Below, piece after piece: positions 1 through 64,000 of a stretch of DNA of 64,000 bases. The translations under genes were made by a program, and so were the position numbers. Position 1 is the first letter of the stretch. The number at the start of each line of letters is the position of its first letter. The stretch is from the NCBI RefSeq assembly GCF_037975245.1, contig NC_092563.1, positions 27,615,960-27,679,959 on the forward strand, written 5' to 3'. The notes beneath the pieces are model-generated. The model worked only from the letters and a program-made list of their open reading frames with translations. It searched no databases and was not told where the DNA came from. The stretch comes from Apostichopus japonicus (Eukaryota; Echinodermata; Holothuroidea; Aspidochirotida; Stichopodidae).

Positions 1-549
1 ATGACTTGGTTCATCAAAAAAGAGTTATTTCAAGCTTTGTGGTAGTTATTAAACTCACACAACCTGTTATGATATGTTTAAGTATAGCAGTGGCTTTGTT
101 TCTTTGCCTTATTTCAGGGCACAGCCAGACATCTTTTGTATGGCCCAATGCATTTCTAGAAGGCACAGGCAGAACCTGTTCAAACAAACGTTTTACTGAA
201 AGTTTATTGGATGGGCGGACAATTTTCTTTTTCTATTGGCGGGGTGTGTCTAGGCCCCCCTCCCCTGTGGCCTCCCTACTGCCTTGTTTTTCATACGAAG
301 TATGTCTATATAGCATGGTTTTACCAAAAATTAGCTATGATAAACTTCTGCTAGTCGTTAATTATAATAACCTGATATGATTTGCTTATGTGTAAAAATA
401 GGTGTAGGCTGTTCTTTAGACTGTGAAGGGAGGAGGGGGCAGTGGTTTGACAGAAAGTCGCAAAATGGTTACAATATTGAAACATATACATGCCATGGAG
501 AAATAATATCATATCATCATGCGATGGTGTTGTCTTATTTGCTTTCTAG

Positions 550-727
550 GTTCCCTTGATTATTCCAATCCTGTTTGCCTTGTGCGCATTCTTCGTGGTA
601 CTTTCATCAGCTCTTTCCGACACCCCTGCCTTCCTTGGAGGGCTCACCATTACCATAATTGGGGTGCCCATTTACTTCCTTGGCATCAAGTGGAAGAGAA
701 AACCAAGGTGCTTTGACATCATAATGT
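550..727 (+). CDS. SLC7-like penultimate coding exon
   Basis: Phase-0 start (GTT CCC TTG, Val-Pro-Leu) after a pyrimidine-rich acceptor; ends one base into a codon before GTAAGT. It encodes the last two transmembrane helices and the KPRCFDIIM junction. The preceding 549 bases are intron with no recognisable coding exon. Confidence 0.8.
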
Positions 728-1522
728 GTAAGTGTGTGTTGTCTTTTTCTTTAAGTTTGAAGAAAGTTTCAAGATGCTACTTTTGATTATTCTGTGCCGT
801 AAAGAATGGCATATATTTAAGCATCCCGTTCCCTTGAAACCGTTTGTGAAAGCTCCTTTTGCAGCAGAAGTTGAAAATATGAAACTGGCAACCATTGGGT
901 CTTGCAAAGGAACAGGCTCTAGGGTTCGTCGGTATAAGCGAAAACAGATACAAACAGGGAGTTGTGGGACAGGTGCAAGGGCTCAGGTATTGTGCAGCAT
1001 GAATGTTTACAGTTGGGGAACTACGGGGAGTGGTAAGTTATACACGATAAAACAGTAGCAGCAGGAATTTCCTCAAGTTCGTGTGTATTATCTGTGTCGC
1101 TATTTTTATCGAGTATTATTGTTACCTGGTATTCAAGGTTTCTTTCGAATACACCTGGTATTTTTCGGTATATTCGTTGATGACAGATTTTAATACCGTC
1201 GGTATGGGTATGAATGAAATACCTGATATATCGATATAACGATGCACCCTAGGAACAGCCTATGGCTACAAGCCACATGATGTGTTTGTTTTTTAAACCT
1301 GATCTTCTAACTTTGACTCTAGTCTGTTAATACCGTGCAACTCAATCATTCTTGTCAGGTCGCACTACCAGATTCCTGCAGACAGTCTTTCTAATTGTTG
1401 ACACTCAGACGAGCAGTTCATCAACTCATGGTAGAGGGTTATCCAGAGGCTCCAGAGAGCCATTGCTATTAGAAGATCAAGACCAAGATGACTACCATCA
1501 TTCCGATTCTCTGCTTGCCTAA
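550..1522 (+). CDS. SLC7-family amino-acid transporter, C-terminal two exons (xCT-like), partial
   Basis: Two exons join cleanly: 550-727 (acceptor after ttctag, donor GTAAGT) and 1359-1522 (acceptor cttgtcag, stop TAA 1520-1522). The split codon T|GT gives Cys. The joined part encodes about 113 residues: two hydrophobic segments (IIPILFALCAFFVV; GLTITIIGVPIYFLG), then KWKRKPRCFDIIM, then TTRFLQTVFLIV and a polar tail. This order matches the last two membrane helices and cytosolic C-terminus of SLC7 light chains. The GVPxYxLxIxWxxKPRxFxIM...TRxLQ pattern is closest to cystine/glutamate exchangers, with y+LAT and b0,+ types as alternatives. Family members exchange amino acids as heterodimers with an SLC3 heavy chain. 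The tail is longer than in vertebrate xCT and carries an acidic dileucine-type stretch (REPLLLEDQ). Earlier exons lie outside the window. The substrate cannot be assigned from this fragment. Confidence 0.8.
1359..1522 (+). CDS. SLC7-like last coding exon (cytosolic tail)
   Basis: Begins GT|CGC, completing the split Cys codon. It encodes the amphipathic TTRFLQTVFLIVD segment seen at the end of SLC7 transporters, then a Ser/Arg-rich and Asp-rich tail with REPLLLEDQ, ending DSLLA and TAA. Confidence 0.75.
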
Positions 1523-2600
1523 ATTTTTCGCACAGAGGGTAAATTTTAACTCAGAGTATGTAATGAACCTGTTCAGCAGATGTTCATGTAAAAACTGTAC
1601 TACTTTCTGCCATAGTAAAAATGAACTGGTATATATATATATTTATATATAGTGCCAACTTTTTTATCGAGTTACTCCGCAGAAATGAATGACTTCAGTA
1701 TTATAAGTGAGAGTATGATATTTGCCAACTTTACCCTTGCATTGTTCGGTTACTTGGGATAACCGGATTAAGATTATTAAGATGATCAAGTTCAAGTTTT
1801 CTACTCGGAAATGACTGCCATAACCAATCCAAATATTCTGTGCATCGACCTGTTGAGAGTTTACGTTTATTCTCCTCTAGTTCTCAAAAGAAGGAAGCCA
1901 AAGGTTTACTGTACTGTTGCCCTGCTTCAACATACTGTAATGGAATATGACTGGTAAATACTGAGTTTGACATTTAGGGGTAGGGTTCAATCGAGGTGAA
2001 ACCAGTAGGGAACTAATAAAAATAGATGGATCACAAAATTTGAAGTAGCGGTGTTGGAAAACGGTTTTAAAAATTGCATTGATCTCTTAACTATTTCATT
2101 AAGACTGTATTGACATTTGTTTTTCCGCATAAATTGACCTTCAAATGCCTTCAGAGGGTATACAAAGGGTATACAGTTAAATGAAAGATTTAAAATTAAC
2201 CACTAAGATTGCCCCTAATAGAAGTTAAGTAGGGAGAAATTTAATAATTCCATTCCATTTCATGCAATTTCATAGTGTTGAAGTAGGTTTTAATCATAGA
2301 AAAATGAAAATGGAAACATTTACATAGTTGCTGAGCTTTATTGTCTTGATAATTTAAATATTGTAATGTATTGAATATTTACTAATTTCAAATCAAATCA
2401 AATATATGTTTTATAACAAGGAGTAAATATTTCCATTCCAGTGGGTTAACTTACATACCCCCAAAATTATTATTTATGAAAAGTTAAGACTACAAAATAT
2501 TTCTAGTCTAAATTCCATACCAATGTGGCTGATATTTATGTATATTTTATTTTCTTAATATAGTTTGCATATTATAAGCAATAAATTTACAAAAGATTTT
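1523..2600 (+). other. 3' UTR and flank of the SLC7-like gene
   Basis: AT-rich sequence after the stop codon. AATAAA hexamers at 2015-2020 and 2580-2585 are possible poly(A) signals. A short TA-rich microsatellite lies at about 1630-1650. There is no coding content. The true 3' end cannot be set from sequence alone. Confidence 0.4.
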
Positions 2601-4170
2601 GAATTTTGAAATATTGAGAGAAAATTGTGATATTGTTTTGTTCAAGGAACATGGGAAAGCCAGGCAGACTCATCATGCATATTAAATTTAGCACAAGAAA
2701 TTTTTCAAAATGTATTTGAAATATAGAAGAAGAAGAAGAATGCCTTGCATTGTTCTTTTCATATCGTAGTTGTCTTGTACAATTTCTTCTGGGTCCTGCA
2801 CACCCGTTCATTTCTCTTAAAAGGAATTTAGAGAATGTTTTTGGGTCCAAGGCGATAGATACCTTGAAGTAACATTGTAAGTATCTCTCATGATGTTTGT
2901 CTGTGTTTTACGTTTGAATATTTAAATATATTTATGAAAAAGCATATGGGGACAAAACATCAGGTAGTTGTGATCAAGTTTATCTCATGTGATAACAATG
3001 GAATTTCATCAGCAGCATTTCCATCCTTTGTTCTTAAAACAAAATGGCTGTTTCTTCAAATTTACTGTCCAAGGGGTGAGGGTTCTGACCATCTTAATTA
3101 TTCGTAGACATTTAGCAGTGTCACAAGATCTCATTTTGTTTGTCTTCCATGTTTTATGCAATCTTAACATTAAAGGTCATAGTAACATTAACTACAACAA
3201 TTTTGTACTTCACCAATGTAAAACCACACGCCTGGCTGCCTTAGCACGATTTGATTAACAGTGCAATATTTTTGAGCTTTGTGGTTAATTCATTTGTATT
3301 AACAATTATTTTTAATATTTAATCAATGTTCTGTGGCCTATAATCTTGTGGCAGTGTTGACGTGCGAGGACGGGATGGGACACCACGAAGGTAGGAGAGC
3401 AGGGCATTGCGCTTTCAGTGACCTTGTTTAAGCTTCCCTTTTAAAGCTCATGATTACATCAGAAGTTCCACATATGATCAATTGGGTCAGTTAAGGACAG
3501 GGAGACCTGTAAATTTGCATGATACTTCAGTGATAAGTCCTGCTCATTCTGGGCAAACCTAATGACTGTCACATATCAGAAATGTTGGATACCTGTGTGT
3601 GAATCTTGTTTCAGTTATTTCTTTCTTTGTCTTTCTTTTATTGATATATACCGTAATCAAACCTGTCTTTATGCAAAACCAACTCCATGTCTGGTCCATC
3701 TATCTTAACTTTATCTATCTTAACTTTCTTAACTCTTTCCTAACTTTCTTAACTCTATCTTAACTTTCTTTGCCAAATTGTCCGCACAGGGTTTACATTA
3801 AATTGTTGATTTTTAGTAAGGAATGGAATCAGTAGGTACTTATTTCTTATTTCTCATATGGAATGTGGTCCTATATCAGTATATCTTATTAAATTATTTT
3901 TTATATTTTGTAATTTATCTCCTAAATATGGCAGGATTATGGTACAGGATATGGCATGATAATTCATCATTATTACAATTTACATGGTTTTTATGGTAAT
4001 TTTGTTTTGTTATAAAAAAAAATAATAAGATTTTTAAATTGGGTACCTGCCATTTGTGCATTCAACTACAACAATAAACGCAATACTATGAATGGTATAT
4101 ATGAGTCATCTGTAGTGTATGGTTGTCATCCATCTAGTATTTGAAATTTGCTCAGTCCTGACTATTGTTG
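2601..4170. other. Intergenic, no gene seen
   Basis: AT-rich sequence between two convergent genes. The only structure noted is a simple repeat of taactttctt/aactctatct units at about 3704-3768. Short ORFs here have no family resemblance and no splice context. Confidence 0.4.
3704..3768. repeat. Pyrimidine-rich simple repeat (taactttctt units)
   Basis: Direct reading shows about six imperfect copies of a 10-14 base unit built from 'taactttctt' and 'aactctatct'. Confidence 0.6.
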
Positions 4171-4173
4171 TTC

Positions 4174-4710
4174 TCAAATGACCTTTGACATCATCTCACA
4201 ATATGAGGCATTCACATGCAAAGTATGGGATCCATCAATGTTCATGCTCTTATCGATATGTTGACAAGGTTTTCCAGTTTGAACTCTGGTGACTGTTGTA
4301 CTTACATTAAAACCAACTGGGTTTTTGAATCCAACATGAGGCATCCTTAAACTAAGAATGAGAACCATCAAATCATTCCTTTTTGAGATATTGTAAAGGT
4401 TTTCAAATTTTTACCGCTGCTGAGGTCACTTGACCTTTTGACCTCCCCCTAAAAACAGCAAGCTTCCTCGACTCATTTGAACATCAACCTGCAAAGTAAC
4501 AAATCAGTCCAAGTTTGCCTTCTTGATATATCATATTTTTGAGGTTGTTCATTTATTCCACATGAGGTATCAGCATGTAAGAAATAAAAGTTTCCGTTCC
4601 TTTGGGATCACGTTCACAAGTTTTTCCCATTTTACGTCTGCTGAACTCAAATAATTGTTGTCCTCCAAAAATAATAGGCTCCTTGAACTCAATACAGGAT
4701 AACCACATAG
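4174..4710. repeat. Degenerate dispersed repeat with TGACCT/AGGTCA cores
   Basis: Several diverged similar blocks can be seen. Each has a caaggttttcc-like start, an imperfect TGACCT-type core, and then a 'cctccaaaaataataggctcctt'-like segment (cores near 4265, 4423 and 4640). This looks like an old tandem-organised interspersed repeat. The best-preserved core, 4423-4444, holds three nuclear-receptor half-sites: AGGTCA, TGACCT and TGACCT. Confidence 0.4.
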
Positions 4711-4716
4711 GAATAA

Positions 4717-5079
4717 AGGCATTGAAGACTCGCCGCAAACCGTGTGCGGCCATCTGAAAAAGTTAACTTTCCGTTGCTTGCAAATGACGTTTTGTTCGTG
4801 TCGCTACAAAATGCAGACAGTACAGTAATGGAACGTGATACCTTGTTATCTTTAGCTGGACATGAGATGTCCATCACTGTATTGTCTGTACACTGTGCTG
4901 TGGGTATTGACCGCAGCTGTATGAACTGACTGTACACTAGTGTCTAATTACCGATGGTAGCATGCTGTGTGTATTTTCTGGGATTGATGGTGGTGTCTAA
5001 CACTTCTGTTACACCTCGTTCGAAACTAGGTCAGATTACCGGCATTAGACGTTTCCTTTTGCACGAGTCTTCACACCCT
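4717..5079. mobile_element. TTAA-type MITE, diverged copy with a deleted 5' TIR
   Basis: Shares long stretches with the element at 16462-16858 (for example ctacaaaatgcagacagta and ctgtacactagt). The right end, ...gagtcttcacaccct, is intact and followed by TTAG in place of TTAA. The left end keeps only about 17 bases (...ttgaagactcgc) before an internal deletion of about 50 bases. Non-autonomous: no transposase is present. Confidence 0.75.
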
Positions 5080-8000
5080 TTAGGAGATTCATCAAAGTTT
5101 CCCTTCATTAGTACTGATACTGTGTTCACAAGCAACAAATACTTATCTAAACAAGCACTCCATCAAGGGTTACGATCTTTTGTTTTTTTATAAGGAGGAC
5201 ACTGATCAACGTCTTGGTGGAAGAACCTAAGGTGAGGGAATGTGCCCTCCCTTTTGATGAAGAAAATTGTACTTTAATTACCATTTTATGCAAGTAACAT
5301 TTTATCCTAATAACTTATCATAATTCATTTCCACAACAAATACAATTGATGGAATGCCATTCGAAGACGTTAATGGTAATTTTAAGTTTTGGACACCCTA
5401 ACTGGGGTAAACGTTGTCACCAAAATTTCGAGTATCAAAAAACCATGAAGGGTGTTCTTATGCATTGAGACGTGAGGTATGGAACAGTGTGTATGTAGTT
5501 AGTGCAGAGCATCACTTCACACTGTCCATGCTGTCACATTGTGCATATGGGTACACAGGTCTTGTACAAACTTTAATCATACTTAAAGGGGCTGCCAGCA
5601 TTACAGCCATATCTTTTGTAAAAAGCTGCCAAATTTAATATGATATTGTCCACTGAAGGCCTATTTAATTGTTATCACAGCCTAATTTGTTTTCTAAAGT
5701 GGCAATTTCCTACAGCAAAATTGGTCACATATTGGCAGACTTCGTTACAGATATTCAAAATGTGGATATTGTAGGCGATATTATAAATATGCTTCGACGC
5801 CGACATAAGCCGGTAAAGAGAGGACATGTTGGAAATCGGGATGACTGGTAACCCTGCTCCATTATCATTGCAAGATTGTGAATTCATTACAACCAAAGAT
5901 AGAGGCAATGATTCGTCCTTTGCCTATCCCTACCCTCTCTCCCTCCCCAACCACCCCCCCCCTTACTATTTTTCCTCTATGGCCCACTGGTGGCTGTTAT
6001 ATTCGGATTCAAACTAAACACAGGATATGTAGTATAAGAAGGTTTATTCACATTCTCTAAGATATCCAACGAGTTGTACAAAAATATCCAAATAACGAAT
6101 TTGGCACTTAACAACACTCGAACAACAAGATGTTATAATTGTCAAAATGCCATTACATGCATTACTTGCAAATGTTCAACTTATTTTTAGTTGCTAGTGA
6201 CATATTGACTTTTACTGTTACACACAGTTTCTCAACATTACCAAAAATGTTACAATTAAGAATAAATTATCAAGAATGTAAAGTACAATGAAATGATAGT
6301 TTGGTCAAATATAATATAGGACTGACATTGAAAAGAGAAAAAGACCTGGTGCATATATTAATGTGAAATCTAATACAAATGTTAAAAATTCCACAATTCC
6401 CAACTATTTATGCACTACACGGTATCAAATATTGGCAGTATTCCAGTTTGTAGTCAAAAAGGTTCATCTACCCAAACACACACACATAGCAAAAAAAGGT
6501 TTTCTGTGGTTTGTGCTTTTCCAAAAGTATAAATTTACAAAAGATATATTGCTTTAAAACAATTTTTTTTCAGAGTGTGAACATGGTTCCTCTGTCTACT
6601 AATTCAAGGGACATCCACACATGTTTCAAGATGTTTGTTTCATGCTTTGTTCATTTTTGTTGTTCATAAATTGAAAAGTGAGAGCATCCACAAAGCTCCA
6701 TCTAAGCTCTCTTCAAAATATCCACAACTTGACTTTCCTTTGAAATGGGACTTCTTCAAACATATTTGAGGTTTCCAATTTAGGAAGATTTTATATGTTC
6801 ATTCACTGAGACTGCAGAACGACCCGCAAACGGTTTCTATATTGTAAATAACTGCAACAAGATTTATGAGTATTGCTTTATTATAGTGGTAATGAATTTA
6901 AAGGTATATGTGACTTATGTAGTTCTACCTACACTTAAAATATAACAGTTTCTAATATTCTGATTCAAGAGTTTGGATAAATGAAGTTGTATATAAGAAA
7001 AGATCACAAAACTAGACAAATGAAAGCGTTTGATAAACAATTACATGCAAAAATAGCGCAGACCTTAAAGACCTCTAACATAATGTCCTCTAACATAGCA
7101 CAATCTAATATAAAGTCCTCTAAAATCATAGGTTACATTGCAATATTTCATGCAACTTTTCTTAGTCACTATGCTGTTTCAAATATTTCTGGTTCATAAT
7201 CCTTTATTTGTCAGCAACAGGAAATTAATCAAATGTGGCAGCACCTTTTTACATTCAGAGAATTTGAAAAACTGATGATTCACCTCCATATGTTATGAAA
7301 CAAGGTTGATTGGTGTTTGGATGTTAACTTTACCCAGATTACTGAAACAGGGATGGCGAAGAAGCTTAAGCCATAACCACCCTAGAACATATACTGGGCT
7401 TGCATGAAGTAATGCCTTGGTGTAATATAATGCCCCTATTTAGAACAGTGGTTTGCAAATTTTCAGACACATGACCCAGGATCTTCAATGAGAACTGAGC
7501 CACCACCCAACCCCACCCCCCCCCCCCCCTACTCTACTATGCTGTAGAATACTAGATCGTTCAATTTGGGGCTTAGGGTAGTAACCAATTTAGTGATATA
7601 ATGTTCTTGCTAAAAAGTCCAATACTAGATCAGTTTCAGTGCTTATATTTCATAATAACTTCTCGGCTTAGTAAGAAAATAATCGTACTTAGAAAATCAT
7701 ATCAGGTAAGGTGGACGTTAAAACTACAAAATAACATACAAATCTAGCTCACCCCCATAACCCCAATGGAATCACTCATGTTTCTACATTGCATATGACC
7801 GGGAAGGTGCTAATGAGTTCATCCAGAAAGACTAAAATTAATATAACAAAACTAAAAAAAGAAGGCATGATACTTATGAAAGAGATAAGAATTTTGCCAG
7901 TATAGCAATACCCGTAATAGAGTCTGTCTACAGAGTGGACAATATGTCTAAATATGTAGCAACTATGTGTTGGGTGGGAGATTGTATGCTCAGCTAAACT

Positions 8001-8130
8001 TGAAATATAATGAAAAAATGAAATTGTCTAACTTTTCACTATTGGAAAAGGAAATATGATAAATGCTGGCCTGTTGTTATTTAGCTTACTACCACAAAAG
8101 CTTCATGGAAATATTGTAGTGAGCTGTTAA
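5080..8130. other. Intergenic, no gene seen
   Basis: AT-rich DNA with a poly-C run of 14 at 7516-7529. The ORF at 5669-5851 reads like protein in places but has no recognisable homology or start context, so it is not called. Confidence 0.35.
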
Positions 8131-8139
8131 CTTATCATT

Positions 8140-8180
8140 TAGCCTTTGAAGAAGATCCTGCTAGGATTGAAACGTCAGGC
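8140..8180 (+). other. Penelope-like/hammerhead-like remnant motif
   Basis: The sequence contains ttgaaga, a short hairpin (gatcc/ggatt around tgcta) and then gaaacgtc. This resembles the CTGANGA - stem II - GAAAC core of hammerhead ribozymes carried by Penelope-like retroelements. The first core base is T instead of C, so it is probably a dead copy. No reverse transcriptase was found nearby. Confidence 0.25.
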
Positions 8181-9189
8181 CAACTTTCTTTTACTTAAAG
8201 TTTACGTAAAGTCTTAATGTTGTATTACAATATTTGACAAAGTTCTCATCAGGTAAATTCACAGGCATATTATGACTATTTCCTTGGTAGCAAATCAACT
8301 GTCAGACCTAAATATGATTGGACAAATTCAAAATTAAACTGGCCATGTAAGAAAGTAAGTTTGTTTATCATGGAAGTAAACGTGAACTAATAAAAGTTGA
8401 AAGCACCTGTTACAGATATTAAACTATCCTTGCCATCACTGGCAACAAATATTTTCTATTTCGTTGCTTGTAAACAGAAAGACCCTACTGGTCATAAAAA
8501 TTGGAAGCCAAAGCTATCAGTACCTTCAATATTCACTGTTGGTGAAATGTCAATAAATGTTCAGAATTTTAATGTTTGTTTAGACTAAACAATCAATCAT
8601 GAGACTAAGTATATAGTATGGAAGCTTTGTGGTGGCACGTTAAACATAATTATTTCTTTGTTATAAATAAAATGCCATAACTTGTCACTAACAGTTGTAA
8701 ACTTGCTATGGCAATTTATACATTTACTATAACAAATAAATAATTCATTATTCACAATAATTAATTTGTCATAACAAAATTATGAATTTGTTATCACAAA
8801 GTGAATCATTTTGTACATGCATGACACTAACAGGCACTTGTTTATCGGCAGGTGACATCAACATTCCTAGGCAGTGAAATTCACGACAATTCATCTCAAC
8901 TAGAAAAGGCATTAATAGGAAACATCAGAGCAAACCCAGCTCATTTTGAACTCTGAAGACCTTTTAGATTTTGCTATATAGTGGGAGGGTGGGGTAAGTC
9001 AAAGAATTGCAATCTTCCAAGTGGAAAACCATATTTTCTCTAGTTCAAAACTTTCATCGGGTAGTTTGTGATGTGTGGAAGAGGATGGTATTTTATGTCT
9101 TCCTACACTGTAAAAATAAAGTAGAGAAGCCACCCTCTAGCGACAGAAAATATTTTGCTTTCCAAAACCTGATTGCAGTTCAGCACAAG

Positions 9190-9195
9190 TTTATT
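9190..9195 (-). terminator. Candidate poly(A) signal of the DUF1295 gene
   Basis: AATAAA on the minus strand (tttatt on plus), about 20 bases downstream of the TAA stop at 9215-9213. This is a very short 3' UTR if it is used. Confidence 0.4.
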
Positions 9196-9212
9196 AAGCA
9201 CGGTCAAACAGT

Positions 9213-9387
9213 TTAAGTTCTTACAATTCCAGATGTTTCAGTTGCTTCTGGTTCTTTTTCACTGCCTTTATCCAAATGATTATAGAAAGGAAATTCACAA
9301 AATAGGAAACATTTGGCAATATTTGGCAAACAACCATATAAAGCTGGTGGAAGCATTATCAGAGGGCTGGTCTGGTTCTTGTAGACT
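9213..9387 (-). CDS. DUF1295 gene, last coding exon
   Basis: Acceptor ggaatcttacag. The first base completes GA|A (Glu). It encodes VYKNQTSPLIMLPPALYG and KCFLFCEFPFYN, the family C-terminus, followed by a short acidic tail and TAA. Confidence 0.85.
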
Positions 9388-12300
9388 CTGTAAGATTCCA
9401 ACCTATGAAAACAAATGAAATGGTAAAAAAACATCAAGCTGATACACAGGAATATCGTGCAAGAAATAGTCATTGAACTAAGTTACTTTGTTTACACTTT
9501 CCAAACAACATGTTAGGCTATGTACCTGGCAAGATTATCTGGAGAAAAGATAACAATCAACACAATATGGAGTTAATATTGAGGATAGTTTGATGCTTGG
9601 AGGTGGAAGTAACTTCTAGTGAGACAAACAAAATATTTAGTGTGCAGGAAAATTGCAAGTACTCTACAAGCGCTGCGTAAAGCCATTCATCATTTCCTAA
9701 TATTGAAGGACAACCAACTAAGAGAGACTTTATCAGCACACATTGCAGGTTCTAAGAACATCTACTGTACAGAAACATATGGAATTCAGCATATTAGGTG
9801 TCTGTGTCCATGTAACATACAGCTACTAACACACTTGAGAGTCAAGAATACATGAAACTTAATGTCACCCTGTGCAACAATGAATGGGCTTGAGATTAGC
9901 CTACTCAAACATGTACCTATTATCAGCGAACACTATACAAAACATGGCGATGCCATATCCAATCCATGCTCGATTATAAATATTCATGAATCTGCACAAA
10001 TGACAAGGGATGTCTCCAAGCCTATCTATAACCACCTATCACCTAGATGTGTATATTTATGCAAAATGTTGAGCCTTAGTACAAACCACACAGTGTTAAG
10101 AGATGGTTAAAATCCTGTTTTGGGCATGAGGTTGGGTTGGGTGGTGTGTGGGGTTTTCCACTATGTTGATTTTGATTCTTCTTAAACAACTGACATATGA
10201 AACAGCTAACTCAAATTGATAGGTCACATGCTGTAGAAATACGACAAATTGTTTGTTTTCTCCATGAAATTAACAGAACATAACTTACTGCAGCATTCAA
10301 GCTCTGCCAACCAAAACTACATGTACACAAACACATGCATCAATGCACTGGTTTATGAATATGTTAGATGTAGGAGATAACTCTACCTAACAAATCTTGC
10401 ACTTACTGTCCATTGCATTCAGTAACACATTTGTTCATGAATCTTTTCCTATGGAACTCTCACAACGTTCACTTAACCTCTGTAGTGTTTAATAGTACAT
10501 CGGTCCATGCATGGACGCAAACAAACACTACATCCGAGTAATAAAACTGTACTTACTCTCCATAGCGTCCATCTGAGCCTTTCTCCAGCATTGGTATACC
10601 ACTGCCAAATATGAGGATTCCAGTGATAAATATTGGTGAGAGGATAGCAGTCCAGCCCGCACCTTCGAGAATACTGGTACTGATCACAAACATACCCCAC
10701 CAAAGGACAATCTCCCCAAAGTAGTTAGGATGACGAGACCACTTCCAGACACCTGCGATAAACAACCACAAGACGGTGAACGAATCTGCTGTTAAAACTT
10801 CCTGTGCGATTTTAATGAGGCTCATTGCAATTTCATTAACTATCAATATACCACAAAATACACAAAATAACTTATTGGGGACTACGGAAAACTTAATATT
10901 CCATTGCATCGAAAGGTATGGAACATTAATACCGGCGTTATTATTGTGAACCTGAAGAACATGAAGACCATAAACCATTTAAACAGAAGTACTACTACTC
11001 ACCAACATCACAGAATTTTCCTTTATTGTCAGGGTTGTTACGGAAGGCAAATTTCTGAAAATCGGCGATCGTCTCAATGAGTAATCCGAAGCAAAATAAC
11101 ACCGTGCCGACAATATCCAAGGCTCCAAAGCTATTGTCATCGCCATATTTTTCTGCATTGATGTTAATAAGGGATAAGCTCACAGTGTAGACCCAGCATG
11201 CCTGCGAAACAAACAATGTTCACCCGAATTAAACATTTGGAGGGTTTGCAATGCTTGTAAGGTTAGGCAAATTCTTGCAATGTGTGCAGACTACACAACA
11301 TTGCTTAAGCTGCTAAAAAATCACTTAAAACTTTAATTTGGTAGTCAGGAAATAATTTAGTGTTCAAACTTTGTGTAGTGCTCAGCTTGGAAGGCTCTGT
11401 TCTCTGTCTATTAAAATATTACACTGACGTTTCTGTTTGAAAAAAGGGGTGATACATCTTTGCATTTTTTATAGCAACTTTGCCAATTTTGTTTTGGCGT
11501 AGCATTTGGGATGCAATACCGGATCAATCATTCCCCGTAAGTTTGAACGTTTTGAATCTGCAGGAGAGAGTATGGTTGGAGAGGAGCATAGTGTGGAGGC
11601 ATGCATGACAGTATTAACTATCTCGATGAACTCTCTGCTAATGCTCAACATATTTTACAAAGACACATTCGTGGGGAAAGCGAATGTGGAAGGCACAGAG
11701 CACCCTCCCCCTCCTCTCTCCCCACCCCTCACAAACAAGATTCAGTTGATTTGCAATATTCCATGCTCCAATTTCCTCCTTGCCCTAACTCAATAAACCA
11801 GAACGAAATAATATTCTTTCTGACTCACCTGAAAGAGCCAAAAGATAGCAAACTGAATTATGCTTTCCCTTCTCCCATCAAACCTGTCGTCTTTCCCAAT
11901 TTTGATAATTCTGTAAAGGAGGTAGCCGGAGAGTCTGATGCCCCAAAGAACCACCAGAGCCGTAGCCACAATCTGTCGCGTTGCATAAGTCTGTCAAAGA
12001 AACGATACCAGTTACTACTGGGATGAAATTGTGTCCTCTATGATGAATTCTACCATGACAATGTCAATGGTGTATAAACTTAAACTATCTCTTATTCTTC
12101 TTCTTCAACTTCTTCTTCTTCTGGTGTTAAGAACCATTTAAAGGCTTTCAGTGTGAGGAGAACATGTTGTAATAGGGACTGTCAGGAAATATAGCAATAT
12201 ACAGAACTTGGAGACCAGTTCCCATTATAAACAAGACATTACACATCATGAATATTTACAAATTAACAATATTAATTTGAATAATTCATGCAAAAGAAAA

Positions 12301-12585
12301 CAATCTGAACATATCTGAGTGGAAACTGGGAACCTTTTTAAGAAATGAAATTATGGCATACATTAGTAGTGAAATGTAACCATGCACTTACTGATAAAGC
12401 AAATAAAAAATTACCTGTGCCATAAAAAAAGTGAACAAGGCTAAGACCACAAAGTTTGTGCCTCCAGCAAAATCAGTCACTTTGTCAAACTGGCATGTTG
12501 CTGCAATGACGAAGAAAGTGAACTGCATTGCGACCGTGATGATTGCACATAGTGCGTAATTATTGGTATCAATGTAATACACCAT
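9213..12585 (-). CDS. DUF1295-family (steroid 5-alpha-reductase C-terminal-like) multi-pass membrane protein
   Basis: Five coding exons on the minus strand: 12585-12415, 11990-11829, 11201-11003, 10752-10557 and 9387-9213. All donors are GT, all acceptors AG, and every phase matches, giving 300 residues plus TAA. The protein is mostly hydrophobic. Recognisable family motifs are the DKVTDFAGGTNF segment (about residue 40), RHPNYFGE (184-191) and GSGIPMLEK (227-235), followed by YKNQTSPLIMLPP and CEFPFYN near the C-terminus. The family contains NADPH-dependent membrane reductase-like proteins and proteins of unknown activity, so the substrate is not inferable. The chosen Met is the first in exon 12597-12415, preceded by a short leader. 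The polar tail (DKGSEKEPEATETSG) is lineage-specific in look. Convergent with the SLC7-like gene and divergent from TCAIM. Confidence 0.88.
10557..10752 (-). CDS. DUF1295 gene, fourth coding exon (HPNYFGE motif)
   Basis: Acceptor tttatcgcag, donor GTAAGT. It encodes VWKWSRHPNYFGEIVLWWG, two hydrophobic stretches and GSGIPMLEK. This is the most conserved part of the family and the segment shared with steroid 5-alpha-reductase C-terminal domains. Confidence 0.92.
11003..11201 (-). CDS. DUF1295 gene, third coding exon
   Basis: 199 bases, phase 0 start (GCA TGC TGG) and one base left over, with donor GTGAGT. It encodes VYTVSLSLININ, then a loop and LDIVGTVLFCFGLLIETIAD, then FRNNPDNKGKFCDVG, which runs into the HPNYFGE exon. 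Confidence 0.88.
11829..11990 (-). CDS. DUF1295 gene, second coding exon
   Basis: 162 bases, phase 0 to 0, with a strong acceptor (cgtttctttgacag) and donor GTGAGT. It encodes TYATRQIVATALVVLWGIRL, then RIIKIGKDDRFDGRR and AIFWLFQ, matching the family's second and third helices with the charged linker between them. Confidence 0.88.
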
Positions 12586-12597
12586 GTTGATATTGAG
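12415..12597 (-). CDS. DUF1295 gene, first coding exon
   Basis: Acceptor cttgcag precedes 12597 and the donor is GTAATT at 12414. Translation is taken to start at ATG 12585-12583. It encodes a membrane helix followed by CQFDKVTDFAGGTNFVVLALF, the family's N-terminal signature. Confidence 0.85.
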
Positions 12598-13788
12598 CTG
12601 CAAGGGAGGAATACGAGAAAACAAAATTGAAAACAGAAAAATGGAGGCCAAAATACACATGTTTGGTGAGCATCAAATGGAAAACTTCTTTCGACAGAGT
12701 TGCCCAGCTTCAATATCATTATTCTGTGTTAAGTAACTTTGAGAAACATGAAAAAGAGAATCCAAAACTCCCGTTTTCTTAGACGTTTAAAAACTAAGTG
12801 TGTAATTTTCATTCTTCAAAATGTGCCTCAATTGCTTCATGTCTTTTTTTTTTCTTACCATGCAATCTTCACTTAAATTACAAAAAAATTTAAACATTCT
12901 TTTGAGTTTTATTTGCTTTTTGCAGTTTTTATACCATGCCTTATTTATTCTATACTTCTGTTTGTTCATGTGATGTTTCATATTTTGCATTTATGTTCTT
13001 TGTTTGTAATCTTCATGTGTTAATAATAACAAATCAACTTAACACTATAGTAGGGAGAGTCTTATAATTGTTGGAAATGAACTGCAATCTTCTATAGTGT
13101 CCACTGTCCACTACAGTTTATCTTTGAAGATGCAAGATTTAGATGTCAATCAGCGAACTCATGACCTATGTAGACTAAAGATTAGATCTCTATATAAGAC
13201 TACTGTAGCTCTAATTGCAAGGTCTTGTTAATAAATACTTTGTGTGAGTTGAAAAAGTAGTAGAAGTAGTTGTCCAATTCTTCCCAGGCTGAATGCAATA
13301 ATACCCCGACTGACAATCCGAGGAATGGGGGGGGGCCACGGGTACCTGACACCCCGAACCCTTTGTGAACGTCACTGCACACAAGTGTAGGTACTAAACC
13401 AGATTTATTCCCCACTTCACAAACCAGAAAGCTGATCATATCCATGTAAGATTCCTCTCAACACCACTGCACAACAGTTGAATAGATCAAGAGATATGTT
13501 TTCATTGTGGCTTTTGGGTTAAGTAATGACTAAGGGAAGGACAATCGCACATAACTGTTCCAAAATGCTTTCACCATGAGAAGACAGATACAAACCTTTA
13601 AACTGATGTATGGAACAGAATGTTAGATCCAAGTTTGAGGAGCAAAAAGCCCATGTTGCATTGTTTATGCACTCCATTATCATAACCAAGTACTCTAGCC
13701 TATCTCTAACGCTACCAGATGTTTTGCTACTATTGCAATCTTGAATGAAACATTTTACACAGTTTTAAATGTCTGCTGTATAGACCCC

Positions 13789-14102
13789 AACTATAGTACG
13801 CCATCATGGAAATGTTTCTTGAGATTACGTTATTGACCTGCTATGGTCATAAAATGACCTCTTTTTACCTATTAGTCTGCAACGCCTGCCACATTTTTTT
13901 CTTGTATGAGGGTCTTTGTGTTAAAGCTGTATGATTAACTACACTGTAGACATGAACATATTTCCACACAGTGTTTACACAAAGAGCCTAATGGTGTTAA
14001 GAAGCTATGCAGGATAATTGTTGAGCCTAGGGTCGATTTATGACCGTGGCAGGTCAATTACGTAATCACAAACCTTTCCTAGCTATAGTGTGCTATAATT
14101 GG
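13789..14102. mobile_element. Fold-back MITE-like element in DUF1295 intron 1
   Basis: Two arms are imperfect inverted copies. On the left, ctatagtacg...gattacgttattgacctgctatggtcat; on the right, atgaccgtggcaggtcaatt...ctatagtgtgctataattgg. Pairing continues less perfectly inward (ggtctttgtgtt against acacaaagagcc). The arms total about 140 bases each, with no coding potential. A target duplication was not resolved. Confidence 0.5.
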
Positions 14103-14983
14103 AGCCAATAAAGCAGATCTTTTATCTGTCACCTAGTAAACAACCATAAATACTATCAAAGATACTACAAATTCAATATGCCATGATCATTTCCCATTTG
14201 AAGGATGATGTCACAACTTACACAGTGTGGGTGCTCTCATGTTGAGATGCATATGTACAGCATTAAGCCTACCTCACAAAAATAGGGGTCTCCAAACTAA
14301 GTAACACTATAGACTAGAAGAGACCAACAATCTTGGGATATTTGCTTGATTCGGTGATCTTTACACGTTCTCTGAGTCTCAGCGGACATGTGTATATACT
14401 AACACTACAGAGGATGTACTATCTAACCACAAACATAAGTCTTAGTGAGATCATTCTTGTGTTGATTCGTCCTTCGAAATAACTTCAACGATCTTTTTAC
14501 TTAAAATGTCAAATGTTTCATTTTAAGTGCTGAAAGTCCCAATTTTGGACTAAAGTATTTGCTACATGTGTGTAATAATGGGTTTTCAAGAAAACGTCTG
14601 AAAATCTCATGCTTGGATGATTTTATGCATAAATTAGTATTTCAGCCTAAAAGTTCCACAAAGAGCATGTGCGTTTCTATACATGAGACTATCTAGAACT
14701 GCCTTCTGAGCATGTCTGATCAGTTTTGTATGAGGTCTGTATCCTAAGTGGAGTGGCTGCTGAGTGGTAATCCTTTAATGGGTGTATGCTACCATACATA
14801 ACCGCACACTCAGTAATGTGAGTAGCTAAAAATTAGCCTAAGGCCAGATACATTTATTCAGTTACAGGTTGTGTATAGATTTAACTTAGGCAAAATGCAA
14901 CAGCAACGTCAATATTTTAGTAGGCCTAATGTTAGAGTTAGGCCTAGGCTAAGTTAAAACTACTACGCAGACAGAAAGGAATT

Positions 14984-15049
14984 CTAAGTTACTACAGTAG
15001 TTAGTAGTTAGTAATAGTATACTACTACTAGTACTACTTAGTAACTTAG
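14984..15049. repeat. Near-palindromic TACTA-rich hairpin
   Basis: Starts ctaagttacta and ends tagtaacttag, which are exact reverse complements. The interior is also made of mutually complementary TAGTA/TACTA units, so nearly the whole 66 bases could fold into one hairpin. It lies just inside the first intron of the DUF1295 gene. Confidence 0.55.
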
Positions 15050-15163
15050 TATAATATTAAACGATTTTTCTAGCCTAACGTACATCAATAAGTATGTAGG
15101 CCTGAGATTTCGCTGCTTTGAGTATTAAAGTATTAAAGTGAAAGACCGAGCAGTTTTACTTAC

Positions 15164-15260
15164 AATCTATACTGGGTGTATCAGTTGGTACGGTATGAAA
15201 TGGAACTTGTTGCCGCGAGAAACGCCCTAGCCTTGCAGAGAAAGTAGTATTAGTAGTATT
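15164..15260 (-). other. Candidate 5' UTR exon of the DUF1295 gene
   Basis: A strong minus-strand donor (GTAAGT, 15163-15158) follows a relatively CpG-rich stretch (gccgcgagaaacgcc on plus) without an ATG. It would splice to the acceptor before 12597. The 5' boundary is not determined. Confidence 0.35.
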
Positions 15261-15566
15261 AGCCAAACATTTTCTTACATAAGTTTATTTACATATTTGT
15301 GGTCATTACGCAATGTTATATAATTTGGAACCTGCCATTATTATAAGGATGTCTAAAATATATTCTACAGGAACCTATGGTAATCAATTGATTTGAGGTT
15401 ACAAAATTATGTAATTTGAAAGCACCAAACTGATTGAATCCTTTTTTATATTACGTCATAAATAAATCGTTATCATACAAAGCTTACTGACATTTTCTAA
15501 CCAGATTTGTTTTCTGATTGCGACGGCGAATAACTACTGCCCCTACTTCTCACGAGTCCAACATAA

Positions 15567-15574
15567 TGACGTCA
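15567..15574. promoter_or_regulatory. Palindromic CRE (TGACGTCA) upstream of the DUF1295 gene
   Basis: Perfect CREB/ATF consensus about 300-400 bases upstream of the proposed 5' UTR exon, in a locally GC-richer stretch between the two divergent genes. Confidence 0.4.
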
Positions 15575-15619
15575 CAGACTGCCTCATAGTTGAGCTTTAT
15601 GCGACGCCATGTTAACATT

Positions 15620-15930
15620 TATTCAATAATTAATAATAATAATAATCAGCAGTTATTTTTACGACGCTCAAGCGACCACAAATGTGGAAGAAGCCTGCAA
15701 GGGCTTATGGATTACAACTTACACGTCGGGTGGCTTCCAATTCAACATTTTAACTCCAATTTGGAATCTTTTCAATTTAGAAAGTCATTTCAGATGGGAA
15801 AACCGTAGATTGCTCTTGGATGAAAAACCCACCTTACTATGGCCCGGCCGGGAATCGAACCCCGAACCTCCCGATTGCTAAGCCTCATTGCTTCAAATGC
15901 CACCGCCTCTATCCACTCGGCCACAGCACC
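15620..15930 (-). mobile_element. tRNA-derived SINE, minus strand
   Basis: On the minus strand the head starts ggtgctgtggccgagtgg (Ser/Leu-type A box) at 15930. A B box, ggttcgattccc, follows in the same tRNA-like layout with a longer variable-arm region. A non-tRNA body continues from there, and the element ends in an (ATT)n tail at about 15620-15646. The tRNA part continues into the body without a terminator and the element has a tail, so it is a SINE and not a functional tRNA gene. Confidence 0.85.
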
Positions 15931-15949
15931 GTTTATTATATAATATTAT

Positions 15950-16300
15950 AATTAGAGATATCTTTCATTTAATTCGAGATATCTGAAATTAATTTCAGAT
16001 ACCTTGAATTAAATTGAAGATATCTGTAATTATTTCAGATATCTTCAATTTAATTGATATATCAGAAATTGCATTTTCGATATCTTTAATTTTACTTAAG
16101 ATATCTCAAATTGATTTTAAGATATCAAGAAATAAATTAGAGATATTAAAAAGGGAAACATTGTATAAAATATCTCGAATTGAATTCTTCAAGATCCAAA
16201 TTGAATTCGAGATATCAAGAAAGGATTTCGAGATATCCAAGATTGAATGATATCAAAAATTCGAATTCGAGATATCCAAAATTGAACTATAGATATTTGC
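15950..16300. repeat. Degenerate 21-22 bp array of GATATC / AATT palindromes
   Basis: About sixteen GATATC-like cores (some mutated to gatatt or gatcc) occur at roughly 20-30 base steps, most close to 21-22. They alternate with AATT/GAATTC-like cores. The array sits directly between a SINE and a MITE. No coding potential; the ORF through it is a by-product of the repeat. Confidence 0.65.
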
Positions 16301-16461
16301 ATTGAGAATTCTGTTCCATGATTTTATCGTGGAACAGTAACACTTTGTAACACTTTGTTTGGCTTTAATCCCATACAAACAAAGATATGTCAATCATTAT
16401 CGTTACTGTGAATCAATTAATTAGAATAAACCAGAAGTATACGGAATAAAGGCTTATTTAA

Positions 16462-16858
16462 AGGGTGTGAAGACTCGCGCAAAAAGAAACGTCTAATGCC
16501 GGTGATCTGACCTAAACCGCGCCCAAACCGCGTGCAGCCATCTGAAAAAGTTAACTTTCAGTTGCTTGCAAGTGACGTTTTGTTCTTGTCGCTACAAAAT
16601 GCAGACAGTAATGAAACGTGATACCTTAATTGTTATCTTTAGCTGGACCTGAGATGTCCATCGCTGTATCGTTTATACACTGTGCTGCGGGTATTGACCA
16701 CAGCTGTATGTACTGACTGTACACTAGTATCTAATTACCGACGGTGTGTGTATTTTCTGGGATCGATGGTGATGTCTAACACTTCTGTTACACCTCATTG
16801 GAAACTAGGTCAGATTACCGGCATTAGACGTTTCTTTTTGCGCGAGTCTTCACACCCT
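16462..16858. mobile_element. TTAA-type MITE, intact copy with 53 bp TIRs
   Basis: Bounded by TTAA on both sides (16458-16461 and 16859-16862). The inverted ends, AGGGTGTGAAGACTCGCGC... and its reverse complement, match over 53 bases with one mismatch. Its 397 bases carry no transposase. The TTAA target points to a piggyBac- or Kolobok-type helper transposase. The diverged relative at 4717-5079 shows the family is repeated. Confidence 0.88.
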
Positions 16859-17539
16859 TTAATTCTATGCACAAAACCAACGCACAATGCAAAACAAAGC
16901 GTCACACGCAGTAAAACAAGCATAAACTCATTGACAGGGTTAAACACTAAGAGTAGTGCATGAAAACGGCCCGATTGACAATCGGAGTGGGAAACCATGG
17001 TCCCCAATTGCGCACGCCACTGACCCATTAGCTTCATTCACGTTCCTACCATTGTCATATCGGCTTGACAAACTTACTTCCATGGTCGAACCAGGAGTAG
17101 CAACCAGGATCGAACGGATCAGTTTAATACGGAAGCGTAGAAAGACGTTACATCTACGACTTACAAACATGGTCAATCTTTTTTGTTGCGAAATTTGAAC
17201 ATACGATAAAACATCTATGCAAACCAATCATTTTCAGATGTTTATAGTTTGCATGGACTGGTTTATCTTATCAAAAAAGTTCTTTTGCAATGTTAACGTT
17301 TTAGACAGGCAGTAATTAAGTGTACAACTACGGTGATTTTCACATTTTAATCGTCTAAAACACGAATAGTGTTATCTAGTCAAAGCGGTGGATCCAGGAG
17401 TTGGCCAGCGAGTTGACCTTCTTCTTTGAAATATTACCAGTATTGCACAAAGTGTTTAAACGCGCACTTTCCAGCCTGAAATTCCAGGTTGTTATCGTTC
17501 AGCGTTGATGATACCAAGGGACCAGCGGCAACACGGCAA

Positions 17540-17652
17540 CTTTCAGATTAGTACCGTTTAACCATGTACTTAAATCTTCAATGTAAAGTCTTTTCTGCGC
17601 CTCCGTAGTTTATCTATAGTGTTGTTTACGAACGTTCAAATCAAGGACACAG
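17540..17652 (+). other. Candidate TCAIM leader exon / promoter-proximal region
   Basis: A CpG-richer stretch ends in a plausible donor (acacag|gtaaat at 17653). It could splice to the acceptor before 20163, which carries the TCAIM start codon. The evidence is position and composition only. Confidence 0.2.
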
Positions 17653-18240
17653 GTAAATCATGCATCGACTGCATGCGTGATATTGTGAATGCCCGTTCGC
17701 GTTCAGTTTGGTATTTGTCACGTACAAACTATTTTCCTGCTAACAACACTCAGCTCTGTACACATCATACTGTTCTAAAGTCTGGTCTGAAAGTGCTGTT
17801 TGACAAGCGAATTAGAATAGATAGAAGACCTACAGGTGTTTTGCAGACCAAGTTACAACGACACCAAATTCATACTGTGAGTAAACATTTACCTCTAGAC
17901 TAGTACAGGGAATAATATGACTAGTTACAGAAGTCGTACGAATTCCGCGAAAAAAAAGTTGCAGTAATGCAATGCCATTCTGACATATTTGTGTGGTTGG
18001 GGGAGAATGCAACATAGGCCTAGTTTCAGATTTTTTATCTTGAACATCCGTTAGAGTTATTTAGACCTAAACCAAACTTTGGCTATGAGTATGAATGGTT
18101 ATGATGGCAGAGAACCAGTTTTTGATAAGTATGGCCGAATTATGTGAAATATGTAATGTAATCACAGATTGATTGCTGTGGTTAGTTTGCACTAGTTACA
18201 CCTAACATTTGAGCTGCATGGACTGCTATAATTGCGGTAC

Positions 18241-18937
18241 AATTATAGAATACAGGGCCATTCATTAACACTTCCTAGCATCCGGATGCGCGGTGTGTCT
18301 GTATATATGTCCATACACGTATGACGCCCTCTAAAATTCCGACCATCACGTATTTCATTTTGACTCCGCATCCGTGCATCCACCACGGAAGTACTGGGAA
18401 AGGACTTAAGAAAATTTTCGATAAGTCTCCCCCACGTATTTAATTTTGACTCCGCATCAGCGCATCCGCGCATCCACCCCGGGAGTACTAGGAAAGTTTC
18501 CCTATATACCATCACGTATTTCAAATACTGAAAGTCCCGCATGTTATACCATCACGTATTTCATTTTGACTCCGCATCCGCGCATCCACCCGGGGAGTAC
18601 TAGGAATGGGCTTAGAAAATTTCCACATAATTCCACATATACCATCACGTATTTCAAATACTGAAAGTCCCGCATGTACGAAGATATTCCACATCAATAA
18701 TGTGTCGTTCTTAAAAGGCATCCGTACATGTGCGACGCCCTCTAAAATTCCACCACAGAAGTACTAGGAAAGGACTTAGGAAATTTTTGACCCTGCATCC
18801 GCGCATCCGCGCATCCACACAAAAAGAAAGAACTTGGACTTGACATTTTTTACTCACATACGTACTGGGGTGAAACTGAGCATCCGCGCATCCGGATGCT
18901 CAGATAGAATCATCGAGTGGCCCTGTATTCTATAATT
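18241..18937. mobile_element. Non-autonomous element with perfect 20 bp inverted ends and catccgcg repeats
   Basis: 18241-18260 and 18918-18937 are exact reverse complements (aattatagaatacagggcca). Inside are three to four imperfect repeats of 'cgtatttcattttgactccgcatcc...gagtactaggaa', two of 'tttcaaatactgaaagtcccgcatg', and small palindromes such as gcatccggatgc. No transposase ORF. The superfamily is not assigned. Confidence 0.65.
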
Positions 18938-20162
18938 ACTCCATAATTGCAATTTAGTCTGTTTATCTCTGCAGAGGTGGAGTGAAATAACAAAACCAAA
19001 GATAATCTTTCCAAAGGCAGGCACAGACAATATTATAAGAGTATAATAACTCATATGTCCTATAAATCGATATAAAAAACAAATGACTGTCTTTATTTAG
19101 TCAACATCATACCGTTTGTGATGATGTGGTAGTAATGTTACAAATACAACCTTCCAGAACTGTGTGATGTGGCTGCTGTACAATCCAGCACACCGCTGTA
19201 TACTCAAGCTTTACGTGCATGACATGTAGAAGTTCCAGAACTTTTCCGGCAGCTTATAGTTTTTATTAATGGACATGGTAGCCAATTAGATACTGTGTTT
19301 GAATGGTACGAAGCTGACACCGCATATATATTGTCTCTTTTCATTGGCTGAAATGTCCAAAGCAAATTCAGTTGAATAGGTCACATAAATGTCGAGGGCT
19401 TTGTTCTGTATGCATTGCCAAATGACATACTGTAATACTCCAGTGTGCAGTAGGCGGAATGTTGCATAACAAAGTTTTGCCATTCTATATCATTCGAGCA
19501 GTGAGCAGCCATTATCCTATAAATGGAGAATGGCAGCCAACATTGTGAATTTTGAACAACAGGGACATTAATTGAAATGGGCACATCAACTATTTATAAA
19601 ATAATACATGATTTTGCCATAGCCATATGCAGTGTATTGGAACATGAGTATCTCCATTTCCCCCGAGTTGAATCACCAGCCGATCGACTTTGTGCCTTAT
19701 TTAGCTTACACCCGATTAATTTCAACGGCATAACACGGTTCTGCCCCAAGATATCAAACTTGATATCACATCTCAAAGGGTGGGTAGCAGTTATGGCCCA
19801 TTGGTTGGACTGAAGTTAGTTGGTACCCAGACTTAAATTGAAGTTTCACCAAGACTGGCCTTAATCTGGTGTTCTTTGAAGCAAACCTTCACATCTCTTT
19901 TACAGTGTACATATTAATCATTCTTGATATTTTGGTCAGTATTTTCAAACAACCAAATCTGCTGTTCGGACAACTAAAAATAAGATCGGTTTTCCAAGTG
20001 TCAACGGGGCAAAATCCTTACAAATTTGCCTGATTAAACTTGTGGCTGATAGGATATTAATTTTTCGTTATGATAGAATTCTGTTTCCATAAGACAGACA
20101 TGATGCACTGAATATTCATAAAGCTACAATTAATTTACACATTTCTTCCATTGTCTCTCCAG
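18938..20162. other. TCAIM 5' region, no further gene seen
   Basis: AT-rich sequence upstream of the first coding exon. No additional exon, repeat array or RNA gene is recognised. Confidence 0.3.
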
Positions 20163-20231
20163 ATTGATAGGAATGTTCACTAGGGTTTTGTCAAACTTAT
20201 CAAGGAGCCAAATAAATGGAGCTCACAGTTG
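20163..20231 (+). CDS. TCAIM: TCAIM exon with start codon
   Basis: Acceptor ttgtctctccag before 20163, ATG at 20173, donor GTAAGC at 20232. It encodes MFTRVLSNLSRSQINGAHS plus two bases that join C of the next exon (TG|C, Cys). The phase fit and the presequence-like composition are why this start is preferred to the in-frame ATG at 27715, which lies inside the intron just before the acceptor. Confidence 0.8.
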
Positions 20232-23200
20232 GTAAGCTTTGTTTTAATATAATCTTAGTTTTATCTTTCTTAAGGGATTTGTTTTTGACCAAATGTTTTA
20301 CGTGATTACAGTAACAATATTGTGTGAAGTCTCCTCACTCAGTTTTGATGACATAAAATTATGATGCATTCACTGTTTAAACATGTGATCTGATATCACA
20401 CATAATCACAGGAATGTGAAATGCATAATTAACATATTGTAGGACAGGACTACATATGAACCAAGGATTTCTCACATGTTTTCCATTAGCTTATATTTTC
20501 ATTCAAGAACCTCATTGTTGTTTATGTGTTCATTACATGTCACTTGAGCTTAATTATAAAGAGTACATACATGTGCAGTTTGTGAGGAAACAAGAAACGT
20601 TACGTGAATTCAGTGGTTATCAGAAGCAGATCAAGTTCAATCTTTTTGTTCCCAAATATGTTAAACAGTCAAATAATGGAGGCTGATGATTTAACTTTAA
20701 GTATTTTGAACTTTTGTTTGCCTCAAAGCAGTCTAGAGTTACCTTATTGAGACGTATTTTAATTGGCTAGTTAATTAGTACTTCTCAATAAGCGAGAAAC
20801 AATCGGCAGGGTTAGAACTACCTTGAAAGTTTTCAGAAATGTTAGCCAATTTGGGACCAGAACTGATGACTACAGTAATGTGCCATGAATGTTTTACCCG
20901 GCTGACAGGTTAATACTTTCATTATTGTGGCAACCATACCTACTGCTATATTCTACGCCATTCTGCGGTTGCTATGCCTCCCAACCAGACACTGTATTAC
21001 TGTATATTGCAATAATGGAGCCCCATGAAATGGACTGGAATATGAATGTACCTCAATCACAGCCTCCTCTGACTTCCCATGTTTTTCTGTTTTTGATTAT
21101 AAATTCCTATTCTGGTTTGTTGCAATGCATGTCGTCCCAGCATATTAAGGTTCAGAGTTTTCCATACATTATCTAGATCAATTATGCTACTTCAAGAGGA
21201 ATTTATACTGAAATTTTGAGCACAGAAAAAAACACCAGCTGTTAAAATAATCTGCCTCAGACGAAGTATTGATCGTAGTTGCTCGACAAATACTTTTAAA
21301 TTTCTCTTGGGATTAACCTCTTCGCTCTGCTAGATTTGAATTTCAGTGTAGTGTTAATGCTTTGAGATGCAACTTTGCAGTCCTGTTTCACATAATGTAT
21401 ACTTGTTCCGGGGGTTGGTTTTATTGCACCGAGTACTGCATAATGTAGAGTTAAAGCTGCCTTGGCAAAGGGTTTGTACAGTAATTTTTTGATGATCGTA
21501 TTTAAAAACTATGGTAAGATTCAAACATATTGTAATTAGTATGTAAAAGTATCATTCTAGCTGTGGGGGGATCTGTAGGTATTTGGTCACAAACAGTTGA
21601 CTGACATTCCTAAATGGAAAGTTAGTAACAAGTGTCTTCATTCAAAAAGAACATATTGTGTCCCACAAACAAAAAGGAACATTTGTATGTTTCATTGCCA
21701 TCCATGAACCCTGAAATGTATACTATATTCCTTTTTTGTTCATTCCATGGTGTAAATTGGGTAAAATAGTGCAGTTTGTAGACATTAAGGCATCTTATCT
21801 TCCTTGTGCCCAGGGGCTGAGTTTGGTAGTACCATTAGATGCAAAACACTGCTTTAAGTATCCTTGTGTGTGTTTGTGGACATGTAGAAAGAACACATGT
21901 AATACAGAGGTTTCTTGTTTCCTTGCTTGTTTGCCAGCTAGGATGACCAAATATTCCTGAGTAAGCTGCAAGATAATCATGAGATGACTAGTCATCGTGT
22001 TTCTGTTTGTAACTTACACAAGTTTGTAACTTAGTTATACTTTGAAGCTGAGAGGTTACTGATAGGACTAAATATATTTTTCAGCTGGTATTGTAGAATA
22101 TTACACTATTTTTATGGACCCTTTGTTTATGAAACCACAATGTGCCTTGCTAAATAAAGTATCTATATACTTAAATTGAATCAACGAGCGGTTCACTACT
22201 GTAGGTCAAATAGTCAAGAATCATGATTTGATGCCTCTTTAGCACTCTGCAGTTTGCTTTGAAAATTTCAGACAATATTACAGTATTAGTATCAAAATTC
22301 ACTGTTACACAAGTGATTGGAGTTTGGCAAAGTAAAACCTTCCAGATATAACACCTGTTTGATATTATAACACACATTATTCAGATTATGTACATATATT
22401 ACAAGATAGCGACATTGTATAATGTAGCACTGTAGTACACTTAGTTACCAGGTCAGTCCTTTGTTTTAAGAGTCAACGGCTAAGACAGTCTGCATCCCTG
22501 TTGTGCACAGAACCAAAACACAAAAACTAGGGTTCATACTGCACAGTCGGTCAACTATTCAACATTTCTATCGTTTGAAAAAAATTATGTGTTTTATAAC
22601 AGTAAGAGCTATGCTATTACAGTATATAAAGTAAGATTAACAGTAAGAGCTACTGTATGCTATTATGCTAATTATAACAGTAAGAGCTATGCTATTATAT
22701 AAATTAGAGAAGGAGGTACCATGCTAAGACCCATTAATTGCTTTGTACATCTTGCAGCCCTAGTGGTGCCTTACCATATACTGCCTCATCTAATGATGTC
22801 AGGCAAAGTGTAATTGAGACACCATTCCATGGCTGTCAAAGATTGGGCCTCTTTATGTGTATGGAATGTCCCAGTTACTTAAGTGACCTGCTGTAGCTTG
22901 TGGGAAATGTCTGCTTCGGTGCTGACCCCTTGCATGTGTTTTCAGGTTATGTGTAAATCATATCCTGTTGGAGACACTCCACCAAAACAGTACATGATTT
23001 ATAGGTTGAGAGAAAATGACACTTGAAACTTACTAAAACTCACAAATTGTTACCAGCATGCTGGCTGGACAGTTCTTTTTATAAATTAACTAGTTTGTGT
23101 CTTCTCTAGATGGCTGTATGATGTACAGTAAGTTATCTTCACCATAAGTACTGTATGTATATTAACTCTGTGAAGACTTCCTTGTCACTGAAGTAGGAAA

Positions 23201-26200
23201 TGATATGCAACACAGACTTGGGTGTACATTGATGCCATGATGACAGATATTATTTACAAGTCTTACAGGTAGTTTTCTTTGTACATAATATCACCAAACC
23301 TGTTTTTATAGTCTCCATCTTTCAGGGCTTGGATCAAGTAAGAGGTGGGTTGATCAATTTCTGTTGTGAGATTGTAAGTCCTGCTTCTGGCATAATATAC
23401 CTTATCTCATCAGAATCTCTAATTTCCTTCTTTTATTCTGAATTAATAATGCATAGCAGAACTAACTGCACAGTAAGATTCATTTCAGTTCAATTGCCAC
23501 ACCCTGCTGTTGGTGGATACTTAACATTCATAAACTATTGCTATAACTGTCCTGTGTGTATGACTTCCTATATTGTAGATCTACCTTAGTATGTTAGATT
23601 TTAGCAGTAAAAACCTGTCAAAGTGGGGTTGGGGGGGGGGGGGGAGAGAAGAGTACCTACCGTTGTACAGCAAACTTTTTACACACTAAATTTCTACCAC
23701 CACCCAGCAATGAGTACTGGCGAAGAATGCAATACTTTCTGAGTTTGTTACAGTAAGTCCTCTACCAGTTTCCCAACTATTTTGACTGGCTGTTATCAGC
23801 TGTGATGATGATATACCTCGTGATGAGGGTACTACCGAGAATAGCTTTGACCTTGCTTATATGATAAGTACACACATATACTGTGTATTACATCCAGTTA
23901 AGTGCATTTTGATCGATAAGCTGAGAATCCAAATGACGCCTATGTCAAGACGTATAGCTCAGAAACAAATACTGTAGTTCCTCTCATACACACCTAATTA
24001 AATCTGGAGAGTGTTTATCTCCATCTAGTTTATGATATTTGCCCTCAGAGAGAGCTATGTACAGTACTGTAGCATCAAAGAATGCACCGGGGTAGTTTAA
24101 TGAATCATGTTGATTAAAAGTGTGCTCTCCTATGCACAGCTCATTTTTTCTTAAACTTTCAAGCAGTTTTCAAGCAATTTTAGAATCAGGGAAGGAGGAA
24201 GGATGTATTTGGATTCAGAAATGCATGCTATAAAATCATGTGCAGTAAGGCAAGGGTTATGTTTGTGTGAAATTTCTATATCAATATATCGCATGATAAG
24301 GAAAACTGTATGCAAAGAGTTTACTAGACCTTATACAGCTCAATATATAATTTACATTTAAATCAAGTTGAAGGGTTAATTCATTGGTGGATAAATCTTG
24401 AACAAACAAGGAGGAGGTTACTTTTCTCAGAATACATGTCTCTACTTTACTACTGCACTTTCATATCTACCTAGTTCACAATTGTCAAACTTTTGAAGTG
24501 AAAAAGATTTATACCAAACTTATGTTAACTTCAAACAAGGCCAATGCTCGTACTGTACCTTAGAATCATAATACTGTAACTGATCATTGAAATTAGTCAA
24601 AGGAAAAGCTACTCTAGCTGTCAGACAAACAAATTTTACACGTATACATGATTTAAGGGCATTTTCTTAATTGGACATACTGTACTTGACCATATCAATT
24701 GCTCGCTTCCATCATATAAAAATATCAACAAGAGCATTTTCTTTACTTCTAAGGATCAGTAACTACTTTTGTTGCATTGGTACACAAGTTTTTGGTTTCA
24801 CTTTCACCTCCCCACTCTTATAATATATCATAAAGGCAGTGCCAAATTAAAAACAGATATGGAGACTGTAGTCTATGGAAACCAGAATTAATCATGAACT
24901 CTTGTTACTCTGTGAATAATACTTATTACTCTCAAGGCAGGATGATTTTGAAACTGCCAAGAGCAAAGCCTGTGCTGTTAATTATTGCAGCACTCTGTGT
25001 AGGAAATGAGAACCACCAGTCATATCCTCCATGGGTTTTTCATAATCAAAGTCACTGTTACATTTCAAGCAAAATTGCAATCAACTGAGCAATGCACACA
25101 ACTTTACAGATCTGACCTCAATAGGGGGCTTGGTTGGAATTTTAATTTCTTATCTCTGGCAGATCTCAACAGTCCTAAAGTTATCAAATTATTGGTCACA
25201 GAATATATGTAGTAGTATTGCAACACTGTGCTGATTGATCTGTCATACATACAGTACTGTACATTGCTATGTACTGAGTAACAGTGCACTCTCAGTGTAC
25301 ATACTGTACTACAGCATTATATCGTTGGTTAGTTGATGTACTGTACATTGCTATGTACTGATTAACAGTGCACTCTCACTGTCCATACTGTACTACAGCG
25401 TTATATTGTTGGTTAGTTGATGTAGATATACTGTACATTGCTATGTACTGAGTAGCAGTGCACTCTCACTGTCCATACTGTACTACAGCAATGTATCGTT
25501 GGTTAGTATTGATATACTGTACATTGCTATGTACTGATTAACAGTGCACTCTCACTGTACATACTGTACTACAGCGTTATATCGTTGGTTAGTTGATGTA
25601 GATATACTGTACATTGCTATGTACTGAGTAGCAGTGCACTCTCACTGTCCATAATGTACTTACAGCAATATAGCGTTGGTAAGTTGCTGTAGATATACTT
25701 TACTTTGCTATGTTAACCTCCCTAATTGGCTCTCTGACTCCGACCTCGTGTATGTTTATGGCTATCTACAGTATATATACAACAGGGTTGTCCAACCTAC
25801 GGCCTGCGGGCCATAGTCCGGCCCGCCGCAGGGTTGCGTCCGGCCCGCCAGAGATGCTTGAACGGTGCGAAATTTTAGTGAGCAGATATATTGATAACAA
25901 CTTGAAGCTATATAATCAATCATTCAAACCTTCTGGGTCCAAAAAATGCATACAGGTCAGTTAATTTGTGTGGCACTCTCAGCGGAGTGGGGGGGGGGGG
26001 GGGAGAGGGGCGGTTGTACTTTATTCATCTGTTTTATCAGGAAGGTAAATAAATCAGTGCGCTCCGCGCGCAGTGCTCACATTTTATTGCCTTGGGCTTC
26101 AGTCAAAAAATCAAGCTTAGGGTTCATGCGGCCGCCTCCTTCATCATAATCATTCCATGTGGCCCTCCTCTGCAAAAGGTTGGACAACCCTGGTATACAA

Positions 26201-29200
26201 TGTAATTACTGTATATAAGACTTCATTTACCAGCAATTTTCTGCTTGAACATAGACAACTTTTCCAAGATAAAAAAGAAGTGTCTATTCTACAATTTAAA
26301 CAATCTTATTATCCTCCAGAGGACCTCTCACGAGGTCGACCAGGGGTTAAACTCCTTTTGATTTGATTTAAGTAACAGTGCACTGTCACTGTACATACTG
26401 TGCTACAGCAATATATTGTTCGTTAGTTTCTGACAAAGCCAGTTATGCATGGATGGAGATGATCTATGCTGAATATGGATTCCAATTTTTTTCTGCGGGT
26501 GTACAAACCACCATCAATGCCAAAGATGATAATCAGTGAAAAGATATTTTAACTTTTACTGGGTGTTGGGTCATCTGTATATATGTTAGAAAATGTACAC
26601 TTGCTTCCTTCTTGGTTGGTATGATAATTTACCTTTTTTCAGGCAAAAATTTCAGCAGATCTTGGTTGAGGGTAGGGATGGGTGGTTTTTGGGTCAAAGG
26701 GTGGGTTATTAGCCCGGCCATTATGGGTGGGGAAAGGTAGGAAAGTCGTGGCAGGGGAAGGTCCAGAACTCCAGAACAGGGGCAGGTTTTTTTTGTTCTC
26801 TTCGTATTTGTTTGGTTCTTGTTTAGAACATATTTTTGTATGTTTTCATTGTTAAGTATAGGGAGTGCTCTACTTGTTAAGCCATAAAGGTTTTTCAAGA
26901 GCACTTCCTTTCACAACTCTTTGTATTTTTGTTACTTTATATGTGCTTATTATTATCACCTGAATGTTGTGATAAAACAAATGAATGAAATGAAAATAAA
27001 TGAAATAATGAGCAAATAGGGTGTAATTTGTCTATGGTAATATACTGTTGCTTACAAGAGCAATTCTATATTGCAGAGTGACATCTCAATTTACCTCTAA
27101 GTGGAACAATTACAATTTCATTACCAGTGGTGTCTGGCTGTAAAAAATTTGATTTTAATTAAAGTTTGTCATTTTGGAAAAAATGGAGCAATACCTCCAT
27201 ATATATTTCACTGTTTCACCGTGTCAGGAAAATGAAAACAAAACAGTAGAATGCCACAGCAAGCTGCTTTAGAATTCAGCACATATCAATACGTGGCAGA
27301 AGGAGAGGGTGCTTGAGGGAGTGATTTTCCTCTGTCTGACAGACTGTCATGTATCATTTTGTATAATATTAGTATCATGATTTCCATATACACTTATCAT
27401 ACATACAGTAGTGTAGTGTTTGAGGAAAAGATAAATTTTACATCTTGTTTGTGTTTGTCGTCTTCACTCTCGTCCAGCTATTTGTCATTTTGCCTGAGCC
27501 CTGTCTTCGTTCCAGCCAATGATTCATGATGACTATGTTTAATTGAATACAGTTAGCAACTATTACTTACAAATATAGTTTGAAGTCAGTAAATTTTACT
27601 TCGCTCCTCGCTTACCTGTCTCCCCACATCCTTGGCAACCTCGTTCTACCTAGAATGAACTTTTAACTTTTAACACTGTACTCTAGTACATATTGTTTTA
27701 CAATTCAGTTAAATGTGTGCCTATTTCTTTTATTACCTGGCAGCTTCAATTTTAAAGTCATCCCATCAGTGACAACTGTCAGGCAGTTAACGCAAGCCCA
27801 GACCTCGGAAGCCCTTCGTCCGTTCTTGTTTGCAGTTCATCCAGACTTCTTTGGAAAGTACCCAAAGGAAAGGGTAGGTACAGGTGTAGTGAAGGATGAA
27901 AGTGACATGTTTTTAGGTGCACATTCAATACTGTTCCTCTGTGTAATACAAAGAATGCATTATACAGTAGCTTGGTGTGTAATAACAGTTGTTGTTCACG
28001 ACAAGACATTATCTTTTGTGAGACAGTCTTTTATTTAAGTTTCTTACCTGTCTCATGAAAACAATTCCACCCCCCCCCCTGCCGTACTTCAATGTCTGGA
28101 GTGATCTGGTAACCTTTTACACTGACCTGCCCCTTTTGACAAAGGGTACAGTTGTTGTGAGGAGGCAGGTAAGTGTGGAGCTCATAAATATCCAAACCAG
28201 GTAAGTTTTGGAAATTGAGACATACGCATATGGAATGTTGTGCTTGCAACTCTGTACACTGCAGCAGGTTGGTGTCTGCTGATTAACAATTTTTACAGCA
28301 CCCTGTGGAATTTGTGTCCTTCTCCGTCAACAAAAATCCGATCTGTTAAGTGTCATCAATTGCCATGTACATGGAGTACTTTACGACATTATCATTTTGT
28401 ATGTTCAAAAGATTCTTGTCACAAGTAGAGTTTTAATGTTGGTGGACGTAAGGAAATAACTGACATCCCTTCTTTGTTTCTGTACAGGCAATCAATGAAC
28501 ACTCACTGAAACAACTCTTTGCATATATAGATGGCTTAAAGCAGCGAGGCAATGTCTCACCGACTCACTTGACCTTTTACCTTCGAAACCAACAACATAA
28601 GGAACCAGAAAAGCCCCCAGCAGAACAACCCAAACCCACAGGTATAGACTGTTTGTTGTATAGTGTTATTATTCCTTAGGACAGTAATGTTAAACTTGAA
28701 ATATCTGCAAGAGTTCTGTTGAGTATATATCCCAGCAAATTAAGTTTTGTTTGTTGAGCCTGGCATGTCTGGTGTGTTTAGCTGTCCCTCAAAACATCAA
28801 AAGATTTTATTATCTTAGAAGCATTGTGATAGTGTTGTCTTATTTGTTGATATTATTATTTCATCTGTTGGATTTATTGACAATAATCATATAGTCTATC
28901 ATTATCTCCTCTGTTTTACATAGCATGTAATTTTTAATTGTTCTTCAATCACAAAAGCAAGAAAAGTCAAAGTTCTACTCAAGAACATTGCTTGATAACA
29001 GAGTGAACTATGGTATAGTGTAAGGTAAAGTATGACAATTAAAGGATCATTGTACCTGAATAAATAACCAAAAGGGCAAACTAATAATATGACGAGGATA
29101 AATAGGAAAACATGAACTTGTAGAGAGTTCGAGTCCAAGTCTTGTGTACTTAGTTTTAAAATTTGTAATATCTTTACCACTGTCTTCCAGTTTCAGTTAT

Positions 29201-32200
29201 AATTTTTGTTAAAAGTAAAGAAACAGAGGAACCAGTCATGTGTGTTAATTTGTCTTGTCATTTTGGGGTATTCTGTTCCTTCTAGATTTCTGTGCATTTT
29301 AAGTGACAAAAAGGGTAAATTGAGTATAATTTGGTGTATACTCTACTGTAGCCTATTTCCACCTAAACCTACCAGTATACAGGTATCTGCACCTAAAGGA
29401 ATCAGTCGGTATGTGATTGGTTTGTTATATAACACAGTAAAAATCATCTTTTACCAATAAGGAGGAAAAACATATGATCGACTTACCCAAAAGTTGATGC
29501 AGCCATGTAAAGACAACTCAGTGAGGTATTATTTGCCAAAACAAATGTCTCTACCTGAGTTACAAACATTGAGTTCGGTTTGGTAACTGTTGCTATCTGT
29601 GAAAGAGTCGGTTTTGCCATTTGAAGCAAAAGTAAATAGTGTTTGTGGTCTGTGTTGATTATTTTTGAGTTTACCTCATTTTATCCATTTAAATTTAGTT
29701 TCAGTTGTCGTACCCTTCGGTACCATTGACATTAATTTCACAGTGTGTTTCTCAGCAGAATCGGTTCCTTCTTTATCGCATAGACTATTTTAAGCACTTA
29801 GCTAAGATGTTTCTCTGTGTCAGTACTCTCATTCCTGGGTCCTTTTTGCCTGCAGGTTACATTTCTCAGTTTGTAAGCATTTCCAAGAAACAATTCACTA
29901 AATAAACAACCTTTCATTCATTCTTTAGAACCAACGCCCCCGAGAGCCGTCAATATCTCTCTTCTCGGCAATGACATCTTCAGCACTGTCAGCCATGTTT
30001 TGAAGTCATGTGACATATCGACCAATCACGTGAAGCAAAGCTCGTCTCCGCATCATGATTTTTATCGACCCATCGAATGGCACCACACATATTACACATA
30101 CACCGCCAAGAGAAATCCATTTGAAGGTTACCCTCCATCAAAACCAGATGTCACTTTGAGGTAATTCAGAACTCTGAAAATTACCCAGACTTTTTTCGTT
30201 TGAAGAAAATTACAGTTTGGTTTTGTGGAGAATAATGGTAGGCACTGGTGCAGAGGTTTTTATGTGGACTTATTTTGATTGATAAACTTCCCTTTTTCGT
30301 AGGTTGTAAGAAATGACGAGCACATGTTACTGTGTTGTTATTTGAGTTATATCCCTCGATTGTGAAGAAATGCACGAAGGGAGGTTTGTTAATTAATAGT
30401 GGAATTCTCGTGGTAAACCACTATCCTATTTGAAATAAAATAAGTGAAACCGGGTTTCCTTACAAGTTTTTGGAAGGCTAAACCAATGGGTCACAAACGT
30501 ATGTCAAATTTGAGCAAAATCTGGATAAAAGATGAAGTTACACATCATAAGTAATTTTCAGTCCATATTCATCAATAAAAGAATGCAAAGGTATATTCAA
30601 TTTTAAATTTACAAAAAAAATCATTAATTTTTGACCTAATAAGAAAGGCAGAAGTTACTTGGTGTAAACACTAGAAAGGACACACTAGTTGGCACCTTTG
30701 GGAAGTGTCCAAACAGAGTTGTGGTCATATATATAGCTCCTTTGGTGACATAAAAAATCATTGGTATAGGAGTTGGAATGTAAGTCTTGGTCATATATTT
30801 ATTGAAATGACTTGTGTATTTAATTTTTAACATGAAATTGAGACCTTACCGACTCACTCTCAAAGATGATCATTTTTTTTTTTATCATGAAAAAAGAATC
30901 ACGTATTAATGTTGTGAAGTTTCGGACATGGAAAGTTTCTGAGTTCTAGGTAGTGGAAGGAACAATAGAAATATGTCAAAATAATACTTTATTATCAACA
31001 ATTTACATTGTTTATGCAAGAGCTTGACCATCATCTGACTTTATGCAAACCATCTACAAAGGTACTTCATTTGAGGTTCTCTGTCAAAGTTAACTAGTCT
31101 CTTACCCTTAATCTTGACTTTGTGGTAAGTTCTAGGACACCATTTGCTTTTCATTTTCTTTTCTTTATTATTCTCAATTTGAGAGTTTGTCTCTTAAAGT
31201 TTACAGCATGTAGCATTTGAGGTTGGAATACGTGCTGGAAGCAGTTATCACTTTCTAAAAGCTTCGTCCATTTCATATCTGAACTCTGTTATCAGGCTAT
31301 TAATTGCTATTGAACAAGTTTACAGGTGGCCTCTCAGCAGTTAAATCTTTGAAGTAGTAAAAATTGTATTCCTTTATTACAAAGAATCCTGTCAACTAGA
31401 TTGAATATCTTCTACTTTTAATATAAGTTACTAAGAACTCATGATGATGTTCCTTCAGAATGAGTGATTCCACACAGGAAAAGGTTTTAATTCTCTGTAA
31501 CCAAATGTCATCATTGCCTACAAGTGACATATTGCAATTTTTTAATCAATTCTGCATTGTACGTCATTTCCACAAATTAGAAGCTTGCAGAGGGTAGAAA
31601 AACATGGGGAAGATTCATCACGTCATGGGTTTTGTTTTTGTTTTTTATAGAAATAGCTTCCAAAAAGCTTCGTAAAAGTATTTTCATCAAGAGAGGGATA
31701 TTACTTCTTAAGTTTAACGTGAAACATTAATGTCAACATTAGATGCATGTCAATCCATCTACATCCTGGATTTGATGGTCTCCTTAAATCACTGTCAAGT
31801 TTGACGAATTGCTTATTTGGGGGGAGGTTGATGGGTACGAAGCAAACCACAGAGCTAAATATGAGAGACCTATTGATAATGCTCAGGAGGTGTATTTCAT
31901 TTTCATATTCCCTAAACATTAATCACCAGGGGTTTTGTTTACATCACAAAAGATGCCCTCCAGAATGAAATTGCATGTTTTCAAATTTACATAAAAGTTT
32001 TGGGGGGAAAGGTGGTAAGACAGAATTAATAAATCTCAAGTGAATGAAAATTATGTTGGTATGTCTGTTACAGTGCTATTAAAGATTTCATGGTAGATTC
32101 ACCCTTACATAGGTACAGTTAATACTGGCAGTTTACTGGAGAGTTAACATGTTTGAAGTTAATAACTCAGTGTTGATGCTGTAATCGGAATCTAAACACT

Positions 32201-35200
32201 ACCTGTGTATTTTCTTGCAGATTGCAACAGTAAATCCACTTCTTTGGTTTCTTCCCAGTATATTACAAGTTGCTTCACATCTGATGGAGTGACTTGTACA
32301 AGAGGTCTTTTCCTTAACTTGTTACTTTTTTTTCCGTTCGCTTCAGATATTTCTTGAGAAGGAACATCCCAAAAGCGAGGAAGCATCTCCATCTCAGCAG
32401 TCAATGCAGAGATGAAGCTCAGAGTCACGAGAAACGGCTCATCACAAACCTTCAACTTTGCAACATCAGCTGGCAGTCCAGTTGGAACGTCAGTGCTTAC
32501 AGGACATGCTTGAAGGCATTGGACAGACTCTGCCAATCTAACAAATCAGTCGCTGAAAACCTTAAAGGTAAGACTGAAAGTCAGAGCGTGCAGGACATGC
32601 TTGAAGGCATTGGACAGACTCTGCCAATTTAACAAAACAGTCACTGAGAACCTTAAAGGTAAGACTGAAAGTCAGAGCATGCAGGACATGCTTGAAGGCA
32701 TTGGACAGACTCTGCCAATCTAACAAAACAGTCGCTGAGAACCTTAAAGGTAAGACAAAAAGTCAGTGAATACAGGACATGCTTGAAGGCATTGGACAGA
32801 CTCTGCCAATTTAACAAAACAGTCGCTGAGAACCGTAAAGGCAAGACTGAAAGTCAGTGCATACAGGACATGCTTGAAGGCATTGGACAGACTCTGCCAA
32901 TCTAACAAAACAGTCACTGAGAACCTTAAAGGTAAGACTAAAAGTCAGTGCATACAGGACATGCTTGAAGGCATTGGACAGACTCTGCCAATCTAACAAA
33001 ACAGTCACTGAGAACCTTAAAGGTAAGACTGAAAGTCAGAGCATGCAGGACATGCTTGAAGGCATTGGAAAGACTCTGCCAATCTAACAAATCAGTCGCT
33101 GAGAACCTTAAAGGCAAGACTGAAAGTCAGTGAATACAGGACATGCTTGAAGGCATTGGACAGACTCTGCCAATCTAACAAAACAGTCACTGAGAACCTT
33201 AAAGGTAAGACTGAAAGTCAGAGCGTGCAGGACATGCTTGGAAGCATTGGACAGACTCTGCCAATCTAACAAATCAGTCGCTGAGAACCGTAAAGGTAAG
33301 ACTAAAAGTCAGTGCGTACAGGACATGCTTGAAGGCATTGGACAGACTCTGCCAATCTAACAAAACTGTTGCTGAGAACCTTAAAGGTAAGACTGAAAGT
33401 CAGTGCATACAGGACATGCTTGAAGGCATTGGACAGACTCTGCCAATCTAACAAAACAGTCGCTGAGAACCTTAATGTTCCATCAGGGACAGTGATGAGA
33501 GGAGGCAAGTGCTGGGGGGGGGAGAGAAATGGCCAGGGGGTTTAATTAAAATTATTTATATCGTGAGGTCATAGCTTAAAGCATTTTACCAAGATACCCT
33601 TCGCATAATTTACAGATAATTTACATATAATTATATTAGCTCCTCCTCCATTGGGGATGTTACCTCACATATCAGATGTGGTGCAAGAAATAAAACATGC
33701 AACATTCTGAGAACCGCATAGTTGCAGACGAGACTCCGCCCGAAAGAGCATCACTTGCAGTTTTAAGATGTTTGATGATTTCATAGCTGATGCAGTGCCT
33801 TATTCCTTCTTATAATCAGGACGCCATGTTGTTTTTGGCAACCGTTCCATGCTGGGGTGTGACGGAAGCATCCGTTTAAGTAGCGAAGATGTTCCTCAGC
33901 AGTGGCAAATGGTATGTGATATTTGATTCATTTGTTCAGTGCACCCTATGATATGTATATTACCAGCTGTTGATTCTATCTCCTCCTTTGTAGATGTAGT
34001 CCCACCTCTTAGACCCTTGTACACTTGCTTGATGTGTTTGTGTGTAATGAAACAGGCAATCTTGATCCAGGGTTTTACATCATTCCTTTATTTAATGGTG
34101 ATGATCTTGTAATCGTGTCGGCTATGAATTCTACAGAGCAGAATATTCAAAACAGCTGGTTGTGTATCGTTACTATAACAACCTGTTCACTTGATAAGTG
34201 AATCCTGGTTCTTCGACTCTAAAATCATGCTTCACATAAGTATTATCTTTGTGCTCACTAATGGTGCAGTCAGCTGATTATCCGTTATCTGGAAGCCATA
34301 TACACTGACCAGAATCTTATCTGCAAATAAAGTTAGATCTATCCAACCATATCCTAGCAGGTAAAATAACCTGTGTCTCTTTCCTGATATGAAGCCTCTA
34401 TAGGGACACTCACACAATAAACCAACATGTCTTTGTTTTATTGCTAGAAATGTCAGGCATTGTTTGCTGCAGGATTTACAACCAGCTGCTTTAAATATTG
34501 TTATTTTTTTTTTTTTTTTTGGCTTAAAACTATTATCATGTTCAGATTTTAACATATGAGTGAAATTTATGAAAAGTTAACTGTCATGGGGTGGCGGGTG
34601 GGCGGGGACACACTCATTTAGTTATGTGAGCAAAGTAACCATTTTATCTTGGCTGGAAATATTTGCTGATGTGAACTATCCTGGAGAAGCATGTTACTAA
34701 TAGTCTTCTTGCTCACTTTTCACTTTTGATTTGAGAATGTCACCACCTCCAAACCTAATTGTGTGCTCAGAACATCGTCATTTCTTATTGAAATTACTCT
34801 TGATATCAGTCTAAAGAAACTCTGATGTGTTGTTGTCAAGTAAGAAAGCAGCATGCGGAGCATTATCGAAATATGAAACGTTCTTTGAAGTGTTCAAAAC
34901 TAGGGATAGTAACCATCCACATTGGCAAATAGTTTTTTTTTTTTCAAAGCTTCAGTCTGAATTTATGACAGCTGTACAGCTTTAATCTGGTTAGTACCAC
35001 GGATGAATATTAGAAGGAAAGATAATAATGTACCTCGAAAAACCAAAATCGCTCAAGGAAAGGTGAACAGTTTGGCATCACATTGAAGGGTGTTGAAACA
35101 ATGCCCCCCAAAAAATTACTTGAAATTTGTGGGACACAAAATATTTACTATGGTATATTCAAATGGCTGTAACCCATCATTGACTTATTTTGGGACCCCT

Positions 35201-38200
35201 ATCTGAATGTACGTCTCAGTGAGCATAAATCAAAGTTCCTATCCAGTGTAATTAGTGGATGAGTTTTAGAAAGAATCGGCTAGAGTATTTCCATCATTAC
35301 TATCATTACATCACCGAATGGTGAATATGAAATCTACTACTCGCTTGTGAAAATTTTTGACCTGAGACGTAATTGATTCTGATCTTGTGCTGCGATCAGC
35401 TTGCCGTCATCAATTCTCTCTGAGGCGGCGATTGGGAGTTGTTTCAATAAGAAAGACATTTTTGTAATTTGGAGAATATACAATTGGGCTGGTTGTTTTG
35501 CATAAAGTTTACAAGATAATCTGAATTAAAATAAGACATTAACATTGGTTAGTTTTACTGTAGCAGGGTTGAAGAAATAAATCATTATAAAGAAGAACAT
35601 GTATAATTTTGCTTGAAATCAGACCAGTTTTCATGACAAGCACCAACTTTTCCCTATCTTCTCATGTTTTTGCTTTCACGATTTGTATAACCCATTGTTG
35701 GTTACGTTTTTTTTTATTTTGTTTTCTTAATGTCAAGGCGTAGAATTCAGGCACATCTTTGGTAAATTTAACAAATGTTACATTATGATAATAATCATTT
35801 TAGGAATATGTATTTGCCGACATTTGTTAGACATAATTTCATGAAAGATAAAATATTACACTAAGATGAAAAGAAAGCATTTTAGAACAGACTACCCATA
35901 TATTTGTCAAAAAAAGGAGGTTTTTTGTGCACCTGAGCTATATTCTTTCAGTGCTCGGGAGTATGGACTAAGCCTCGAGGGGCTGGAGGAGTATTCACAT
36001 CTCGAGGGCACTTACGGCCATCAGCCTGCGAAACGTCAGTCGGATGATCGGTTGAGCAAGACTCATTCATCGCCAGCAGCTCTTATCAAGAACATCATCT
36101 CTGTCGGAGACAGGTGGCCTCACCTAATCTTAAACATTTTAACCAACAACGTGTGCTTAGAGGAGAATACACATCCATCAAACTTCATGAGTAGTCTTGC
36201 CTAAGTACTTCTATCAATTGCCTTAGAATCATTCTCTTTCTGTCTATATCGATAATAATAATGATTTTTATTATGAATATTATTTTTATTATTATTATTA
36301 TTAATATGGTAAAGGCAGCCTGCCGTCATCTCGTTGCATCATTAATGATAAAACAACAAACTCCTTTCTTGAACGTGCCACAAATTACGTTAGAGGTGAT
36401 CCTCCCGTTAACATAAGAAAGGGAGATAGTTTTGATATCTTTTTTTGTCAGTAAATTTTTTAATATTGGCTTTTTGCATGTATGATGGTACATTGAATGC
36501 ATCGGGTGTGCTTAGCAGGGTGGATGGATGGCTTTTCATTGTTCCCTGCTTCTCTTTCTTTGTATGACTTATAATCTCCTTAATATGCAAATCGACAATT
36601 TGTGAATAAATATGACTTATGAAAATGTACTGTGGAGTTGACCTTCTCGTGGAAAAAAAAAAATTAAAGTCGTTTTCAAAATTCTTTGGTGGTTTGAAGT
36701 GTTGTTCAACGCACATTTGTTAATGTTTCCTAAGATGGGTATTGGTGTGAGAGGGGGGGGGTCTTACATTCAGAAATAAGATGATGACATTACTTACAAG
36801 CAAAATATCAACCTTGGACAAGTCTCTTCATTTAGTTTGAAATGGTGTAACGTTTCACGTTTGAGGCTCATGTAGGTGGGGGGGGTGGGGGTGGGCTGGT
36901 GGGTAATGTATAACTAAGTGCGGCTACGTATCTGTCTGTGGGTGCCTTTTGATATTATCACTCTTGCTCTACCCTGCACCTCAAACAATGCAAAGCAATT
37001 TCAATTCCAGCGGGACAGACAGACAAAAAACAACATTTCAATTACATTTTCATGACTTTATGAAGATAGTATGACCTTTCTGAAATCTGAACCATTTCTT
37101 ATCATAGTAGGGCTTTTCTTCTGTTTGCTGCCTAACTGTAAGTAAGGAGGACTTCCAAGCAGTGTAGTGCGTTTCATGGGTTGTAGCATTTTGGTGCACG
37201 TTGTTGCTTTTTCACTAACATGAACGAAACAACTCTGACACTGCTTACACTACACAGCTCTTTGCAATTTCTGTGCTTTTCATAACATGTCAACAAGAAA
37301 TACATTTTCATAACCTGGGATAAAAACACAGCTTCAGCAAGATACTTGAAAAAATCAATGGTTATAATATTCAGACTGTTGGACTTGTTGACATGATATT
37401 GTGTAGTCTTCACTTTCCAACGGATTTAAAATTTGTCTAAAACTGTATTTGAGATAATGAACTTTTTGACAAGTCTTTGGGAGAATGTTTCATCACACTT
37501 TGATAGCCGTTTCAGAGAGAGGCAAAACTAACTTCATACCGAATACTCCCTCTATTGGCTCAGCAATCTTGGAATCTAGATCTTAGGCATCATTATAACA
37601 TGAAGGACTTCCCTAACAAAGTTTTCCAAATATATCTTTAGCTACAGGGGGGGGGGGGGTAAGTTGGTGGGTAAGTTGGTAGGGTAAGTGAAGGGTTGTT
37701 GGAGGATGTGTTAATTTATTAGAAGGGCTTTCCTGACTATCAATACAAATGCTGATAGCTAGACAGTTTGTACTAGTTTGTAGTTTGTATGTTCTTTGGA
37801 AAAAACTGTGTTTTGGTAATAACCTTTAGACAGATACTAGTCAAAGCTAAGAGTAACTAATAAAATATGTCAAGTCGTCTTTACTTGCTTTCTCATGTTC
37901 TAATAATTTGAGTATCCTGTCCACTTTATCGTGCATGTTGTCTTCATTAATCATTTCCCATTAAACTAACCAGTGTTCCTTTTCACACACAGTTCCTCTC
38001 GACCCTTCCCCGGTGGTTGACGATGCTCGACGAGGTGGCTCTTCTGGAGGAGCATTTCTCAAAATTGCTGGGAGGTTGCCGGGTGGACAAGTCGGATCCC
38101 ATACTCTCCAGAACTCCGGTGGAGGAACATTGCCAGTGTCTGCAAAAAGTCATCTCGTCCATCCAAAGATACTACCACACGAGACACGGCAAGCAACAAG

Positions 38201-41200
38201 CCATCAGAATCCCTCCGGGCAGGTTAAAGGAAGTCAGGGTAACACTTTACAAGTAAGTCAAATGTCAGACAAATTATGTGAGGATGATGTGCATGTAAGC
38301 TGCCGCAGACTATAATGTAGACCTCCATAGGAATACCAATTCTTGAAAGTCAATCTTTGTTCCTTGCAGAGTTGGAAAACCTTCCTTTTTTTTCTTCTTT
38401 TTTTTTGGGGGGGGGGAGGGGGCTAGTCCCAAGACCAACTTCCCACAAGTTTGGGGCTTAATAGAAAACCCAGCACTTGTGTGATATGTAAGAGTACTTT
38501 GAAAGGAAAAGAAAATTTGAAACACTGTAAATGATTTACTTTGGGGGGGGGGGATACTTCCAGTCTTTTTTCTCCATTTGTTTCATTTTCATTATTATTT
38601 TTCAATCAGAGTGGTTTCATGCGAACCTTGATCCAATGGTTTTGCTAGATTTTCCAAGCTGGTTTCTGTGAGGAGCCCAAAATAAATCTTTTAATTGAAT
38701 TTTCTTGGGTCTACAATTGTACAAGAGTGGTTGCATAATAGTCAATTGAGTGTATTTGATCGTAACTTGAATATTTTAGTAGATTTAATAGCGGTTGTTA
38801 TTAATTTCTGATTCAAAAGTAGCAAGCCATTATCAGGATTCATGACACAAAGCAAAACTTTACCAAAAGTATTTTGTAATATGTGTCACTTAAGTTCAAA
38901 CATACTGTTGTGTCTTTTGTAGCCAAAACAATTAGTGATTGCTCAGGGTACCCTGGTTCCAAAATCACCACCCGGTTTAATAAAAATCGGCAAAAAAGAA
39001 ATTGCCGTAGGAGACCATGTTCAAAACATAAGTCTTAAATTCGTAATGAAGCAAGTTAAGTTTGGTACTACAGTAAGTCCGACACTCAGTAATCGATTAT
39101 AACAATAGTTGTCATGTATTTTGTCAGCACCAAGCGTTATCTTAACTTGTTAATCTGATGTCATGTCAAGTCAAAAATGATTTCGCACATGATTGAATAG
39201 TACGTAGATAGTCAGCCGTGCCATTATTGCTTTGTGTCACTTGTTATTGTTGGGTTATGTATAGTGTGCGAGGGGTACAGGTATATCTTAACAGCCTAAT
39301 ATAATGTTAGACTGTAGTACTAGTAGGCTACTACTTAGGCGGTCAGGACAGGGTTCCAATGTTATTACGGCGCAGCTTGTAAAAAGTCGGGTAACCGACG
39401 GGTAATGCATGTCGGGTACCCGGGAAGTGCGAAATTTGTACCCTGTGTAAACACTACAAACCATTGAAGGTATGTGAATACACTTCAAAGCATGAAGTTC
39501 ATTGGTCAGTTGTTAACAGTCATAAAATATGCTGGAGAAAATGCAACAAAAGTTGTGGCTATGACTTGAAAAAGATTCGGGCAAAGAAATTTCCCAGTTT
39601 TGTTTATTTATTGACTTGTACTAATCATACAAATATGAAAATAAATGCTAACAGCCAAATTTTAATAGGAAATCTGCTAGGTTAATAGCGTAAAGCTATG
39701 AGCCAAAATGAATTAAGCCTCAAAATGTGACAAAGTGCTACAGTTAAGGAGAAGAACAGGGCGTATCATGAAAATATAACAGCAGTTATTGCCTAAGCGA
39801 TGTTGTAAAGCGCCAACCTAATGAGTTCTATAAAATTCCAGTAGTCAATTTATGTCATGATACGTGACGAAACGGTACAAAACCGGTGAGAGGCAGTTAG
39901 CATCTTGTAAATTATTAAACAGAACCGTTATGATATAACTAACACTGTTAGGTAATGAATAGCATTAAATCCTCTAACTTCTCTATATGAATAACCACAG
40001 CAGCTTACACAGTTGGTTATATACAATGATAAGATTTATTAGTTACAGAAATTGTGTTAGGTTGTGAAGTAGTTCATAATATTCTGCCAATATAGAGAGC
40101 ACAGTTTTCGTACTGTGATTTGGTCAATGCTTACGACTGGCAGGGGAGTGGGGGGGGGGGTTATTTGTTGGAAACATAAAGTTTCATATGTGTAAGGCAT
40201 TGAAGACAGTACAAGCATTCAGAATACTTGAATATCTCCCCCCTCCCACACTCACCCCATCATATTGCCCCCTAGCTTTCATGCATTCTATGGGGTTGGG
40301 ATCTGATTGGCTGTTGTTCAATCCACATGGAAGATCCTGGGTCATGGGATTAAAAATTGCTGTTCTAAGTAGTGCGTGGCAGTTATGAAATACATATTTT
40401 AGGAGTTTGTGAGAACCTTTGCATTTGTAATGTTTCCGTTTTGGCACAGACTGAACCTGGCTGCTTGTTACTTTCTTTTTCAGTAGTTTCAAATGATGTT
40501 TCCTTAATATGTCTCCCTTTCTATGTTGTTTGTATAAACAAACCATGAAATATTAGGTCAATGAATGTAAGGTAAGGTATTGAGCTTTTCAAAAGGAAGT
40601 TGGATCTAAAAATATCAAATAGTTTCTGTAGCATCCTACATCTTCGTGTTGTTAATGTAAAGCGAATATGTTATGGGTGTGAAGGAAATGAAAGTTCTCA
40701 ATTAAGTGGGAAGTAAGGTCACATGACATTCATCACCAATTGTTATTTCTTGTCCTTGACTATCAACAAAAAACAAAAGAGTTACCTTTGAAACCGAAAG
40801 AACAGCACTCTGTGAAAGGAAATATAATCAAATGTTTACGTTGCCAGTGATTTGCTTTGACTTTCGTAATAACATTTAAGAAAACACCATACAACAGTGG
40901 CCTCTGTTAACATTATACTCCCACTTCTTGCAATGGTTAAATGGGATAGTGCAACAGTATTGAGGAGGTAGGTTAGTGTTGAGAATTTAAACCAATAAGA
41001 CCAGTGCATTGTGGGTAACTTGTGGGGGTGGCATCTTACATTTGATGTTTTTAGCATGGTGGTAGAGTGTATGAAATCAACACTACTGTTTTATGTTTAC
41101 TGTTGACGGGAAATAATTTCCGTTTTCTGTTTTCTGAAATGGACAATAAAGTTTCTATCTATCTACCTATCATTAGTTACAGATATCTTCTGATAGTAAT

Positions 41201-44200
41201 TGTCACTAGTTTATAGTTCAGTGTGTCTAGATACAGTAGTAAGGTAACCCTATTCATTGGAATTCACTAAACTCAGATAAACTGTTCTAGTAATAGTAAT
41301 GTCAACTTCAAAATATTGATTAATAAGTCCCATTTCATTGACAAATTTTCAAATTATTGTAACCTTCTGCGATCCACTTATCAACATTGGGTAGTAAGGG
41401 AATGGGGAGGGGCAGGGGAGGGGAGGGGTGTATATTATCTTTGATCTGTTACAATCCTGTATGTGATAAACCCCTTAATATATCAGTATATCACAAAGAA
41501 ATGGACAAACCTTAATTTGCTTCTCTTCTCATTCCACAGCCATTCTCGAATACTGGACATCAGTGACTTTGGACTGATACAAATCGGAGTCCAAAGTAAT
41601 CCCGAAGACATCGTTCACTTTCTGATGGACCGGGGGGTAACTGCTCGTGAAATGAGAAAACAGAAGGAATGGTGAGACACATGTTTGTCATGTCTAAGAA
41701 ACGAATTGTTTTAAATATTTCTTGTAAACATGATCCCAAATTGGTCTCAGTCATGTTTCTGATAAGATTGTTCCTTTTTACATTTTTTACTTTTTACATT
41801 GTTCCTGTTTATCAAAGAAATGACATAATTTAAGCTATTTATATCATTTCATATCTGTTGTAGGTTGTCTTGGTATTTACGTTGTTGTTGTGTGGTAATG
41901 TATATCTTTCAGTCTGTGTGAACCATCTTGGGAGAAAAGGCAGAGATATTAAAAAGAAAGTAGGGCACAAGGTGTTTCAGTGAAAGCAAAAAATGTTTAC
42001 GATTACAGAATAAATGTAATTCCATTCAAAGAAATGAAAATACTCTTTAGTTTACTTGGAAAAAAAAATCAAAAATTGCTGCACAGGTATGCATTTTGTA
42101 AAACTGGGCTTTTTTGTGCACAGCATCTGGCTGTGAGAGACAAGATCAATTATTCTTTGCAAGAAAAGTTAGTTGCATTCAATTTTGGTTTTTCACAGTT
42201 TGCTTATATGAGGGATCCATGAACAGTTGTCGTTGCAATGGATAAAACAAGTTTATTCAAATTCTTGCAGTCACTAGCTTTGATTATGTTCACAATTCAT
42301 TGAGCTGATGGTATTGCCTAGTGGGTAAACTAATCTGTTTAGGGTAGTCTCCCTGATAATTATGGTATGGGAAGGATTCAGTGTTCTAATAAATCAATTG
42401 TAGTTTATTGTGTAAAGTTATTGTGATTATATCTAAACATTGAACTACTTGTCAATACAATTAATGCTGTCATGGTTGCATGACCTTTGCTTGCTTCAAT
42501 TAATTGTCAGCTACCATAGGAGTGTCCCTCGGGAGCAGTCCCCTCACCTTCCCCACCCCCATCCACAGGATAGAATATATGGAACATGTGTTCCAGTTCA
42601 CTCGACAATTTTATTTTACTGTTAAAAGATGATATGCTGGAATAAAAACCCATTGCCCAATGGTTCCTCTAGATTAGCAGATTGTAAAGGCAGCAAAAAA
42701 TACAACAACAAAAATGATAAAGACATGTGATATAAAATAGTGCCAATGTATCAATGTAAAGTCAGCCTAAACAACAACAAAAAACACCCACCATGTTTCT
42801 AATGGCATTTCCTAAGATCAATTGTAAACATCTTATTAAGCTTTTTATATTAAACCTATATGGTGATTTGTAACAAAGTGAATGTCTAAAAAAATAGGTT
42901 TTAGGTTTATTAAGGTGCTGAATTATAATTTATTATGGTGTTTTTATGTCATGTGTGAGCTGTCTTACATACCAAGGAACAAGTCAATGTTTTGTGGAAC
43001 ATGTGTATTGTACTCAGTAATCATCCAGTGAGCGAAACAATAGATTGCATTGTTATTGTTTGTTATAGGTCAAAGGTTTGTCATCCAGGTGAATGCATTG
43101 TTTGTTTTCACTATCTCATGTATCTTCATCTTGATAATGACTTTGTTTGTTCTTAGTCTGATTCAGTATTAAAGTTTCATGTTGAGGGTAAAAGGAGACT
43201 GAAATTGTTGAATCTTAATGTGAAAAAGAATTCACCACAAAGTAGAGAATTTGTGAATATTTGTAAAATCCCTTCTGCATGGGAACTTTCCTCGTTAAGT
43301 AAATTTCAGGGCTGCATGGTGCATAACTTCTGATAATATAACAATGAAAATCTGTACACTTTTAGGATTCCCAGAGTTCTGTACACTTTAAGGATTCCCG
43401 GAGTTCTGTACACTTTAAGGATTCCCAGAGTTCTGTACACTTCAAGGATTCCCAGAGTTCTGTACACTTCAAGGATTCCCAGAGTTCTGTACACTTTAAG
43501 GATTCCGAAGTTCTGTACACTTTAAGGATTCCCGGAGTTCTGTACACTTTAAGGATTGCCGGAGTTCTGTACACTTTAAGGATTCCCGGAGTTCTGTACA
43601 CTTTAAGGATTCCCGGAGTTCTGTACACTTTAAGGATTCCCGGAGTTCTGTACACTTTAAGGATTCCCGGAGTTCTGTACACTTTAAGGATTCCCGGAGT
43701 TCTGTACACTTTAAGGATTCCCGGAGTTCTGTAAACTTTAAGGATTCCCGGAGTTCTGTACACTTTAAGGATTCCCGGAGTTCTGTACACTTTAAGGATT
43801 GCCGGAGTTCTGTAAACTTTAAGGATTCCCGGAGTTCTGTACACTTTAAGGATTCCCGGAGTTCTGTAAACTTTAAGGATTCCCGGAGTTCTGTAAACTT
43901 TAAGGATTCCCGGAGTTCTGTAAACTTTAAGGATTCCCGGAGTTCTGTACACTTTAAGGATTCCCGGAGTTCTGTAAACTTTAAGGATTCCCGGAGTTCT
44001 GTACACTTTAAGGATTCCCGGAGTTCTGTACACTTTAAGGATTCCCGGAGTTCTGTACACTTTAAGGATTCCCAAAGTTCTTGCTAGTTTGATATTCATC
44101 CCCCTTTCGTCAATGTTTCAAACATTTACCGTTAAGAAGAAGTAGAACCAACAAGAACATCCTTGTTTTACAGTCCTTCATTTTGAATTCTTTACTGGGT

Positions 44201-45046
44201 AGTACTGCTGCTTTAATGTGTGGTTGTTATTCTTTTCCAATTTTTCAATTTGACAGATTGGTTAATCAACTTATAATGAAGGCTTATCTCGATTGTGTTT
44301 GCCTGTTTTTCTCAAAGTTCCTGTGCTTTGCTTGTGACTTGTTAATTTTCATTCCCACCAATTAATGTGATGTGCTTCAACGCTTCATAAATCAAGTATG
44401 GTATTGTGATGTTAAATATCAACAGTGCGTTATTAAGTCGGGTAGCTCTGCCAGTTGTTTCACGATAATATCCTTTCTAACTGATTCAAGAAACGGAAAG
44501 ACAAGTGATATACCGATACTTTAGTTGGGGGAATCCTGACAAAAGCGATGAAATTGTCTACATCATTATTTAAAGTGATATACCGATACCTTGGTTGGGA
44601 ATCCTGACAAAAGCGATGAAATTGTGTACATCATTACTTAAAGGGGAAGTGACCCCAAGTTGCTAATATTATCAAACCATTTCATTGGGTGTTTTCTTGG
44701 CATTCCAAAATGTTCTTTCACATCTAGGTTTGTGTAATTCTAATATCGGCTGGTCGGTGGTGTTACTCTGTTTAACAGATTTTTTTTTCATTCATGATAT
44801 TTAAATTTCAGGGACGTTAAAGCTGAGGAAGACATCTGCCGGAATTGTCAAGAGGAGCTAGATCTATCGAGCCTCACCAAGGATATAACCATCACCACCG
44901 AACAGATGATAAGCTGTTGTACTCGAATCACCAGGAACCCCTTGGCCCTGGGGGTCACTATGAACGACCTTCGGCTACATGTCACAAAGTACTTCTCCGT
45001 CCTCAAAGATGGCGAGATATGTCTTCCTTGGGATTGGAAAGAGTGA
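20173..45046 (+). CDS. TCAIM: TCAIM orthologue: mitochondrial J-domain-like protein, complete CDS in nine exons
   Basis: Coding exons: 20173-20231, 27744-27873, 28488-28641, 29929-30160, 32347-32567, 33820-33911, 37993-38252, 41540-41671 and 44812-45046. All introns are GT-AG and every split codon reads correctly, giving 504 residues (human TCAIM is about 496). The N-terminus (MFTRVLSNLSRSQ) is Arg/Ser-rich without acids, as in a mitochondrial presequence. Residues 41-63 contain SEALRPFLFAVHPDFFG, the DUF4460 signature with an HPD tripeptide (52-54). The middle and C-terminal parts match DUF4461, including LQLCNISWQSSW, ISFxxLLGG-like spacing, KYFSVLKDGEICLPWDW and a stop after Lys-Glu. In vertebrates TCAIM is a mitochondrial protein linked to restraint of T-cell activation. 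An invertebrate copy implies an older mitochondrial, probably co-chaperone, role. Introns carry three separate tandem arrays. Confidence 0.93.
20232..25240. other. TCAIM intron 1, first part
   Basis: AT-rich intronic DNA. It contains a three-copy, roughly 40-base repeat (taacagtaagagctatgctatt) at 22598-22706 and a poly-G run of 14 at 23631-23644. No further exon recognised. Confidence 0.4.
22598..22706. repeat. Three-copy ~40 bp tandem repeat
   Basis: The segment 'taacagtaagagctatgctatta' or a close variant is seen three times in a row with short AT-rich spacers. Confidence 0.6.
25257..25712. repeat. 84-90 bp minisatellite in TCAIM intron 1
   Basis: The segment ctgtacattgctatgtactg recurs at 25257, 25341, 25431, 25517 and 25607, with a decayed sixth start near 25696. 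Each is followed by acagtgcactctcactgt, a tactgtactacagc block and tcgttggttagtt. The array resumes with one partial unit at about 26371-26435. Confidence 0.9.
25717..26346. mobile_element. Possible TTAA-bounded element splitting the minisatellite
   Basis: TTAA at 25713-25716 and 26347-26350 flank the block. The inner ends, TTAACCTCC...CGACCTCGTG on the left and reverse-complement TTAACCCC...CGACCTCGTG on the right, share short stretches. The block separates minisatellite unit 6 from its remaining part at 26371. Ends are only partly matched. Confidence 0.35.
25783..26192. mobile_element. Non-autonomous hAT element
   Basis: Left end CAGGGTTGTCCAACCTacgg and right end ...aggttggacaaccctg are inverted repeats of 16 bases. 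The flanking octamers atatacaa (25775-25782) and gtatacaa (26193-26200) match at seven of eight positions, fitting the 8 bp target duplication of hAT elements. GC-rich 'cggcctgcgggcc'-type subterminal sequence is also hAT-like. 410 bases, no transposase. Confidence 0.88.
26371..26435. repeat. Detached partial unit of the TCAIM intron 1 minisatellite
   Basis: agtaacagtgcactgtcactgtacatactg... and ...gttcgttagttt continue the unit interrupted near 25712, so the intervening 660 bases are an insertion. Confidence 0.75.
26640..27010. other. Possible retroelement 3' end in TCAIM intron 1
   Basis: A segment ending tgttgtgataaaacaaatgaatgaaatg followed by an (aaatga)n-like tail resembles the 3' terminus of a non-LTR element. 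No ORF supports this. Confidence 0.2.
27744..27873 (+). CDS. TCAIM: TCAIM exon 2 (HPD motif)
   Basis: Acceptor ttacctggcag, donor GTAGGT. It encodes FNFKVIPSVTTVRQLTQ and then SEALRPFLFAVHPDFFGKYP. This is the best conserved part of the N-terminal domain. Confidence 0.92.
28488..28641 (+). CDS. TCAIM: TCAIM exon 3
   Basis: Acceptor tttctgtacag, donor GTATAG. It encodes AINEHSLKQLFAYIDGLKQR and THLTFYLRN, then a Pro/Glu/Lys-rich linker. Matches the INENSLKRL...PTQLTFYVR region of vertebrate TCAIM. Confidence 0.92.
29929..30160 (+). CDS. TCAIM: TCAIM exon 4
   Basis: Acceptor cattctttag, donor GTAATT. It encodes PPRAVNISLLGNDIFSTVSH, VLKSCDIS, then RPIEWHHTYYTYTAKRNPFE, aligning with the RPIKWDKSYYSFTG block of the family. 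Ends in phase 2. Confidence 0.9.
30161..32346. other. TCAIM intron 4, nothing recognised
   Basis: AT-rich, without exons, arrays or transposon ends that I can support. Confidence 0.4.
32347..32567 (+). CDS. TCAIM: TCAIM exon 5; its 3' end is the first unit of a 91 bp array
   Basis: Acceptor ccgttcgcttcag. The first base completes an Arg codon. It encodes YFLRRNIPKARKHLHLSSQ, EKRLITNLQLCNISWQSSWN, and ends KSVAENLKG at AAAG|GTAAGA. From about 32489 the sequence is unit 1 of the tandem array that follows. Only this first donor keeps the frame: read-through meets TAA within unit 2. Confidence 0.9.
32489..33475 (+). repeat. 11-copy 91 bp tandem array duplicating the TCAIM exon 5 / intron junction
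   Basis: The segment ggacatgcttgaaggcattg recurs at 32502, 32593, 32684, 32775, 32866, 32957, 33048, 33139, 33230, 33321 and 33412 (one copy has ggaagc), exactly 91 bases apart. Units 1-10 each end with the exon-terminal AAAG followed by a donor: GTAAGA in eight and GCAAGA in two (units 4 and 7). Unit 11 is cut short (ccttaatgttcc). The uniform period with few substitutions indicates recent expansion. Confidence 0.97.
33820..33911 (+). CDS. TCAIM: TCAIM exon 6
   Basis: Acceptor cttataatcag, donor GTATGT. It encodes RHVVFGNRSMLGCDGSIRLS, then EDVPQQWQM, matching the IIFTDRSGM...WTK block. Ends in phase 0. Confidence 0.9.
33912..37992. other. TCAIM intron 6
   Basis: Contains the orphan exon-like ORF at 35952-36113, an (ATA/ATT)n microsatellite at about 36250-36305, and a poly-G run of 13 at 37647-37659. 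Otherwise AT-rich and featureless. Confidence 0.4.
35952..36113 (+). other. Orphan exon-like ORF inside TCAIM intron 6
   Basis: A GC-richer 162-base block in AT-rich intron, bounded by acceptor ctatattctttcag and a weak donor (acag|gtggcc). One frame is open: REYGLSLEGLEEYSHLEGTY, then KRQSDDRLSKTHSSPAALIK, then NIISVGD. It does not match TCAIM. In the phase required by exons 6 and 7 (0/0) it contains a TGA, so inclusion would truncate the protein. I do not recognise a family. It may be a poison exon, a nested-gene exon or chance. Confidence 0.3.
37993..38252 (+). CDS. TCAIM: TCAIM exon 7
   Basis: Acceptor tttcacacacag, donor GTAAGT at 38253. It encodes FLSTLPRWLTMLDEVALLEE, HFSKLLGGCRVD, and CQCLQKVISSIQRYY through GRLKEVRVTLY. 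Matches the DLQRRLMILEDQISYLLGG region of the family. Confidence 0.92.
38253..41539. other. TCAIM intron 7
   Basis: Several G-runs (38405-38545, 40150). A retroelement-like 3' tail is listed separately at 41108-41171. No exon recognised. Confidence 0.35.
41108..41171 (+). mobile_element. Retroelement-like 3' tail with (TATC)n
   Basis: The segment ending acaataaagtttctatctatctacctatc has a poly(A)-signal-like AATAAA followed by a tetranucleotide tail, as at the 3' ends of some LINE/SINE families. The 5' part is not recognisable. Confidence 0.3.
41540..41671 (+). CDS. TCAIM: TCAIM exon 8
   Basis: Acceptor ctcattccacag; the first base completes AA|C (Asn). It encodes HSRILDISDFGLIQIGVQSN, then FLMDRGVTAREMRKQKE, aligning with LGHFNIP...KAQQARENMKRKE of vertebrate TCAIM. 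Donor GTGAGA. Confidence 0.92.
43358..44086. repeat. 27 bp minisatellite, ~27 copies, in TCAIM intron 8
   Basis: The unit aaggattcccggagttctg + tacacttt is repeated about 27 times with few substitutions (c/a at 'tacac/taaac', 'ccc/gcc') and one shortened unit near 43500. The 27-base period is a multiple of three, so an uninterrupted minus-strand frame of 9-residue repeats (VYRTPGILK) results. There is no sign that it is a gene. Confidence 0.95.
44502..44645. repeat. Two-copy 70 bp direct repeat
   Basis: agtgatataccgatac...gggaatcctgacaaaagcgatg is present at 44504 and 44574, with the same order of sub-blocks. Confidence 0.85.
44812..45046 (+). CDS. TCAIM: TCAIM last exon
   Basis: Acceptor taaatttcag; the first base completes TG|G (Trp). 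It encodes an acidic linker, ITITTEQMISCCTRI, LRLHVTKYFSVLKDGEICLP, WDWKE and TGA. The FSVxxDGxxCxPWxWK ending is the family's C-terminal hallmark. Confidence 0.95.
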
Positions 45047-46060
45047 ATCTGGATAGTGTGGCTCTTTCAGGCGGCTGAACAGTTAATCTGCCAACTAACC
45101 ACCCTCCCCCCCTTCCTCCCTCCCCTCCTTACCCAAGTGTCATTTTCAGTGTACACATAGAATGAATTTGAAGACACTGCCTTGCTGATTTAATACATTT
45201 GGAGATACCCAGGCTCAATTCCAGCAGAGAAGAGGGGTGAAAGGAGTATAATTTTATGTCGTAACTTTGTGACGCTAAAGAGCAACAAGGTTTCTTAACA
45301 AAACTAACATAAATAACAGTTTTTGTGCTTCTTGCTCTGTCAAATAAGTTTATCGTACTTGACGTTATTAAGGTTTGCCAAACTGCCACTCAAAGTGAAA
45401 GGAATTTACAGCTTTGCAAATGTTGAGTGAATTGCACTATAAAGCAACCATAAATATCTTAAGATCTCTGCACATTTGTTAACTTTAACTGTAAAAATGC
45501 AAGTTTCTACATCGTCTGGTCACAAAAATACCCTAGTACTGTCTGAGAAAGTCCTTATTGGCAGATAACGTGACACCTTTCTAATGGTTTGCAAGATATT
45601 TTTTTGATAATTTTCCCTCTTATTCATTTGAAGCAAATTGAGGATAACAAAAGGGAGCCAAAATAAGAATTGAAATCTTGATAAGTCAAGCTTAATCCAT
45701 CTCTTCATTTTCATGCACTTTGAGAAAGACAAAGTTTCATAACTTGCAGACTGGAGTTTATATAATACATGAGAACAGTGTCAGTCTAACACAAGTCACC
45801 ACCTGTCATATCTCTGAAGTGATATGTTACCAGGTTGGCATCCAAAATTACCTATTTAATAATAATAATTTCAATCAAGAATTTTGTCAGGGAAGAAAAG
45901 TAAAACCTAGGAATGAGACTGCTCTCGAAAGTTTGGGATTATTTCTTCTAGTGAGCATTTAGCTCCCGCTCATTATTTGAAGTGATTTTTTTTTTTTTAA
46001 AGAGAGGTGAAGTTAGCAAGGACAATACCTATCTACGCAGTGATACATCTGTGTGTATGC

Positions 46061-46066
46061 AATAAA
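46061..46066 (+). terminator. Candidate TCAIM poly(A) signal
   Basis: AATAAA about 1 kb after the TCAIM stop codon (tgcaataaactg). Other hexamers exist further downstream, so this assignment is tentative. Confidence 0.3.
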
Positions 46067-49040
46067 CTGTTCACTAAGCAGTGCTATGATTAAATGTCAA
46101 AAAGTAACAAACGTTTCAACAAATTCCTTGTTTTTTTTCTAGCTACCCATTTAAATATAATGTGTTACAATTCCTCTTCATAACGGTGGCCAATTTTCTG
46201 ATGCACATTTGCAAGACGGATCCGTTATTCAATTTCTTTGTACAAATATATAGTGTTTATTGAACTTGGGTGATTATATCGAGATTGCTGGATTCATAAG
46301 ATGAATACCGTCCAATCTCTGCAGATCTTTTCTATTTACCATGTTACCTTGATAGTTAATTAATTAAATTAATTTTTAGCTGTTCAAGAAGTACATTTTT
46401 TTTCTACTAAATCCATGCTTCTCCTTTGGTATATAAAGCGTGAGGTGTTTAAGTTGTATAGCATTTAGAATGTTGCAAAGCATTTATAGGGAAACTAGCT
46501 CATGAGGAAATACTGAACTTTTAAATATAATCTACTGAGAAGTATTTTGCCTTTGACAAGTCATTTATTATTTTCATTATTAATTCTAGTGTAGTAATAA
46601 ACTAACATGCTTGCTGAAAACTAATCTCTCTCCTTTGGTTTGAAGTCCTTACTTCTTTAATAGTAAAGCCAAATATAAAGGAACCAAGTGGTTGTTTTGA
46701 TGGGTAAAAATCTTGCTTAATGTTACTAGCATATGTTGTAACTGGGAGGGTAGGTAAATGATGAATTCAGAAGGGAAATGAAAGAGCCTCTAATCTGTTG
46801 GTCCTGGCATTATTTGTCAAACTGGCTTCTTTGAGGAAGTTTAAAATGGTGTCATCGTATAGAAGTTGTTTCTTATTAAATAGTAGTTCAACAGTGGTGG
46901 AGTGTTTGGTAGATTGTCAGGTAGGTGGAGTGTTAGGTAGATTTCTGAAATATTGTGGAGTGGTTTTTGAAAGAAAATAGAAATAAATAGTCAAATTGAT
47001 GCTTATAAGCTGTATATAAACCAAATTAGTTGACATATCCTCGTAAGAAGTCTAAACAAATTTGATAGGGTTTGAAGAATCTACAGAATAGAACGTCAAC
47101 ATAGGGCCACGTGGATGTCAGGTCTTCACTCCAACCACCCCTGGGGTGTACCAATCGGTCAGACATTAGACCTGATATGAAGAATTCTGTCGGTTAGTTA
47201 GTTGATTAGTGGTGTTACCAGTCTGCAGTCAGTTTTAAGGTTTCACTGTGTTTGTGGTAACACAAGTACACCTTGAGAGTTAAAGCAACGAAAGGGTCAA
47301 TCCAACAGGGTTGAAAGAACTTGGTTTACGGACATATAAAGTACTTGTTACCAACTGCTATGATATTTGCCAAAGGAACCGTGTGACCTCTCTCTTTTAT
47401 TTTAAATTTTGAACAAAACTAAATAGCAGTTTTATACAGTTGCTATTTCTGTTCTTTATTGTGAATGCCAATCATACTTAAAGTAGTATTCTTTACATTT
47501 CAGCCAGTCGTACCCTCATCTGTCATTAAAAGGGCATCCCATAAAGAAAAATGGCAGTTTGAGAACAAAGTTTGCTTCCGTTCAACTATTGTGCAATTTT
47601 CTTGTTTCGTATTTTCATATTTCCATCTCCGTTATTTGTCAGTTAACTTTGTTGTTTTGAAGTGGTTTTTCCATCCATGTTGATCTGCCAAGTATTACTC
47701 AAGGGTTGTGTGGATCTCCATGCAGGTTACAAATGTATGGTTGTTTACTGTGTTATCTGTGTGCTAATGTTGCCCTTTTTGGGGGGGGGTGTGGGTGGTG
47801 GGGGGGCCTGATGGAGAAGTAGAGTAACATCAAACTGGCATGTATGGTTTTGAAACAAGTATAAGTTTTTTAAGTTTTACATTTATCCCTTATTTGTTTA
47901 ATTTTTCTCTGGAAATGAGCCTAACATAAGCAAAAAACTCTATTAATATTTTTGCAATGGTTCATGCATTGATCATTATGAAATGCCTCTGGGTATAATG
48001 ATGCATCTTCAGCCCTTGAGTGGTCATTTAATTAAACAAATTGTATCTGTATCTCACTTTTGATAGGAATGAAAAGTACTGACATTAAATTTCTTACATG
48101 AAAGTGTTCCCGTTCAGACTAACAGTTTTGTCATGACAAATAGTGTGCAAGAGTTCAGTCACCAACTGGGTAAGCAGGCTCTTGTGATTAGTACTTAAAT
48201 GTACCCAATCTGTCCATAAACCTTAAATGATAATGATAAACCATTTTTCAATTTGGGTGATTGGGAATTTGATTTAGTTGTTCCAAGTATCTATTAATGT
48301 AGGAGGTACACCTACAGCTTTCATTTTCTTCATTTTTTCGTCATTTTTTCGTTTTTTTTTGTGCTACATGTTCAAAACCCTTCATTATGTGTGGTTATTA
48401 TTGTTGTTGTTATTATTGTTATTATTATGATTGTGTTTTTTTTTCCTCTTTGGTTGGGCATATCCTGTAAAGGAGAACGAATGGATTAAGTGAAATTTCC
48501 ATCACTGATGATTAATGTTCATCACATTAATGTTTACATGAGGTGTCTTCACATAGCTTTCTAGCTGAGAATGGTATGATGCTGAGGTACACTATCACCC
48601 ATAGGACAGGGACTTTAACTGGTCCCAAGAGCGTCATTGGGTGGTGCCAAACATACATGTCTACCTGGTTATTCTCTCAACATCCATTGAAAAGATCATC
48701 ACAGAGATAGGTCATCAAATGGAGCTTCTGTTGGTTTTCTTACCTTTAAGATTAATGGAACTATAAGTTACTTTTCTCATGTTTAAGTAATGTAAATAAC
48801 AAAGAAACTGGTCTATGCAGTATGCACTAATCTTACCATATATCTATAATGGCAATGCTGTCCACATCTTCAGTCCTTCACGTTTGAGTAAAATAAAACT
48901 TCTGATCGTGCAATCACCCCACCCCCAATTGTTTGCTGTTAAAGGTATTTGTGTACATCAAAGATTTTCTTTGTGAGATTTTTTTATTCAAAATCAATAT
49001 TTGCTGTTAAAGGTCTGTAATTCTTGTTTAACTAACTAGT
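46067..49040. other. Intergenic, no gene seen
   Basis: AT-rich DNA downstream of TCAIM with a trinucleotide (TTA/TTG)n tract at about 48390-48430 and a G-rich patch near 47780-47810. No exon is supported. Confidence 0.35.
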
Positions 49041-49045
49041 CACTT

Positions 49046-49222
49046 TGAGTGCTGTCCACACTAGATCTGGAGCAGGGATCTGGATCTAATCCTGGGATCT
49101 TACACTTACTGTCAGGGTAGATCAGATCACAATGTGTGAAAACTTGGTGGATCACGGTGACCCAAGACCAAGATATCACATGACTTCATGTCTTGTTTCT
49201 AGATCCAGTGTGAATGCAAATG
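49046..49222. mobile_element. Possible small fold-back element
   Basis: The left end gtgctgtccacactagatct and the right end ctagatccagtgtgaatgc are imperfect inverted copies around an interior with several gatct/ggatc motifs. No target duplication was identified. Confidence 0.3.
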
Positions 49223-49315
49223 GAAAAAGTGGGAGTGTAATATTTGTGGGTGTGGAAACACAGGATTAAGAGGAACCAATGTGAAAGCACTTGTCACATT
49301 TTCAATATAACTGCC

Positions 49316-49615
49316 TAGACCTGTCTGTGCCCGGCTGAACCTGTCTGTGCCCGGCTCGACCTGTCTGACTGGCTCGACCTGCCTGTGCCCGGCTGGACCT
49401 GCCTGTGACCGGCTGGACCTGTCTGTGCCCGGCTGGACCTGTCTGTACCCGGCTGGACCTGTCTGTGCCCGGCTGGACCTGTCTGCCCGGCTGTTTCCCG
49501 GCTGTACCTGTCTGTGCCCGGCTGGGTCTGGGTGTGCCCGGCTGGGTCTGGGTGTGCCCGGCTGGACCCGGCTCGAACCGTCTGTACATGGCTCGAACCG
49601 TCTGTACCTGACATT
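49316..49615. repeat. 20 bp GC-rich minisatellite
   Basis: About fifteen copies of a unit cccggctggacctgtctgtg with variants (ctcgacc, tgggtctggg). 60 bases equal three units and 20 codons, so several long overlapping ORFs appear on both strands; these are artefacts. Much more GC-rich than its surroundings. Confidence 0.92.
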
Positions 49616-50999
49616 TGAGAGTACTTCCAGCAGCCACAATTTTATGCAGACTCAAAACCTAAGATAACTTTGTGAAATGTTCATTAAATGCTTGAGACAA
49701 GTTTATTTTCATAAGCTTCTATTGTAATGGCTTACAGGTGCTTTAGAGGTTGTGGATAAAACATTAATGGAAATCTTTAATATCGGCTATATATAGGTTA
49801 CTTTCATTGTTCCAAATTTTGACCTACTAAAGAAAGCAATTGGGATTCTATCACAATTGTTTTATTCATTAATTTTGCCCAAAATGTGATAGTTTGCTTT
49901 GATTATGAGCTGAGAATGTCTGTGCGGGTTTCATTCCACAAGGTATTTGCAAATAACAGTCATGAATATGTCACAAAACACCAACAAAAATATGTTAATG
50001 GTTGTTTAATGCAGAATAGAGTCTGAATTACTGAATTCAGGAATAAGGATGTGTAACTGAGGTTTCTAAATTAAAGATAAGTTTGTTGCCTTTTGTGTGC
50101 ATGTGAAGAAATGAAGCCACATAGGTTTTCTGATATTTCGATGAAGTCATCATTTCAGTTTATCACCACCCACCTGAAAATATCTCAGGAAAGATTCACC
50201 TTTTCAAGAAAATATAAACAAGGTAAATAAGAAAGTAATAAGTTACTTTGCTTGTGCACTTAACTTAAAGAGTCCACCCCCTTTAATCATTAATTATAAT
50301 ATTGTATACTGATTGAATGCACATAAATCCTATCCATGACTAGAAATATTGATGAATCTTGCTGCGGCAGGACTCATTAAGACACTCAACATCATCAGAT
50401 AACACACACAACATCACATCACGTATCTGTTTTAATTTACTTTATGGTATGCATGTGGATCGTCTCTCTAATAATGAGCATCGTGATGATTATGTCAGAT
50501 ACTTCAGAAGGTGTTAAACCACTCGCTCATTTATATCAATTACTCTATTATATATTTATAGAAAACTAATGGTTTAAACTAACGTTGAACTCAACGGAGA
50601 AGAGATGTGCAGAGAAGTGTTTAATTTATTATTTTTTAACTAATTTATATATATTATTGGTTTTGTTGCATTTTGCCGTTTTTTACAAAATGGACAGTTA
50701 TCCTTCATTTTTCTCTTGTTGTAAAGCCAAGAAAGTGTACAGTATTCTGAAAATAAAGTTTCGGTAAAATGAACATTATTGTACATTCAATATCTTGTGA
50801 CTTCTTGGTATAATTTTCTTTTGGGGGGGGGGTGGGTTTGGGAAGTGGGTTGAAGTGTGGGTGATTTTGTAGTTAGGTTACAAGAATGCCATGCAATTGA
50901 TTACCGGTGGTGTTGGAATGTGTGAGGAGAAGGGAAACTGAAAAGTTACCTCCACCATTGGACCAACCTTCCTGGATTCCTTCACTTTTCCTTCAGATA

Positions 51000-51295
51000 G
51001 ACACTGGTGTTTCACCGCTGCTGTTACTACTTTCATGAAAGACACCAGTGTTTCACCGCCGCTGTTACTATTATCATGAAGGAACCAGTGTTTAACTGCT
51101 GCTGTTAATACTTTCATGAAAGGTACCTGTGTTTCACCACTGCTGTTACTTACTACTTTCATGATAGTCACCGGTGTTTCACCACTGATGTTACTACTTT
51201 GATGAAAAACACCGGCGTTTCACAACTGCTGTTACTACTTTCATGAAACACACCAGTGTTTCACCACTGCTGTTGCTACTTTCATGAAAGTCCCT
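51000..51295. repeat. ~40 bp minisatellite (tttcaccgctgctgttacta)
   Basis: Seven imperfect units of about 40-41 bases: gtgtttcaccgctgctg, then ttactactttcatgaaa, then a variable acaccag segment. Confidence 0.88.
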
Positions 51296-51339
51296 TCGAG
51301 GATATTTTTATGCACCTCAAGCAATGTCAGTCCAAGTCA

Positions 51340-51347
51340 TGACGTCA
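51340..51347. promoter_or_regulatory. Palindromic CRE (TGACGTCA)
   Basis: Perfect CREB/ATF consensus within gene-free sequence. Confidence 0.25.
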
Positions 51348-53245
51348 CTAACTTTTGAGCTTCATTAAATCAGTCTTCTTGAGCCTGGTTTGAGTTATGA
51401 CCAATGATCTCTGTACTTCATGATTATTCCCTCTTGTGTCCTTGTTACCCCTATACCTGATGATGTCCCTCTCCCGTTTTCCATCTGTGAACAAAAATTT
51501 AGCGTTTTCCTTGTACCAACAGTAAATGACTTTACAGGAATGAATTTTAAGGCAGACTTTAAACAAAATTTCGGCATCTAACAGGCAAGGGGACCAAATG
51601 AGACATAAGTAAAATAATAGCAAATTTCCCCTATGTGAACGCCCATTGGTGTGCATCACATATACACAATTAGTATATACAGAACCCTCCAACCCCCCCC
51701 CCCCCCCCTTCACATCCTCTTAACCTCCAAAAGCAAAATGTATGACATGTTCTCCAAGCTTTAGAGTTCGCCGTCCTGCTTTTAGAACAGTTGACTGTGG
51801 TAAGTAAAATTGACACCATGTTGAAAATTACCTCGCGAGACAATAAAGTCTATTAAACAGTTTCCAGTTGCAAGTGAAAGTTGTTCCATCTATATTGTTA
51901 TATTTAGTCTGTTTTAGCAATACTTTTACCATGCACATGTTTAACCCAATTGAATATTTCATTCTAGTTTAGAGAAACGTGAAACAAGACCAAGGAACAC
52001 AATATTAGGTCCCAAGGCAAATTTTTCTCAAAATTATCAATCTTTCTTTAAAATTAAGAGCTGCTTTCAAACCGTCTCTCGTTTCATACGTTATTAAAAA
52101 CAAGGACGCCACACCATCATTTTACTACTTAAATTTAAAGTTTATAGGGGAAATATGACAACTTGAGTTGCTCCCGTCAATTGAACGACATTTTAAAAGC
52201 GTCAATTTTAATGTTGATATGAAAATGTGTTTTCATATAAGGTGGTTGTAGTTCACGGACAGTACGTTACGTGTATCTATCCCATTCAAAAACATATCAG
52301 TAACCGCTGCAAATCATGATTACGAGCTGAGAGATAGGTCTTCCCAGTAGCTTACGTAGTAGATGGAAAAAAATCGTGGAGAGAAGGGTGGGTGGTGGAG
52401 AGGGACGGGGAAGAGGGGAAGGGGAAGGGATTAAATACGTAAAAGTATTAACCTTGGTAGGAAATTAGGAGGAAGCCTACCATAAAGTAGAAAATATACC
52501 AATTCGTATTTTGTATTACTTTCACCCCCCCCCCATCCTTTTTTTTGCGGCGACACAACCGAGATATCTGATGCAGGTCATAAAATACGCCAGATATACC
52601 TTAATCTCGCCCCTCCCCCCTCCCTTACCAGAAAAAAAATATTAGGGCAGATCTCAAAGTAGGTCAAGCCGGTTGAAGGCTAATCAGTGTCAATGAAAGG
52701 CTGTTTACATCCCCATTTTTTACATGGTTGTTTTCGACGAGGTATGGTCGTTTCTTTCGATTGACGTGTTGTCTTGGACATTGCATCATATGTTGTGACG
52801 TAATAATTTATTACTGATGAAATAGACATTGATTTATGTATAACGTTGATTTCTATCATTTCAATGCATATGAAATTTTGAAGGGAAAAATCAATAGTGT
52901 AAGGAGAGGAGCCTTGATTGTAGATCAGTTTATAAGTTCATACTAATTGATATGTGGATCATTTCTGTCATCCAGTTCGGTACATTGTCGAAATACTGTA
53001 CTATCATGTCTTGCTCCAAAGCACTTTTACTGGCAGTACGAACAGTATGAATATCCTGAATCTTGCAGATAAAGGTTAGGATTTGTATATACTGTCAGTA
53101 CAAGTGCTTGGAAGCATATGAGAATGGCAATATTACGAAATTGTCCCAACTGGCTGTTTCTGTACGGCAGTTAATAAACTGGGGTCAATGCACCCTCTGT
53201 GAGACCTGGTACATGTAATGAAACCACAATGGGCAAAAATTGGAG

Positions 53246-53260
53246 GGCGCCACCTACTGG
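53246..53260 (-). promoter_or_regulatory. CTCF core consensus match
   Basis: The minus strand reads CCAGTAGGTGGCGCC, which fits every position of the CTCF core consensus CCASYAGRKGGCRSY. It lies in the gene-free 46-64 kb block. Binding cannot be shown from sequence. Confidence 0.4.
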
Positions 53261-55134
53261 AACTTTAGAGACAATCGTCCTACGGCAGAACTGATGGCCT
53301 ATAATTAAGCATTATAATAAAATATTACGTCACTTTCCATTAATATGGGTAAAAGTAATACGCCGATAGTATATGCTATTGCTCACGTAGATATTTTATT
53401 TTGGGGTAAAATTTTGCATCATCAAAAGCAGTGTAAGTGCGTGACATCCTTTGGACAACTGAATTTCCAATGTTTTCGTTATCCCATTATCAGCTACATC
53501 TTACCTCGTCCCTCCTAAACCTCCCACCTCCCCCCACACCCCCACCCCTTCGTTCCATATATGACACTGTAACGTGCTTCTCGTGACCCCTTCAAAAAGA
53601 TTAAGCAGATGCCTTTTATTGATGGCACGGTGTTCTATAATGTGCGTTTGATAGTGATTTCACAGTCATATTGCGGTACTTATACTTTGCACCAATCACA
53701 ACCCTAGATTGATGTCAGATGACTCAACTGTAGCCAATCTGAACTGTTTTTCACGGTTCGCAGTCCAGTAAATCACTGGACAGATGGGTTTGACGGTAAG
53801 CTATAAATAGGGAATAAAATAGCTTTTACTTTTATTGAGAAGTGTCTATATACCGGTACCATTTCCAAACTTTCCCTCTCGGTCTCAGGACTAACCAACC
53901 CCACTCCCATCCCCGTCCCATGTTAATGAGAAATTGAGACTGAAAGGGAACGTTTATTGAATTGTATAACAATCTGGTATAACTTACTACATCATTGGAA
54001 GTCCCCGATCCTATCGTAAGTACATGTAGGCACTGTTCCCACTGTACCTATTGGGAAATGGGGGCCTAAACTCGATCCTTGAGATAAATTGAGTTCTATT
54101 TATTTAGTTCAAACTTGAAATATAGGTCTAAGCGGATCCCAAAAGAATCTCATTCGAAGGAATAGGAATAAAGAAGGCAATCAATATGGCGTCAGATTTT
54201 GAGTTTACTCAAAGAGGGGGGGGGGGGGGATGAGACATCAGTATCACTTAGAAGGTTTAAAGGTTTCTTGCTTGTTAATTTCTTAGCGTTATATGGTCTG
54301 TAAAAGGAACTCACTTGTTATTACTGATTGATTGATGGGTGCTGGCAAGCAAGAGACACATACTGAAGGATTGCCCCTTGCTTACATCACCGCATACGGC
54401 CCTGGAGAGGGAAGTGGTCGGGATAGTGGTGCAGCGACGGGGCCCGAGGTCAATTAGGGGGCCCTTAGAAATATGGGAATAAAGAATGTTTTTTTCATTT
54501 TCATACTATACTCGAGCAAAATCGAGGACATCAAAGGGAGCCCGGTGATATTATCGCCAGCACCCCGAACTGGATCCCCATGCCCCTCACCTTGTATAAT
54601 TGAACAGTACTCTTAAGGTTTATGCCCCGAATTTGCTAGAAATACTATAAAAAAAACTGGTCACCCATAGTGAACCTCTACTCTTGAATTACTGCCTCAT
54701 TAAGAATACGTTCCTTTATAGATCATCAGTATTGGCCCAAAAATATGCTAGAAATTTCAATACTGGTCACTCGTGTTCAATATTCAAAAGTAATTTTACT
54801 GCCAACCTCGTCGCCTTCTTCCTCACTAAAGACAGTTAATTGTCTAACTGAACACTCCTCGATGTCTGAAAATAGTTAGAAGAATCAAACATTTTAGCGC
54901 TCTAAAATGCAGATGATGTTTTTTTTAAACATATGTAGCAAAAATAGGCCAACTATCTCCACGAACAGGTTTTGGGTTTCCGTAGCCAATGTTGGTGTAT
55001 CCTTCTATAACCATGTCATGTAGAAGTTAGACATATTTTAATCCTCCTCTGTCTAATAAAGATTTAGCATATACTGGTACGAACAGACTCAGCGGTATAC
55101 TTGAAATTCCGTCAAGATTTAATTATATGGGGGG

Positions 55135-55225
55135 AAGGTATGGGTTTTGATCACCGGGACTTGAACGCATAAACGGTGGGTTAACTATATTTCAATGTAC
55201 CAACATAACCGCTTTAACTTTATTT
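55135..55225 (-). mobile_element. Possible decayed tRNA-derived SINE
   Basis: On the minus strand, gcggttatgttggtaca resembles an A box and cgttcaagtcccgg resembles a B box at tRNA-like spacing. The body and tail were not recognised. Confidence 0.25.
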
Positions 55226-56738
55226 ACTGAGGTTATTAAGCTTCAGGAAGGGACCCGTCACTTCACTACCTCAGCCCTTTAATTGTTTACTTTCCCCTTA
55301 ACGTATATCTATGATGTTTAGCAATGGCCGTACAATTGGCGCATTATAAAAGAAGAGCCAATAAATCAATTTCCTTCAATAAACGGGGGTTTCAGAAGAT
55401 AGTTTTATGGAAACTAAAATTAGCCTTCGCTTTCGGATCAACTTATTTAATCACTTCATGATATTGTGCAATATTGAATACAGAACGCGTTTGATTACTT
55501 CTTTTCCAAATCGATTTATTTCCTTGAAATTTTACCATCATATAATGCTGAAGATGATAGGCCTATTTATAGTTAGGAATCCAAAGTGCTCGTGAAGTAA
55601 TAGTTAGCCTACCATGTGATTATATAGACTACATGCGATATGGACAATACCTTCCATTGTACAAAATATATGCATTGAATCAACTTAATTAAGGCATTCC
55701 GATTAGTACAATGAATTGTTCCATGTATACCAGTATGAATGGTGTTTACTCTGTTTTTAAAGCAATGGCAACAATATACACGTTTAATGCTAAACCACAC
55801 TCTAGTTCTCTACCTTGAAGCTATAGCCTATAGGCAGCGTGTAATATATGTGGATCTTTTGTATACGGTGCTCAACGACATGCTGATAACAACCTTTTAA
55901 GAAATGAATTGAAAGTAATTTCTACATGGCTCGCACAGAATGAACTTGTTTACAGCTACGTCGGATAATTTAGTGTTATTTTGTAAACTCAAGGAGTGGA
56001 GAAGTGAGGGTGGTGGAGAGGGACGGGGATGGGCCGAGGGGGGGGGGGTGAAGTGAGCAAATACATTGCTCTTCTTCGCACTGTATAACACGAATGATGT
56101 GTGTATGCATTGCAACACAATGACAATATTTTCCTTTGAAGTAAATCTCAAATGTTTTCATATTTTTGAAGTGTAAAACAAACCGCGGTGTATGAATATT
56201 ATATACACAACTAAGATTGAAAGCGGAACTTGTACTTGAACGGTCTTTAGGGCTATAGTAGCGTAGACACGGGAGAGGGAAGGTTGTGGAGGGGGGGCAG
56301 GGGGAGGGGGAGAACTCCATTCAACATCCTCAGTCTTTTCACGTAATTTTTGTCTATATGTAATAAAGAAAGTCCCTTTTTGTAGAATACATTCGGGGCA
56401 GGGCATACTGTCTCCATAGTTTCCAATAATGAATGAATTCTTCGATCATGTTCCTCCCTGAAAATGTCCTCGTCGCCGGTGAATATCTATAAACCGTGAA
56501 ACCTTTTTGAAGGCGATACACAAAGAAAATGACAAAAGATAAGTGAAACTTCAATTTGTTAAGGAGGACCGGTCCATTGAGAAGTTATTTCTTTCTTAGG
56601 CTAATAGTAGAGAGGTTCATATATTTCACATCTAACAGTGCACTAAATTTAAGAAAGATATTAAAGTTACTTGAATTCGTGATAGTTTAGGGGTTAGTCT
56701 TATGATACGGTGGTCATAAAGAGGTGGCATGTTCGCAA

Positions 56739-56746
56739 TGACGTCA
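56739..56746. promoter_or_regulatory. Palindromic CRE (TGACGTCA)
   Basis: Perfect CREB/ATF consensus within gene-free sequence. Confidence 0.25.
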
Positions 56747-57609
56747 CTGTGACATGTGGAAACATACTTACGTGAATCATGTATGTAAACAAGTTCAATT
56801 AAGTTAATTCATAGAAAGGAAATCAAAGTTAAAAGTCAGTCTTAATTAAATTCAGATTTTTTTTTTATTGATTAGAATTAAATCGACCCGGCAGAATAAA
56901 ACATGTCATTTACCATTGCAATCTTCGATCACAGCATTACATGTAACCCACTTTAAAAAAACACAAATTATAATTAAACATGAAATGAAATTATTATCTT
57001 TTTACAGAAATTCGGTTCAGAGGTTTAAAGTCCTTTTAAATCAATTTCCATCGGCGACAGACATTAGAAGCGTTTAAAAATAGTTGCCTTGAGTTAGGGA
57101 GTACTGAAATTCTGGTTTAGGTCTGATTATGACCGTTATTTGTATTTCTAGCATAGTCGGGGGGGGGGGGTGGGGTGGATAAGGGGAACTGGTGGCCTTT
57201 CAAGTCTCATTCTGTGTTATAATGGAACACACTAAGGCTTGCACGGTGACGGAATACAAGAAACTTGCAATCACTTCGATTATTTCGAAAAGTATAGTCA
57301 ACCGCACAACTTTGGATGTGAAGGCGGAGGGTGTGGGATCGGTGAGCATGATCGTGAAAGAGGTTTGACAAATTCCTTGTTGTTGCCAGGGTTACAGCTT
57401 GATATTATTGTCGAAGCCTGCATGTGTCAAGTTGCTACAGTCAAGAGGTGGATGAGGCTTGCTGAAATACCGCACGGTGCCTCTTTATCCTTCTTATTGA
57501 TAACGTATATGTACCAGCACTATCACTAATGTGTATGAACATATATCTGTAAATATGAAACGGAGGATACCACCCATCTCAGCGACCAGTGGACATACCT
57601 TTACCCAAT

Positions 57610-57850
57610 GCCCCCCCCCCCCCTCCGCTCCCATCCATTTATAGATATTGGTATGTTCGAGATGGCCTATGATGAATTGCTCCCAACTCCCCTCCCCTCA
57701 TCAGGCCCTTTACTTCAAAGCAAGACCTTGATCCCCCTCCCGCTCCCATCCATTTATAGATATTGTTATGTTCGAGATGGCCTATGATGAATTGCTCCCT
57801 CCACCCCTCCCCTCATCAGGCCCTTTACTTCAAAGCAAGACCTTGATTCC
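57610..57850. repeat. Two-copy ~115 bp direct repeat
   Basis: gctcccatccatttatagat followed by atgttcgagatggcctatgatgaatt and caggccctttacttcaaagc appears twice, 115 bases apart, each copy beginning with a C-rich tract. Confidence 0.9.
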
Positions 57851-60194
57851 TATTTATGCTAAGGTAAAGAGTCGTCCAAATGATACCACAACAACATCAT
57901 ATAGATGTCGCCTACGCAATGTTTATTGTATAATATGATAGCTACAAACTATGGGTCTCTATGGTCGGTTTTGACTGTAGTATAAAGTGAGGCGTAGGTA
58001 ATATCAGTAGCCTCATTCTGCTATAGGCGAACAAACTCCCATTAGCTCCCTGATCTGTATGGTTTATCAGCATGGTGAGTGGTATATGTTACATATACGT
58101 AACTACTGATGAACTTTATATTATACATACTGGTTTGCATGAATAATTGCTCATAAGCCAATATTGTCCCCTAGACATAACAATACCACCTAAATTTGGT
58201 GGGAAGAAATTCCAAAACTCTTTCACTTTCAGTTTTGTTAAAGGTATCCTCTCCCCCGATAGTACTTCCCTCTCCATGCACGTGTGGTAAGAAAGAAAGG
58301 AACTGATTATAAGATAATGTGCAGTAGGCTACATTACATTACATCCGCTGTTTTACATATTTTTAAGTACAATGAGTTTAGTAATGAGTTTAGAAAGAAA
58401 ATGTTATCTCGAAAGAACCTGAAGCTTTAATGCACAGCGAGATTTGGTTTCGTTTTCAAAGGTTTTGAACTTTAGCAACGATTTCCGTTTACTAAAAGAA
58501 ACATGGCGATACTTCTCCCATATACATTAATTTTTTTCTGCCATGATAAACAAAATGCTGCTATGATTGAAGATCTATTACAGTATTCTTTTCCACGTCC
58601 AACTTACGTGCAGGTTTCTTCTCCCTTGTAAATAAATGATCAATCAAGATATATCTGGAAGACAAACCTAATAAGCATATAATAAAAGCAATGTGAAATA
58701 AAAAAAGAATATGGCTATATTTCAAATGTCAACAACTGGCCAAGTTGATAAAGATCTGAAAGTAAACCATCCATGTTGTCAAACCCCTCCATCGTTATCA
58801 AAAACTCCGTCAGATTAATTACTTGTACACTCCTTTAAGCAAACAAGTCAGTTTAATTAAGAACGCACCATTCATTTTACTGCTTAACGACAGGGTATTT
58901 CTACTCCTTCAAGGTAAGCGCGATGCTGCTTTATAAGCTACAGTTGTAGAGGGAAGTTAATTAGCATTGGGGCACTCTAAAAGGGTCTTGCAGTGTCTTT
59001 TATCGATCTAGGGGATATGCAAATTCTTCAACTTGGCACTTGGCTGTGTGCGCATGTCGTTCAGACCGGGCAACCGGAGTTGATTGCCACAGTGCGCGAC
59101 TAATGGATTAATTTCGTGCCGAGATTGTAACTGCGATTTCAGCTTAGGGCCCCTAATAAGACTAATCATTTTGGTCAAATAAGGCATTCGAATGTTTCGG
59201 GTTGATTGTGATGTGTGATGTTGACAACCTCTGTCTTAATAAATGTTCTTCAACATAGCAATTAAGTTAGCATAAGTGTGTAATGTTACACTGTCGTGGC
59301 TGAATTTCCCACACAAATGTTAAGTCTCCGCACGTTACGATCTACTCGTCCGGGGCCTTTAAACGGTATTCGGAAACTGAACTTATCAATTTTAATTGAA
59401 GCAGTGAGATCATTGTATTTCTCCAGGCTTAGATCGAGTCATGTTTCGAACCATGAAATAAATCTCAGACAAATTCATTGACGGCTTCCGAAACAACACT
59501 TAAGTTTACTTGCCGAGACGAAAAACTGTGCACTCACTGCCTACCGGGACCAAAGGCATGGGAAACGAATGTGGCGAAGAGTAAGATTCCCCTTGCCAAA
59601 CTATGCCTCCCCTCTACAATTTGAGGAAAAACCCCGCCAAATACGTGGAATTTAAAATACTAAAAATTGAGATGGAACCTCCAGAGAGTATCAACCCAAG
59701 CCAGTAGCAAAACAGACATGGCTAGTGCTAGAAAGGCTCCGCGCCGCTAATTAGACTCACTTTATTTATACACGTGTTCATCACTATTTAGGTCCCTACA
59801 TTCAGTGGTGTTTTGTAATATTATTGACATGTTGTGTACTATGTACGGCAGCTTATCTTAATTGAAAGAGCCCAAGAATAGCTGATCGTCGGCATTCTTG
59901 GTCGTTTAAAGCAATGTTTTGGATCCACATTAAAGTAAAACTACAAAGGTCGCCAAGCCAATTAGCCAAATGCATGAGGGAAAGTGCATGTCTGCAGTTT
60001 GGAACTCTTTTATACCATAAACCCGATGGACTTGTGACTCTTCGACGTATGACGCCACATGGATAAAGGTCAGAGTTTAAAGACCATAAGTTAACAAAAT
60101 GTTCTTTCGGCTATTATGACGATTTCAAATGGTAAATTAAAACTGTTACCAGCCATGTCGGATACGTGTCCGTGTGTGTCAATTAATGTAAACT

Positions 60195-60213
60195 GTCAAA
60201 GGTCATGAGGTCA
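60195..60213 (+). promoter_or_regulatory. DR2 nuclear-receptor element (AGGTCA tg AGGTCA)
   Basis: AGGTCA at 60200-60205 and again at 60208-60213 form a perfect direct repeat with two-base spacing. An imperfect half-site, CTGTCA, sits one base upstream. Confidence 0.4.
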
Positions 60214-60352
60214 ATGGAGGCGAACGGTTAAAACAAATGATTGCAAACATCTCCTAAAACCGAACGGTTTATCAGGTTAAAAATTTGTCTACTGCACATT
60301 GCCCATTATTCATGGACTGTTGTGCTTCCGTGAGGAAAATAAATAACATCAG

Positions 60353-60365
60353 TGGTCAAAGGTCA
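60353..60365 (+). promoter_or_regulatory. DR1-like nuclear-receptor element (TGGTCA a AGGTCA)
   Basis: Direct repeat with one-base spacing and one mismatch in the first half-site, 140 bases from the DR2 site. HNF4, RXR and COUP-TF type receptors use this arrangement. Confidence 0.35.
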
Positions 60366-61179
60366 TGCAACTAAATTTTGCGATGATGCCGTGCAACTCC
60401 ATGAACAGACTATATACTTACATAGATATAATATAAGAGTTGTATAGCCCACCTGCTATCTGTGTCGAGCTGACATAGACATGCACAGGTGGGATGGTGA
60501 TAAATAAGTAACTATACGAACAAGACAGAAACTTACATATTAACCTTATTATAAAATTCAACCCTGTTGTGCTTTATTTGACCTTTGAATCGGGGGAGGG
60601 GCGTATAGGGTATATAGTACAGAAAAAGTGCGCCAATGTCCAACGTTATGATTGCTCTTAATACATCTTTTGTAATTAGTCGAAAACATGAGCATTATAG
60701 TCATCAGTGCTGGCCCCAACTTTCAGTATCCTATAACTTGCTTTTAGTGACCAGATGTATGTTGTTAGCATCCATATCCTTCACAGACATCGAAGAGTGT
60801 TCAATAAGACAATCTCTCAATGAGAACAATGATGTCAAAATGCTCCTGAATTTTCAAAGGAGTGATAATTATTTGATTTTTTGACTCTATTTAGGAGCAG
60901 CACGGATGAGTGATTAATGCCAGTCTCATTCCTCACTGCATCCCTCCCGTCCCCTGCTCGTATCTATATATCTTCTCCCCAATTTCGTTATGCTTCCCCC
61001 TCTCTCCCTCCCTCCTACCCCCCCCCCGTCACTTCATGCACACTGTCCGTGATAAAACTTACTACTAATTATGACCTAATTGACATGACGTAATGGTTAT
61101 TTTTGAGAAACACGGGGTGGGGGGGGGGAGATATATATTTTGAAATTTTCCAAATCATGCTATAGTTCAAGCATAACGA

Positions 61180-61187
61180 TGACGTCA
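61180..61187. promoter_or_regulatory. Palindromic CRE (TGACGTCA)
   Basis: Perfect CREB/ATF consensus within gene-free sequence. Confidence 0.25.
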
Positions 61188-64000
61188 TTCGTGTTGAAAT
61201 AGAGTTGGCTTGGAGGTCTTGAAATTTAGAATATTTGATGTTAGTAATGGACGGAATCTCGATTATAATTACTGCTACAATTGACAATGTACTGTGAATG
61301 GAAGAATTACATTCATAATGTACTGTGAATGTGGGGGCTAAACTATTTTGGGAGGGGGTCGGGGCCGTGGCCCTGTTGACCCCACCCTAAACCCTGCACT
61401 GATTAACACACTAAAATTGCGAAAGTTTTCCAAATAACATTTCTGTGGATCATAACCTTTCTAAATTATTGCCAGACATTGAAAAGAGTCGAACGTATGG
61501 GCAAACGAGGACCTTTAAGAGCAATGGTTGACGTTTGTACTTGCCTCCCCGACCCCCCCCCCCCCCCGCCCCATTCAAGCCTCATTGTTAACGCAACTAT
61601 ATAACGGCAACTTTATCTAAGATTGTTAGCAAGACGCCACTAAAACACTGAGTGAGAAAACTCGACGCTCAATTTTCCTTTGACGAGTTTGTTTTAGACC
61701 AAAACGTACCTCGCTTACTTTCATTTTTGTATGTTTCTAATATAAGAAGCTGATAAAGGGATACGGTTGCATTCCACTCTAGAAAAGCTACCGATTGTAA
61801 ATTGAGTAATATCTCGAAAACTAAAATGGTACCGTGCTCAAATGTACAGTCTGTATAGTGATATCAATGCTATATTTAATGGTCTGTCATCTAATAACAT
61901 TTATTTTATGCTGGAAGTCAACATATTCACTGTCATTATTAATATGGAGCAGGAAGGGGGCGTAGAGTAATGCAAAAGTGACATAAGGAAGAATTTCCTT
62001 CTTTAATGAGTTCGAAGCTGGACTCAGAAGACTTTTCCCCTTCGATCAATGAGTTATTTGTTGTGTATCTGCTCTCCTGAGGTTAGCAGTTTGTATGCTT
62101 TCATTTACTAATGAAGCTGCACTGGGGATTGGGGTTCACTAGTTATGAAGCTGTTTTCTCTCTCTATTGCGTCCCTTCGGCCCTCTGGCTAACGCCTACA
62201 TGCATCATGGTTACGTCAAAGACTTTGAACTGGGGCCTTTTTAACATGGGAATCGGGACTATAGCCCTCCAGCCGTGTTAACCCGGTGATCCCCCCCCTC
62301 CCCCTTATTCGAGCCATCCCCAGTAGTGGTCCGAAGTTAATTCTAATCTACTAGCAAAATTAGATCAACATTTCTCAATATTTTATTTTCAATTTACCTG
62401 ATTTTTGCCGTGTTTGTGAAAAATATGGAAAGCTTGGACACCGTCCCCCTCTTATGCCGGTCATCACATGGCTCATAAAATATTCTATCCCTTGATACAC
62501 AAAAGAGAGCTACATTATACGGGCTCCATTAACTGACAAACCGCCCTCCATATATATAGGGATTTGATTCAAGGGTCAATAGTTTAATAAACAGAAGGAC
62601 AGAAGAATGGACTGTGCCAAACCTGATACTGTTTGGTACAACACGTCTAACAGCCTACCTCCATATCATAATACTAACTTTATTTTTCCGGGGATTGGTC
62701 TTCAAATCCTGACTGCCATCGGGTCTAATGGTGTTACACGTAAATACCAGACGGTGTTTTCAATGGAAAATATCAACTTCATGAATGGAATAATCCGAGA
62801 TTAACTTCGAAAACGGGGCAAATAGCCTTTTCCGTCTCAATGAAAGGCCGGGACTGAACATTGACAACCCCGTGGACAATCCCCTGCATTTCATGAATAA
62901 TATTATTTCGTGGGTCAAGGTTCATACAGTTTGAAATTGGCCCCACTTGTGAGTTCTTAATAAGGGCCTTGCTTCTTGACACAGTCAATTTAAAGGGGAA
63001 GTACGTTCAACTCGGCATCTTTGAACATGATGATCAAGCATAATGGGTGAATCATACGTTGATGGATATTTGGAATTTGTCTGAAGGTACCTTTAGGCAG
63101 TGAAACACGATATTTTTTAGTATCTGTAATAGGTCACGAGCTTCCAAAAGAATCCTACGGTTGTCAAGGTGCCGTAGCGTAGGCACCACAGACTGAAACC
63201 GACGACTCTGTATATATAGCCTATACTTTCAATTTGTTATCAGGAGGCCTAAATATCCTCAGACTGCTAAACTGACAAGCAAACCAAACTCAGCACGGAG
63301 CAATCACCAGAACACTGATCCTGTCGATGTATATCGGATATTGGTAATCGATATTTGATCCCTTGTCTATATCCGGGTTTCGGCTCTTAAATATTCACTT
63401 GATAGACTGGGACAATGTTTGGGGGAAGCTTGAGTGGTGGGTGGGAGAGGCAGATCGAGCGACAGGAGTCGCTCCGTCCTAAGCCTCTCCCTATGTCCCT
63501 CACTCCATTATACATTATCATCCGTACTTCCAAAAGCTTAAATGCTGACAAAAACTGATAAAAATCTGTTTACATCCTCGCACTGGTACACTGTAAATAA
63601 GGTGTACAAATACACGGAACGAACTGTTCGGCCGATACTAGTTTAAAACAGTTTCGCTTGAATCTTCGGTGACATGTAGTTCCAGTTTCCAAACTTGCCG
63701 CACTAACATATCCTTACACATATTCATAATAGAGTATTTGATATTTCGTTGACCTTCTTCCTACGCGCCAATTAATTAATCACATGTATAGCTATACTGT
63801 CCAGGTAGCATAGGCCTATGGGCGACCGCCATATCGAATAAAAGAAATTGTCAAACATTATCATATTTTACTGTGCAGCGCTTTTATATGCAAGAGCTGC
63901 CTGTTTCAAAAAATATACGTGAAGATTATACTGAAATGCATTTTGAAATAAATATTTTAATTGAAAAGTTCAACCGGCTACTGACAAAAGCCGACACCGC

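Follow-up and report, generated by a model that had tools for sequence, protein, structure and literature searches.

We consider it likely that the 91-bp tandem array described here is an intragenic minisatellite that was seeded across the end of exon 5 of a TCAIM-like gene together with its splice donor, and that it is tolerated rather than selected, the first donor (donor 1) making the normal mRNA. The array lies within a window of 64 kb, by which the whole stretch of DNA analysed is meant.

TRF placed the array at 32485–33475 on the + strand with a period of 91, 10.9 copies, 93% matches, 0% indels and a score of 1716. Throughout the window the 10-base core GACATGCTTG was found at 11 sites, every spacing being exactly 91. 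The units were read in the register 32486 + 91n, in which the donor hexamer occupies columns 83–88 of the unit, as follows.

32486..32576, + strand: unit 1, 82 bp exonic (coding) and 9 bp intronic, with donor 1 at the junction; sole donor for the full product
32577..33395, + strand: units 2 to 10, with one extra donor per unit
After positions 32658, 32749, 32840 (GC), 32931, 33022, 33113 (GC), 33204, 33295 and 33386, + strand: extra donors 2 to 10
33396..33475, + strand: unit 11, ending at CCTTAA, no donor

GTAAGA, within AAAGGTAAGA, occupied columns 83–88 in eight units (1, 2, 3, 5, 6, 8, 9 and 10) and GCAAGA, within AAAGGCAAGA, in units 4 and 7. Across the whole window AAAGGTAAGA occurred eight times on the + strand, a number equal to that of the GT units, and once on the - strand. 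The match of unit 11 ends after CCTTAA at 33475 so that this unit is without a donor. Both TRF and the register and spacing of the units describe a head-to-tail arrangement whose 91-bp unit falls within the range of about 10–100 bp that defines a minisatellite. No copies of the unit were detected elsewhere in the window by blastn at an E-value of 0.1, none of the 14 pairs of inverted repeats of at least 20 nt between 27000 and 46000 had an arm inside the array, and Rfam gave no match at the gathering threshold.

The original prediction was that a 91-bp unit had been copied 11 times across an exon/intron junction, donor included, and that ten donors (eight GTAAGA and two GCAAGA) resulted; the 10.9 copies reported by TRF and the counts obtained in register bear this out. 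The array that was predicted to start at 32489 is real, its start being nearer to 32485. The identical local context ascribed to the donors holds for the donor core and fails outside of it, as CCGTAAAG stands upstream in units 4 and 9 and ACAA downstream in unit 3. By inspection, the donor also lies inside a near-palindrome, ACCTTAAAGGT, at 32559–32569 and equivalent positions, with a possible 4-bp hairpin that is weakened by ACCG in units 4 and 9. Small donor hairpins of this type were present in the fold of units 2–11.

The gene that hosts the array was modelled from Pfam pieces, the ORF list and splice signals read by eye. Three-frame reading of the + strand between 26001 and 41001 returned pieces of DUF4460 followed in order by pieces of DUF4461, a pair of domains that we take to denote TCAIM. 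Exon numbers 2 to 9 presume one exon upstream of 27744, as the model begins without a start-codon exon, and the number given to the array-bearing exon 5 is accordingly a likely one.

27744..27873, + strand: coding exon stretch, exon 2 (DUF4460 profile 3–33; splice signals, joined frame)
28488..28641, + strand: coding exon 3 (DUF4460 profile 32–77; joined frame)
29929..30160, + strand: coding exon 4 (by eye from the ORF list and splice signals; joined product reaches DUF4460 109)
32347..32567, + strand: coding exon 5, 221 nt, ending inside unit 1 in phase 1 (DUF4461 profile 5–80)
32568..33819, + strand: intron 5 from donor 1, 1252 nt, containing units 2–11
32630..32632, + strand: premature TAA in unit 2, reached via donors 2–10 or a retained intron
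33820..33911, + strand: coding exon 6, 92 nt (DUF4461 profile 77–110, matched from 33816 on and carrying on directly after donor 1)
37993..38252, + strand: coding exon 7, 260 nt (DUF4461 profile 107–185)
41540..41671, + strand: coding exon 8, 132 nt (selected visually using ORFs and splice signals; joined product)
44812..45046, + strand: last exon 9, coding part with stop (selected visually using ORFs and splice signals; joined product)

Exon 5 is bordered by the acceptor TTCGCTTCAG and the donor TAAAG|GTAAGA, while intron 5 ends in the acceptor TTATTCCTTCTTATAATCAG|GA with a pyrimidine share of 0.75. The modelled gene has eight exon stretches of 92–260 nt and seven introns of 614–4081 nt. Joined via donor 1, exons 2 to 9 form a single open frame of 484 aa that ends with the stop codon at 45044–45046 (+). 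In this product DUF4460 was matched over 3–109 of 110 profile positions (88.0 bits, E 5.4e-25) and DUF4461 over 2–308 of 308 (252.9 bits, E 8.2e-75), so the two domains follow each other across nearly the whole protein as in the TCAIM family. Identification of the gene as TCAIM in the original prediction agrees with these almost end-to-end matches. The gene appears TCAIM-like and looks intact when donor 1 only is used.

Several other repeats were observed in and around the gene. The intron before the last exon holds 27 copies of a 27-bp unit (43351–44081, 96% matches) with long ORFs on both strands on account of 27 being a multiple of three; a Pfam match of this array to CDKN3 (40.5 bits), in which no individual stretch passed, is probably an artefact of the repetition. 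At 25255–25713, some 2 kb upstream of where the mapped exons begin, a 90-bp unit is present in 5.2 copies, a 176-bp period matching better. Further arrays were located at 15949–16286 (units of about 21, 41 and 81 bp, rich in GATATC and AATT), 49318–49610 (a G+C-rich 20-bp array, GACCTGTCTGTGCCCGGCTG, with a longer period of 129 bp in A+T-rich surroundings), 50992–51290 (41/127 bp) and 57619–57847 (115 bp). A neighbouring gene on the - strand at 10553–12672 carries DUF1295 pieces at 10553–10978 (E 3.6e-23) and 12388–12672 (E 0.0032, under the Pfam cut-off).

The choice of donor decides the fate of the reading frame. Donor 1 (32567|32568) joins exon 5 to 33820 with DUF4461 uninterrupted (G|GA). 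All nine extra donors, as modelled, lead to the same TAA at 32630–32632, with the junctions of exons 6, 7, 8 and 9 all downstream of it. Splicing through donor 2 gives a product of 266 aa of the modelled stretch in which DUF4461 is reduced to 2–80 (53.2 bits), and from the stop it is 26 nt to the end of the exon and 510 nt to the last mapped junction (26+92+260+132). As this stop lies far ahead of the last junction, NMD is expected for the donor 2 transcript, and NMD of extra-donor transcripts in general would be expected from the modelled frames. The pattern known from unproductive splicing, an alternative donor leading to a premature stop well before a junction, was thus seen for nine of the nine extra donors. 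Three earlier claims were upheld at this point: that unit 2 contains an in-frame stop, that the first donor alone yields full-length protein, frame and DUF4461 being continuous only with donor 1, and that the nine later donors would yield truncated products.

Donor strength was evaluated as computed U1 duplex energy. Donor 1 and the seven extra GT donors all scored -9.5 kcal/mol and both GC donors (units 4 and 7) -4.8. For the remaining six mapped donors the values ranged from -5.6 to -11.1, making donor 1 the second best of seven, on a scale that is crude in that CAA|GTAAGT of exon 7 gets only -5.6. Among the 4015 + strand GT sites in the window, 35, the array's own counted, had energies of -9.5 or better; within 26001–45046 outside of the array it was 12 of 1247. 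The seven extra GT donors further share the 82 nt exon-derived context of donor 1 with few base differences. Units 2–11 fold better than shuffled sequence (z -4.33, 20 shuffles), which is partly expected of repeats, and the predicted accessibility of donor 1 was inside the range of donors 2–10 at all three window sizes; RNA structure was consequently dropped as a discriminator of donor 1. Local signals cannot tell donor 1 from the seven extra GT donors. The donors differ in position, that is in exon length (221 nt with donor 1 vs 312–1040 nt with the extra donors), in intron length (1252 nt vs 433–1161 nt) and in order of transcription.

Equal U1 pairing and near-equal context of the seven extra GT donors are what would be expected if the array acted as a splicing rheostat, in which competition from the nine extra donors would send a share of transcripts that depends on copy number into NMD and thereby fix the level of TCAIM output, be it neutrally or adaptively. 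The single stop that serves all nine, placed 510 nt ahead of the last mapped junction in the case of donor 2, fits this as well, as does the turnover suggested by units only 1 base in 91 apart. Against it, two of the extra donors are GC with the weaker pairing of -4.8, exons of 312–1040 nt are needed and donor conservation does not rise above background. We regard such a rheostat as unlikely. Its stronger form, that a fast-mutating minisatellite of 5' splice sites sets the NMD loss such that individuals differ by copy number, would be a long shot.

Conservation was evaluated by comparing the donor with the remainder of the unit. In units 2–11, 34 of the 899 cells were off consensus, and conservation of the donor 9-mer above background was not detected in these units (2 deviations vs 3.06 expected, small numbers). 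Over all units one of the nine donor columns was variable vs 17 of 82 elsewhere, and 49 of the 83 nine-column windows had as few variable columns as the donor. In this weak test on small numbers there is no visible sign of selection either to keep or to remove the extra donors. Since a working upstream copy is retained, a duplication across the donor may be tolerated. A random 91-mer placed within 27744–45046 spans one of the seven donors with a probability of 0.037 (200,000 draws). With 30 TRF rows in the 64-kb window, overlapping rows counted, one donor-spanning array in a gene this rich in repeats would not be very unlikely.

All 11 units differ from one another, by 1.1% to 11% in pairwise comparison, the closest being a single base in 91 apart. 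Units 2–11 differed among themselves by 6.0% on average and from unit 1 by 7.4%. Units 5, 6, 8 and 11 are at a mutual distance of 1.1–2.5%, and distances from unit 9 reach 11%. That all units are distinct argues against an assembly artefact, in which the array or its copy number would be wrong; arrays of this type are hard to assemble, yet we judge this explanation very improbable. Differences between copies are likewise one of three lines of evidence for the potato duplication (PMC4974935). That the array exists is more certain than exactly how many copies it holds.

The left edge of unit 1 has GAA(C/A)GTCAG in common with the other units, which suggests that the segment first duplicated probably extended from exon position 32485 or so to around 32575, the eighth base of the intron, chance matching at the joint amounting to a few bases at most. 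At columns 3 and 72, where unit 1 carries C and A, units 2–11 all carry A and G. These shared columns, together with the 6.0% vs 7.4% distances, indicate that it was probably an early copy, rather than unit 1 time and again, that gave rise to the later ones. To the right of the array the sequence is without match to the unit, and the stretch of intron that originally followed the donor is apparently lost.

The same mean differences show that the array is not brand new and that turnover has probably gone on. The recent expansion that had been proposed is consequently supported in part, by the units a single base in 91 apart, the average divergence of the array speaking against it. In a four-gamete test on units 2–10, from which the cut unit 11 and the coding unit 1 were omitted, 30 of the 45 informative column pairs failed. 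Such failures would be expected under exchange among units, and recurrent CpG mutation could supply some of them. A higher-order pattern of units was not evident, lag means of 4.55–6.77% showing no usable trend (9 pairs at lag 1, 1 pair at lag 9).

The AAAG that precedes each donor bears on a further alternative, Rogers-type or ratchet splicing, in which donor 1 would be spliced to a later AAAG, removing whole 91-nt units and rebuilding the donor, either stepwise or as repair. AAAG|GT is present in eight units and AAAG|GC in two, spaced 91, and the AG|GT of the Rogers model is thus found in the array. According to PMC4974935, tandem copies of AGGT are a widely cited model of intron creation that includes a 24-bp case in fission yeast. 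The duplicated segment of that model is wholly exonic, whereas the unit in our gene model spans an existing exon/intron junction. The pyrimidine share is only 0.44–0.56 before the ten AAAG sites of the units, and the best share among the 98 AGs of the array was 0.56 vs 0.75–0.94 in seven of the eight mapped acceptors, the acceptor of exon 9 being at 0.56 as well and so equal to the best array AG. Since the array AGs are without a pyrimidine tract, stepwise splicing through the array is unlikely, and splicing of the Rogers type as a whole is most improbable.

Two polyadenylation-type hexamers, ATTAAA at 33545 and AATAAA at 33689, are located in the TCAIM-like intron downstream of the donor array. 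U1 is known to protect transcripts against early polyadenylation, which is termed telescripting, and the downstream units could in this manner bind U1 and shield the intron. Strong computed U1 pairing of eight GT donors, all upstream of both hexamers in the same intron, is consistent with such a role. However, hexamers of this kind would be expected by chance in A+T-rich introns and the donors are not conserved beyond background, and we find the proposal hardly credible.

The reading that we favour, a tolerated minisatellite, draws on the observed anatomy, frame and stop position, the equal U1 pairing of the GT donors and the absence of conservation above background in the donors, from which we infer splice choice, NMD, neutrality and turnover of copy number. 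A chance duplication spanning the end of exon 5 and its 5' splice site would have seeded the array, which would then have grown within the intron through unequal exchange or slippage. Donor 1 would give the normal mRNA because its 221-nt exon is defined first, the extra donors needing exons of 312–1040 nt. Occasional use of an extra donor would lead to the premature TAA in unit 2 and removal of the transcript by NMD. The array would accordingly be tolerated because exon definition would prefer donor 1 and NMD would clear errors. Exon definition is expected to apply where exons are short and introns long, here 92–260 nt vs 614–4081 nt. PMC2809761 argues that new introns with weak splicing are protected by NMD against selection; by analogy, NMD could shelter the present array in the same way.

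A counterpoint to the tolerated minisatellite is that misuse of the extra donors could be both frequent and costly, given their equal U1 pairing, context and accessibility. Among equal donors the one nearest to the downstream acceptor can be favoured. In DOK7, SRSF1 shifts donor choice toward the site proximal to the downstream acceptor (PMC5585400).

Tandem duplications that carry splice signals have been described for ATP2A1, Drosophila cases and potato RdRp, and they can likewise alter splicing (PMC4974935, PMC2891723). The potato RdRp duplication also crosses an intron/exon border, of the other kind (PMC4974935). Unlike these cases, the array in the TCAIM-like gene copies the donor side of an existing intron about ten times inside the old intron, and no new intron is predicted. 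In fission yeast, a multi-copy 24-bp AGGT duplication of which several copies are crossed by an intron (Zhu and Niu 2013, cited in PMC4974935) similarly involves a short AG|GT segment amplified in tandem and splicing over copies. There, a 24-bp exonic unit gave a new intron, whereas here a 91-bp exon-plus-donor unit lies in an existing one. Intronic repeats of earthworm metallothionein genes (PMC12783039) are also intron minisatellites, comparable to the 10.9 copies of 91 bp with signs of exchange found here; unlike them, the TCAIM-like unit includes a coding exon end and splice donor. Intron 4 of DOK7 resembles the present case in having competing donors of which one alone leads to full-length protein, here as predicted from the sequence, and differs from it in that two unlike donors stand 11 nt apart rather than ten near-identical donors 91 nt apart (PMC5585400).

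No description of an amplified exon-donor junction of this kind was found among the titles and abstract openings listed from the open-access literature, which is weak evidence for novelty, and no paper on an invertebrate TCAIM gene was present by title among the matches listed in that literature. Searches for relatives covered viral and prokaryotic collections and are uninformative on animal relatives. In these, a 40-base unit pattern had 0 exact matches in viral contigs, and the 312-aa part encoded by exons 5 to 9 had one pattern stretch in viral contigs and 16 in prokaryotic genome contigs, 0 of which were confirmed by tblastn.

Tandem duplication across exon borders is already known. With its ladder of ten near-identical donors in near-identical exon context, at 91-nt steps behind one intact exon, the array constitutes an unusually clean natural test of the choice between equal 5' splice sites, in which the deciding factor may be proximity to the upstream acceptor (exon definition), proximity to the downstream acceptor or order of transcription. 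If the extra donors are used, the dose of what is presumably a mitochondrial protein would be under direct control of the number of repeat copies.
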